Below, in pieces: positions 1 through 64,000 of a stretch of 64,000 nt of DNA. The stretch comes from Aphanomyces cochlioides (taxonomy: Eukaryota > Oomycota > Saprolegniomycetes > Saprolegniales > Verrucalvaceae). The translations under genes were made by a program, and so were the position numbers. The DNA is taken from contig JAHQRK010000001.1 of NCBI GenBank assembly GCA_019828595.1, forward strand, positions 2,542,001-2,606,000, given 5' to 3'. A model generated the notes under the pieces. The model saw only the letters and a list, made by a program, of their open reading frames with translations. It was not told where the DNA came from and did not search any database. The first letter of the stretch is position 1. Every line of letters starts with the position of its first letter.

Positions 1-1284
1 TTTTAGCGGTTTGGCGTGGCGCATCAACTCTATGTCCTCTTGATCGCTTTGTTTTATCAATTGATTTCAATTTCTGCTGAATTGACAGCCATCGGCTCGC
101 TCATGACCCTTTTATCTCCAGAAACAGACAAAGCATGGTCTATCGTGCTCGTTTCTGTCATTACGTGCGCTTATACTCTCTTTGGTAATGCAACTTTTCG
201 CCTTAAAACGTGAACTAATCTCTGCCAGGTGGTATCAAGGCCAGTATCGCTACGGATGCCGTCAAGGGTGCTTTTGTCCTTCTCTTGATCGTGATTATCT
301 GCATTGCTGCCTTTGCCTACACCACATTGCCTCCAAATGCCTTTGCTGACACTAATGTCGCCGCCTTTACTGTCACGGGATTCCAGTCTGTGTTCACATT
401 GACTATCGCCGTCGTCTCGTCGAACCTCTTCCTTACGGGATTCTGGCTCCGAACGTTCTCGGCCAAAAACAACTCGGACTTGCGCAAAGCATGCGGCTAC
501 GCCGCTCTCGCTGCCACTCCATTCATTGTTCTCCTTGCTGTGGTCGGCTACATGGGTTTCCTCACTCACCAAGACGCACCAGTGGCTGACGGTGGCTTTT
601 TCTTCTACATTCTTCTCGACATGCCTCAAGGATGGAGTATTCTCGTGCTGATTGTCGTCGCTGCTCTTGTTTCGTCCACGGCTGACACTATCCAAACGGG
701 CATGTCGGCTGAAATCCTTTCTCACTTCCAACACAAAATCTCGTTGCTCCACGCTCGTATCATCTCTGGTAAACTTCTGCATTTGGTTCCTTCTCACATG
801 TGCATGCTAGTTATCATCAACGTGCCTGCCATCTTGATTGCTCTCACTGGCACGAGCGTCCTCAAGCTCTTCTTGATTGCCGATTTGCTTTGCGCAGCGA
901 CTGTCGGTCCCATCTTTCTCGGCATTTGGGGCCGCACGCACCCATCAGCGTCGCTCGTGGGTTGCTTCAGTGGCCTCTTGACGGTATGTCTTTCTGCTTT
1001 TTCTCTAGTTTGACTGATACCATTAGATCTTTGTCTCTGGCTGGTCTCGTAGTGGCCAATTCGTTGACGGCTTCAACGAGTTTGTCTTAGCTGAAGGTTT
1101 GTTCACGACGCACAGCATGGTGCTTTTTATCCTCACCTTGTTGATCCCAATCATCGTGACGGTGGTGCTCACGTTCGTCTTGCCTCCTCGACCAAAGTCT
1201 GAAACCCAAGATTGCCAGCTCATCACGACGCCAAAGAATGAAGACATCAGCTACCAGGCGACCAAGTCCCCTACGGCTGTCTAA
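1..1284 (+). CDS. Sodium:solute symporter family transporter, 3' part
   Basis: Multi-pass membrane transporter of the sodium:solute symporter (SSS) superfamily; the 5' end lies outside the window. Coding appears to resume after an intron acceptor at about base 6. Three introns restore one frame: 185-228 (44 bp), 769-810 (42 bp) and 984-1026 (43 bp). The protein shows successive hydrophobic helices, a glycine-rich FGGIKAS turn followed by TDAVKG, and an SSTADTIQTGMSAEI stretch typical of the SSS core. The last helix (FILTLLIPIIVTVVLTFVL) is followed by a short polar cytoplasmic tail ending at 1284. The GGIKAS/TD pattern resembles DUR3-type urea symporters, but the substrate cannot be read from this fragment. 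The family assignment is firm; DUR3-like is a guess. Confidence 0.85.
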
Positions 1285-1338
1285 TTCATTTACGAATTCA
1301 GATGTTTGTGTGTTTTTTCATGTATTAAGTAGATAGTC

Positions 1339-2348
1339 TTATACTTGGCCATGAGGACGTGGCCATTGCTCCTTGTTGAACTCCACAAAGGATTCAAATG
1401 TGCGAGGAGCACGCCCCAAGATCTCCTCGACTGTAGACGTGACTTGTGCTTCGCCACCAGCTTCGTAATACTTGGCGTGGTTTATTGTTTCTCGAATGTC
1501 GTCCGCTGATTTACCTGTCAACAAATATTCAATCAAGTCATAAAATCAGTCCACGAACCTCGAATCCACATGGATGGCTGGACGACCCATAATGGAACTT
1601 TCGAAAGCCGCAGTGGTGTATCCAAGTGACGAGAGAACGTCGACGCGACCTCGTCCCATGAAAGGGCTGCTGGTCCTGTTAATGAGAGGATCGACGATGG
1701 ATGTGGCTGGGCGAGTACATGATTCACTACTTCGGCAACGTCAGCTGCATCCACAAATGAAATCCGAGCTCGATCCATCGCCACAGACAGCGTGCGGTTG
1801 CAAATGCTTTCAGCCCAAAGCCCACAGAGCATCGATTGCATGAGTGTCGTGTGGTGGATAATGCTCACAGGTAGTTGAGTGTCCGACGCTTGTTTTTCCA
1901 GCTCTGCCCATGCTTGACCACTGGGGAGAAGAGACGATGGATGCGCTGCACAAGTTGAAACGAGAACTAGATGTTGAAGATTTGCGGCTTTCGCGGCAGC
2001 CAATAGCGTCTGGGACTCAGTCCATTGAGACACATCAATGGCATCTGGAAGCAACACAAGGCCTGTCGCTTTCGCTTTCACCATTTCGTTTGCAATATCA
2101 TCGACGTGCTTGGGGGTAATTGATCCGCGAACAATCGAGTCAAACGTCGACTGGGTGCCAGGTTGGAGCACTTTTGTCAATTCATTCTGCAAAGTTTCAG
2201 CTTCGTCAGCTCGGCGAGACACCAGTTGCCACTCATATGGATGCGCTGATACGCTCTTGAGGCCAAGTAGAGTGCGACCAAGAGAGCCTGCAAGCGATTT
2301 CTTGTTGAGAAGCGACGCTGCGCTTATGAGATAGCGCATGCCGCTCAT
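1339..2348 (-). CDS. NmrA-like NAD(P)-binding Rossmann protein
   Basis: Atypical short-chain dehydrogenase of the NmrA/NAD(P)-binding type. Two exons (2348-1559 and 1514-1339) are joined across a 44-bp GT-AG intron, giving about 321 residues. Residues 1-30 hold a basic, hydrophobic stretch where the first beta strand would lie, without a clean GxxGxxG. The middle carries LVLLPDAIDVSQWTESQTLL and HLVLVSTCAAH, strand-helix units of the fold, and a late ISFVDAADVAEVVNHVLAQ segment typical of NmrA-like proteins. The C-terminal exon resembles the family helix that follows the substrate pocket. It diverges from the kinase-Tubby gene across a 174-bp shared upstream region. Substrate and direction of reaction are unknown; some relatives are redox sensors rather than enzymes. 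Confidence 0.7.
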
Positions 2349-2522
2349 TGTCAGTTGCCTTCGGAATTCTTTTTGTCAATTGCATAAACACACATCTTTA
2401 TCCGGAATCCTTGTGTCCGGATGATCCAAAATTATCCGGAAGATGTATTCCGGATACAGTTTGACCCAACGAGAAAACATCGCGGGAAGAGACTTGTCTG
2501 ACAAGGAATCAATAGGACTTGC
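2349..2522. promoter_or_regulatory. Divergent promoter region with four TCCGGA palindromes
   Basis: This 174-bp gap separates two divergent start codons. It contains four copies of the palindrome TCCGGA at 2401, 2416, 2435 and 2449, three of them in an ATCCGGA or TCCGGAT context. The clustering is visible directly; a role as a factor-binding site is inference. The same core recurs elsewhere, including near 16479, 22651, 22671 (partial), 33697 and at the edge of the tandem array unit. Confidence 0.4.
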
Positions 2523-5500
2523 ATGCCCAAGGAGACGACTACGCAGTCGGCAATTAAATCCATTCAAGATGAATTACAGTACTGCCTGAATAATATTTCT
2601 CATGCGACGCCAGCTTGTCAAACGACGCTCCGAGTGGCATGTCAAATGATGAACCTTAGCCTGAAATTTCGTGTCAACAAAGAAGATATTTTAACAATTG
2701 GCGAAATGGTGGCTCGAATTACGAGGTTTATTGCTCTAAAAAGCATACCAGACGATCAAGTTGTTTATTTAGACGGCCTTGCAGCTTCGCTCGAGAAAGT
2801 GCACACGTATCTTGAAGAAATGGTGGAGAAAACGCAAGGATGGAATGTTATCATGAACGAGACACAACGAGTGACTATTGCAGCTGAAATTGCGACCAAG
2901 ATGGCCCACTTTCAACGTGATATTAAACGTCTCGCTGCATTCATGTGGATTGACTTGGACCTCCAAATCGTCGGTGGTGTCGATGATTTGATGCAAGATA
3001 TGCATGCGATGATGGACAAATTACGCCGCGTGGAGTTTTATATTGGTGCAGCTCGTGAAGGTGGTGGTACTTTGATCAGGCAAGTCGATTATCTCGTCGA
3101 GATGGCCATCCAACTACAGCGCGGTTTGGATTTTTATCATCAAAATGTTAGTCTTCGCAATGTTCACGTAAACGCGACTTTTGAAGACTCCATTCGGACA
3201 TCTATTAGTAGAGTTGTCGACGCAGCGAAGGAATCGTGGCGTGCTCAAAAGAGTCTACGTGAAATGCCCTTGGAGGATATGATAGAAGATTGGATGTTGG
3301 CATCAGAAGACATTGAATACGATCCAACCAAACAGTCAACATTTCTTGGACGTGGTGCATCCGCCACGGTATACCTTGGAAAATACAAAGACCGCCAGGT
3401 TGCCGTGAAACATTTCCATTCTGTGCAAATCGCCAATTCTATTGAATTGGAACGTATGATTCGGAAAGAAATTAAAGCATGGCGTGATGTGGCAAATGAG
3501 CGATATATCTTGACATTGATCGGGGTTTGCACCAAGATTGCCACACCCATTTTGGTTTGTGAATATTGCCCGTACACAATCACTCGATACATATATATGC
3601 ACCCTGACAAGTTGATCGAAATGGTATATCAATTTGCACGTGGTGTAAAATCAATGCATGATCTTGGAATAATTCATCGGGATCTAAAAGGTGCTAATGT
3701 GATGGTGACTGACCAAGGGACAGTAGCAATTGCTGATTTCGGACTAAGTCGATCCACTGCTTCCGTTTTGACGCAATACTCAGCAGCAAGTAAATTTGTT
3801 GGTACATTGAATTGGATGAGCCCTGAGCAACGCTTTTCTCCTCGAAAAATGACAGTGCAATCGGATGTTTGGTCGTTTGGAATGACGGTATGGGAATTAC
3901 TCTGTGATGAAGTTCCGTTTCGTCAGTGGAGTCAGGAAGAAATTGAATGTGCCATACGCAGTGACGACGAGCGCCCCGATAGACCAGAAGATTTACCACG
4001 CGAACTCGAGCGCTTGTGGGAGTTAATTACCTGGTGCTGGAAGGTCGACCCATTGGCACGACCTAAAGCCCACGAAATTGTTAGCTTTTTGGAAATGCAT
4101 TACCATAATGAAGTAAAAGCACATGCGCAAGACAGTCTTGCAATGGAGACGAAAACTGATAATGTTTTGACAGCTCAAGGTGAAATTACGACAAGTCCAA
4201 TGACGGAAGCAATTATAACCCCAGGCCAACCACCGATGATGCAAAGTCCCGACAAGTTTCAAGGAATGACCTTTGCAAGAGAAAGATCTAATATTTATCC
4301 TCTGTCAAATCATATCCCAATACATCTTGTTGGCAAATCGGACCCCGAAAACAATAACAGACGTCCAGAGAGAATTCTGAACGACCCAGACCTCCTTGCT
4401 TTACGAATCAAAGACGCTGATGTTCAATGTATTCGACAGATTTCCCAGTCAGCCAATGAAGAAATGTGGATTGGTCATCACCATGGCAGCTCCGTCATAA
4501 TCAAAAGACTGCTACCTCACAAGAGTACCCTCAGTAACGCGATATCATTTGCTCGTGAAATCAAAGTCTCGTCAAAGCTGCATCATCCTAAGATCGTCAA
4601 ACTTATTGGTATATCGTTTACAACTTTGACGAACATCCAAGCCATTTTTGAGCCCATGAATCGTGGTGACTTGAAAACTCTGCTTGAACTCAAAATGAAA
4701 AGCGGTGGAAGCAACCCGTGGCGAGATATCAAAATCCAATGGGCCATAGATATTGCTGAAGCCCTTGACTACCTTCACGGGATCACCCCCAAACACATTC
4801 ATGGCGGTGTCAATGTACCTATCTTTTTATTTTTTCGTCGTGCTTTACACGTTGTAGACGCGAAACATCCTCATAGACGACTCAGGAAAAGTTTCAAGTC
4901 TTCAAGGGCTCACCAACGGCGCAAAATTGTTTTGTCTATGTATGCCTCGCAACTATCAACAGGATGAAGCCGAGAGCGAATGCCGATGGCTAGCTCCCGA
5001 AGTACTCCGAGGCGAAATATACGACGAGGCCAGCGATGTGTGGTCGTTTGGTTGCTTTCTAGCTGAACTTGACACTGGTGCGTGGTTCATGTATGGTTTT
5101 TGTATACGAGTGTTGCAGGATTCGAACCGTACAATGATGTCAAAGACGAGGGTGATATTCCACTACCCGATTTTGCCATCGCGTTACGAGTATCACAAGG
5201 TTTACTCAAACCAAAATTCTCAAAAAATATCCCCAGAGGTATTTTGGACTTGGCCATTGGATGTTTGGAGTTTCATCCATCTCGTCGATGGAGAATGCAT
5301 CAAGTCCTACACGCCTTGCAAGAACTATGTTGGAAGCCCGAGAGAAATATGTCGCATCGGAAGACCATGAAGGATAGCTCAAGTGCACAACAAGAAGTTA
5401 TTTGCATGTACTGTTCAGAATCAGTGGAAGATGGGAATTTTTTGGAAGCTCATGTTGAAGATTGCCTTTTTGGTCCATCAGAAGCCCCAGCCGATGTGGT

Positions 5501-6260
5501 GCAACGACTACTTAAAGCTGCATCCACCAGCGTTCCTTGGAGAGCGCGATTCCTCCGCACCCCATTGCGACCTCAAGCACACACAATTCAATGTCACATC
5601 CGAGGTCACGAAAACAATCTTTACGAACTTTTTACGCAAAATGCAGAAACCCCCCTCTGCTCAGCTGTACGACGAAGTCGGCTCGGCTTGAATGCCATCT
5701 TTTCCATCTTTCCAGCAAACTTGAACGACCAAGTGATCGCTCGCCTTGAGCGAAATTTTGTCGGATCCAAGTACACAGTCATCGATACCAAAAATGAACC
5801 ATCAGAAATCGGTGCGATTCAGTATGCTGCTACGTTTGGAAAAACCCCGCGTCAGATGAAAGTTGTGATTCCCACGGTGTCTCGGACGTCTGACGATTCC
5901 AACAACATGTTTGGTACGTGGCGCACGGACTGCTACGTCTCGTCAAGCCAAAATGGCTCGATTCTCTCGCAGATAGATATACCTGACGCATTTCGAGTTA
6001 TCGGTCTTGTCAATAAACCTCCCGTTTGGGTTGATTCCATGCAAGCCTACTGCCTTGACTTTGGTGGGCGCATTGATGTCGCATCAGTGAAAAACTTTGT
6101 ACTTTGTCCTTCTGGTGATTTGGAGAAGAGCCTCATGGTTTTTGGACGGACTTCAGACCGACAAGTATTTGTCATGGACTTCCAGCATCCACTCTCACCC
6201 GTCCAAGCGTTTGCGATTGCGCTAAGTAGTCTAGACAGACACCTTGTGACGTTTGATTAA
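2523..6260 (+). CDS. TKL kinase-pseudokinase-zinc finger-Tubby fusion protein
   Basis: Three exons (2523-4814, 4858-5077, 5119-6260; introns 43 and 41 bp) encode about 1217 residues. Residues 1-250 are helical. Kinase 1 (about 273-535) is complete: GRGASATVYLG loop, VAVKHF lysine, HRDLKGAN catalytic loop, ADFGLS and a GTLNWMSPEQ activation end, a TKL-like set. Kinase 2 (about 625-900) keeps the IIKRL lysine and LAPEVL, but its catalytic loop reads HGGVNTRN and the DFG position reads LTN, so it is predicted inactive. A Cys2-His-Cys finger (CMYC...HVEDC, about 930-955) precedes a Tubby domain (about 985-1217) with KPPVWVDSMQAYCLDFGGR, ASVKNF and the family ending QAFAIALSSLD. Tubby domains bind phosphoinositides at membranes. 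The finger and Tubby part match the neighbouring RING-Tubby proteins, so this gene probably arose by fusing a kinase module onto that scaffold. The start is the first ATG of the long frame. Confidence 0.9.
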
Positions 6261-6299
6261 GTGCTTCTAGTTACGAGGTACACCATCCCAATGCACTTA

Positions 6300-6653
6300 T
6301 TATATGTCGTCAACGTCTCCATAATCGTCGTCGAACTCGTCCATAATGAATCCCCTTGGAATCCTTCGGCCGACATCTGGATCCGACTTCTCCATAATAA
6401 CGCCACGAGCTGCTCGTTGTGCTGGTGACTCTCCATAACGCTCGAGACGATCGCCTTGTGCTTCCAATCCCCTTCGTAAGTCCCGTTGCCCTGCTTTTGA
6501 GTCTGGCATTTCGGCACGTCTTTGAAACTGCCGCAGTGCTTCTTCAGCTCGCTGAGCTTTCATCTCTTCCCGACGCCTTGCATTTGCTTCCCGCTGTCTC
6601 TCTTTATCCCGTTCTTCTCGTCTTGTTGACTTTGGTGGACCTTTGCGCGGCAT
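6300..6653 (-). CDS. Small highly charged helical protein
   Basis: Single-exon frame of 117 residues, not recognised. The N-terminal two thirds is very rich in Arg, Glu, Lys and Ala and should form a long single helix or coiled coil. The C-terminus turns acidic and ends in DEFDDDYGDVDDI. It has no hydrophobic segment and no cysteines. Its 3' end lies 40 bp from the 3' end of the kinase-Tubby gene, so the two genes converge. The strong charge pattern and clean ATG start argue for a real gene, but no function can be given. Confidence 0.55.
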   Translation of the reverse strand: MPRKGPPKSTRREERDKERQREANARRREEMKAQRAEEALRQFQRRAEMPDSKAGQRDLRRGLEAQGDRLERYGESPAQRAARGVIMEKSDPDVGRRIPRGFIMDEFDDDYGDVDDI

Positions 6654-6930
6654 GTTTCGGGTGTCTGCTCGTTTGACAATATTTTTTCAATGAATTTATT
6701 GGTGGATTCAGGTATGAATCCCATCACTCATCAAGAAGTTCAGGCGTCGCTATCTCAAGAAAGAAGGTCCCAAGTGATGCTCCTGCTTTACTGCTGCTGC
6801 TCGGATATCTCTGCATAGGCCCCAAGCTATGGTCCTGTTTAAAAGACATGAGATCGTCCGAGCATAACCTCAAAGCTGACGATCACTCCTTAATCATGCA
6901 GCAGTTCACTATGAACATTCCTTCCAGTGA

Positions 6931-7006
6931 AAAGTGCAGCAAAGGGCAAAGTGCAGTCAAAGGCAAAGTGCAGTCAAAGGCAAAGTGCAGCAAAGGGCAA
7001 AGTGCA
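6931..7006. repeat. 17-bp minisatellite, about 4.4 units
   Basis: Tandem 17-bp units begin at 6931, 6948, 6965, 6982 and 6999 (partial). Two variants occur, AAAGTGCAGCAAAGGGC (A) and AAAGTGCAGTCAAAGGC (B), in the order A-B-B-A. The block lies about 95 bp upstream of the oxidoreductase start codon and does not appear to be coding. Confidence 0.85.
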
Positions 7007-7099
7007 TTCTGTTGCGATGGATTATGTCGGTAGAAAGACGTACGATGACAGTTTCATCTCGGAAGGAATTATTCCCGACGAAGGCATTCGGACGTCGCT

Positions 7100-8089
7100 A
7101 TGGCGTTGAACAATGCAAGCATTGACTATGACAATGAGATCAACAAGCTCGACCCCAATTTGTTTGGCCCTGAGCGTCTTTCGAATCGGATGCGCCCGTT
7201 GTACCATGAACGGGCGATTGTGCTCCGAGTGATTGCCGACCAGTGCTTGTATTTCGCTCTCTTGGTCCACAAACTTCGCCAGGCTGCTGGCCACAGTACA
7301 ACCAAGATCGGCATTCTCGGAGGAGGCAGTGTCGGTGTCGAGATCGCTCAGACATTCTTGAGAGCGTGCTGGCCACCAAATGGCATAGTGATTTCCACAC
7401 GCCAACCCAACGACACGCGATGGATGTCCCGCGTTGATAGCGCAGTTCCCAGGTGAGTAGTGCAGCTTTCGTGCTTGCTAACTTGCATAGGTACTACGAC
7501 AACGTGAAGCTCGCAGACGAGAGCGACGTCGTGATCCTCGCCATGCCACCTGCTCAACTTACAAGCGTTGGGATTCAAGTCAAACCAGCTCTGATCTCCA
7601 AGAGTACTGTAGTTGTCAGCGTACTCGCAGGCGTCGGTTGCGATCGGGTAAGCCATGTCAATGCCAAAGCGTCTAATAAACTGCAATTCCAGGTGCGCAA
7701 AGTTTGTGGATCTTCGTACACACTACAGACACGCATGGCAAACCAAGTCGATGATTGTGCGTTGGAGCAGTTTGCACGTATGTGATGGATAGCACCTCGT
7801 TTGGATGCAAATATTTCATGACTTAGAGGACAACTCGAGCGGGCTGCACTCGCTTTGCCTCGTGTTTGAAGCGTATGCGTCTGCTCTAGGGCTCTCTCCA
7901 GCACGTCAAGTCGCCGTCGATCTCGTGTTGGGCACTCACGAGAATCAACAACCATTGGATGCGCCTGGTGAAAAAGTCACTGCCATTGCTGGAGCTTCCG
8001 CAGCCGCGCCATCAGTGTGGCAAGATGTATTGGTCCAGGCGCAGCGAACATTTAGCCGCGCGATCAACCAACTCGACGTCCCAACTTAG
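7100..8089 (+). CDS. NOXRED1-like NADP-dependent oxidoreductase
   Basis: Four exons (7100-7452, 7491-7647, 7693-7777, 7827-8089; introns 38, 45 and 49 bp) give about 285 residues. A Rossmann dinucleotide-binding motif, KIGILGGGSVGVEIAQ, lies near residue 70, and the second-half signature ESDVVILAMPPAQL near 130. This pattern belongs to the pyrroline-5-carboxylate reductase/F420-dependent NADP reductase superfamily. The N-terminal helical extension before the Rossmann motif and the overall length resemble NOXRED1-type proteins more than true P5C reductases. The C-terminal exon is helical (LHSLCLVFEAYASALGLS), as in the dimerisation domain of the superfamily. The ATG at 7100 is chosen because the upstream frame is closed; a short 5' exon cannot be excluded. 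The substrate is unknown. Confidence 0.7.
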
Positions 8090-8755
8090 CCGGCGACACG
8101 CAACAGATTTCATTGAACCCATTTGCCCCTTTCTTTTGCCCATCGTCGTGATGTAATGGTTGAAGCATACAATGCACTCTCTCTCATTCCTCGAGTCGCG
8201 CAGTCAATTGAGACACTCGCGTGGTGTTGTTGGCTTGTTGCGTAGAAACAGAGTCGGGGCGCTCAAACACATGGACGAGGCAGGATTACAGCCCTGGCAG
8301 AGAGAGAGAGACCAGAGCGCATCAAGACCACAGGTCGAGCTGCTATGCCATGCCGTCGATATCACAGATCGAGGACGCAACCTGTTGAAACTCAATATTC
8401 TGCTGAAAAAAACTTTTTTCAGTCGAATTTGTACGACAGGATGAGAAAAAAAGAATTTTTTCATTGGACGGGCTTGTCTCGAATTCCCTTGTTCAAGTTG
8501 TCTATGACGAAAACATAAAGGAAAGACTGCAACGAATGACACTTTGTAAGGGAATTTCCGCTTCCCATCGAACAAAGAGAGATCCGAACATGTGGGATTT
8601 AGTATGTAATGGTTCTTGCTCTCATTCTGCATTTGGAGGGTCAAAGCAAACGTTCCACGGCTCTCTTCTTCTGTCCTTCCTCGCGACGCCCAGAGATCTT
8701 CCATTTTCGCTCTCGCATTTGAATCAAGTCGTCGATCCATTTCCAGTGAACGAAG
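8090..8755. other. Intergenic spacer with two A/T-tract hairpins
   Basis: No convincing gene is seen. Two short inverted A/T tracts lie close together: an imperfect hairpin at 8403-8422 (CTGAAAAAAA-C-TTTTTTCAG) and a looser one at about 8438-8464 (ATGAGAAAAAAA..TTTTTTCAT). The second half is the probable promoter and 5' UTR of the following RING-Tubby gene. Confidence 0.5.
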
Positions 8756-10501
8756 ATGCAGAACGCCCATGCCCCTGCTCGATTTGCCCGACGATTGCGC
8801 GTTGTGACAGAGCCACGCCGTAGCAACAGCAACAAGATGCTCCGCACCCGCACTTTGAGCGAGTTGGTCTTCATGTCGCCTCGAAACAGTCCTCGCGTCA
8901 CACCGCGCAATGCCCGATTTGACATGGATATCGAAGTCAGCTCGTCGTTTGCCGAAGGCGATGGCACAGTCGACTTGCTGTCGTCAACCATGTTTTCTGC
9001 TCCCCGACAAGACAACCAGGAGTCGCTCATCATGGTCGAAGACAGTGAATCCCCTGACGAGCTCTTTGAGAACAACAACAACTCGTCTCTTCTAGAAGAC
9101 ATGGAAGAACACATCTTCAGTGATCGCATGTCGGTCGACAATGACGACGAAGAAGACGCCAACCCTATCCCGGAAGACAATACAACAGCCAGCACTACTT
9201 CAGACGACAATCAGATGGAAGAAATCCGAGAAGGACGGCCGACTGGAGTCTCTGAAGTGGTCGATATGCTTTTCGAAATTCATACTGCTCTCAAATCGCG
9301 CCACATGGGTCAACGCACTGCCGCCTCTGCCTTGGCAGCTTCGAACCTTGTCTCGAGTGTCGCCTACCCAGCCGATCCTCAAATGCCTCGCGATGAGCAA
9401 TTGGAAATACTCGAAAACACTCGCAAGATGCTCGAGTGTGCAATCTGCCAAGAAATCTTCACCTCTGCGACAGAAGCCACTTGCTGTGGCCAAGTATTTT
9501 GCAAAGTTTGCATCGAAAGATGGGTCAGCGAGCGTGGGTCATGCCCTATGTGCCGCGATGAGCTTACGTTTGCGCAACTCACGGCATCTCGACATGCCCA
9601 GCGTATGGCCAACGAAATGGTTGTGAACTGCCCTTACTGCTCTTCATCCATGAAGAAGGCTGTCTTGGAAGACCACGTGGACTGCTGCGCAGAAGCTCCT
9701 TTGGAACCACCTCCGCCAGCCGACGTGGCTCTTCGCCACCAGCTCATCTCAGCGGCTCGACTCAACGCCCAAATGATGACACGATTCCTCCTCGCCCCCT
9801 CGCCACCTGAAGCATTGGTCATGCAGTGCTACATCCGAACCCGAGGAAGTGGCAACTATGAATTGTACACTCAAGACACAGACGTTCTCCTCTGCACAGC
9901 CGTGCGACGGCGCCAACTTGACATGAGCGTCACGTTTTCCATTTTTGCGACCAGCTCCGCCGAATCCTCTGTCGCTCGCCTTGAGCGCAACTTTGTCGGA
10001 TCGCAGTACACGGTCTTTAACACTACTGAAGAAATCCCAACGGAGCTTGGTGCTGTGCAATACGCCGCCACCTTTGGCAAGACCCCTCGTCAAATGCGCG
10101 TTGCTTTGCCAACTGTATCCCGACGAAGCAGTGACAACAACGATGACATCTTGGGCGAATGGGGTGTCGATCGCTACAACCCCACGGGCCGTGACGACTC
10201 AATGCTTGCTCAAATTGAGCGACCTGATGCCTCGCGTGCGATCAACTTGATCAACAAGCCTCCTGTTTGGATTGAATCTCTTGAAGCGTACTGCCTCGAC
10301 TTCGGTGGCCGTGTCGCTGCAGCGTCGGTGAAGAACTTTTTGTTGTCGCACCCAGATGACATGGACAAGACAATGATGCTTTTTGGCCGAACCTCAGACC
10401 GCCAAGTCTACTCGATGGACTACCGGCATCCATTCTCTCCAGTCCAAGCCTTTGCTATTGCCCTGAGCAGCATGGACTCGCATCTTGTGACCTTCGATTA
10501 A
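8756..10501 (+). CDS. RING finger-zinc finger-Tubby protein 1
   Basis: Intronless frame of 581 residues. Residues 1-200 are low-complexity, acidic and Ser-rich. A C3HC4-type RING (about 227-266) opens with CAICQEIF, continues CCGQVFCKVCIERW and closes CPMC, as in ubiquitin E3 ligases. A second Cys2-His-Cys finger (CPYC...HVDCC, about 293-315) resembles a TRAF-type finger. A full Tubby domain (about 345-581) contains ARLERNFVGSQYTVF, KTPRQMRVALP, KPPVWIESLEAYCLDFGGR, ASVKNF, LFGRTSDRQVYSMDY and QAFAIALSSMDSHL. These match the conserved blocks of animal tubby and plant Tubby-like proteins. Predicted role: a ubiquitin ligase held at phosphoinositide membranes. It is the best preserved of the three RING-Tubby paralogues and closest in its Tubby part to the kinase fusion upstream. 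Confidence 0.92.
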   Translation: MQNAHAPARFARRLRVVTEPRRSNSNKMLRTRTLSELVFMSPRNSPRVTPRNARFDMDIEVSSSFAEGDGTVDLLSSTMFSAPRQDNQESLIMVEDSESPDELFENNNNSSLLEDMEEHIFSDRMSVDNDDEEDANPIPEDNTTASTTSDDNQMEEIREGRPTGVSEVVDMLFEIHTALKSRHMGQRTAASALAASNLVSSVAYPADPQMPRDEQLEILENTRKMLECAICQEIFTSATEATCCGQVFCKVCIERWVSERGSCPMCRDELTFAQLTASRHAQRMANEMVVNCPYCSSSMKKAVLEDHVDCCAEAPLEPPPPADVALRHQLISAARLNAQMMTRFLLAPSPPEALVMQCYIRTRGSGNYELYTQDTDVLLCTAVRRRQLDMSVTFSIFATSSAESSVARLERNFVGSQYTVFNTTEEIPTELGAVQYAATFGKTPRQMRVALPTVSRRSSDNNDDILGEWGVDRYNPTGRDDSMLAQIERPDASRAINLINKPPVWIESLEAYCLDFGGRVAAASVKNFLLSHPDDMDKTMMLFGRTSDRQVYSMDYRHPFSPVQAFAIALSSMDSHLVTFD

Positions 10502-11755
10502 GTTATGCCTCCCTCCTGGAGATTTCGCCGCGTTGCATGTCGATTTTGATTAGAGGTTGGTCTAACTGAAGTTTATGTACATTACGACGCTTTCTATCTT
10601 CTCGTGGTACATCGAACTCCAATGCACAACCTCATTGAATTCTGGCGGAGCACACAACAAAATCTACCGTTCACCAGACGGCTTGCGGCAAAGTTTGAAC
10701 TCGAAGCACAGTCAAGTCAGACTCGCCTTCACATCTGTCAGCCGTCTCACTCGGTGGAAAATTCAAAAGGAGGATTGGAATGGACGGGTGGCAGACCACA
10801 AGCATGCCTTTAGCCTCACATGACAGGCAATGACCCAGCTAGGATGAGCAAAGAAATTAGTCCAGTAACATGCGTCTTTGAAGTACTTCGACTAATTGCG
10901 GACGCTTGCTGGTGTTTGCCCTTTGTAAACGAGAGCAAACTACCTCAAGACCGCAACCAGCACACATTTTCCACTTGTAGCAAACTCATGCGACCCTCAC
11001 GTTGGGAAGCAACTTCAATGAGAGCAGTCAATGGAGTTTTCATTGTGCAGCTGTCGACTTGCTGTTCGACCACTTTGTGCAATGTGGGTGATCGGCGAAG
11101 TTATAACTAACAAGTTCATCGTCATGGCATATTATTATCTGTCATCAAGATGAAGCTCCCGTGAAAACCTTCTCCACTTTGTCGTTCTACCAAGCTTCAG
11201 TTTACAATCAACGCGCCCCCTTGTCTATTTCACGTTCACTGGCATGGAGAGAGACGACTCATCGGGGGCCTGTGGTTGTTTACATCCTGTAAGCATCTTC
11301 GTCTTCTCGTCCCATCGACCCTCACTCGACAGTCGCAGTCAATTCATGGCGCTCAACATTCTTTGGGTCGAGCTTTCCCCTCAATTCATTTCGCCGGCAT
11401 TGAGTAACACAAAGATGTATTCATGATCGTAACAAATTCACTCAACTCCCTCGTTTCCTCAGTCCAATGCGTTGAGCAAAGTTATGCGGCAAACATGGAA
11501 GAAATTGGGAAAATCGCATGTCGGCTGTTACCGACGCGCAGGCAATTTTCGCATCTTTTCCTTCTTAAATCCGCTCGATTGAGTTGCATGGACGAAAACA
11601 AGGCATGTATAGCTATGCTCGGTGATAATCTTGATGCATTTCCACTGCGTTTCCCATTGACTGGCGGTGTATCTCGGTCTCGGGTGGGAAGACGATCTGG
11701 CGGCACTTGGAACTTTACCATCATTCCGGTAATATTCAGTTAAAATAAACAAAAA
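10502..11755. other. Intergenic spacer between RING-Tubby genes
   Basis: About 1.25 kb separates RING-Tubby genes 1 and 2. Frames here are short and overlap on both strands without domain signatures or splice continuity. I see no decayed Tubby or RING fragment. The final 50 bp is A/T-rich, fitting a promoter just upstream of the next start codon. Confidence 0.5.
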
Positions 11756-13681
11756 ATGTATCCAAAATTGAGGAAAATGGAGAATTTTCATGTGCTGCAC
11801 ACACTGGACGAACTTGCAACAACCGCCCATCTTGGACTTGCACTCCGGAAATTGCGTCCAAGATCAGAGACGATGGCAGCAAAACAAAGCGACGACTTGG
11901 TTTTCGATCTGGAAGATTTGAGCGATTCGTCTGACAGTGACTGGGTTGATGTCGCGTCGAGCCCGATCAACAGACAAAGCAAACGACGAAAGACTAGCAC
12001 GAGTGCTCCCGACAAACAATCCAGCACGACTGACTTGAACAGCCCATCAGTCAGCGATGAAGAATATGTGGAGAGCTCGATTGTGCGAGATTTATATGGA
12101 CCAAGCGTGAAGAAGCTCAGTAAAGAGTTTACTGATAAAGTAACTCTGGTTGAAGATGCTCAAACACAGAAAAGCAATGAATTATTTGCGGCTAGTGGCG
12201 AATGCTTCGAGGGTATCAGCAATACAATTGACAAACAGGCGAGCCCGGCAGTCAAAACCGAACCTTTTGATGACTTGTACGGTGACCTTGATATCTGGGC
12301 CATCAGAAACAACTTGGAGTCAAGTTTGGAGATGAACCTCAGTCAAGAATTTACCTGGAAGGTCTCCCTTGACCAACCGATCAAACCATCGATTGAAGAC
12401 AAAGGAAGCATGATCTCAGTGAGCGAGCGATACGACGCCCAACCCAAAATCCACAATGATGCCAAGACGATGAACGATTATACCGAGAAGAAGAACGATG
12501 ACGCCGAGAAGAAGATGGATGTTGCTTCTCTCAAGGAGGAGTGCTCCTTGTGCGAAGATTTAGTGGATGCACTCACTCGTCTCCCAACCTGCGATCATGG
12601 CTTTTGTTCGACGTGCATGTTTCGTTGGGTCTTTTCCATCAAGGACTGTCTTATTTGCTTGGCAAATGCTCCGGTGACAACTTCTTATACTTGCTGCTAT
12701 GAATGCTCGTCCTTTGTTGACAGCGACATGACCAGCACCCATTTTCAATTCTGCGGCGCTAATCCAGAAACCAAGAAATCACCTGAGAAGACTTTCTTGG
12801 ATCAACTTGTCGCCTCAAGTAGCATGACTTGCCGAGGCTTCTTGATGGAATTTATCATGGCTCCACTACCTCCGGAGGTCAGGACGATCCGTTGTTCCGT
12901 TGAATCCCGAGGCCGGGAGTTTCGCCTCATGCTGGGAAAGACTCTTCTCTGCGCTGCTGTTCAATATCCTGAAATCGACCGCCGCGTGTGCCACTCATTC
13001 TACCGAGGCGACCTCGATGAATGCAAGGTGGCACGAATGAAGCGCAATGCCATCGGGTATGAATACACAATCCAGAACCTCCAAGACAACACATCCCTTG
13101 GTGCCGTGCAGTATACTGTGTCGTACCAAGGAACAAGTCGGCAGATCGTGATGGCTTTGCCTTCTGTGACCAAGTTGGGCGACAGTGGATGGACTATTGA
13201 CACACGTCGTGATACCATGCTGGATGTCCTGGATGAATACGGTGCACCAGATTCAATCCATCTACTTAACAAGCCACGTCCCCCTCGTCAAGAATTTTCT
13301 TACGACGACTATGGTAACCCTATCTTTTCAGACGACGGAATCAACCCCCCCCCCGTGACTGTGGATTTCAATTACGAAACCCATGACGAAGAATTGCAGA
13401 GGGATTTGGCCCTGGTCGCTGCGATGATTTCAGCCTCACAGGACACGCCACCGACTTGTGTAGCTTCGAATGAATCCGCGTCAAAGTCCTCCTGCTTTGA
13501 GATGGTCACAGTCGAAAACATGGACACAACCGTGCTTGAATTTGGCTGGGGTCAACTTCACCGCGAAGAGTACATGTCAGAGTACTATCTGGAGTTCAGC
13601 CATCCACTGAGCCCCCTCCAAGCGTTTGCCATCGCATTGAGCAGCATGGACTCGTCTCTGGGTGAAGACGATGTCCACTAA
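11756..13681 (+). CDS. RING finger-Tubby protein 2, divergent
   Basis: Intronless frame of 641 residues; a second ATG at 11873 (MAAKQSDDL) may be the true start, because the preceding 39 residues look unconserved. Residues 80-255 are acidic and Lys-rich, including a charged EKKNDDAEKK run. The RING (about 262-300) reads CSLCEDL, CDHGFCSTCMFRW, CLIC. A following Cys2-His-Cys region (CYEC..HFQFC) parallels the finger of its neighbours. The Tubby domain (about 365-641) keeps ARMKRNAIGYEYTIQ, LGAVQYTVS, ASRQIVMALP-like spacing and QAFAIALSSMDSSL. It has replaced the usual KPPVW..ASVKNF core with an insertion of roughly 75 residues containing DYGNPIFSDDG. Ligand binding may therefore have changed. 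It lies in tandem with genes 1 and 3. Confidence 0.88.
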   Translation: MYPKLRKMENFHVLHTLDELATTAHLGLALRKLRPRSETMAAKQSDDLVFDLEDLSDSSDSDWVDVASSPINRQSKRRKTSTSAPDKQSSTTDLNSPSVSDEEYVESSIVRDLYGPSVKKLSKEFTDKVTLVEDAQTQKSNELFAASGECFEGISNTIDKQASPAVKTEPFDDLYGDLDIWAIRNNLESSLEMNLSQEFTWKVSLDQPIKPSIEDKGSMISVSERYDAQPKIHNDAKTMNDYTEKKNDDAEKKMDVASLKEECSLCEDLVDALTRLPTCDHGFCSTCMFRWVFSIKDCLICLANAPVTTSYTCCYECSSFVDSDMTSTHFQFCGANPETKKSPEKTFLDQLVASSSMTCRGFLMEFIMAPLPPEVRTIRCSVESRGREFRLMLGKTLLCAAVQYPEIDRRVCHSFYRGDLDECKVARMKRNAIGYEYTIQNLQDNTSLGAVQYTVSYQGTSRQIVMALPSVTKLGDSGWTIDTRRDTMLDVLDEYGAPDSIHLLNKPRPPRQEFSYDDYGNPIFSDDGINPPPVTVDFNYETHDEELQRDLALVAAMISASQDTPPTCVASNESASKSSCFEMVTVENMDTTVLEFGWGQLHREEYMSEYYLEFSHPLSPLQAFAIALSSMDSSLGEDDVH

Positions 13682-14003
13682 TTTGTTTGTCTACTCTGTT
13701 AATCTTACTCCTCTAATATATAGTTTGAACCAATCAAATTCAATTTCTCAGCAGATTAGCCAATCAAAATCGTCCTTTGATAATATCTTTTCTGATATGG
13801 ACATTTGAAAACTGTGAAACTATAAGACCGACGTTGATTCCTTCCGTCAAATCACCCCAAGACGACGCTCGCTGTCAGCCCTGTGGCTCTCCTCCCGTCA
13901 GTAATGTGTGACGCCTGGCGTTGACGACCATCTCTCTTCTTTGCAGTCGTATTGGGATGACGGAGAATATGTCTTGAGCACACCAACCAGAAGACTTGAT
14001 TTT
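13682..14003. other. Promoter and probable 5' UTR intron of RING-Tubby gene 3
   Basis: The A/T-rich part (13690-13850) contains repeated CCAATCAAA motifs. A good intron (GTAATG...TTTGCAG) at 13901-13946 would lie in the 5' UTR. This explains why no in-frame ATG precedes it. Confidence 0.45.
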
Positions 14004-15170
14004 ATGTTCAGGCCAATCGAGCAACGATCTTTTCTCGACACACTTCGCACAGAAATTCTCATTTTCTTTCTGGCTATGGACGCACAACTGACCTCCGTTA
14101 GCCCAGCAGTCTTTACTAAGCGCTTTGGCCACCACGAGGAAGACTGGATCATGATTGAAGACAGCCCAACAGACGATGAGTTCGGGGGAGATGCGCTCTT
14201 CCTAGATGATTTGGACATGCAGATAGACCAAGACGATATGTCCAAGGCAGAACTACTCGACACGGTTGGTCTTGCTGACTGGGAAGTTGAAGCGACGCCG
14301 ATCGTGCGCACGATTGACTTGCTTGTAAGCTCCATCGAGTGTTTTCTCTGCCAAGAGGAAATGTTTCAACCCACGGCTGTGCCGTGCTGTGGGTTTGTAT
14401 ATTGTCGAAACTGCATTCAGCAGTGGGTCAGCGACTGTGGCACATGCCCTTGCTGTTTTGACGACTTGATGCCGGTAAATCTTTCAACAGCACCAACTTT
14501 CCCAGTTGAGAATGCTCCCGACACGCCATCTACGCCACTTGGATTTCAACCTGGCGACATGTCTTGGCACTTGGACCTTGTGGCTGCTGCTCAACAAGAT
14601 ATCACAACAATGACAAAATTTCTCGTCGCACCATTGCCACCATCTGCGAATGCCGTGCAGTGCGCGATCCGTTTTGAAAATGGAGAATTCACCCTTGTCA
14701 TGCAAGAACTTGGAATCATTTTATTCTCTGCGACGCAATACGACCAAGCAAACCCACTTGTGATGCAATCATTCCGTCCATTCAGTTCAACTTCCATCGT
14801 TGCTCGTACCGAACGCAGCGCATGCGGTTTGGAATTCACGCTTCGCCTTGACGACAAGACCCAACCATCCATTCTAGCCATTGTACAGACTCAAGATGTA
14901 GCAAGTCCAAACAACCGACAAGTACTTGTAACGTTGGATATCGACGGAGATTCCAAGGACGCAACCAGCATTACCAGCCAGGTTCCAAAGCAGTGGATGC
15001 AAAAGTCAGCCGGCGGAGATGGATTCAAACTGGTTGCATGCAACGATGTATTTGACGAGGGTATGTCGTTCTGTCGAGATGCTCTAGGTCAAGGCTGGCT
15101 GGTTGAATTCCGCTGTCCATTTTCCCCTCTCCAAGCATTTGCAGTATCGCTTGGCAATCTTGTACCATAG
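14004..15170 (+). CDS. RING finger-Tubby protein 3, short divergent copy
   Basis: About 388 residues from the ATG at 14004; a second ATG at 14076 (MDAQLTS) is also possible. The frame is open further upstream to 13908 without an ATG, and a probable UTR intron ends at 13946. The RING (about 113-152) is CFLCQEEM, CCGFVYCRNCIQQW, CPCC, so zinc ligands are intact. The second Cys2-His-Cys finger of the paralogues is missing. The Tubby domain (about 185-388) is shortened and worn: ARTERSACGLEFTLR, ILAIVQTQD and NRQVLVTLDI are recognisable, the KPPVW..FGGR block is absent, and the end is FRCPFSPLQAFAVSLGNL. It looks like a functional but fast-diverging duplicate; loss of phosphoinositide binding is plausible but unproven. 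Confidence 0.82.
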   Translation: MFRPIEQRSFLDTLRTEILIFFLAMDAQLTSVSPAVFTKRFGHHEEDWIMIEDSPTDDEFGGDALFLDDLDMQIDQDDMSKAELLDTVGLADWEVEATPIVRTIDLLVSSIECFLCQEEMFQPTAVPCCGFVYCRNCIQQWVSDCGTCPCCFDDLMPVNLSTAPTFPVENAPDTPSTPLGFQPGDMSWHLDLVAAAQQDITTMTKFLVAPLPPSANAVQCAIRFENGEFTLVMQELGIILFSATQYDQANPLVMQSFRPFSSTSIVARTERSACGLEFTLRLDDKTQPSILAIVQTQDVASPNNRQVLVTLDIDGDSKDATSITSQVPKQWMQKSAGGDGFKLVACNDVFDEGMSFCRDALGQGWLVEFRCPFSPLQAFAVSLGNLVP

Positions 15171-15962
15171 AGCGCAGCAAGTTAGTCGTATCAGTATTGT
15201 TTAGTACAAGTATAATGAGACATCCACTTTATCTCTCACTTCAGCCATGCCAGTACTCGAAACCGAGCAAGGCAGATAAGGACGTTGCATCCTCGAGTTT
15301 CAAATGTCTCTTTCATAGCAATCAGCTCTGGCAACATGGCTGTCACCACCGTTGCAACAACCCCGTAAAGTTGAATTGTCCTACGATTTGTTGCGCCGAT
15401 TGGAGATGTAATATTTTTCGTTCATCTGTCGTGCAACATTGAAAACTTTTCAAATTGCTCGTGCTTGGACAAAGAATTGCTCCGAGAGAAGGCGACAGTC
15501 GACACCAAATCCAATGTCGGCGTCGTTGTTTGTTGAAGGGCGAGCAAACGCTTGAAGGCGTTTGGTTTACTTGACGAAGTGGAAAAAGATTCGGAAAGAA
15601 TGTTGGTTTAGCTTGGAGTAAGACAAACCGTCCAATCGAATGCACGTCGTCAGCATTTCAAATCCTGCTTCAAACTTTATTCCCTTAAATCAAATATACC
15701 AAGCCAAGGGCTTCATCCAAAATACCTGTTCAAATATCTTTCTAAATGTGTTACGCAGGGTGCAATAAATTAAACCTCGGTAAGTTGAGCCAGACCGTCT
15801 GTGGGCAAACAAGCGATATTGACATATAAGAACAAGTTCATCTTTGAAATAACTTAGTATTTAGTGTGGTAGAGAAATGACCCCTGGAGCTACTTCAAAA
15901 AGCAAGCATAATGCTTGAATCTTGCGCTCACGCAACATATTACTGAGGTTAATAATCGTTTA
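15171..15962. other. Intergenic spacer
   Basis: Convergent short frames without domains. I see no gene or RNA signature. The 3' part is A/T-rich and leads into the MITE. Confidence 0.4.
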
Positions 15963-16235
15963 GGGCCCGTCTGGCAACCGAAAATATTACAATAAATAGG
16001 CCCAATATGCCATTTTGAGGCCAAATTCAATAATTTTGGTCAAAATATGAACTTGTTTATCTCAAAGAGTTTTGCTCCAAATCCAATATTTTTGGTTGGG
16101 ATATACTCACTGGAGCCCCCAAAATGCCATTTTACGAGATGGAGGTTTTACCTCCATTTTGAATATGCCATAAATCGTTGATCCCATTTTGGCTGAAAAT
16201 GGCATATTGATTTTGAAATTTTGCCAGACGCACCC
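15963..16235. mobile_element. Tourist-like MITE (PIF/Harbinger type)
   Basis: A 273-bp non-coding element. The left end reads GGGCCCGTCTGGCAA; the right end, reversed, reads GGGTGCGTCTGGCAA (13 of 15 match). It is flanked by a TTA trinucleotide on both sides (15960-15962 and 16236-16238). The terminal GGG, TTA target duplication and small A/T-rich body fit non-autonomous PIF/Harbinger (Tourist) elements. The interior holds several inverted AAAATGCCATTTT/CCAAAT..ATTTTTGG segments that would fold into hairpins. No transposase is encoded. Confidence 0.75.
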
Positions 16236-16621
16236 TTAACTATCATCGATAATATGATACTTTGCTTGGAACTTGCGTGTTCTTGCCACCGATGAAATTC
16301 CATCGAGGACAACAATCAACAACTTCGCTGATTGGAAGCAACACCTTATAAATGTATACTACGTCTAAATTTATGATTTTACCATCAACATTGTTTTGAT
16401 TATGAGTTTAGATTTTTTTCTATGGATTTAAGGGAATTATGCCACGAGTGTGCCATTTCTGGTGGAAAATATATTTTTATCCGGAAAGCGGTACATTTGG
16501 GGAAAAAGGTCCTTCGACAGAGAACGGACATCCATCAACCAAGGTACGACACGCATTTCGCGATTCGTGCGGCTTACGACCGATGTTGCAGAGAACCCCC
16601 GTGGTTGGCACGATTCAGTTT
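16236..16621. promoter_or_regulatory. Promoter and 5' UTR of the FYVE-SEC14 gene
   Basis: A/T-rich to about 16430, then richer in G+C. A probable 5' UTR intron lies at 16544-16590 (GTACGA...GTTGCAG). The coding frame is open back to an ATG at 16439, but that extension looks unconserved. Confidence 0.4.
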
Positions 16622-19101
16622 ATGATGAAACAGCGCAAAACAACTGGAACTGTGGTTGTAGACGAGAAAGAAGAGCAATCAGGCGTCGTGGTGTCGAAGA
16701 GCGGCGGCTTGTTCAAATCGAAAATTAGACTTCCATTCAACAGAGAGCACCGTGAAAGCAATGCGACAGAAATTCGATCTCCAGATCCAGGCGAAGAATC
16801 TGCAGACGAAAAGGAAAAGCCGGGAAAGAAGACGCCACCGAAACCAACGGGCACCAGCGAATGCCACATGTGCAAAATGCATTTGGGACTGCGACGATAC
16901 AAACACCACTGCCGAAATTGCGGAAATTCAGTCTGTAGTTCCCATAGCAAGAACCAATTGCCACTGCCTCATTATGGAATCTTACGAGCTGTCCGTGTGT
17001 GCGATCGTTGTACGAAAGAGGTGCTTCAGCAACGAGTCGGTATTCGACGTGGTACGTCGCTCTTTCACGAAAATGAATCGACTGCGAACGACTCATCCAT
17101 TGGTGGAGTTCTTTACAGCGGCATGGTCGAAGAGCAAGATGATACGATGGACAATGTCCTGTACCATGGATCGTTAAAGATGACAGGCCGTGCCATCGCG
17201 AGCCGAAACATGACATCAAACGTCGCAATTTGGAAAGACCGCATGTTGGTGATCACGCCAGCAGAAATTCTGTGCTTTAAACATTATGCTGACTCTGGTT
17301 TGGGCGAAGTGCGAACGACTGTTCACATGACTGATATTTTGCACGTCTATCTTGGTGAGAAACACCCAAATATTTTGTCTACAGTCCGCGCGGATGGCCG
17401 GTATGTTCACTTCATGAACTGCATAATGTAAAGTCGTATGCCCTAGGATCTTTCGCATTCGCACGAAGGACAAAGAACAATGCCAGACGATTCATGACAT
17501 TCTTGTGAAGACTATGCAGCTCTTCCAGGACGCACTCTACAAGCTCCAACGAGGAATTCGTCCCGAGGATTTTTCCATTACATCTGTTACTCTACAGCAC
17601 GCAGCTTCTCTGCCCGAACAAGTTGTCATGGCATTTCCACAGCTCGGTGATCTTTTGGCAGTTAAGCTGTATCCATCGACTGTCGTCCGCATTTATGTTG
17701 CTGGCCCGGTGTCGTCTGGTGTCGCTGTCTACACGTACAATATGCTTACGAAGAATTCACTTAATGCACCACTGGAAGGCCATGAAGTGGTTCGCCAATT
17801 GTGTGAGATGCCCCACGCTGTCGACGACCCTCTAGCTAGTCTAGAAGTCCACGTGACATCAGGTATTCATCATATCTTCATCTTTCATTCTAAATGGTGA
17901 TAGAAAAACACGACAAACCATTGTATTCATTAGCAGAATTGATTGGCGTCGGAGTTGCCGCCACCATCGTGGCGATCGGGCAACTGCACATGCTCCCTCA
18001 TACTGTTGTTGTCGGGCTACTTCTAGTTCTCGTCGTTGTTTTGCACTCCACAACCTTGGACTACACGACTTATTTCGGCATCGTGTGGGCATCTCGTAGC
18101 TGTGGAATGGCCACACACCGTTTGATCAGCATCAAGCAAGCTGGATTGGGACGCAAAGGCGCTTCAGACGACGAAAATACTGAAGAAGAGACGCCCGACA
18201 ATGACATATTCCGTCGATTCTTGGAAGGTGCATCTGGGGACGTTGAGCTCGCCAAGCGTAAATATTACATCATGTTGAATTGGCGAAAAGCTGAAGACAT
18301 AGACAATATTTTGAACAAACCGCATGAAAACTTTGCTGCGGTACTCTTTCCCTCGGATCTTTCGTGTATTTATCATGTGTTTTTGTAGTTCAAAGAATGT
18401 ATGGTGAGCTACATCCACAAGCGAGACAAGCATGGACGCATGGTAGTTGTTGATAAGTCAGGTCCAATGAAGAAAAGCATGCAAGCTCTCTTTGCTCGAG
18501 GCATGACTGTTGACGACGCATGCTATCATACAGCGTTTATGATGGAGTACCAGTGGAAAGTACTCGATCCGCGGTCATACCCAGATGGGCAAATGATTCG
18601 CATCATTGACCTGAAGGGTATATCCATGGAAGTCATGAGTGGGGAAGTTTTCAACTTTGTCAAGAGAATGGGCTCCATCCCCGGGCAGTACAATGCTGAA
18701 CGTATATACAAAGTCATTATTGTGAATCCCCCAGGATGGTTCAATATGATTTGGAAAATGGTCTCACCCATGGTCAACCCAAAAACTCGTGACAAGGTAC
18801 AATGTCCCCTGCACATCGAAATTCACGAAAAATTTAGACTATTGTTGTTCGCGGTGCTGCAGAAATTACCAAGGCACTTCTAGAATTCATCGATCTCGAT
18901 AGCATTCCCCCTGAATATGGTGGCACTTGTGCATGTGACGGCGGCTGTACCACAAATTCTCCTGAGGAAGTCGAGTTGCAAAACGTTGTGAACAAATTGA
19001 ACAACCGTGATGTGGCTGGGGCTCAAGAATTGATGCGTCAAATCCGAGAACGACCCATTACACTGTCAAGCGTGCGAGAGGAGCCGACTGAGCTGTCGTA
19101 G
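16622..19101 (+). CDS. FYVE-PH-transmembrane-SEC14 (CRAL-TRIO) lipid-signalling protein
   Basis: Five exons (to 17400, 17447-17862, 17904-18340, 18389-18795, 18837-19101; introns 46, 41, 48 and 41 bp) encode about 767 residues. The ATG at 16622 is preferred; 16439 is an alternative. Order of domains: a FYVE-type zinc finger (CHMC, YKHHCRNCG, CSSHS, CDRC), which lacks the usual WxxD lead; a PH-like domain starting LYHGSLKMTGRAI and ending in a helix at TIHDILVKTMQLFQDAL; a double hydrophobic hairpin (LIGVGVAATIVAIG, VVVGLLLVLVVVLH); and a SEC14/CRAL-TRIO lipid-transfer domain with MIRIIDLKGIS, YKVIIVNPPGWFNMIW and MVNPKTRDK. A cysteine-rich GGTCACDGGC segment follows. It probably senses PI3P-type membranes and handles lipid at endosomes. 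The combination with an internal membrane anchor is unusual. Confidence 0.85.
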
Positions 19102-19116
19102 TGACCTGCTAAATAA

Positions 19117-19302
19117 TTACAAGACAATGTCATATCTACCCTGTGGGTCTACACGACTTCGCAGGTAATACAACGATGGGCATACCGTTGAAAAACAGCT
19201 AGTGATTCCATTCTCTTTATTACGCTGGGCCCATCTCTTCCGATGGAGGAACACATCGAGTTCTCGAACGGTGGCACTGTCGCCGTCATCTTGTTTGGCC
19301 AT
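19117..19302 (-). other. Possible truncated RPC5-like gene start
   Basis: A 61-residue frame opens MAKQDDGDSATVRELDVFL, similar in pattern to the N-terminus of the RNA polymerase III subunit RPC5 (POLR3E). Similarity stops after about 20 residues and the frame ends 15 bp from the end of the FYVE-SEC14 gene. It could be a gene fragment left by rearrangement or a chance match. It diverges from CNOT11 across about 190 bp. Confidence 0.22.
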
Positions 19303-19492
19303 TTTCGTTGAGAATTATCCGGTCGCAGAATTTAAAATACCAAAATAATCAATTTAAAAGGCAATCAAATAAATTCATTATTTCAATGTATTTTGATTTA
19401 ATTTTGTTTTTTATTTGACTCAATGGGTGCTTTGACGTAAGTGGTGAATAACAGCGCGAGGAACAAGAAGCAAAATCGAATAAGGTCCTACG

Positions 19493-20932
<1,440 letters not shown>

Positions 20933-20968
20933 AAAGAAGAAAACCACGCGTGTTATTGCCTCATCCTC

Positions 20969-21696
20969 CTTACTGCTCCTGCTGTTTTGCCTTCCACTCC
21001 AAGTAGAGACGAAACGCATGGATGCCATCGGGGGTAAATTCAGACGCTCGGGACAATATTTCATCCGCAGACATGATCAATACTTCCGACACTTCTTCAG
21101 GCTGTAGTTTGAGCTCGCCATCGTAGACACATTCATACATGCCGCCCCAGACAACAGTCTTCGCCTGGACCGTACAGCGAGTCAGACCACAAGCAATAGA
21201 CTTGGTAAACGTACTTGGTAGAGAAATGTCGTAACGTACGTGAGAGGGACGCCCGTGACGCCCATTTCCTCTTCGGCTTCACGCTTTGCATTATCTTCGT
21301 AGCTTTCGCCAGCTTGGACAACGCCACCAGCCATGGGATCCAAATACCCAGGACAATAATCTTTGATCATAGTTCGTCTTTGGACGTAGAAATCGCCTCT
21401 ACACAGTGAAGATGATAAGAATATTGCGAAATAAATAGCACACACTTGGAATTGCGAACAACAATGTAAGAAGCACGATGCGGCAGCGCAAACACACGCT
21501 ACAACGATTGATTAGATGTCTTGCATCTCTCATGCCAAGCTTACCATGACAGATCGATCGGCTTTTCCAACGACGTTGTTGTTCAAATCCACAATTTCAA
21601 CCTAGACGACCATGACCTCGGGGACAGACTGGAGCTTAGGCTTACCTGTTCCTTGGCCGTGAGACTGTTGAGCTTTTGTTCCAGCGTTGCTTCCAT
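20969..21696 (-). CDS. Nudix hydrolase, copy 1
   Basis: Five exons with introns at 21602-21645, 21499-21544, 21399-21445 and 21165-21214 encode about 180 residues starting MEATLEQKLNSL. The Nudix box is complete: GGVVQAGE, seven residues, then REAEEEMG, matching GX5EX7REUXEEXGU, with the glutamates that bind magnesium. The preceding YVQRRTMIKDYCPGYLDPM resembles the YfcD/isopentenyl-diphosphate isomerase-like branch. The C-terminus carries EEVSEVLIMSADEIL and an FTPDGIHAFRLYLEW end. The enzyme would hydrolyse a nucleoside diphosphate linked to another group; the substrate is unknown. A paralogue with the same exon plan lies 1.2 kb downstream in window coordinates, on the same strand. Its 3' end faces CNOT11 with a 36-bp gap. 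Confidence 0.85.
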
Positions 21697-22852
21697 GATG
21701 CCAGCAGAAGGAGGAATGACTCTTAGCCGGTTTGTGGGACAATCATGGGAACAATAAAACGCATGTATTGAAGGCATAAAACTGCTAAGTAAAACTTTTG
21801 GGTTGCTTTGACTCTCGAGTGATGATGTGTACAAAAGTGCCTCACTTCGAGGCGACCGACATACGAACTACACTGCCATAGATAGTAAATGAGATCAAAG
21901 AGCTTCTAGCAACTTTATAACAGCGTTATCATTAAGGAAGGATAGGCTGTGCTTTCATATTCTACTTGCCTAGTAAAGACGCCTGAACGCCTTAGCGAGC
22001 GTGTTTGAGCTGCAAATTATCGTAACTTGCACTGAATGGTTCATGGAGCCTGAGTGAACAGAGAATTTTTGTCTTTTTTCAAAGCGTGTTAGCAGCAGAC
22101 ACAGAAACTGTCGAGACAAACGCACAGGCAGATGATGCCATTTCTAATAGCTAAGGACTTGGCGACTCCTGTTCAATTGATCATTCAGAGAAGAGTCAAT
22201 ATCTAGATGTAGCACACGCCCCTAAGATGAGCTTACTATGTTAAATAGACTAACATGATAAACAATAATGTAACACCAGTGTCTCTCCGGTGGTTCATTC
22301 ATGAATGGTGTTGCCCAGATCAAATCTGGGCTATCTTAAATTATGGACTTAAAGCTTACTCCAACTGTATAAGCATTAGTCTTAGCCACTAGCTGTGGAA
22401 GTTTGCTTCACAAGAACAGTGTTCCTCTAGGTCGGGACTGTCATTTTGGCACTTTCACAAAGAAAAGACGTCGATGGTCAAAACCCTATAAATTTATAGT
22501 ATGGGACTCTGCCCCACAAAATCCGTAAAAATTATATGTGGTCATGAAAATGTATGAAAACAACTGACAAGAAAATTTGGGACAATTTGTCCCACAAATG
22601 CTCTAAAACTTGATAAAATCGCCCACAAATGGCATTTTGGTTTGACTATCATCCGGATAATGTATTTATCCGGCTATCAGTGATGTTCCTTCTTCGCGAT
22701 GTCTTGGAGTTCCCGCCATGGTGCTGGATGAGCGAGCTTCTGCCTTAATTTGAAGCGACTCCAGTGGTCGAAGCTGACATATTGTATGGTTTGTGCAATA
22801 GAATTTGATATTACGGAGTTGCTTTTGTATGCTCGGGAGAGAACGCGAAGAT
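21697..22852. other. Intergenic spacer between Nudix paralogues
   Basis: About 1.15 kb with no convincing gene. At 22313-22331 there is a perfect 8-bp-stem hairpin (GCCCAGAT, loop CAA, ATCTGGGC), preceded by AACACCA...TGGTGTT arms at about 22272-22312. TCCGGATAA occurs near 22653. Confidence 0.45.
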
Positions 22853-23553
22853 CTACCGAGACTTGGACTTCAAATAGGTGAGAAAAGCAAAAATGCCATC
22901 GGGAGTCATTTCGTATTGACGCTCGAGGATTTCGTCGGCTGACATAAGCAAGACTTCCGATACTTCTTCTTCTTGCATTGTCACTGGACAGTCGTAGACA
23001 CATTCGTATAGACTTCGCCATGTAAGCATCGGTGGCGACTAGAGAGTAATTAAGGACGCCACGACGAGAATCTTACCGAGTATGAAAAGGTTGCAACGTG
23101 AGAGATAGGCGTTTCCCGAATGCCCATTTCTTCCTCGAGTTCGCGACGAGCAGAGTCGTCACAGTCCTCGCCGACACCAACGACACCACCGGCCATTGGT
23201 TCCAAGAAACCAGGACAGTAATCTTTCGTCCGAGATCGACGCTGGACATAGTAGAGGCCTCTATTGAAGAGCATTCAGCCAAGAAAGCATTCATGGGCAT
23301 CACGTACGCTGAATTGCGGACCACAATAAAAGTCGCTCGGTGAGGAAGATGGTAGACCTTCTAACCAGCAAGTAAAAGGCCATCAGGAGCCTTTCGACCG
23401 TACCATGACAGCCCGCGTTGCGCTTCCAACGATATTGTTCTCCGCATCGACGATGACGACCTACTTGGCAAGTCACTCGAGTTTCCATGGAAAAGATCCT
23501 GCCTGCTCGTTTGCGCACGGCCCATTCAACTTCGACTCGAGCGAGGCTTGCAT
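22853..23553 (-). CDS. Nudix hydrolase, copy 2
   Basis: Paralogue of copy 1 with the same five-exon plan. Introns: 23461-23502, 23361-23403, 23261-23307 and 23039-23076. The first intron has a GC donor (CAG|GCAGGA) where copy 1 has GTAAGC. About 176 residues start MQASLESKLNGPCANEQ. The Nudix box is intact (GGVVGVGE, seven residues, RELEEEMG). YVQRRSRTKDYCPGFLEPM precedes it and EEVSEVLLMSADEILE follows, as in copy 1. The pair arose by tandem duplication and has diverged strongly outside the box. Substrate unknown. Confidence 0.82.
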
Positions 23554-24182
23554 GGTAGCGAACCTTGGACTTTCTTTGGTTGGCGAACGGACTCGACTGC
23601 TTCAACTAAAGTGCGCGTCGAAGGAACAAGGCGAGCGAAAGGTGATAGCAAATGCGACTTCATCGTCCTCACTTTTGTTCTATTTATAGGTCCAACTTGG
23701 CCTTCCACAAACGCTATACAGCGATCAATGCCAGCTTGACAGCGAAGAATTCGCTGTAAGAGCACTAAAGGGCCGAAACTTTGTGTGCCTTCCACGCTAG
23801 CCCCACTGAGAGTTGAAGTTTATTGAAAGTCTGCATGCCTACTAACCTTGCGTTCAATTTGAACGGCATTTCAAGTGAAGCTCAGTGAAGACGAAAGAGT
23901 ATGGGCTCGGATTCTTGGCTCTGTGACGAGTGCCTTTTGGAATTGAATTCTCGCAATGGTCTGAAAACTGGAATCTCGATTTGAGCGATAATTGGCAAAA
24001 TGATCAATCCACGTGGCAACATTCTTATTGCTTTACCACCAGTTAAAGTTTGTCATTGCCATGTCAAAGTTAAGAGTTAAAAAGTCAATAGCATGATCAT
24101 TTTGTCCAATTAGATTGTATTTGATGAAATTTCCCTTTCTCGATCTTTTACCCAATCATATTTGACCAAAAGCTACGAGGTG
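23554..24182. other. Divergent intergenic spacer
   Basis: About 630 bp between the start of the Nudix copy 2 gene (minus strand) and the FnIII-like membrane protein (plus strand). Frames here lack domains. The last 250 bp is A/T-rich with CCAATT/CCAATC boxes near 24111 and 24151, likely promoter sequence. Confidence 0.4.
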
Positions 24183-25267
24183 ATGAAGCACTCCCATGCA
24201 TCGCCAACGTCCACCTGCTGCATCGGGCTCATCATTTGCGGCCTCGTCAGCGCTGTAGCCCTGCTCACTATTAGCTTGATATATTGGAGTATTCCTGGCA
24301 GCCGCCCAATGTCACATCATTTCACCAAGATGACTGCGGAGCGCTTCGCGTCTGGAGAGGTCGAATTCCATGAATCTGATCCGCGGTACATGCAAGATAT
24401 TCTCTCGTCAAGCCACAGCCAGGTTCTTTTGAGTTGGCAAAGTCCCCTATGTGCTGAAACAATTATCGCACCGTCTAGAAGCGCTAGCCTTGACCATGAC
24501 CCCTCCCTTGCGCGGTTCCAAATCCAATACTGGACGGATGCGAGCTGGAGCGATCTTTTCCGCAGCTTTGCGGCATCTCGAGAGGCGTCAGATGTGGACA
24601 CGACTACAAGTATTTTGCCAGGCAATGTATATACTGACGACTGCTTTGTTGTGCTTGAAAACGCCAAGACCACCAAGCAATTATCATATCGAGTTCGTAG
24701 CAGGGTCGACAGTGCAATCTTCCAATTTTTCAAGCCGCAATGGAGCGTCTGGAGCGATATTGTCGTACTCCCCTCTGCTATGAAAGAAGCCCCATTGTGC
24801 CAAACGAATTACTTTAGCTACTACGATGCAGCTTTGTGGTGCATCACAGTTCTAAGCCTTGGGATAGCAATTTACACTCGCTGGAGTGTCCCCCGAGGTA
24901 ATTCTGCTGAAGAAGTTTCATTTCCGATCGCATCCAAATAGAATCTATGCGCGGTGCAAAGCGCAAACTCAAGGCACTTCAAGAAGAAGTGACGAACCTC
25001 AAACAGGAGCTCATCGATGCTGAGACTGAGAACAAGCAACTCATGCGTCTCAAAGGCTATGGCCTTGAAGGACTCTCGTGGAAGGAATTGCATGCTCTGG
25101 AGCATGAGCTACAAATTGGACTTCAAACGATTGAACAGCATAAAGAAGAAATGCATCCATCTCTCTTGGAAGGACTACGAAGCCGCAACGCCAGCGCGGA
25201 CAGTATCGACAGCACCAGTACCACAGAGGCAATCGACGACATTGCTGCACCATTAATCCCTCAATAA
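24183..25267 (+). CDS. FnIII-like membrane protein with coiled-coil tail
   Basis: Two exons (24183-24897 and 24942-25267) joined over a 44-bp intron give about 346 residues. An N-terminal hydrophobic stretch (CCIGLIICGLVSAVALLTIS) acts as signal peptide or anchor. A beta-rich domain follows with VLLSWQSP, FQIQYWTDASW and YRVRSRV, ending WSVWSD, which resembles the WSxWS box of FnIII/cytokine-receptor folds. A second membrane helix (ALWCITVLSLGIAIY) leads to a cytoplasmic coiled coil (residues about 240-300, LKALQEEVTNLKQEL, SWKELHALEHELQIGL). If the intron is retained, translation ends at 24941 after an alternative 14-residue tail, giving a protein without the coiled coil. The splice join restores frame exactly (phase 1), so I favour one gene. 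Not assigned to a named family. Confidence 0.65.
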
Positions 25268-25309
25268 TATTTATCGTCCACATTACAATCTTGGAGCCAA
25301 CCGGCCTGC

Positions 25310-27452
25310 TTACGACGAACCAACTTGATCCAATACGTCAGGGCATTCGTAGGCGAAGCCAGAAAACGTGTCAGACGTCGACCGGTCCCGTGCCCCCTTT
25401 TCTATTAATTCTACACTGGGCAGCGGCAACCTCGTAAATTCGGCTTCAAAGTTGAGTGGGGTTTCTTCCGGAGCTGTCGTGCGGCATGGACGAAATGGTG
25501 GTGGCATCTTGAGTGCCAGAAGAGCAGTCCAATCGATCGAGTCAAAAAAAGGATGTGCCTTCACATCAGCAGCTCCACGGGCTCCGAGCCGTTCCGCCGG
25601 GTTGCGGTTCAAGAGCAATCGAATCAAGTTTTCGGCTTTTCGAGATACGTATGGAGGGAAATGCAAACGCGCCGACCGGAGCCGATCAAACAATTTCTGA
25701 CGATCATTTGTATACCATGGTGGGAGACCTGTGAGCATTTCATAGAGCACCATGCCTTAAAAAATTGCATCAGATGTAATGATGATGGAATCAACATACC
25801 CAAGTTCCACCAGTCTACTGCTGTTCCATGGCCTAACCGATCCAAAATCTCTGGTGGTAAGTACTCAGGTGTGCCGCAAAGCGAGTTCGTGCCGTTGACT
25901 CCGTCTGTGATGCCTTCCTTGGCGAGCCCAAAGTCAGCTGCAATTTAAAATATCAGCGACATCGATCGCACATTTACGTACCAAGTTTGACGTGGCCTTC
26001 TTTGGTCAGCAAGATATTTTCTGGTTTCAAATCTCGGTAGACAACGCCAAGGCTGTGCAAATGCTCGAGGGCGAGAGTAATTTCTGCGGCGTAGTAGCAC
26101 GCCATGTGTTCTGGAAGCTTCTTCATGCGCGTCAAATGATAAAAGAGTTCACCACCAGGGCAATAATCCAGGACAAAATAGAGCCTTTGTGGAGTTTGAA
26201 AAGCGTAGTGGAGTCCGACAATGAAAGGATGCTTGGTATATCCAAGGACACGGCGTTCGGTTCGCGTGTGCTCAACTTGTTTGCGCTTGACAATGTTGGC
26301 TTTGTTGAGCATCTTCATTGCGTATAATTTCTTCGTAGCATGGTGGCCCACAAGAACCACTTTCCCAAAGGAGCCACGACCAATAACTTGAATCATCTTG
26401 AAATTTTGCAACGTCACACGGGGTTCATTTGCATTTGAATTCAAGAACGCGCTCGGTTGCTCAACAAGGAATGGTGGTTGGTCTGCCTTCCACGTGAGAA
26501 ATCGAATGACATCTTCACAAGTCTGTGGAGGCACAGCAGAAGGTTCCTGGGTCAAGAGTGCTTGAATCCAAACGCCAAGGTCAGTTTGACGCTTCGAGAT
26601 GAAGTCTGGATCGAACGACCCGATGATCTTTTTTGGTGGCAATGTTGGAAGTTTGAAACCGACTTTCTTCACTTTGAGCTACAAATGTAATTTTGTTAGT
26701 ATGATTGAAGGGAAGGACGCGATTACTTGGTCATAGAGGGCAGTAAAATCACGATATCGTCGGTAGACGCACCATTTGTGCTCGCCACAGGTCATTTCGA
26801 TGATGTAAACGGTGTACAGGCGTGACATGGCATCTTCCACAAAAGCATGGCCTTTCATCTGAACGAAATTGGCCTCTTTGCCAGCGGGGATCAAATACAG
26901 TGCCTGCGCCCGAGAGTCTTCCTCCTAAAAGGCGGGCACTTCACATGAGCAAGGAGTCCGGATCAGAGGTCGTACTTCTTTGGCTTGGACTTCGTGGACT
27001 GGACAATATCCCGACGCACGTGTGTGCTGCGTGGTACACTTCGCAAACGCGCATGGGACTAGTTTGGTCGTTCTTCCTTTCACTTCTTTAGTTGCTTCGA
27101 CGGATGGATCGTCCTCAACATCCTCGTTCGCGACTGGGAGTTCAATTTCAACTTCAGTCGTTGCATCCGCTGAGTAAATCGACAGGAGATCCTCCCTGCA
27201 GAGACATTTCAACTCGAAGCATCATAACGACATAACGTACGTTTGACTGAGCTTGTCCTTGGCGCTGTCGAGTGTCATGAGGCTATAATGCTGGTCGATC
27301 TCTTCGACGCGATAACTGCGTCCACTATCAAGATCTTTGACCAAATACCCTTCCATGAGATCCTCTCCCATGTCAAACTTGTTGTAGGCGTCGTAGCTAT
27401 CTTCAGACATTCCAGAACTCTCGTTAGATCCCGATGAAGAACCAGTGGGCAT
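25310..27452 (-). CDS. PX-domain AGC protein kinase
   Basis: Six exons with introns 27196-27240, 26925-26975, 26679-26726, 25938-25981 and 25756-25799 encode about 620 residues. The N-terminal 130 residues are acidic and include a small Cys/His cluster ([20 protein letters not shown]) that could bind zinc. A PX domain follows ([32 protein letters not shown]), expected to bind phosphoinositides. The kinase has [32 protein letters not shown] and [11 protein letters not shown], typical of AGC kinases such as SGK3. The C-terminal tail ends FSGFAYE, so the phospho-Ser/Thr of the FxxF(S/T)Y hydrophobic motif is alanine. Likely an endosome- or membrane-recruited growth-signal kinase with altered tail regulation. 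Confidence 0.88.
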
Positions 27453-28470
27453 CGTATGGTAGTCAATGAAGGGACCGCTGCTTTCCGACAGATTCTGCCA
27501 AAAGTGGGCGTGAACGAGAGCGCTTGTACCGTGTATAAGAAGTATGTAACAATGGTTGAGATTGGTGAAAACCTCTCAAATCCTATACTTCAAAAATCAT
27601 CTTTCAGAGTTTTTCCAACAACACAATAGTGAAACCAAATGTCAAGATGGGAGAGAAGTGTTAAAGTGTTTAAAACAAGTCAGCGATGAATTCCGGAGGT
27701 GATAGGGTTGAAAAATGTATGGAGAACCTCACAGAGCACAGCGAGGAGGTTGTGCAGATTGTAAGAAAAAAACAATAAAACACACCGAACGGCCGACTGA
27801 GCGAGTGAGAGGGGTGAGTCCCCCCCGTTGACTGTGCCATCTTTGTGTCGATTTGGGTACACAGGATGATGTGGAATCCAACATTGACAACAAAGTCCAT
27901 CTCGAAAGCGCGCCGCGACAGAAAGATCAGACGCTTGTCAGAGGCCTTGTGTCCATCATACGAACATGCCGGCTGTTTCGTGTTTCGATAGATTCGAGGA
28001 AATCACTGCGAGTCATGTGCGCTGTGTGGTTCATTGTACCATTCGTGTTCGATCTGATTGGAGGAGACGACGGGTTTGTAGCATATCAAACCTTGGACAG
28101 CGTCGAAGTTTGCATTGTTCATTGACACTCGCGGCGTTTCATGTCCTGCATGATGATCGACGTGGATCGTGTGTCCGTGGCTTGAATTCACCGCGAATTC
28201 TGGTCGCGGAGTCATAGATGACGTTTCACATGGGTCAAGCTGCCGATCGATAAATCACTGCTTTACTGTATAAATCTATAAACTATATATATTAATATTG
28301 ATAAAGTTGAAACTAAGTTGGAATATACCATCTTCATACTGTGTTATTAAATACCCGTGTAAATTTATATATTATTGGTCGAGGAGCTAGTCAGTGCCTC
28401 GGGGATGCCCCTCCAATTGTACGCCAGTGTCAATGAGTATCTCAATGAAAAGACGGCCGACAAAGTTAGA
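27453..28470. other. Intergenic spacer
   Basis: About 1 kb upstream of the PX kinase and downstream of the ankyrin gene. Only short overlapping frames are present; none shows a domain or splice continuity. The stretch 28250-28380 is strongly A/T-rich. Confidence 0.4.
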
Positions 28471-29782
28471 TTAGAACAAGAATGCCTTCTTTGGCTTATC
28501 CAGCACGAACATCTTGTCGGGGTTCTCTAGCTCTGCTATTGCCTCTGCGACGTCGCTATACGTTTGAGCCGCTGCATTCACAATAAGCGTCGAGCCATCC
28601 TACGCAATGATGAGTTTGGTCAGCCAAAATCGTGAGCCAACCTGGCTGCTCGACGAAAAAGCAGCTTGTGTAGCTACAAGCAGATACTTGACGACCTCGA
28701 GATGGCCTTCAATGGCTGCCACTGCCAATGGTGTGATTCCTAACTGTTGGGAGGACATGCATGAGGTGGACCATAAAGTTAGTCAACGTACAATTCTATC
28801 TCGGACTTGAGGGTCCGCGCCGTTTGCTAGCAAGAGCTTTACTATTCGCAAATGACCTTTCTTGGCTGCAACATAGAGCGCTGTGCAAGCATCCTAGAGG
28901 TTAGGAATGGTAAAAGGAAATGAAGGGAGATACACATGCCTTCCGGGTTGCCTCAACGTTAGCACCTCGCTCAATCAAAACTTGGACCATGAAGACTCGC
29001 CCTTTCTGTGCAGCAACAATTAAAGGAGTCGTGCCATCCTGGTCTCAAAACGTTATCACATAGCGGTGATGCCCATGAAGCACGTACAATGCTCGCCGCC
29101 TCCAAATTAACTTTGCTGTCGATGAGAAATTGAGCGACTTCGATGTGACCTTTCTTCGCTGCAAAATATAGCGGTGTGCACCCATCCTATCAAGCAGTTT
29201 TATACTCAAAAGACGACCGCTAATGCAGACCTTTCGACATGCTTCTAAGTTTGCCCCGCGTCCTGCCAAGTACTTGACGACTTCGACGTTGCCCTTCTTT
29301 GCCGCGATTACAATCGATGTTCGACCATGCTGGGAACTATGTCAGCAGGCACTTGTCACCGGCAGTACCTTTCGATTTGATTCGATATCTGCTCCTTTCT
29401 CCAGCAGCGCTTTAACGACTTCGACGTGCCCTCGCTTTGCAGCAACATATAGCGGTGATCGACCTTCCTTCACTCACAAGCACACAATCACGCGACAGTT
29501 CCTTTTGTCAAGTAAAGTACCGTGGTTTTCCTGTCGATTTCTGCACCATTCTCCAGCAGGAACGTGACCATACGCGGATGTCCCTTCTCTGCGGCGGCAT
29601 GAAGCACAGTGATTCCTTCCTGGACATCACAAATTCATGTAACTCATCACTGGATGCGAGATTAGGCGTACCGGTCCGGACGTCATATTGATATCAATGT
29701 CTTCTTTGAGAAGTGCCTTCAGCTTTGCGATGTCATTGCTTGTGGCGGCGTCAAAGAGCTGCTTTGATGCGCTTGTCCCCAT
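28471..29782 (-). CDS. Ankyrin-repeat protein, one repeat per exon
   Basis: Nine exons. The first (29782-29672) encodes MGTSASKQLFDAATSNDIAK and a first helix pair; seven middle exons each encode one ankyrin repeat of 33 or so residues, such as GITVLHAAAEKGHPRMV, GRSPLYVAAKRGHVEVV, GRTSIVIAAKKGNVEVV, GCTPLYFAAKKGHIEVA, GTTPLIVAAQKG and CTALYVAAKKGHLRIV. The last exon encodes a non-repeat tail ending KPKKAFLF. Introns are about 40-55 bp, in phase 0 at the same point of each repeat. The intron after the sixth exon (near 28939) has a GC donor. Ankyrin arrays bind protein partners; no enzymatic domain is present. The regular gene structure indicates growth by exon duplication. Confidence 0.85.
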
Positions 29783-29881
29783 GGTATGCCGTGTGGGCAA
29801 TCTAAAATTACGGTCGTTCTCTGGGTCAAAATATGTCTATTTTAACCAATAGGTAATGATTTCATATTCACAATCTCAACA

Positions 29882-30695
29882 ATGCAACACGAATCATCGA
29901 CGGCAGCGACGGCAGAAGAAGATCGTTCGCACGGATTTGACTGCAATATCTGCTTGGATCATGTCAAGGAGCCTGTCGTGACTCTGTGCGGACACTTGTA
30001 TTGGTACATCACGCTCGTTCCAGCTATCTCTAACGATTCTCTTCAGTTGGCCCTGCTTATACCGCGTGCGTATCGGACACTGCATCCAGCTGGACCAACT
30101 CATCTGCTCTCATGTAGTGGATCCTCAACCATAACCAATGCCCCGTGTGTAAAGCCGGCGTGACACAAGAAAACATCATCCCAGTCTACGGACGTGGCTC
30201 GAAGTCTGTCGATCCAAGGCAGAGACGAATCTGGACAAGAAACACTGATCATACCCTGTTTTAGAAAACAAGAGCCCCCCCTGGGCGATGGAGTGCCTGA
30301 TCGTCCTCGAGGACAACGCCCTGAGCCAATATCTCGACGACGACACACAGTATGCGTGCGGTCTAAATATCAATCACGAAATTGCAATAGGTTGGTGTTG
30401 ATGGCATGCAAGAAGTGGGTTTCTCGCCCACGATCGGCTTCTTCCCGTCTCTATTTGGCCTCCAATTTGTATCCTTTTCATATTTTCTAGTTTTAATTAT
30501 CCTCTATAGCAGCATGCCACTTACCCGTTGCCAGACACAATCAGTACGTTTTTGTTACGACCAGTCGCGCTGATATGGTGTTCCATAGATACATCCGCTC
30601 AAGCTGATGCACAGCAGCGCGTTCAACATATCTTCCTGTCAAGGTTTCTCTTGATAGTTGGCTCAATCGTTCTTCTTTGCTTAGTTACCTTTTGA
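29882..30695 (+). CDS. RNF5/RNF185-like membrane RING E3 ubiquitin ligase
   Basis: Seven exons: 29882-30003, 30047-30065 (19-nt microexon), 30118-30218, 30265-30349, 30391-30468, 30510-30543, 30589-30695; introns 41-52 bp. About 162 residues. The RING starts [20 protein letters not shown], continues through CWPCLYRW and ends CPVCKAG, followed by the family block [13 protein letters not shown] ([15 protein letters not shown]) and [10 protein letters not shown] glycine/phenylalanine region ([17 protein letters not shown]) and a C-terminal membrane helix ([18 protein letters not shown]) complete the RNF5/RNF185 plan. Such ligases anchor in the ER membrane and tag proteins for degradation. The third intron (30219-30264) uses a GC donor. 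The gene diverges from the ankyrin gene across 99 bp. Confidence 0.88.
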
Positions 30696-30994
30696 ATCTC
30701 ACGTTTTCATTAACACAAGTCTCTTTTCTACCTCAGCAAAGTCCCCAGCATCAACAATCAGCCTTCACTTTTGCGAAAAAGACTTCTTATTGTCGTTCCT
30801 TGGTTTCCTGTGGAATACATGACGCTTGCGAGATCTAAATCATCCCTCGGTCTGGAGTCTAAGTGATTCTTTTTGTTCTCCACTGCAAAGTGTTGCCGTG
30901 TTTAAGTAGGTTGATGATCATGGATTGTGAAGATATTTCTTAGACGATTAATAAGACACAAAGCCTACAATGCACTGCGAGGTCCAGGAGCGAT

Positions 30995-33613
30995 TCAAAC
31001 AAACTTGGCACCCAATGCCCAGCCCATGTAGGCATAGACATCGGCAGCTTCTTGCAATCCTTTGCTAGTTGGTTTGCCAGCACCATGGCCTGCCTTTGTT
31101 TCAATGCGAATCAACAACGGATTCTTCTGGTCTGGATGCGATCCCAATTTGTGCTGCACCTCCGCGATCAATTTGAGGGAATGCAGTGGCACTACACGGT
31201 CATCGTGGTCGCCCGTGGTCAACAAGAACGCGGGGAAACCGCCATGGTCGTTGTCCAAACCGACACTCTTTGCTTCGAACGAGGGCACGTTGTGAATAGG
31301 GGAATATTTGTACAAGTATTCGAAATCCTCAGCGACATCAGGGTTGCCGTAATCTGTGCACCAGCCATGACCGCAGGTAAATTTGTGGAAACGAAGCATG
31401 TCCATGACACCAACAGCGGCCACGGCGCATTTGAAGAGGTCGGGGCGTTGGTTTGCGCAGGCAGCAACGAGCAAACCACCATTGGAACCACCGTGAATTG
31501 CAATCTTGGACGCATTCGTGTAGCCTTCCTTGATCAAATATTCAGCCGCGCTTTGGAAATCATCAAACACATTTTGCTTGTTGCCAAATGTGCCAGCTTG
31601 ATGCCAGTCCTTGCCGTATTCACCACCGCCACGTAGCGATGGCAGCGCCAACATGCCGTTGAAATGCTGAACGAAGATGGTTCGGCTTGCCGAGAATGCT
31701 GGCGTAAGAGAAATGTTGAAGCCACCGTAGCCGTACAAGTAAGTTGGGATATCGCCAGTGCGAGGAATATTCTTCTTAGAGACCAAAAACATGGGGATTT
31801 GAGTGCCATCTTTGGAGGGATACCAAACTTGCTTGGCTTCGAAGTCGTCAGGTGAGAAGCCAGGAACCGAAGCTTGACGAAACAAAGTTGGGCTACTCGT
31901 TGCTGGGTCTGTCAAATCTTCACGATAGATCGATCCAGGATACAAAAACGAGATGAACTTGAAGAAGAGTTCAGGAGAACTACGTTTGCAAGAAACTCCA
32001 ACGCTGCCAATGCTGGGCAAGGCGATATTGCGCACAAATTCACCATTGAGGTTGTACAGACGGATGGTGTCGCTAGCGTCCTTGAGGTATTCCAAGACGA
32101 GCAAATCTTCTCGCACGACATGAGCAACCGTGAGGACATCTTGGTTCTCAGGGATCACCTCAATCCACGAGATGGAGTTCGCAAAAATATTTTCACACTT
32201 GATGATACGTTTGCGAGGAGCATCAAAATTCGTGAGGATGAAAAATTCAGGGCCGTTGTTGAGCACGTAGTCGTAGCTGAAATCCATGTTGTCGATGACA
32301 GTGTGAACAGGCACGCTTTGCTTATCCTTGGATGATTCAATAAAGTTGATGGCGTCGGTCAATTTGGATACAAAGAGCATGTTTGCATCCTTGCAGCCGT
32401 CAGTCACAGTGATGAGGAGGTAGTCTCCGTCATCGGACACTGACGCGCCAATGTAATATGGGTATAAATATATTCAAAGAAAATATATTTAAATATTGTG
32501 CTTTTTGGGGAAATTTCCCAATTAGGCGCGGTTTGTTCAATCGTTCCAAATTTGTTTTAAGCCATTTGATTGGCTAATAATCGAAAAATTTCGACTAATT
32601 TGACAAAATATGGTACCGTTTTTCGAATCAGCCAATGAAATCTATGGGATCGGTTTGCGGATCGATTTGCCGGCGCGATTCGATTGAGCACCAACCCAAA
32701 ATTTGTATCAAATCGATAATATGTGTAAAAAAATAAATAATTCTTGGAATTCTACCTATGAATAAATTATTTCTTCATTACTGATAGATAAATATATTTC
32801 CGGAGTGTTTCTACGTTGGTGGCAAGGGCATGCGAGCAAGAAAATGCGCCTGCCACAGCAGGTGAAATGAGTTTGACTGAGCGAGCGTTGAAGCGCCACC
32901 GTCGCAACGATACTCCTAGCGTGTACATGGATTGTCGCTACGTATTTGCTTCCTACAAGCAAATTATGCGAGCGTTTTTTCTCGATTGCCAATCACCAAT
33001 GGTGACAGACGCGGCCGTTTGTTGCCTTCGAATTTTGAAGCTCAAATGTTTTTGCATGAAATGTTGCTTATTGGGGAATCGACGATGTGATCGCCACACT
33101 CAACGAACATCAAGACGGATCTAAGCGACAATGAGCCATAACTCAGTGCGCGATTCATGCATGTAGACCAGGAATAATTCGAATAATTTATTCCATTGCA
33201 TGTTGCTTGCAAATAAATATATTCTTTCATTCGAGTATATGGAATAATATTAAATAGTATTTTCCCCTTGACTGCTTCTCAGGGTAAGAAATGACAAACA
33301 AATCTTCGCTTTGATCGGTGCCAATCTTGTGGAAGTGAATCGCAGGAATTTCGTTCAAGTCAGTTTCCGTGCCGGCAGTCTTTCCATTGGCACTGGATTG
33401 TGCGACATAGAGCAACCCCACCGGACACGCTAAACTGCTAAATTTGGTGAATCTGGCGTTAGGTTGATTTGATACGAATTTCCAGACCCCGTCCAATCGA
33501 ATCACGCCGGCTGATCGATTCACCAATCGACGCCATTGGCGATTGTGATTGGCTGAATAAAATATTAAAGAAAGTACAGTTCCCATGAGAGTAAGTACTA
33601 TTCTAATTTTCAT
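30995..33613 (-). pseudogene. Prolyl oligopeptidase gene, interrupted and 5'-truncated
   Basis: The 3' block (32455-30995) encodes about 485 residues from the beta-propeller (GASVSDDGDYLLITV) through a complete alpha/beta-hydrolase domain. Catalytic serine is in IHGGSNGG, aspartate in GDHDDRVVP, histidine in TKAGHGAG; YLYGYGGFN and LRGGGEYGKDWH are also typical of PREP (S9A). About 830 bp further upstream, 33470-33285 encodes the preceding propeller segment (GTETDLNEIPAIHFHKIG, TDQSEDLFVISYPE), after a damaged FTKFSSLA region. The two pieces would be nearly adjacent in an intact PREP. The A/T-rich insert between them has no splice sites at sensible points and is far longer than local introns. 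The first 200 or so residues are missing. An independent start at 32440 could still give a partial protein, but it would lack much of the propeller. Confidence 0.8.
32456..33284. mobile_element. Unidentified insertion in the prolyl oligopeptidase gene
   Basis: About 830 bp of A/T-rich DNA lies between two adjacent PREP coding segments. It contains AAATATATT motifs near both ends and a more G+C-rich core (about 32806-33120) with a plus-strand frame including SVYMDCRYVFASYKQIMRAF that I do not recognise. No clear terminal inverted repeats or transposase are visible. ATATTA occurs at both junctions and could be a target duplication, but the region is too A/T-rich to be sure. Confidence 0.45.
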
Positions 33614-34249
33614 TCATCCAATGTATTGGCGCGATTGGAGATTGATACAAAAAACGAATCCAAATTGGGAAATTTCTAGCGAATCCACAACACGTGTCCG
33701 GATAATTTTTCCCACCGCACGCGCTATATTCATTGTAGACCGCTTACGCTTTAGGCGCAGTCCCCTCACATCCACAACAAAACAAACGAACAATTTACCG
33801 CGAGTATGATGAACAGCAAATGCTAAATTTACAAATACAAACTCCGTTGCGACTTTTGAAAATAACAATTCTGGATAAAAATATTCAGAATCTCTACAAA
33901 ACTTTTCATAATATTGATCAAAAATTCCTTAAAATTTCTAGATGTCTTTTTAACATCATGATCGACATCAAGCTTCTTCATTTGCGAGCTCAAGTCAGAG
34001 AAGAATTATGCTTCGTTTGAAATTTTCAATCAACCAGTGTTAAATGACACTGATACATTCAGCGTCATTGTAAATTTTATATACTTGTGATAATAAGCCA
34101 ATCACAAAATTTACCTTGGCCAATTTGAGAGATTGTCAAATGAATCCTACTTGTTTGGCTCGGAAATTGTACCAAATCAACTCTGTGTCTTGCCTTGACT
34201 GCGAAACACATTTTTTGAGATTTACATTTCGACCCCTGGTAAGTAAGTA
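33614..34249. other. A/T-rich spacer with dispersed repeat copy
   Basis: No gene seen. Positions 33737-33764 hold AGACCGCTTACGCTTTAGGC followed by GCAGTC, which recurs almost exactly at 38553-38579. TGTCCGGATAA occurs at 33695. Confidence 0.4.
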
Positions 34250-34578
34250 CAGTGGGTCACATAAGTGTCCGTACAGACGAAAAAATCATTTTTTTGGATT
34301 ATTTCAAAAAATATTACTCGGCCAATCAAACTAATTACACTGTCAGAGAGAGAAAAAATAGACGAATTAAACAATTCAATTGGCGAATCACATCTTAGAA
34401 TGAGGAAAGCAAAATTTCTGAAAGAAATAAGTACCACTGTCAAAAGTGTCCGTGCAAGATGCGTTTGACAGACATATCAACCAACGACCTCTTGAACTAC
34501 TCATTTCTCGATTAACCTATCCTAATCATGACTTGAAACCTTTTTTTTGCACCATCTTTACCTTCCTCCAGGGCACCT

Positions 34579-34680
34579 CGACGCGAATATTCCGACGACT
34601 TGAAGCAACTCATTATTCGCCATCTCCTTGAAGGCAAATCTTATCGCCGAAATTGTTTTAATCCCTCGTTCAAGTGTTCA
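34579..34680 (+). pseudogene. Tc1 transposase, 5' fragment
   Basis: REYSDDLKQLIIRHLLEGKS is the first helix-turn-helix of a Tc1-like transposase. The frame runs directly into the left end of the nested mariner element at 34684 and resumes in altered frames after 36470. Confidence 0.7.
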
Positions 34681-34683
34681 ATA

Positions 34684-36468
34684 CTACTCTGTCCCAAATT
34701 ATTGTGTGATTTTCAGGGAATTTGCCTTCAAAAATCGATTATTATGTTTTACAGTGTATGGAATGAACCAATCGAAAGCCGAGTAGAGCCACTTTGCCAC
34801 CTTGCAATTGGGCGAATCAAATAGCTCGTGGAATCCAACCATTTCTGTGGACAAAAATTAAAATTCACTAATAAAAATAAAGCACCGAACTTGAATATTG
34901 TATAGAAAATTTAAAAAATACATAATATTTGAGAGGAAATGGAACTGACTAGACCTGTCAAACATAATTACCCAACATCTTGCGTATGGCCAGCAAACTT
35001 TCATTTTGCAATGCGCGGCAAGGACGTGACGCCAACAGTGAAGTTGGTCATCTTGCTGGACCTCGCTGACAAGTCGTCCGACGGCAAGCTCAAGCATGGC
35101 GCCATCAAACAAGTGGCCCAACGGCACTCTGTCAGTGCTAGTCTAGTTGCATCACTCTGGAAGTCCCACTGCTCCAAAGTCTTGCTGGCCGTTGCCAGGC
35201 CAAATCTGAATCACGCTGCTTTGCTCAACGAACTGCAACCGAAACGCAATGAAAAGTGCGGGCGCAAGCCTCGTCAAGCCCACGAAGTTCAAACGCTTGT
35301 GTCCGACCTTGAGTTCGAAAAAACAGAGACATACCGATGTGCTTCGTACAACACCTGCATCCCAAAATCATCACTACATCGTTACATGAGCCAAGGCATT
35401 CTTAAGAACTCGTCGAATTCAATCAAACCACGCCTCACAGAAGAGCACAAGAAAAATAGGGTTGAATTTTGTTTAAAACACTTAATTCAATCTTATGATT
35501 CTAACTCTGATGTCTTGGCTTTCTCGTTTCCAAGTTTTCAAGACACAATTCACATCGACGAGAAGATTTTTAAAGTCGACAAGATCAAGCGATCCTTTGT
35601 TTTGGCTCCATGGGAAAATCCACCTCCAAGATCGGCGCAGAATAAGCGCTTCATTGGGCAATTGATGTTTCTTTGTGATGTCGCGCGGCCACGTTGGGAT
35701 GCTCACCGTAACTGTTGGTTTGATGGAAAGTTGGGGATTTGGCCTTTTGCCGAGGTCATTCCAGCTCGACGATCGTCAGCTAATCGTGTTGCTGGTACAC
35801 CTGAACTTTCTCCTCTGTCAGTTACTACTCCTGTTTTCAGGAAATTTTTGGAGGAACTTGTGCGACCTGCGATTGAAGAGAAGTGGCCTCGTGATGGTGT
35901 TCGTCATGTGTACCTTCAGTGCGACAACGCTTCCACGCATCCGCGAGCTGGCCATTGGTTCACCACGTCAAGTTTGACAGTTGAAATTGTTTGCCAGCCG
36001 GCTCAGTCACCAGATCTAAATGTACTAGATCTAGGTTACTTCAACGCAATTCAGTCGCTTCAGCAAAAGAAACGAACGAAGACACTAGAAGATCTTGTGC
36101 ATGCTGTACATGAATCATTTCTAGAGTTAAGTCGTGAGACTCTCGATAACATATTTTATACTTGGTGTGCATGCATGGAGCAGGTGATGCTCCATGCTGG
36201 TGATAACCAATACAAGATCCCCCATACAAATAAAAGCCAACTTAGACGACATGGACATGGCTTGCCCAGCTCTTATGAATGTTCTCAAGAAGCGGCAACG
36301 ACGGCTGCGCTCGTTCTTCTCAAATAGCACCTTGATTTAAGGCAATTCACTTTTATTTCGAATATATTTCTTCCAATCAGATTGTATAATTTAATATCTA
36401 CCAATGATATTACTTTCGAATTAGGGATAGGAATAAGCCAAACCACACAATAAAATGGGACAGAGTAG
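34684..36468 (+). mobile_element. Plant-type mariner-like element nested in the Tc1 element
   Basis: A 1785-bp element with terminal inverted repeats. Left: CTACTCTGTCCCAAATTATT; the reversed right end: CTACTCTGTCCCATTTTATT. Including the TA on each side, 27 of the first 30 bases match. The CTxxxTCTGTCCCA start resembles plant mariner and Stowaway ends. TA flanks both sides. It holds one long open transposase frame. Insertion interrupts the Tc1 transposase, so it is the younger element. Confidence 0.88.
34939..36327 (+). CDS. Mariner-like (plant MLE-type) DDD transposase
   Basis: An uninterrupted frame of 462 residues. The N-terminal 130 residues carry a helix-turn-helix region (KLVILLDLADKS, AIKQVAQRHSVSASLVASLW). 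The catalytic domain shows IHIDEKIF (first Asp), FIGQLMFLCDVARPR, FDGKLGIWPFAEVIPARR, VYLQCDNASTH (second Asp) and PAQSPDLNVLDLGYFNAIQS (third Asp). The C-terminus keeps KTLEDLVHAVHESF and YKIPH. These blocks match plant mariner-like transposases closely. The gap between the second and third Asp is 29 residues, against 39 in plant DD39D elements. It is the only apparently intact transposase in the window and may be active. Confidence 0.88.
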   Translation: MELTRPVKHNYPTSCVWPANFHFAMRGKDVTPTVKLVILLDLADKSSDGKLKHGAIKQVAQRHSVSASLVASLWKSHCSKVLLAVARPNLNHAALLNELQPKRNEKCGRKPRQAHEVQTLVSDLEFEKTETYRCASYNTCIPKSSLHRYMSQGILKNSSNSIKPRLTEEHKKNRVEFCLKHLIQSYDSNSDVLAFSFPSFQDTIHIDEKIFKVDKIKRSFVLAPWENPPPRSAQNKRFIGQLMFLCDVARPRWDAHRNCWFDGKLGIWPFAEVIPARRSSANRVAGTPELSPLSVTTPVFRKFLEELVRPAIEEKWPRDGVRHVYLQCDNASTHPRAGHWFTTSSLTVEIVCQPAQSPDLNVLDLGYFNAIQSLQQKKRTKTLEDLVHAVHESFLELSRETLDNIFYTWCACMEQVMLHAGDNQYKIPHTNKSQLRRHGHGLPSSYECSQEAATTAALVLLK

Positions 36469-36470
36469 TA

Positions 36471-37144
36471 CATCGTAGAGAAGTTTAAAACTCTCAGAAT
36501 GTTCTCGAATTTTGCACGCCATGGTCGTCCCCGACTGACCACGTAATCCCTCGATCGTCTTATCGTGCGTGAAGCAAAAAAAAGACCACCGTGCAAGCGC
36601 CGAGACCATAGCGGATGGTCTTGATGTCTACTACGACACTCAAGTCTTCCCAGAGACCGTTCGCCGAAGAATCCGCGAGACTGGGATGAACGGTCGGGCT
36701 GCGTTCAAGAAACCCTACCTCTCGAAAGCCAACAAGAAAAAGAGGCTCGATTTTGCCTGGGAATACCACCTCCTCTCTGCGTCCTACTGGGAAAAGGTGG
36801 TTTTCACTGATGAAAGTCCCTTTAACCTTCATGGTTCGAGCGGTAGCATCTATTTCTGGCGGAAACCAGGCGAGGAATACCTCGGCCAGTGCCTTGTCCC
36901 AACCTTCAAAAGTGGCAGGGACTTTGTCATGGTTTGGGGGCCATGTCATGGTCTGTGCTTTATCTTTCAACAAGATAATGCCCCTATTTATAAAGCTCGT
37001 ATTGTTGACTCGTTTTTCGATGAAAATGCCATCGAAACGTTGCCTTACCCCCCGCAAAGTCCCGATCTAAATCCAATTGCCCAAGAGACTCGATATGGTC
37101 ATTGCCAATCGTGGTGGACATACAAAGTATTAGCTTTCAGCTAA
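36471..37144 (+). pseudogene. Tc1 transposase, 3' catalytic fragment
   Basis: After the nested element, IVEKFKT and GRPRLTT segments in a damaged frame are followed, from about 36569, by RRIRETGMNGRAAFKKPYLS, VVFTDESPF (first Asp), FVMVWG and FQQDNAPI (second Asp). About 40 residues normally found between the last two blocks are missing. The third acidic position of the DD34E triad, after SPDLNPI, is alanine. Stop codons break the helix-turn-helix to catalytic linker. Clearly inactive. Confidence 0.85.
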
Positions 37145-37621
37145 ATGTCAATAAGATGCATTTTTTATTGTTTGCACGGACACTCTCGACAGTGGTTCTA
37201 TAATTTGGACTAAAATTACTAATTGACGCGAGCACGCCATCCGTCATAAAGGTCTTCAAAATGCTCCTCTTTACTTCATCGAGGCATCACTGCTTTCGTT
37301 TGAACGATTCGGCTTTTATCTTGTTTTTAAGTTCAGAAAATACCCATATTTTCCATCTGCACGGACACTTATGTGATCCACTGTATATGGTGCAAATGGA
37401 GAAATTTTCGAATAGACTGTTCAATATATATGTGATTTTATGATGATTTCAAAATTAGTCGTATTATCTTTGAATAGAAATTGTCCTACTCATTTAGATA
37501 TTAGATACATTTGAGAGCAATAAAATACCTCTCACAATTGACTATTTCACATTCGTCATAGTATTAATTAGTCAAAACATTGCAATATCTCTTCAAAATA
37601 ATTTGAATATAAATTTCGCTT

Positions 37622-37662
37622 CTCACTCACACAACATAATAATATTATGTTGTGTGAGTGAG
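37622..37662. repeat. Perfect 19-bp-arm inverted repeat
   Basis: CTCACTCACACAACATAAT, a 3-base AAT centre, and its exact complement. It would form a strong cruciform or RNA hairpin in otherwise A/T-rich non-coding DNA. Confidence 0.95.
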
Positions 37663-38210
37663 AGTTTATAGTATATTACACTACAAAGAATCTTAGAATA
37701 CAAGTATATCGTATTTTTATTCATACTTAGATCAAGTCTAATGAGGACGGACAACTTCCAGACAACTCCCCCAAAATCTGCATTTTCAGTAAATTCATAA
37801 ATTATGGCATATCAATATTTGAGACATCTGGATAACAATCATGACATTTAATTATCCTTTATAAATATGGATATAAAATTTATTGATAATTTTCAATTGC
37901 TTCTTGACTCTGGAATCTTTAAACTGAAATTCAGCCAATCAAAGTTCGTACGAGAGAATTCCTCCATATTTTATTGAAATGAGTTCCCAATCATACCTGT
38001 CACCAAAATCTATCATTTTCATTTTGCCTCTGGGACATCAAGAGAGATATGATCATTTGGCTGAAAGTGGATGTGCCAAAAAATTGATTTTGGATAAAGA
38101 AAATGGTTTGGTGTTTAGAGGAGTCCTTGAGATATCATCATCAAAACAATACTTTTCACATTTTTCAGAGAATTTCTATTTCGATTCCTGTTTTTGGAGG
38201 AAAGAAAATA

Positions 38211-38274
38211 GTCTGTCCCTTTACTTTACTCGATAAAGTAATCTAAACGCTTTACTTTAGTAAAGGGGACAGAC
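38211..38274. repeat. Inverted repeat with GTCTGTCCC ends
   Basis: GTCTGTCCCTTTACTTTA at the left pairs with TTTAGTAAAGGGGACAGAC at the right (one extra G). A related segment with GATAAAGTAAA and GGGGGACAGAC recurs at about 42776-42886. Confidence 0.8.
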
Positions 38275-38649
38275 AAACGATTCAAAATAATTTGTGTTTC
38301 TCAAATTATACGACTATTTCAAATTATCTATTTGGATATTGTGACATTTTTATAATTGTATTTTTGCTGATTTTAGTAAGATGAATAATTACACTTGAAT
38401 AAAGTATTTGCAATAAAGAATGAAATAAACATTTCGATTATCATTTTTATCTATTTTGTCCTGAGATAAGCCATGACGACAAGATTACAAGAGACAAAAC
38501 TGCAAAGCCCATCTAAAATCTTCACCCTAACGCAGTGGAGACTGCGAATTGAAGACCGCTTACGCTTTGGCGCAGTCTCCTGAGGACTAACAAATACAGA
38601 GTGATTTTATATGTACCATGATATTGTGTGAACTACTCAAATTTTCCTA

Positions 38650-38674
38650 CGGCGATTGGTTCAACCAATCGCCG
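38650..38674. repeat. 25-bp palindrome
   Basis: CGGCGATTGGTT and AACCAATCGCCG flank a single central C. The arms are exact complements. Confidence 0.9.
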
Positions 38675-39445
38675 AATCGCCAGACCTCTGAAATATAATG
38701 CACATATCAATTTTAGAAGGTAATTTTGACTCTTTGTTGAAGTCTGATCGGGACGGTACACGAAATCGATGAAGCATTGTCGCTGCGCTGGCGAGGCCAG
38801 TGACCTCTCCGCTCAACGTGAAGAGCGCTGAGTAATGTGGAATGCTCTACGAGATGACGTCGCCCTGCGAAGTCATTCAGAGTCATAGAGATTAAGTGCC
38901 ACCCCCAGCATTTTTCACACAAACTTAGGTCAGTTTTCAGCCAATCAATTGAAAGTAAAATTATTTTTATCCAATCATATCGTCTGGTCGATTTGCAGGC
39001 GATTGGAAATATCGCCTGAAATTGGCAAATTTGGACGGAAATCACAATATGGACCCCGGCAGACAAAATGATGCTTATGGGGTTTTGTTGAAGTTCGAGT
39101 TAGCTACGCAGTGCGATATAGCATTGTTTCAGCTATATGTCGATGGTCTAAGGCCCCCAGAAGTCGTAGTGGTTTCGAAGATATCGTCTTAGGCGTGACT
39201 GCCATACTGCAGTTTTCAATTTTGTCGAAATTATTTTCTTTACACCATTGGATAATATTTGGCATGGGCTATCGAATACTGGCATCCGATTGGCTTGAAA
39301 CGCACTGGAAGATGCTCAAAACACAGAAAATAGATTTTTAACCGGATTATCCGTAAAGAATTTTGACGAAATTTTGGATGAAATTGTCTTCGCTAGAGCT
39401 GTCGAGTCATTTCAATATTCACTCTCGTCCGAGTCTTCAGCACAC

Positions 39446-39468
39446 CAGGTTATATATTATATAACCTG
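39446..39468. repeat. 23-bp palindrome
   Basis: CAGGTTATATA and TATATAACCTG flank a single T. The arms are exact complements. Confidence 0.9.
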
Positions 39469-40361
39469 TAAATAGAGAACATTGGTTGACATGAAGTTGA
39501 ATGCAAATCACATTCAAAGCCCGCTTTCCCTCCTTGAGACTCGTGCGTGTGTGATATGTCTTGAAGTCCAAAACCTTATTTGATTGAAGGGTTTAGAAGG
39601 TTTAGGTCATTGGTCGATTTTTTGTCTTTTTTATGGGATTCTATTGTTTCCTCAAAGTTTTTTTTATTTTGTTGGATTCTTTGATTGGCTCCAAGTCATT
39701 TTTTGTTTTATCGGATTGTTTGATTGGCTCCATGTCTATAGGGGTCTAAAAGTAGATATTTCTATCCTGCTAAAATGTATATTTGTTCTTACCCATGATA
39801 AAATATATTTTGTACAGTATCCACAATTGAACTGTTAAAATTAATATTTTCAAGAATCGGCGATGTCGACACCAAAGAGATCCACATGCGCAGGCACACA
39901 AATAACCAAAGGGCTCAAAAACCAAAGGGCACAAGTAGCAAAGCACCACAGCGTAGAGCAGAATAAACCTCACAAACTCGACTTCTGTACGACAGCTCTA
40001 TAAGCTCGATTATCAGCCTTCAAGGAATGTAAAGACACTGGTTTAGATTATTGCTTTAAACAACCTATCACAACCTCCAGTGCAATCACAAACAATGAAT
40101 TTAACGAGAACAGCTCTAGTCTACTAGTTGCGTGTGGAAAATCACGAGTTTCTACCGGTCAGACGCACATTAAACGTAATTCGTCGAGAGAAATACTAAA
40201 AATAAGATAAAATTTTTCAATTGCTGAGAGATTTCCCAATAAATTCGTTATATTCATTTTCTTTGACATTTTTTGTTTGGGATTCAGTATGACTATGTTT
40301 CTGTATATTTTTCTGTCGAATTTGCTGAGAAGCCCCTCAGCAAAAGACTTAGCCAATAGCA

Positions 40362-42470
40362 TTGCGCAAAATAGAGTTAAATGCACCCAATCATGCATTC
40401 TCACTTCACAAAATGCAGTCAAGAAGCGACTTTACCATCGAGGAGGCGCGACGAAACCGCATCAGCGAATCCACTCGCACTGGATATGCCTCAGGTATCA
40501 ATCAAATTGTAAAATGGGCACAGGCACATGGCGAATCTCAATTCATTATTCCTTCGCCGGATTATGATGATAAATTCACGATTGATCTTACTGTTTTTAC
40601 CTATTCGGACTTCTTGGCCTTTTTAGAATGGACTGTTAACAACAAGAAACCGATTTCAGCACAAACCCATCGTAGTGCTGTCAAAAGCCTTTATAAAGAT
40701 CAAAAACTTGAGCTGCCTGAAGGCTATAATGACGACATGAAAGAAACATATTCAGGTAGTCAAGTTCATTTTCAAGTTCAATATAATTTCATTGATAGGA
40801 ATAAAAAAACGTTTTGCAAAGGTAATGCAAACTGGTAGTAATGTCGATACGGGAAAGTGTGCTTTGATTTTCACAACTTTCGAAGACTTGTGTCAAAAGA
40901 GTTTGTTTTTGTGTGACGGAGGATTTACTCATATATTCTTGATACTTACATGGAACTTAATGTGCCGCTCACAGTCAACAGAGACAGTGCGGTAAAATTG
41001 ACCCACAGTATTCGAATTAGTCAGGTTTGTAGGTTTGGTCATATTTCATCTGAAGAAGATGCAATTGGATTTACATTTTTTAAATCGAAAACAAAGCAAG
41101 AAGGTATAATAAATCACGAAATTTGGGTCATTTATCAATGTAGGAGAGACAAATAAGGATCCAAAGCATTGCTATAGCAATCCACTCAAACCGTCTGTGT
41201 GTTTATTCGTAGCTCTTGGCATCTATTTAGCATGCAACAGCCAAATTACCTCTGACAGTCTTTTTCCTGGATCACGACAAAAGGTTTAAACAATCGTAGT
41301 TATCAAAATTGATATTTATTAATTAGGATCGATTTAGCAAGAGCTTGAGCAAAATGTTGACTGAAAATGGCGATAATACGTCAAAATCAGGAAAAAGGAA
41401 ATCGGCACTCACTCAATTCGAAAGGGAGTTGCCACTTATGCTTGTTCAGGGACAACTGGAGGTCCGTCAATTGTAAGCGTCTGCTTGCGATGTGGGTGGT
41501 CTATTGGTAATGTGATGGAGAGATATTTCAGATATGAAGCAGCCGGTGATGAATTCACTGGTCGCGTTGTAGCAGGTTTGCCCGTTAATAGTGCTCAGTT
41601 TGCCATTCTACCTCCTCACTTCTCAAATTCCCATCATCCTGCTGTTGTCAATATGCTTCGGCTCATGTTTCCAAATTTATCTACAATATCCCATTTGTAT
41701 TGCGTCATTCGTTTGATACTGGCAAGCCTTGTGTATCATCACGATTTTCTTGTCGAAATTTTGCCACCTCAACATGCTTTGTTATCAACTGCATTATTTC
41801 GAAATCAATCGTCGCAATAATGCCTAGAGAGTCTCTTAATTACAGGTGATGAATCACCAATAATGCGCTCTACAGGAATACCTCCTCATATTGAGGTGTA
41901 CAAGAAGCTTGACAGAAACTACAATTCAATTACTTCTATTCCAAAAGTTATCTACGAAGGAATTTCTAAACTACTTGATGAAAAAGGTGCTGCATCGGGA
42001 AATATCACCAAAGATGTTCTTGAATCAACGATATCTGGTGCTATGTCAAAGTTGTCCCCTCATTTGAATCAACAGACAGCTCAAATTGACGATAGCTCCT
42101 ATAATATTGATTGCTCAGCTGAATAGTGGAAGGAGAAACTCATGATTTTACCCGATAATTTCGTTTTCCCCAGTGTGGACGTTGCGACAGCCTGGAAACT
42201 ATGGTGGCTTGACAATCCTGCCCAAAAATTGATTCCATTTTCAAAGATGAAATTGTCTTTCTTACCTAGCAGATTGTTAAAGAATATACTGGCTGAGTGG
42301 ACGTACTTGATGTCGAGGATGGAGCGACACTTTGAAGAAATTGTGGGCCACAAGATGCCCAAGAATCCATCGGAAATAAAGCGATGGAGCAGCCAGCTCA
42401 AAATCTTGACGGCAGTGAAGCTCATGAGGACGTACGAAAGGACAAGGAAGGGCACGACAACTGTCGTCTG
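40362..42470 (+). mobile_element. Degenerate Crypton-type tyrosine recombinase element
   Basis: Reading along the plus strand in shifting frames and across probable short introns: an N-terminal core-binding region (TRTGYASGINQIVKWAQAHG, QTHRSAVKSLYKDQ); a block with LTWNLMCR, DAIGFTFFKSKTKQEG and a conserved CYSNPLKPSVCLFVALGIYL; the recombinase box HSIRKGVATYACSGTTGGPS (His-x-x-Arg); and a candidate tyrosine in ERYFRYEAAGD. The C-terminal part, LPDNFVFPSVDVATAWKLWW, resembles the GCR1_C DNA-binding domain of Cryptons. A frameshift near 40995 and stop codons near 41818 and 42124 break the gene. Cryptons move through a tyrosine recombinase and lack terminal repeats, and none are seen here. Related elements are known from oomycetes. 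Confidence 0.75.
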
Positions 42471-43253
42471 AGCTAGTGTTCCATCTATAAACTACAATAC
42501 ATGAGTCATTCAATGTTTTTCCATCGTTATCGCTTACCTCTTGATTGCTGCCCATGTTGTTCATCTCCGAAAATGCAATTGTGAGTTGAGATGTAATCCA
42601 CCAATCAGTAGACCAACAGAAAAATGATTGGACAAAATACTGCAGTTGTGTGTGCTCTCAGCAAATTCCGATAACAAGTCATGTAATGAGATCAGATGGC
42701 TGTGCTGACTCCTGCTCAAAAAATATAGCTATTTTAAAAATTAGTTCAATAATTATTTAGTCCGGCTATTACTTCGATAAAGTAAATTAAATAGAATAGT
42801 AAACTTATTTTGATTAAGTTAGCTATTTAATCTTGACAACACTTGATAAAGTAAATTTTGAATGTAATTAAGCGAGGGGGACAGACAAGATGACAACAGG
42901 ACAACTTCCCGACAAGCACCACCCAAATCTTCACCCTGACGCAGTCATGAGACTGCGAACACTTGACACGCTAACGTTAGATCACACTCGACACGCCAAA
43001 TCTAGCGTGCACGCTATCCGCAGAGCAAGCAGTAGAATACGGATACAAAGAAAGAATGAACGACTTTTGGGATGAGTGGACCTCCTTCGCGCATGAAGAC
43101 GACGACGTCGAAGTGTCTGTCGCGATTGCTGAGCTCAATATGCTGAGAAGTGGTGACCAAAATAAGCAACGTGGAGGGTCCAGAAGCGGCAGAAGCGCGA
43201 ACATTTTGCGCTGCCGCGGTGTCTACGCCGTCCAGCTTGAAGTTCCCTTGTGG
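42471..43253. other. Left flank of the tandem array
   Basis: A/T-rich to about 42870, then G+C-rich. It contains a repeat copy (GGACAACTTCCCGACAA at 42899, AAATCTTCACCCTGACGCAG at 42925, hairpin CGCAGTC..GACTGCG at 42939-42956). A plus-strand acidic frame from about 43020 to 43140 (AEQAVEYGYKERMNDFWDEW) looks protein-like but has no recognised family. It may be an exon of an unrelated or truncated gene joined to the array by rearrangement. Confidence 0.4.
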
Positions 43254-43343
43254 AACACGTTTATCCGGAATGCTGATCAAGAAGGTGGCTCTCCAAGATA
43301 TTCCTTGGGGTACAAGTCGAAGTTGTTCAATTCATTACTCGAG

Positions 43344-44854
43344 TTATCTAATAAGAAGATTCACCACTTGCACGTCCATGGGTACGAGCGGACTGCGGAG
43401 TGGCTCCTTCGAGCGCGTTTGCATCGTTGGATGCTTGGTCGATTCCAAGACGGGACGAGCTTCCCCTTGGACACTGGATCGCGCGTGGGTTCGACCTTGG
43501 ACATGCGTCGTCCAAAACTGGGCAACCACTGCCATACCGCCACTGTCGTCGTGAACAACACAGCCAAGAGCTGCACAACCAACAGCATGTGAAAGTCCAC
43601 CACGTTGGGCGTGACTGGATTGACGGCGGCAGCAGGGCGAGGACCGACCACCTTGGGCGGGTCGCGCTTCACACCAGCAGGGGTCTTGGATTGAAATTTC
43701 CGCTGCAGAGCCAAGCCGATGCCAGTGGTCGCATACCCATCCGCCATCAACACCGCACGAATGCGCGGCGCAGGCATATACACAAACTCCTTCACACGTT
43801 CCGGCCTGTTCGTCAGACGTCAGTACATCATGACACCAACGCAGCACAAACGTACCACGTATCGTACAGACTCGAAAAGACCTGTCGAGCTTCGACACGG
43901 ACCAGCAAGAAATTGTCGTGGAGCGCTTCACGCACGAACTCCTTCAACAGCGAATACTGTGGCTCCAACTCTTCCTTCGTGCATGTCTCGACAGTGATGC
44001 CAAGCAGCTTCACGACAAGATGGCGCTTCCATCCTAAGACCACGGGTGAGAGACGCAAACACAGCCACTCTACCTCCTTCGGTACGATGATTCCGGGTTG
44101 CACGCGCTGTTTTGAAATACCCATAGAGCGTCTCGACACTCAGAAGAGTAGTCGCGGCCAACGCTTCGACACAATACGTGCTCGCCATGCTGATCGCTGC
44201 GTCATCGTCGGCCGACTTGCGACGCACACAAGCAGCGTCCAAGAGTGGCACAAGCAACACGTCCGCAAACGGTGCAAACGCTGCACCCAACGTATTGGCA
44301 AACGAAGCCACCACGCGACACGTGACTTGCACTACCGTCGCGTCCAAGCTCGACAGCAACTTGGATTTCACGCTTGCCTAGTCAGGAATAAGATGTGTGT
44401 GTGTCGACAATCCATACCGCGAGAGGTAGCATGTGGTCCACGACCACGTCCTTCGACTCCATTTTGGCGCGTTTGAGGGAGCTCCTCAACTTCTTCAACG
44501 CGCTTGTCATGGCGTACGCGCCACTGTATCCGTCGAGGGTGTCTCGGCAGGCGGCAATCTACACTTCGTGAGACCCACCGAGAGGACAGACGACCAACGT
44601 ACCTTAGAAAACAGCGTGTTCATCGTAGGGAGGTCGAATTCGAAAATGACCGCGTGCGTTGAAATGGAATTTCCGAATTCTCCCATGCGACGGAGGAGGA
44701 ACCACAACGCCTGAAAGCGACACCGCCGACGGACATAGTAAAAGGTTGCCATGTGTATCATCGACTGCAGTGCTATGTATATGTCGACACTGATGTCGAT
44801 CATACACATGGGGGCCACCTTGTCAGCACCCAACAGAACCAGCAGGGACCACAC
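43344..44854 (-). CDS. CLASP N-terminal (HEAT/TOG) domain gene segment, array copy 1
   Basis: Spliced minus-strand gene segment with four short introns: 44559-44602, 44378-44417, 44034-44073 and 43806-43855. Exons in order give LLRRMGEFGNS..NTLFSK; IAACRDTLDGYSGAYAMTSA..LPLA; ASVKSKLLSSLDATVVQVTC, RVVASFANTLGAAFAPFADV, LLVPLLDAACV; GWKRHLVVKLLGITVETC, LLKEFVREALHDNFLLVRVE, ARQVFSSLYDTW; and PERVKEFVYMPAPRIRAVLM followed by a basic, Pro-rich linker. The order of HEAT helices, the ARxxFxxxxxxWPER pattern and the linker match the CLASP_N domain of microtubule-stabilising CLASP/MAST proteins. The true first exon is uncertain: the frame can be followed to an ATG at 44854, but its first 45 residues look unconserved. 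The 3' end is also uncertain (stops at 43344, 43348 and 43361 in the three frames). Copy 1 is the array's left end. Confidence 0.65.
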
Positions 44855-45143
44855 AAGTCATTCCTATCGTCGTCGTCTGCTTCATCCATGTCATATCTAC
44901 TCCCACCTGGTCTGAGTTGCATTCTGTCTTGAGACGTTTCTCGTCATTGGAGCCAACGGAGAGGCTCCATCAGCGGGGAGGATCGACGCAAGTTGGCGCC
45001 TTTCTTGCGCGTTTCCAATCTTTGGGCAATCAGGTGGTTGTCCGGAAAGATTGAACACGTTTATCCGGAATGCTGATCAAGAAGGTGGCTCTCCAAGATA
45101 TTCCTTGGGGTACAAGTCGAAGTTGTTCAATTCATTACTCGAG

Positions 45144-46654
45144 TTATCTAATAAGAAGATTCACCACTTGCACGTCCATGGGTACGAGCGGACTGCGGAG
45201 TGGCTCCTTCGAGCGCGTTTGCATCGTTGGATGCTTGGTCGATTCCAAGACGGGACGAGCTTCCCCTTGGACACTGGATCGCGCGTGGGTTCGACCTTGG
45301 ACATGCGTCGTCCAAAACTGGGCAACCACTGCCATACCGCCACTGTCGTCGTGAACAACACAGCCAAGAGCTGCACAACCAACAGCATGTGAAAGTCCAC
45401 CACGTTGGGCGTGACTGGATTGACGGCGGCAGCAGGGCGAGGACCGACCACCTTGGGCGGGTCGCGCTTCACACCAGCAGGGGTCTTGGATTGAAATTTC
45501 CGCTGCAGAGCCAAGCCGATGCCAGTGGTCGCATACCCATCCGCCATCAACACCGCACGAATGCGCGGCGCAGGCATATACACAAACTCCTTCACACGTT
45601 CCGGCCTGTTCGTCAGACGTCAGTACATCATGACACCAACGCAGCACAAACGTACCACGTATCGTACAGACTCGAAAAGACCTGTCGAGCTTCGACACGG
45701 ACCAGCAAGAAATTGTCGTGGAGCGCTTCACGCACGAACTCCTTCAACAGCGAATACTGTGGCTCCAACTCTTCCTTCGTGCATGTCTCGACAGTGATGC
45801 CAAGCAGCTTCACGACAAGATGGCGCTTCCATCCTAAGACCACGGGTGAGAGACGCAAACACAGCCACTCTACCTCCTTCGGTACGATGATTCCGGGTTG
45901 CACGCGCTGTTTTGAAATACCCATAGAGCGTCTCGACACTCAGAAGAGTAGTCGCGGCCAACGCTTCGACACAATACGTGCTCGCCATGCTGATCGCTGC
46001 GTCATCGTCGGCCGACTTGCGACGCACACAAGCAGCGTCCAAGAGTGGCACAAGCAACACGTCCGCAAACGGTGCAAACGCTGCACCCAACGTATTGGCA
46101 AACGAAGCCACCACGCGACACGTGACTTGCACTACCGTCGCGTCCAAGCTCGACAGCAACTTGGATTTCACGCTTGCCTAGTCAGGAATAAGATGTGTGT
46201 GTGTCGACAATCCATACCGCGAGAGGTAGCATGTGGTCCACGACCACGTCCTTCGACTCCATTTTGGCGCGTTTGAGGGAGCTCCTCAACTTCTTCAACG
46301 CGCTTGTCATGGCGTACGCGCCACTGTATCCGTCGAGGGTGTCTCGGCAGGCGGCAATCTACCCTTCGTGAGACCCACCGAGAGGACAGACGACCAACGT
46401 ACCTTAGAAAACAGCGTGTTCATCGTAGGGAGGTCGAATTCGAAAATGACCGCGTGCGTTGAAATGGAATTTCCGAATTCTCCCATGCGACGGAGGAGGA
46501 ACCACAACGCCTGAAAGCGACACCGCCGACGGACATAGTAAAAGGTTGCCATGTGTATCATCGACTGCAGTGCTATGTATATGTCGACACTGATGTCGAT
46601 CATACACATGGGGGCCACCTTGTCAGCACCCAACAGAACCAGCAGGGACCACAC
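45144..46654 (-). CDS. CLASP-domain gene segment, array copy 2
   Basis: Same gene plan as copy 1, in unit 45054-46853. All four introns and frames are preserved. It carries CTACCCTTC (base C at 46364) near the first intron acceptor, shared only with copy 3, and the TTGAACACG junction on its left. Confidence 0.6.
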
Positions 46655-46943
46655 AAGTCATTCCTATCGTCGTCGTCTGCTTCATCCATGTCATATCTAC
46701 TCCCACCTGGTCTGAGTTGCATTCTGTCTTGAGACGTTTCTCGTCATTGGAGCCAACGGAGAGGCTCCATCAGCGGGGAGGATCGACGCAAGTTGGCGCC
46801 TTTCTTGCGCGTTTCCAATCTTTGGGCAATCAGGTGGTTGTCCGGAAAGATAGAACACGTTTATCCGGAATGCTGATCAAGAAGGTGGCTCTCCAAGATA
46901 TTCCTTGGGGTACAAGTCGAAGTTGTTCAATTCATTACTCGAG

Positions 46944-48452
46944 TTATCTAATAAGAAGATTCACCACTTGCACGTCCATGGGTACGAGCGGACTGCGGAG
47001 TGGCTCCTTCGAGCGCGTTTGCATCGTTGGATGCTTGGTCGATTCCAAGACGGGACGAGCTTCCCCTTGGACACTGGATCGCGCGTGGGTTCGACCTTGG
47101 ACATGCGTCGTCCAAAACTGGGCAACCACTGCCATACCGCCACTGTCGTCGTGAACAACACAGCCAAGAGCTGCACAACCAACAGCATGTGAAAGTCCAC
47201 CACGTTGGGCGTGACTGGATTGACGGCGGCAGCAGGGCGAGGACCGACCACCTTGGGCGGGTCGCGCTTCACACCAGCAGGGGTCTTGGATTGAAATTTC
47301 CGCTGCAGAGCCAAGCCGATGCCAGTGGTCATACCCATCCGCCATCAACACCGCACGAATGCGCGGCGCAGGCATATACACAAACTCCTTCACACGTTCC
47401 GGCCTGTTCGTCAGACGTCAGTACATCATGACACCAACGCAGCACAAACGTACCACGTATCGTACAGACTCGAAAAGACCTGTCGAGCTTCGACACGGAC
47501 CAGCAAGAAATTGTCGTGGAGCGCTTCACGCACGAACTCCTTCAACAGCGAATACTGTGGCTCCAACTCTTCCTTCGTGCATGTCTCGACAGTGATGCCA
47601 AGCAGCTTCACGACAAGATGGCGCTTCCATCCTAAGACCACGGGTGAGAGACGCAAACACAGCCACTCTACCTCCTTCGGTACGATGATTCCGGGTTGCA
47701 CGCGCTGTTTTGAAATACCCATAGAGCGTCTCGACACTCAGAAGAGTAGTCGCGGCCAACGCTTCGACACAATACGTGCTCGCCATGCTGATCGCTGCGT
47801 CATCGTCGGCCGACTTGCGACGCACACAAGCAGCGTCCAAGAGTGGCACAAGCAACACGTCCGCAAACGGTGCAAACGCTGCACCCAACGTATTGGCAAA
47901 CGAAGCCACCACGCGACACGTGACTTGCACTACCGTCGCGTCCAAGCTCGACAGCAACTTGGATTTCACGCTTGCCTAGTCAGGAATAAGATGTGTGTGT
48001 GTCGACAATCCATACCGCGAGAGGTAGCATGTGGTCCACGACCACGTCCTTCGACTCCATTTTGGCGCGTTTGAGGGAGCTCCTCAACTTCTTCAACGCG
48101 CTTGTCATGGCGTACGCGCCACTGTATCCGTCGAGGGTGTCTCGGCAGGCGGCAATCTACCCTTCGTGAGACCCACCGAGAGGACAGACGACCAACGTAC
48201 CTTAGAAAACAGCGTGTTCATCGTAGGGAGGTCGAATTCGAAAATGACCGCGTGCGTTGAAATGGAATTTCCGAATTCTCCCATGCGACGGAGGAGGAAC
48301 CACAACGCCTGAAAGCGACACCGCCGACGGACATAGTAAAAGGTTGCCATGTGTATCATCGACTGCAGTGCTATGTATATGTCGACACTGATGTCGATCA
48401 TACACATGGGGGCCACCTTGTCAGCACCCAACAGAACCAGCAGGGACCACAC
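46944..48452 (-). pseudogene. CLASP-domain gene segment, array copy 3, frameshifted
   Basis: Unit 46854-48651. A 2-bp deletion at about 47330 (GTGGTCATACC where others read GTGGTCGCATACC) shifts the frame in the exon after PERVKEF, at ADGYATTG. The rest matches copy 1. It shares the CTACCCTTC variant with copy 2. Confidence 0.6.
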
Positions 48453-48741
48453 AAGTCATTCCTATCGTCGTCGTCTGCTTCATCCATGTCATATCTACTC
48501 CCACCTGGTCTGAGTTGCATTCTGTCTTGAGACGTTTCTCGTCATTGGAGCCAACGGAGAGGCTCCATCAGCGGGGAGGATCGACGCAAGTTGGCGCCTT
48601 TCTTGCGCGTTTCCAATCTTTGGGCAATCAGGTGGTTGTCCGGAAAGATAGAACACGTTTATCCGGAATGCTGATCAAGAAGGTGGCTCTCCAAGATATT
48701 CCTTGGGGTACAAGTCGAAGTTGTTCAATTCATTACTCGAG

Positions 48742-50251
48742 TTATCTAATAAGAAGATTCACCACTTGCACGTCCATGGGTACGAGCGGACTGCGGAGTG
48801 GCTCCTTCGAGCGCGTTTGCATCGTTGGATGCTTGGTCGATTCCAAGACGGGACGAGCTTCCCCTTGGACACTGGATCGCGCGTGGGTTCGACCTTGGAC
48901 ATGCGTCGTCCAAAACTGGGCAACCACTGCCATACCGCCACTGTCGTCGTGAACAACACAGCCAAGAGCTGCACAACCAACAGCATGTGAAAGTCCACCA
49001 CGTTGGGCGTGACTGGATTGACGGCGGCAGCAGGGCGAGGACCGACCACCTTGGGCGGGTCGCGCTTCACACCAGCAGGGGTCTTGGATTGAAATTTCCG
49101 CTGCAGAGCCAAGCCGATGCCAGTGGTCGCATACCCATCCGCCATCAACACCGCACGAATGCGCGGCGCAGGCATATACACAAACTCCTTCACACGTTCC
49201 GGCCTGTTCGTCAGACGTCAGTACATCATGACACCAACGCAGCACAAACGTACCACGTATCGTACAGACTCGAAAAGACCTGTCGAGCTTCGACACGGAC
49301 CAGCAAGAAATTGTCGTGGAGCGCTTACGCACGAACTCCTTCAACAGCGAATACTGTGGCTCCAACTCTTCCTTCGTGCATGTCTCGACAGTGATGCCAA
49401 GCAGCTTCACGACAAGATGGCGCTTCCATCCTAAGACCACGGGTGAGAGACGCAAACACAGCCACTCTACCTCCTTCGGTACGATGATTCCGGGTTGCAC
49501 GCGCTGTTTTGAAATACCCATAGAGCGTCTCGACACTCAGAAGAGTAGTCGCGGCCAACGCTTCGACACAATACGTGCTCGCCATGCTGATCGCTGCGTC
49601 ATCGTCGGCCGACTTGCGACGCACACAAGCAGCGTCCAAGAGTGGCACAAGCAACACGTCCGCAAACGGTGCAAACGCTGCACCCAACGTATTGGCAAAC
49701 GAAGCCACCACGCGACACGTGACTTGCACTACCGTCGCGTCCAAGCTCGACAGCAACTTGGATTTCACGCTTGCCTAGTCAGGAATAAGATGTGTGTGTG
49801 TCGACAATCCATACCGCGAGAGGTAGCATGTGGTCCACGACCACGTCCTTCGACTCCATTTTGGCGCGTTTGAGGGAGCTCCTCAACTTCTTCAACGCGC
49901 TTGTCATGGCGTACGCGCCACTGTATCCGTCGAGGGTGTCTCGGCAGGCGGCAATCTACACTTCGTGAGACCCACCGAGAGGACAGACGACCAACGTACC
50001 TTAGAAAACAGCGTGTTCATCGTAGGGAGGTCGAATTCGAAAATGACCGCGTGCGTTGAAATGGAATTTCCGAATTCTCCCATGCGACGGAGGAGGAACC
50101 ACAACGCCTGAAAGCGACACCGCCGACGGACATAGTAAAAGGTTGCCATGTGTATCATCGACTGCAGTGCTATGTATATGTCGACACTGATGTCGATCAT
50201 ACACATGGGGGCCACCTTGTCAGCACCCAACAGAACCAGCAGGGACCACAC
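48742..50251 (-). pseudogene. CLASP-domain gene segment, array copy 4, frameshifted
   Basis: Unit 48652-50450. A 1-bp deletion at about 49326 (GCGCTTACGC for GCGCTTCACGC) breaks the exon at KEFVREALHD. The rest matches copy 1. Confidence 0.6.
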
Positions 50252-50540
50252 AAGTCATTCCTATCGTCGTCGTCTGCTTCATCCATGTCATATCTACTCC
50301 CACCTGGTCTGAGTTGCATTCTGTCTTGAGACGTTTCTCGTCATTGGAGCCAACGGAGAGGCTCCATCAGCGGGGAGGATCGACGCAAGTTGGCGCCTTT
50401 CTTGCGCGTTTCCAATCTTTGGGCAATCAGGTGGTTGTCCGGAAAGATAGAACACGTTTATCCGGAATGCTGATCAAGAAGGTGGCTCTCCAAGATATTC
50501 CTTGGGGTACAAGTCGAAGTTGTTCAATTCATTACTCGAG

Positions 50541-52051
50541 TTATCTAATAAGAAGATTCACCACTTGCACGTCCATGGGTACGAGCGGACTGCGGAGTGG
50601 CTCCTTCGAGCGCGTTTGCATCGTTGGATGCTTGGTCGATTCCAAGACGGGACGAGCTTCCCCTTGGACACTGGATCGCGCGTGGGTTCGACCTTGGACA
50701 TGCGTCGTCCAAAACTGGGCAACCACTGCCATACCGCCACTGTCGTCGTGAACAACACAGCCAAGAGCTGCACAACCAACAGCATGTGAAAGTCCACCAC
50801 GTTGGGCGTGACTGGATTGACGGCGGCAGCAGGGCGAGGACCGACCACCTTGGGCGGGTCGCGCTTCACACCAGCAGGGGTCTTGGATTGAAATTTCCGC
50901 TGCAGAGCCAAGCCGATGCCAGTGGTCGCATACCCATCCGCCATCAACACCGCACGAATGCGCGGCGCAGGCATATACACAAACTCCTTCACACGTTCCG
51001 GCCTGTTCGTCAGACGTCAGTACATCATGACACCAACGCAGCACAAACGTACCACGTATCGTACAGACTCGAAAAGACCTGTCGAGCTTCGACACGGACC
51101 AGCAAGAAATTGTCGTGGAGCGCTTCACGCACGAACTCCTTCAACAGCGAATACTGTGGCTCCAACTCTTCCTTCGTGCATGTCTCGACAGTGATGCCAA
51201 GCAGCTTCACGACAAGATGGCGCTTCCATCCTAAGACCACGGGTGAGAGACGCAAACACAGCCACTCTACCTCCTTCGGTACGATGATTCCGGGTTGCAC
51301 GCGCTGTTTTGAAATACCCATAGAGCGTCTCGACACTCAGAAGAGTAGTCGCGGCCAACGCTTCGACACAATACGTGCTCGCCATGCTGATCGCTGCGTC
51401 ATCGTCGGCCGACTTGCGACGCACACAAGCAGCGTCCAAGAGTGGCACAAGCAACACGTCCGCAAACGGTGCAAACGCTGCACCCAACGTATTGGCAAAC
51501 GAAGCCACCACGCGACACGTGACTTGCACTACCGTCGCGTCCAAGCTCGACAGCAACTTGGATTTCACGCTTGCCTAGTCAGGAATAAGATGTGTGTGTG
51601 TCGACAATCCATACCGCGAGAGGTAGCATGTGGTCCACGACCACGTCCTTCGACTCCATTTTGGCGCGTTTGAGGGAGCTCCTCAACTTCTTCAACGCGC
51701 TTGTCATGGCGTACGCGCCACTGTATCCGTCGAGGGTGTCTCGGCAGGCGGCAATCTACACTTCGTGAGACCCACCGAGAGGACAGACGACCAACGTACC
51801 TTAGAAAACAGCGTGTTCATCGTAGGGAGGTCGAATTCGAAAATGACCGCGTGCGTTGAAATGGAATTTCCGAATTCTCCCATGCGACGGAGGAGGAACC
51901 ACAACGCCTGAAAGCGACACCGCCGACGGACATAGTAAAAGGTTGCCATGTGTATCATCGACTGCAGTGCTATGTATATGTCGACACTGATGTCGATCAT
52001 ACACATGGGGGCCACCTTGTCAGCACCCAACAGAACCAGCAGGGACCACAC
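50541..52051 (-). CDS. CLASP-domain gene segment, array copy 5
   Basis: Unit 50451-52250, same plan and frames as copy 1, no indel seen. Confidence 0.6.
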
Positions 52052-52340
52052 AAGTCATTCCTATCGTCGTCGTCTGCTTCATCCATGTCATATCTACTCC
52101 CACCTGGTCTGAGTTGCATTCTGTCTTGAGACGTTTCTCGTCATTGGAGCCAACGGAGAGGCTCCATCAGCGGGGAGGATCGACGCAAGTTGGCGCCTTT
52201 CTTGCGCGTTTCCAATCTTTGGGCAATCAGGTGGTTGTCCGGAAAGATTGAACACGTTTATCCGGAATGCTGATCAAGAAGGTGGCTCTCCAAGATATTC
52301 CTTGGGGTACAAGTCGAAGTTGTTCAATTCATTACTCGAG

Positions 52341-53851
52341 TTATCTAATAAGAAGATTCACCACTTGCACGTCCATGGGTACGAGCGGACTGCGGAGTGG
52401 CTCCTTCGAGCGCGTTTGCATCGTTGGATGCTTGGTCGATTCCAAGACGGGACGAGCTTCCCCTTGGACACTGGATCGCGCGTGGGTTCGACCTTGGACA
52501 TGCGTCGTCCAAAACTGGGCAACCACTGCCATACCGCCACTGTCGTCGTGAACAACACAGCCAAGAGCTGCACAACCAACAGCATGTGAAAGTCCACCAC
52601 GTTGGGCGTGACTGGATTGACGGCGGCAGCAGGGCGAGGACCGACCACCTTGGGCGGGTCGCGCTTCACACCAGCAGGGGTCTTGGATTGAAATTTCCGC
52701 TGCAGAGCCAAGCCGATGCCAGTGGTCGCATACCCATCCGCCATCAACACCGCACGAATGCGCGGCGCAGGCATATACACAAACTCCTTCACACGTTCCG
52801 GCCTGTTCGTCAGACGTCAGTACATCATGACACCAACGCAGCACAAACGTACCACGTATCGTACAGACTCGAAAAGACCTGTCGAGCTTCGACACGGACC
52901 AGCAAGAAATTGTCGTGGAGCGCTTCACGCACGAACTCCTTCAACAGCGAATACTGTGGCTCCAACTCTTCCTTCGTGCATGTCTCGACAGTGATGCCAA
53001 GCAGCTTCACGACAAGATGGCGCTTCCATCCTAAGACCACGGGTGAGAGACGCAAACACAGCCACTCTACCTCCTTCGGTACGATGATTCCGGGTTGCAC
53101 GCGCTGTTTTGAAATACCCATAGAGCGTCTCGACACTCAGAAGAGTAGTCGCGGCCAACGCTTCGACACAATACGTGCTCGCCATGCTGATCGCTGCGTC
53201 ATCGTCGGCCGACTTGCGACGCACACAAGCAGCGTCCAAGAGTGGCACAAGCAACACGTCCGCAAACGGTGCAAACGCTGCACCCAACGTATTGGCAAAC
53301 GAAGCCACCACGCGACACGTGACTTGCACTACCGTCGCGTCCAAGCTCGACAGCAACTTGGATTTCACGCTTGCCTAGTCAGGAATAAGATGTGTGTGTG
53401 TCGACAATCCATACCGCGAGAGGTAGCATGTGGTCCACGACCACGTCCTTCGACTCCATTTTGGCGCGTTTGAGGGAGCTCCTCAACTTCTTCAACGCGC
53501 TTGTCATGGCGTACGCGCCACTGTATCCGTCGAGGGTGTCTCGGCAGGCGGCAATCTACACTTCGTGAGACCCACCGAGAGGACAGACGACCAACGTACC
53601 TTAGAAAACAGCGTGTTCATCGTAGGGAGGTCGAATTCGAAAATGACCGCGTGCGTTGAAATGGAATTTCCGAATTCTCCCATGCGACGGAGGAGGAACC
53701 ACAACGCCTGAAAGCGACACCGCCGACGGACATAGTAAAAGGTTGCCATGTGTATCATCGACTGCAGTGCTATGTATATGTCGACACTGATGTCGATCAT
53801 ACACATGGGGGCCACCTTGTCAGCACCCAACAGAACCAGCAGGGACCACAC
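52341..53851 (-). CDS. CLASP-domain gene segment, array copy 6
   Basis: Unit 52251-54050, intact relative to copy 1. Its left junction carries the TTGAACACG variant. Confidence 0.6.
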
Positions 53852-54140
53852 AAGTCATTCCTATCGTCGTCGTCTGCTTCATCCATGTCATATCTACTCC
53901 CACCTGGTCTGAGTTGCATTCTGTCTTGAGACGTTTCTCGTCATTGGAGCCAACGGAGAGGCTCCATCAGCGGGGAGGATCGACGCAAGTTGGCGCCTTT
54001 CTTGCGCGTTTCCAATCTTTGGGCAATCAGGTGGTTGTCCGGAAAGATTGAACACGTTTATCCGGAATGCTGATCAAGAAGGTGGCTCTCCAAGATATTC
54101 CTTGGGGTACAAGTCGAAGTTGTTCAATTCATTACTCGAG

Positions 54141-55651
54141 TTATCTAATAAGAAGATTCACCACTTGCACGTCCATGGGTACGAGCGGACTGCGGAGTGG
54201 CTCCTTCGAGCGCGTTTGCATCGTTGGATGCTTGGTCGATTCCAAGACGGGACGAGCTTCCCCTTGGACACTGGATCGCGCGTGGGTTCGACCTTGGACA
54301 TGCGTCGTCCAAAACTGGGCAACCACTGCCATACCGCCACTGTCGTCGTGAACAACACAGCCAAGAGCTGCACAACCAACAGCATGTGAAAGTCCACCAC
54401 GTTGGGCGTGACTGGATTGACGGCGGCAGCAGGGCGAGGACCGACCACCTTGGGCGGGTCGCGCTTCACACCAGCAGGGGTCTTGGATTGAAATTTCCGC
54501 TGCAGAGCCAAGCCGATGCCAGTGGTCGCATACCCATCCGCCATCAACACCGCACGAATGCGCGGCGCAGGCATATACACAAACTCCTTCACACGTTCCG
54601 GCCTGTTCGTCAGACGTCAGTACATCATGACACCAACGCAGCACAAACGTACCACGTATCGTACAGACTCGAAAAGACCTGTCGAGCTTCGACACGGACC
54701 AGCAAGAAATTGTCGTGGAGCGCTTCACGCACGAACTCCTTCAACAGCGAATACTGTGGCTCCAACTCTTCCTTCGTGCATGTCTCGACAGTGATGCCAA
54801 GCAGCTTCACGACAAGATGGCGCTTCCATCCTAAGACCACGGGTGAGAGACGCAAACACAGCCACTCTACCTCCTTCGGTACGATGATTCCGGGTTGCAC
54901 GCGCTGTTTTGAAATACCCATAGAGCGTCTCGACACTCAGAAGAGTAGTCGCGGCCAACGCTTCGACACAATACGTGCTCGCCATGCTGATCGCTGCGTC
55001 ATCGTCGGCCGACTTGCGACGCACACAAGCAGCGTCCAAGAGTGGCACAAGCAACACGTCCGCAAACGGTGCAAACGCTGCACCCAACGTATTGGCAAAC
55101 GAAGCCACCACGCGACACGTGACTTGCACTACCGTCGCGTCCAAGCTCGACAGCAACTTGGATTTCACGCTTGCCTAGTCAGGAATAAGATGTGTGTGTG
55201 TCGACAATCCATACCGCGAGAGGTAGCATGTGGTCCACGACCACGTCCTTCGACTCCATTTTGGCGCGTTTGAGGGAGCTCCTCAACTTCTTCAACGCGC
55301 TTGTCATGGCGTACGCGCCACTGTATCCGTCGAGGGTGTCTCGGCAGGCGGCAATCTACACTTCGTGAGACCCACCGAGAGGACAGACGACCAACGTACC
55401 TTAGAAAACAGCGTGTTCATCGTAGGGAGGTCGAATTCGAAAATGACCGCGTGCGTTGAAATGGAATTTCCGAATTCTCCCATGCGACGGAGGAGGAACC
55501 ACAACGCCTGAAAGCGACACCGCCGACGGACATAGTAAAAGGTTGCCATGTGTATCATCGACTGCAGTGCTATGTATATGTCGACACTGATGTCGATCAT
55601 ACACATGGGGGCCACCTTGTCAGCACCCAACAGAACCAGCAGGGACCACAC
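54141..55651 (-). CDS. CLASP-domain gene segment, array copy 7
   Basis: Unit 54051-55850, intact relative to copy 1. Its left junction carries the TTGAACACG variant, as in copies 2 and 6. Confidence 0.6.
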
Positions 55652-55940
55652 AAGTCATTCCTATCGTCGTCGTCTGCTTCATCCATGTCATATCTACTCC
55701 CACCTGGTCTGAGTTGCATTCTGTCTTGAGACGTTTCTCGTCATTGGAGCCAACGGAGAGGCTCCATCAGCGGGGAGGATCGACGCAAGTTGGCGCCTTT
55801 CTTGCGCGTTTCCAATCTTTGGGCAATCAGGTGGTTGTCCGGAAAGATAGAACACGTTTATCCGGAATGCTGATCAAGAAGGTGGCTCTCCAAGATATTC
55901 CTTGGGGTACAAGTCGAAGTTGTTCAATTCATTACTCGAG

Positions 55941-57451
55941 TTATCTAATAAGAAGATTCACCACTTGCACGTCCATGGGTACGAGCGGACTGCGGAGTGG
56001 CTCCTTCGAGCGCGTTTGCATCGTTGGATGCTTGGTCGATTCCAAGACGGGACGAGCTTCCCCTTGGACACTGGATCGCGCGTGGGTTCGACCTTGGACA
56101 TGCGTCGTCCAAAACTGGGCAACCACTGCCATACCGCCACTGTCGTCGTGAACAACACAGCCAAGAGCTGCACAACCAACAGCATGTGAAAGTCCACCAC
56201 GTTGGGCGTGACTGGATTGACGGCGGCAGCAGGGCGAGGACCGACCACCTTGGGCGGGTCGCGCTTCACACCAGCAGGGGTCTTGGATTGAAATTTCCGC
56301 TGCAGAGCCAAGCCGATGCCAGTGGTCGCATACCCATCCGCCATCAACACCGCACGAATGCGCGGCGCAGGCATATACACAAACTCCTTCACACGTTCCG
56401 GCCTGTTCGTCAGACGTCAGTACATCATGACACCAACGCAGCACAAACGTACCACGTATCGTACAGACTCGAAAAGACCTGTCGAGCTTCGACACGGACC
56501 AGCAAGAAATTGTCGTGGAGCGCTTCACGCACGAACTCCTTCAACAGCGAATACTGTGGCTCCAACTCTTCCTTCGTGCATGTCTCGACAGTGATGCCAA
56601 GCAGCTTCACGACAAGATGGCGCTTCCATCCTAAGACCACGGGTGAGAGACGCAAACACAGCCACTCTACCTCCTTCGGTACGATGATTCCGGGTTGCAC
56701 GCGCTGTTTTGAAATACCCATAGAGCGTCTCGACACTCAGAAGAGTAGTCGCGGCCAACGCTTCGACACAATACGTGCTCGCCATGCTGATCGCTGCGTC
56801 ATCGTCGGCCGACTTGCGACGCACACAAGCAGCGTCCAAGAGTGGCACAAGCAACACGTCCGCAAACGGTGCAAACGCTGCACCCAACGTATTGGCAAAC
56901 GAAGCCACCACGCGACACGTGACTTGCACTACCGTCGCGTCCAAGCTCGACAGCAACTTGGATTTCACGCTTGCCTAGTCAGGAATAAGATGTGTGTGTG
57001 TCGACAATCCATACCGCGAGAGGTAGCATGTGGTCCACGACCACGTCCTTCGACTCCATTTTGGCGCGTTTGAGGGAGCTCCTCAACTTCTTCAACGCGC
57101 TTGTCATGGCGTACGCGCCACTGTATCCGTCGAGGGTGTCTCGGCAGGCGGCAATCTACACTTCGTGAGACCCACCGAGAGGACAGACGACCAACGTACC
57201 TTAGAAAACAGCGTGTTCATCGTAGGGAGGTCGAATTCGAAAATGACCGCGTGCGTTGAAATGGAATTTCCGAATTCTCCCATGCGACGGAGGAGGAACC
57301 ACAACGCCTGAAAGCGACACCGCCGACGGACATAGTAAAAGGTTGCCATGTGTATCATCGACTGCAGTGCTATGTATATGTCGACACTGATGTCGATCAT
57401 ACACATGGGGGCCACCTTGTCAGCACCCAACAGAACCAGCAGGGACCACAC
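55941..57451 (-). CDS. CLASP-domain gene segment, array copy 8
   Basis: Unit 55851-57650, intact relative to copy 1; TAGAACACG junction on the left. Confidence 0.6.
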
Positions 57452-57740
57452 AAGTCATTCCTATCGTCGTCGTCTGCTTCATCCATGTCATATCTACTCC
57501 CACCTGGTCTGAGTTGCATTCTGTCTTGAGACGTTTCTCGTCATTGGAGCCAACGGAGAGGCTCCATCAGCGGGGAGGATCGACGCAAGTTGGCGCCTTT
57601 CTTGCGCGTTTCCAATCTTTGGGCAATCAGGTGGTTGTCCGGAAAGATAGAACACGTTTATCCGGAATGCTGATCAAGAAGGTGGCTCTCCAAGATATTC
57701 CTTGGGGTACAAGTCGAAGTTGTTCAATTCATTACTCGAG

Positions 57741-59253
57741 TTATCTAATAAGAAGATTCACCACTTGCACGTCCATGGGTACGAGCGGACTGCGGAGTGG
57801 CTCCTTCGAGCGCGTTTGCATCGTTGGATGCTTGGTCGATTCCAAGACGGGACGAGCTTCCCCTTGGACACTGGATCGCGCGTGGGTTCGACCTTGGACA
57901 TGCGTCGTCCAAAACTGGGCAACCACTGCCATACCGCCACTGTCGTCGTGAACAACACAGCCAAGAGCTGCACAACCAACAGCATGTGAAAGTCCACCAC
58001 GTTGGGCGTGACTGGATTGACGGCGGCAGCAGGGCGAGGACCGACCACCTTGGGCGGGTCGCGCTTCACACCAGCAGGGGTCTTGGATTGAAATTTCCGC
58101 TGCAGAGCCAAGCCGATGCCAGTGGTCGCATACCCATCCGCCATCAACACCGCACGAATGCGCGGCGCAGGCATATACACAAACTCCTTCACACGTTCCG
58201 GCCTGTTCGTCAGACGTCAGTACATCATGACACCAACGCAGCACAAACGTACCACGTATCGTACAGACTCGAAAAGACCTGTCGAGCTTCGACACGGACC
58301 AGCAAGAAATTGTCGTGGAGCGCTTCACACGCACGAACTCCTTCAACAGCGAATACTGTGGCTCCAACTCTTCCTTCGTGCATGTCTCGACAGTGATGCC
58401 AAGCAGCTTCACGACAAGATGGCGCTTCCATCCTAAGACCACGGGTGAGAGACGCAAACACAGCCACTCTACCTCCTTCGGTACGATGATTCCGGGTTGC
58501 ACGCGCTGTTTTGAAATACCCATAGAGCGTCTCGACACTCAGAAGAGTAGTCGCGGCCAACGCTTCGACACAATACGTGCTCGCCATGCTGATCGCTGCG
58601 TCATCGTCGGCCGACTTGCGACGCACACAAGCAGCGTCCAAGAGTGGCACAAGCAACACGTCCGCAAACGGTGCAAACGCTGCACCCAACGTATTGGCAA
58701 ACGAAGCCACCACGCGACACGTGACTTGCACTACCGTCGCGTCCAAGCTCGACAGCAACTTGGATTTCACGCTTGCCTAGTCAGGAATAAGATGTGTGTG
58801 TGTCGACAATCCATACCGCGAGAGGTAGCATGTGGTCCACGACCACGTCCTTCGACTCCATTTTGGCGCGTTTGAGGGAGCTCCTCAACTTCTTCAACGC
58901 GCTTGTCATGGCGTACGCGCCACTGTATCCGTCGAGGGTGTCTCGGCAGGCGGCAATCTACACTTCGTGAGACCCACCGAGAGGACAGACGACCAACGTA
59001 CCTTAGAAAACAGCGTGTTCATCGTAGGGAGGTCGAATTCGAAAATGACCGCGTGCGTTGAAATGGAATTTCCGAATTCTCCCATGCGACGGAGGAGGAA
59101 CCACAACGCCTGAAAGCGACACCGCCGACGGACATAGTAAAAGGTTGCCATGTGTATCATCGACTGCAGTGCTATGTATATGTCGACACTGATGTCGATC
59201 ATACACATGGGGGCCACCTTGTCAGCACCCAACAGAACCAGCAGGGACCACAC
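57741..59253 (-). pseudogene. CLASP-domain gene segment, array copy 9, frameshifted
   Basis: Unit 57651-59452. A 2-bp insertion at about 58326 (GCGCTTCACACGCACG) breaks the exon at KEFVREALHD, at the same CA-rich spot as the deletion in copy 4. The rest matches copy 1. Confidence 0.6.
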
Positions 59254-59542
59254 AAGTCATTCCTATCGTCGTCGTCTGCTTCATCCATGTCATATCTACT
59301 CCCACCTGGTCTGAGTTGCATTCTGTCTTGAGACGTTTCTCGTCATTGGAGCCAACGGAGAGGCTCCATCAGCGGGGAGGATCGACGCAAGTTGGCGCCT
59401 TTCTTGCGCGTTTCCAATCTTTGGGCAATCAGGTGGTTGTCCGGAAAGATAGAACACGTTTATCCGGAATGCTGATCAAGAAGGTGGCTCTCCAAGATAT
59501 TCCTTGGGGTACAAGTCGAAGTTGTTCAATTCATTACTCGAG

Positions 59543-61053
59543 TTATCTAATAAGAAGATTCACCACTTGCACGTCCATGGGTACGAGCGGACTGCGGAGT
59601 GGCTCCTTCGAGCGCGTTTGCATCGTTGGATGCTTGGTCGATTCCAAGACGGGACGAGCTTCCCCTTGGACACTGGATCGCGCGTGGGTTCGACCTTGGA
59701 CATGCGTCGTCCAAAACTGGGCAACCACTGCCATACCGCCACTGTCGTCGTGAACAACACAGCCAAGAGCTGCACAACCAACAGCATGTGAAAGTCCACC
59801 ACGTTGGGCGTGACTGGATTGACGGCGGCAGCAGGGCGAGGACCGACCACCTTGGGCGGGTCGCGCTTCACACCAGCAGGGGTCTTGGATTGAAATTTCC
59901 GCTGCAGAGCCAAGCCGATGCCAGTGGTCGCATACCCATCCGCCATCAACACCGCACGAATGCGCGGCGCAGGCATATACACAAACTCCTTCACACGTTC
60001 CGGCCTGTTCGTCAGACGTCAGTACATCATGACACCAACGCAGCACAAACGTACCACGTATCGTACAGACTCGAAAAGACCTGTCGAGCTTCGACACGGA
60101 CCAGCAAGAAATTGTCGTGGAGCGCTTCACGCACGAACTCCTTCAACAGCGAATACTGTGGCTCCAACTCTTCCTTCGTGCATGTCTCGACAGTGATGCC
60201 AAGCAGCTTCACGACAAGATGGCGCTTCCATCCTAAGACCACGGGTGAGAGACGCAAACACAGCCACTCTACCTCCTTCGGTACGATGATTCCGGGTTGC
60301 ACGCGCTGTTTTGAAATACCCATAGAGCGTCTCGACACTCAGAAGAGTAGTCGCGGCCAACGCTTCGACACAATACGTGCTCGCCATGCTGATCGCTGCG
60401 TCATCGTCGGCCGACTTGCGACGCACACAAGCAGCGTCCAAGAGTGGCACAAGCAACACGTCCGCAAACGGTGCAAACGCTGCACCCAACGTATTGGCAA
60501 ACGAAGCCACCACGCGACACGTGACTTGCACTACCGTCGCGTCCAAGCTCGACAGCAACTTGGATTTCACGCTTGCCTAGTCAGGAATAAGATGTGTGTG
60601 TGTCGACAATCCATACCGCGAGAGGTAGCATGTGGTCCACGACCACGTCCTTCGACTCCATTTTGGCGCGTTTGAGGGAGCTCCTCAACTTCTTCAACGC
60701 GCTTGTCATGGCGTACGCGCCACTGTATCCGTCGAGGGTGTCTCGGCAGGCGGCAATCTACACTTCGTGAGACCCACCGAGAGGACAGACGACCAACGTA
60801 CCTTAGAAAACAGCGTGTTCATCGTAGGGAGGTCGAATTCGAAAATGACCGCGTGCGTTGAAATGGAATTTCCGAATTCTCCCATGCGACGGAGGAGGAA
60901 CCACAACGCCTGAAAGCGACACCGCCGACGGACATAGTAAAAGGTTGCCATGTGTATCATCGACTGCAGTGCTATGTATATGTCGACACTGATGTCGATC
61001 ATACACATGGGGGCCACCTTGTCAGCACCCAACAGAACCAGCAGGGACCACAC
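59543..61053 (-). CDS. CLASP-domain gene segment, array copy 10
   Basis: Unit 59453-61252, intact relative to copy 1; TAGAACACG junction on the left. Confidence 0.6.
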
Positions 61054-61342
61054 AAGTCATTCCTATCGTCGTCGTCTGCTTCATCCATGTCATATCTACT
61101 CCCACCTGGTCTGAGTTGCATTCTGTCTTGAGACGTTTCTCGTCATTGGAGCCAACGGAGAGGCTCCATCAGCGGGGAGGATCGACGCAAGTTGGCGCCT
61201 TTCTTGCGCGTTTCCAATCTTTGGGCAATCAGGTGGTTGTCCGGAAAGATAGAACACGTTTATCCGGAATGCTGATCAAGAAGGTGGCTCTCCAAGATAT
61301 TCCTTGGGGTACAAGTCGAAGTTGTTCAATTCATTACTCGAG

Positions 61343-62853
61343 TTATCTAATAAGAAGATTCACCACTTGCACGTCCATGGGTACGAGCGGACTGCGGAGT
61401 GGCTCCTTCGAGCGCGTTTGCATCGTTGGATGCTTGGTCGATTCCAAGACGGGACGAGCTTCCCCTTGGACACTGGATCGCGCGTGGGTTCGACCTTGGA
61501 CATGCGTCGTCCAAAACTGGGCAACCACTGCCATACCGCCACTGTCGTCGTGAACAACACAGCCAAGAGCTGCACAACCAACAGCATGTGAAAGTCCACC
61601 ACGTTGGGCGTGACTGGATTGACGGCGGCAGCAGGGCGAGGACCGACCACCTTGGGCGGGTCGCGCTTCACACCAGCAGGGGTCTTGGATTGAAATTTCC
61701 GCTGCAGAGCCAAGCCGATGCCAGTGGTCGCATACCCATCCGCCATCAACACCGCACGAATGCGCGGCGCAGGCATATACACAAACTCCTTCACACGTTC
61801 CGGCCTGTTCGTCAGACGTCAGTACATCATGACACCAACGCAGCACAAACGTACCACGTATCGTACAGACTCGAAAAGACCTGTCGAGCTTCGACACGGA
61901 CCAGCAAGAAATTGTCGTGGAGCGCTTCACGCACGAACTCCTTCAACAGCGAATACTGTGGCTCCAACTCTTCCTTCGTGCATGTCTCGACAGTGATGCC
62001 AAGCAGCTTCACGACAAGATGGCGCTTCCATCCTAAGACCACGGGTGAGAGACGCAAACACAGCCACTCTACCTCCTTCGGTACGATGATTCCGGGTTGC
62101 ACGCGCTGTTTTGAAATACCCATAGAGCGTCTCGACACTCAGAAGAGTAGTCGCGGCCAACGCTTCGACACAATACGTGCTCGCCATGCTGATCGCTGCG
62201 TCATCGTCGGCCGACTTGCGACGCACACAAGCAGCGTCCAAGAGTGGCACAAGCAACACGTCCGCAAACGGTGCAAACGCTGCACCCAACGTATTGGCAA
62301 ACGAAGCCACCACGCGACACGTGACTTGCACTACCGTCGCGTCCAAGCTCGACAGCAACTTGGATTTCACGCTTGCCTAGTCAGGAATAAGATGTGTGTG
62401 TGTCGACAATCCATACCGCGAGAGGTAGCATGTGGTCCACGACCACGTCCTTCGACTCCATTTTGGCGCGTTTGAGGGAGCTCCTCAACTTCTTCAACGC
62501 GCTTGTCATGGCGTACGCGCCACTGTATCCGTCGAGGGTGTCTCGGCAGGCGGCAATCTACACTTCGTGAGACCCACCGAGAGGACAGACGACCAACGTA
62601 CCTTAGAAAACAGCGTGTTCATCGTAGGGAGGTCGAATTCGAAAATGACCGCGTGCGTTGAAATGGAATTTCCGAATTCTCCCATGCGACGGAGGAGGAA
62701 CCACAACGCCTGAAAGCGACACCGCCGACGGACATAGTAAAAGGTTGCCATGTGTATCATCGACTGCAGTGCTATGTATATGTCGACACTGATGTCGATC
62801 ATACACATGGGGGCCACCTTGTCAGCACCCAACAGAACCAGCAGGGACCACAC
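61343..62853 (-). CDS. CLASP-domain gene segment, array copy 11
   Basis: Unit 61253-63052, intact relative to copy 1; TAGAACACG junction on the left. Confidence 0.6.
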
Positions 62854-63142
62854 AAGTCATTCCTATCGTCGTCGTCTGCTTCATCCATGTCATATCTACT
62901 CCCACCTGGTCTGAGTTGCATTCTGTCTTGAGACGTTTCTCGTCATTGGAGCCAACGGAGAGGCTCCATCAGCGGGGAGGATCGACGCAAGTTGGCGCCT
63001 TTCTTGCGCGTTTCCAATCTTTGGGCAATCAGGTGGTTGTCCGGAAAGATAGAACACGTTTATCCGGAATGCTGATCAAGAAGGTGGCTCTCCAAGATAT
63101 TCCTTGGGGTACAAGTCGAAGTTGTTCAATTCATTACTCGAG

Positions 63143-64000
63143 TTATCTAATAAGAAGATTCACCACTTGCACGTCCATGGGTACGAGCGGACTGCGGAGT
63201 GGCTCCTTCGAGCGCGTTTGCATCGTTGGATGCTTGGTCGATTCCAAGACGGGACGAGCTTCCCCTTGGACACTGGATCGCGCGTGGGTTCGACCTTGGA
63301 CATGCGTCGTCCAAAACTGGGCAACCACTGCCATACCGCCACTGTCGTCGTGAACAACACAGCCAAGAGCTGCACAACCAACAGCATGTGAAAGTCCACC
63401 ACGTTGGGCGTGACTGGATTGACGGCGGCAGCAGGGCGAGGACCGACCACCTTGGGCGGGTCGCGCTTCACACCAGCAGGGGTCTTGGATTGAAATTTCC
63501 GCTGCAGAGCCAAGCCGATGCCAGTGGTCGCATACCCATCCGCCATCAACACCGCACGAATGCGCGGCGCAGGCATATACACAAACTCCTTCACACGTTC
63601 CGGCCTGTTCGTCAGACGTCAGTACATCATGACACCAACGCAGCACAAACGTACCACGTATCGTACAGACTCGAAAAGACCTGTCGAGCTTCGACACGGA
63701 CCAGCAAGAAATTGTCGTGGAGCGCTTCACGCACGAACTCCTTCAACAGCGAATACTGTGGCTCCAACTCTTCCTTCGTGCATGTCTCGACAGTGATGCC
63801 AAGCAGCTTCACGACAAGATGGCGCTTCCATCCTAAGACCACGGGTGAGAGACGCAAACACAGCCACTCTACCTCCTTCGGTACGATGATTCCGGGTTGC
63901 ACGCGCTGTTTTGAAATACCCATAGAGCGTCTCGACACTCAGAAGAGTAGTCGCGGCCAACGCTTCGACACAATACGTGCTCGCCATGCTGATCGCTGCG
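63143..64000 (-). CDS. CLASP-domain gene segment, array copy 12, cut by window edge
   Basis: Unit starts at 63053; only the 3' half of the gene segment (from ISMASTYCVEALAATT onward) is inside the window. No indel is seen in the visible part. Confidence 0.6.

Follow-up and report, generated by a model that had tools for sequence, protein, structure and literature searches.

A tandem array of a predicted single-TOG gene in Aphanomyces cochlioides, a probable protein-coding macrosatellite

In this study, we analyzed a window of 64,000 nucleotides from Aphanomyces cochlioides (contig JAHQRK010000001.1, here C1, positions 2,542,001 to 2,606,000) together with 60 kb of added contig DNA. The window contains a tandem array which is probably a protein-coding macrosatellite, that is, a complete small TOG gene with a predicted membrane-anchored product, repeated in tandem and homogenised by unequal exchange and gene conversion. 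The monomers are near-identical and of kilobase scale, and the frame is open in 11 of the 14 complete copies. Concerted evolution had been one option of the original prediction, and rightly so. What the unit holds is a predicted gene that is small but complete (TOG domain, linker, transmembrane helix, and tail), rather than part of a cytoskeleton gene as had been supposed.

Extent and coding content of the array

The array (array 1) starts at position 43254 of the window, runs beyond the window edge to extended coordinate 68998 (C1:2610998), and comprises 14.3 copies of an 1800-bp unit in 25.7 kb (14 complete copies and 546 bp), with the minus strand as coding strand. The original figure of at least 20.7 kb of tandem 1.8-kb units was thus borne out, but understated. 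Inside the window, at 43254–64000, BLAST detected 11 copies that are complete or nearly so, plus 948 bp of a 12th. Unit copy 2 (45054–46853) was used as reference in most searches. When it was compared with the window by BLAST, the units were 99.8–100% alike, in agreement with the near-perfect identity, introns included, that had been predicted. An anchor word recurs every 1798–1802 bp. The array is missing from the Tandem Repeats Finder list because the longest period there was 500 bp, and a search of the whole window against Rfam gave nothing at the gathering threshold.

The 14 complete copies vary by three small indels and two variable single-base sites and by nothing else. An identical 362-aa protein is encoded by 11 of them, which in the window are copy 1 (43254–45053), copy 2, copy 5 (50451–52250), copy 6 (52251–54050), copy 7 (54051–55850), copy 8 (55851–57650), copy 10 (59453–61252), and copy 11 (61253–63052). 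Frameshifts of 1–2 bp were found in the other three: A small deletion alters the C-terminal frame of copy 3 (46854–48651), while a small deletion in copy 4 (48652–50450) and a small insertion in copy 9 (57651–59452) lead to loss of the frame after ~190 aa. Copy 12 (63053–64000) is truncated by the window edge and complete in the contig. Some variants are private to one copy, others are common to neighbors (copies 2 and 3; copies 5 and 6). The head-to-tail junction of the copies lies at 45030–45165, and dispersed copies start and stop near the equivalent place.

The left and right flanks of the array differ. By eye, the right flank resembles the end of a Ty1/copia-type polyprotein; relatives of this piece are spread across many contigs, and the 117 matches listed show no clustering around the arrays. 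On the left, an open frame is broken off at the junction, and its first 64 aa have relatives at eight other places of the genome. Telomere runs were looked for and none were found, and a centromere reading was without support.

Each unit holds a predicted five-exon gene of 362 codons on the minus strand, with introns of 44, 40, 40, and 50 bp, all GT..AG. In copy 1, exon 1 (44603–44623) provides seven codons including the inferred start codon, and the TOG domain begins in exon 2 (44418–44558), continues through exon 3 (44074–44377) and exon 4 (43856–44033), and ends in exon 5 (43361–43805), which also encodes a Pro-rich linker, a transmembrane helix, a basic tail, and the stop. The GT..AG introns are preserved in related copies, except for one intron end in the copy at C1:3308k. 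Upstream of the inferred start, array 1 and a second array described below are in different frames, which leaves the gene's 5′ end uncertain.

The spliced product matched the Pfam profile CLASP_N (PF12348) with 37.3 bits (E 2.8e-9; cutoff 27), a score obtained by in silico splicing for a 391-aa form including the upstream extension. Only one of eight unspliced single ORFs scanned matched the profile, with 16.1 bits and thus under the cutoff of 27, and therefore the exons were joined. The CLASP N-terminal domain predicted for each spliced unit was thereby found; failure of the translated unit to match CLASP_N, named originally as an outcome against this claim, was not seen once the introns were removed. 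In sequence, the 362-aa form matched the TOG chain of CLASP2 (PDB 3woy) only weakly (E 0.0016). CLASP proteins proper carry several TOG domains in one protein. The 362–391 aa product, which fills the unit, has a single domain match, and the gene is a relative of the CLASP domain, not CLASP itself. A search for a full-length CLASP gene elsewhere had also been proposed; a larger ORF does exist at C21:408238, its identity being that of a putative, CLASP-like gene as read. Another large ORF, at C2:1298108, is read as putatively XMAP215-like.

In the predicted array 1 product, a single TOG domain is followed by a Pro-rich linker, then by a transmembrane helix, and finally by a basic tail. The helix comprises residues 288–306 in array 1 and 293–311 in array 2 (mean hydropathy 2.2). 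A second hydrophobic stretch of the array 1 protein (87–105) lies within the TOG domain, where it probably represents a HEAT helix buried in the fold. Among distant paralogs, one on C89 combines, by eye, a TOG part with a Pro-rich linker, a hydrophobic stretch, and an end resembling a coiled coil, and the gene of a palindrome on C13 has, also by eye, a hydrophobic stretch beyond the TOG part. The paralog at C13:425k (L032) has no C-terminal stretch above the hydropathy threshold used. Since two of these paralogs were read by eye and the third was below the threshold, the score for the anchor refers to the arrays alone. All four aligned paralogs carry a Trp close to where the TOG domain begins (in three of them in the same column), whereas none of the three array-lineage sequences has it. 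In TOG domains, a Trp at this place belongs to the loop that contacts tubulin. Owing to its absence in the array lineage, tubulin binding may be weak or changed, and judging from the residues the array 1 protein may have lost ordinary tubulin binding.

Related loci and record of selection

Protein searches for the family gave 210 matches in one search, part of which were examined, and a complete set of 110 in the other. They revealed a second array on the same contig, 330 kb away and ~17% diverged from array 1. Neither array appears in the list of a DNA search, in which very common words are passed over. In the second array, 19 direct exon-4 matches follow one another every 1874–1877 bp, and a further match is inverted. 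This array was read from a point within the inverted copy (C1:2219301) up to its right end at C1:2255754. The inverted pair L054 is 99.2% identical over 3.8 kb. Close relatives of array 1 also occur dispersed: A copy of 2120 bp at C1:2504302 (99.8%) and a piece of 477 bp at C13:583103–583579 (99.6–99.8%) both cross a unit junction, and short pieces at 94–97% are located at C7:625k and C1:3314k. Copies at ~75–85% identity were detected at C1:1778k, 2211k, 2295k, and 3308k (c1_1778, c1_2211, c1_2295, and c1_3308) and at C7:632–635k. Of these, c1_2295 carries an internal stop and c1_1778 is broken. The genome also contains other kb-scale tandem arrays, namely of a retroelement piece with 2197-bp spacing, and a 676-bp tandem repeat.

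The two arrays were compared from the ATG common to both. They differ with a dS of 0.255 and a dN of 0.067, resulting in a dN/dS of 0.26 (bootstrap 0.18–0.36), with 0.21 for the TOG part and 0.42 for the less constrained C-terminal part. Array 2 gave ratios of 0.43 with c1_2295, 0.25 with c1_3308, and 0.46 with c7_632; c1_1778 (frameshifted, start codon lost) as well as the partial copies c7_inv and c1_2211 were excluded. Substitutions between the arrays fall on the three codon positions of the exons as 24, 25, and 56 (p 7e-5), and on the corresponding positions of noncoding DNA as 40, 36, and 32 (p 0.65). An excess at third positions of exons was found in six of seven comparisons (p<0.01), the exception being array 2 versus c1_2295 (p 0.1), and noncoding counts were uneven in none of the seven (p 0.18 to 0.87). 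The low dN/dS and the exon-only third-position excess thus indicate that the unit evolved as a coding gene. However, dN/dS is an average taken over the whole period since the loci split, and array 1 combines two histories (see below), so that these ratios show a coding past rather than the working state of each present copy. Selection on array 1 could have stopped at the last expansion.

Distant paralogs were found in pairs whose members are divergent, inverted relative to each other, and ~2 kb apart. One such pair each lies on C3, C4, and C34, and two lie on C13; DNA matches were obtained for C4, C34, and C13. The arms of the palindrome at C13:578573–582684 are 99.85–99.9% identical over 2.0 kb, and in sampled 500-bp stretches arm-to-arm identity was 100% for C34, 100% for C3, and 99.8% for C13:625k. 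At the two ends of the C4 palindrome, 75-bp stretches are exact mirror images. Palindrome loci that align with each other are 78–82% alike, and the C3 locus gave no alignment to the others. From this pattern we infer gene conversion between palindrome arms. For background, the 228.5-kb context contains two non-family inverted pairs (at least 300 bp, at least 85%), one of them closely spaced; as this sample was chosen around the family, it is no fair genome-wide control. A transposon with long inverted repeats was rejected as explanation of the pairs: The C4 palindrome continues into sequence flanking the right arm on C13, and the outer end that looked alike at three loci is a query effect.

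On C13, the palindrome, a stretch resembling the C4 flank (90%), and the 477-bp array fragment adjoin one another. The outer flanks of this composite recur at C13:643k, where one side matches over 1026 bp (100%) and the other over 37 bp (95%). Between them, seven unmatched bases and no duplicated target were found at C13:643k. As far as these junctions can tell, the composite fits an insertion by end joining, or else a deletion at C13:643k.

Origin of the arrays

The unit of array 1 appears mosaic when compared in 120-bp windows on the gene strand. Up to position 960 it is closer to c1_1778 (86–97%, versus 75–88% to array 2), and from 961 on it is closer to array 2 (87–98%, versus 75–87% to c1_1778). 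In the simplest reading, the recombinant unit would have formed first and been amplified afterwards. Its 5′ part would thus be C1:1778k-like and its 3′ part second-array-like, the recombination predating the last expansion. A unit may have turned tandem through recombination, and unequal sister-chromatid exchange together with gene conversion would then have enlarged and homogenised each array separately. Any effect of the array would be exerted via the dosage of a single, short TOG protein bound to a membrane. With one TOG domain and a transmembrane helix near the C-terminus, the product is most likely membrane-located, its TOG domain facing the cytosol, and, so anchored, this domain could tether tubulin or microtubule ends to the membrane. 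Counting against a coding macrosatellite are the three frameshifted copies out of 14, the stop in c1_2295, the broken c1_1778, and the uncertain 5′ end.

The frameshifts and the broken dispersed copies would also suit a noncoding satellite grown from a gene, in which the CLASP_N similarity is a relic of the source with no role at the protein level, all the more because the arrayed retroelement piece (2197-bp spacing) and 676-bp repeat suggest a genome that arrays whatever is at hand. We nevertheless regard this as unlikely, since dN/dS is well under 1 between the arrays and between several dispersed copies, the codon-position signal is confined to exons, and 11 of the 14 copies encode an identical protein. 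A satellite grown from a gene fragment, as proposed in the original prediction, is therefore disfavored by the complete predicted gene and its record of purifying selection. That the array was inflated from one or two units by the assembler is the least credible reading of all. Its copies do differ at only five places, but the flanks are unlike, variants are private or shared by neighbors, and a second, diverged array exists.

A gene travelling on a mobile element would leave an identical selection signal. Such an element, a 1.8-kb circle or a rolling-circle transposon with the TOG gene as cargo, could have made both the arrays and the dispersed copies, several of which start and stop near the head-to-tail junction; the fragments C1:2504302 and C13:583103–583579 cross it, and the C13 composite of palindrome and array fragment looks inserted, with C13:643k as a likely empty site. 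Such an origin is rather improbable, as no transposase, terminal repeats, or target-site duplication were seen at the dispersed copies and the C13 insertion, few loci being readable. Moreover, seven unmatched bases lie at C13:643k where a duplication would overlap, the apparent common palindrome end is a query effect, and the dispersed copies are few and many of them ragged fragments. It is also conceivable, as a distant prospect drawn by analogy, that the single-TOG family recurs in self-homogenising form (two arrays, palindromic twins, and the composite insertion) because its proteins act as agents of genetic conflict, e.g., by biasing their own transmission via spindle or nuclear microtubules. 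Analogues would be multicopy Stellate and the kinesin genes of maize Abnormal 10. The Kindr kinesin genes of maize are tandem.

Comparison with known systems

Gene-carrying tandem arrays are a known kind, and a TOG gene in such an array looks new. As a protein-coding macrosatellite, the array would extend the short list of such satellites by a spliced gene of cytoskeleton type. Within a single genome, members of this gene family form two tandem arrays as well as palindromes, which are uniform internally and diverged between loci, and therefore the pace of unequal exchange and that of gene conversion would be directly comparable. In the part of the literature searched, no description of a TOG domain combined with a membrane anchor was found, and this predicted layout is testable in itself. 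The product shares with CLASP and other TOG proteins one CLASP_N/TOG domain (PF12348) above the Pfam cutoff. Unlike CLASP with its several TOG domains, it has a single one, with a transmembrane helix behind it, and it lacks the Trp of the paralogs.

Each monomer of the human macrosatellites RS447 and D4Z4 contains an open frame. TAF11-Like has a 594-bp open frame per monomer, together with three inverted monomers at an edge and fragments nearby (PMC3018141). All three resemble the array in their kb-scale head-to-tail monomers with an open frame each, and the edge inversions and nearby monomer fragments of TAF11-Like are comparable to the second array. In contrast to the human macrosatellites, the gene in this unit is spliced, its four introns measuring 40–50 bp, and has a predicted TOG-transmembrane product.

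Gene-bearing palindromes with arm-to-arm gene conversion occur on the human Y (PMC3723533). Likewise, the paralog arms are 99.8–100% identical in sampled stretches and the loci 78–82% alike; these arms measure ~2 kb, and conversion between them is inferred.

In anatomy, the array also resembles Stellate and Su(Ste). Drosophila Stellate has an ORF with two introns, and its euchromatic and heterochromatic clusters were independently amplified, with intact ORFs and mainly synonymous differences (PMC7874207). Both systems contain a short spliced member of a conserved family in tandem, at two independently amplified loci, with intact frames and mainly synonymous differences. The comparison is one of anatomy, not of sex linkage, a suppressor locus, small RNAs, or a meiotic effect.

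Sequences flanking the array

At its left edge, the tandem array of the 1800-bp TOG-domain unit is preceded by the start of an ORF (window 43056-43253), which is truncated where the array begins. Relatives of this ORF start were found at 8 further places in the genome, and therefore the sequence that the array adjoins is a repeat; it may represent a transposase gene. The short motifs TTATCCGGA/TTGTCCGGA were repeatedly found next to the unit junction (window 45030-45165) and in dispersed copies.

Sequence comparison also revealed a 1508-bp inverted pair flanking the array on both sides, with arms 99.4% identical: one at window 30951-32458, covering a prolyl oligopeptidase (Peptidase_S9) ORF, the other at 2624558-2626065 of the same contig, C1 (82558-84065 in window numbering carried on past 64000). 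Also left of the array, a 462-aa ORF (window 34939-36327) showed weak matches, both below cutoff, to DDE_3 and to the helix-turn-helix of Tc3-type transposases. An ORF row at window 5082-15170 comprises three ORFs with Tubby-like domains and three with RING-type domains, one of the latter under its domain cutoff.

Other tandem arrays in the genome

Among the matches listed for the copia-type piece directly right of the array, seven equal-scoring ones are evenly spaced at 2197 bp close to the start of contig C34 (6648-19984); this is a tandem array with a retroelement piece as its unit. Separate from the TOG-gene array, a tandem repeat with a 676-bp period (99.7% alike) lies at C1:2292001-2293912 (L017:1-1912), and a single inverted copy (97%) is located ~200 kb off (L015:685-1377).

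Composite and inverted copies

On C13, a composite block (578573-583579; L023:573-5579) combines a palindromic TOG gene pair with a stretch resembling C4 and part of a unit from the window array; C13:643k is likely its empty site. Convergent inverted pairs of the unit were observed at C7:632-635k (L021/L022) and in L054, a pair 99.2% identical over 3.8 kb, whereas the palindromic TOG paralogs are divergent, i.e. of reversed orientation.
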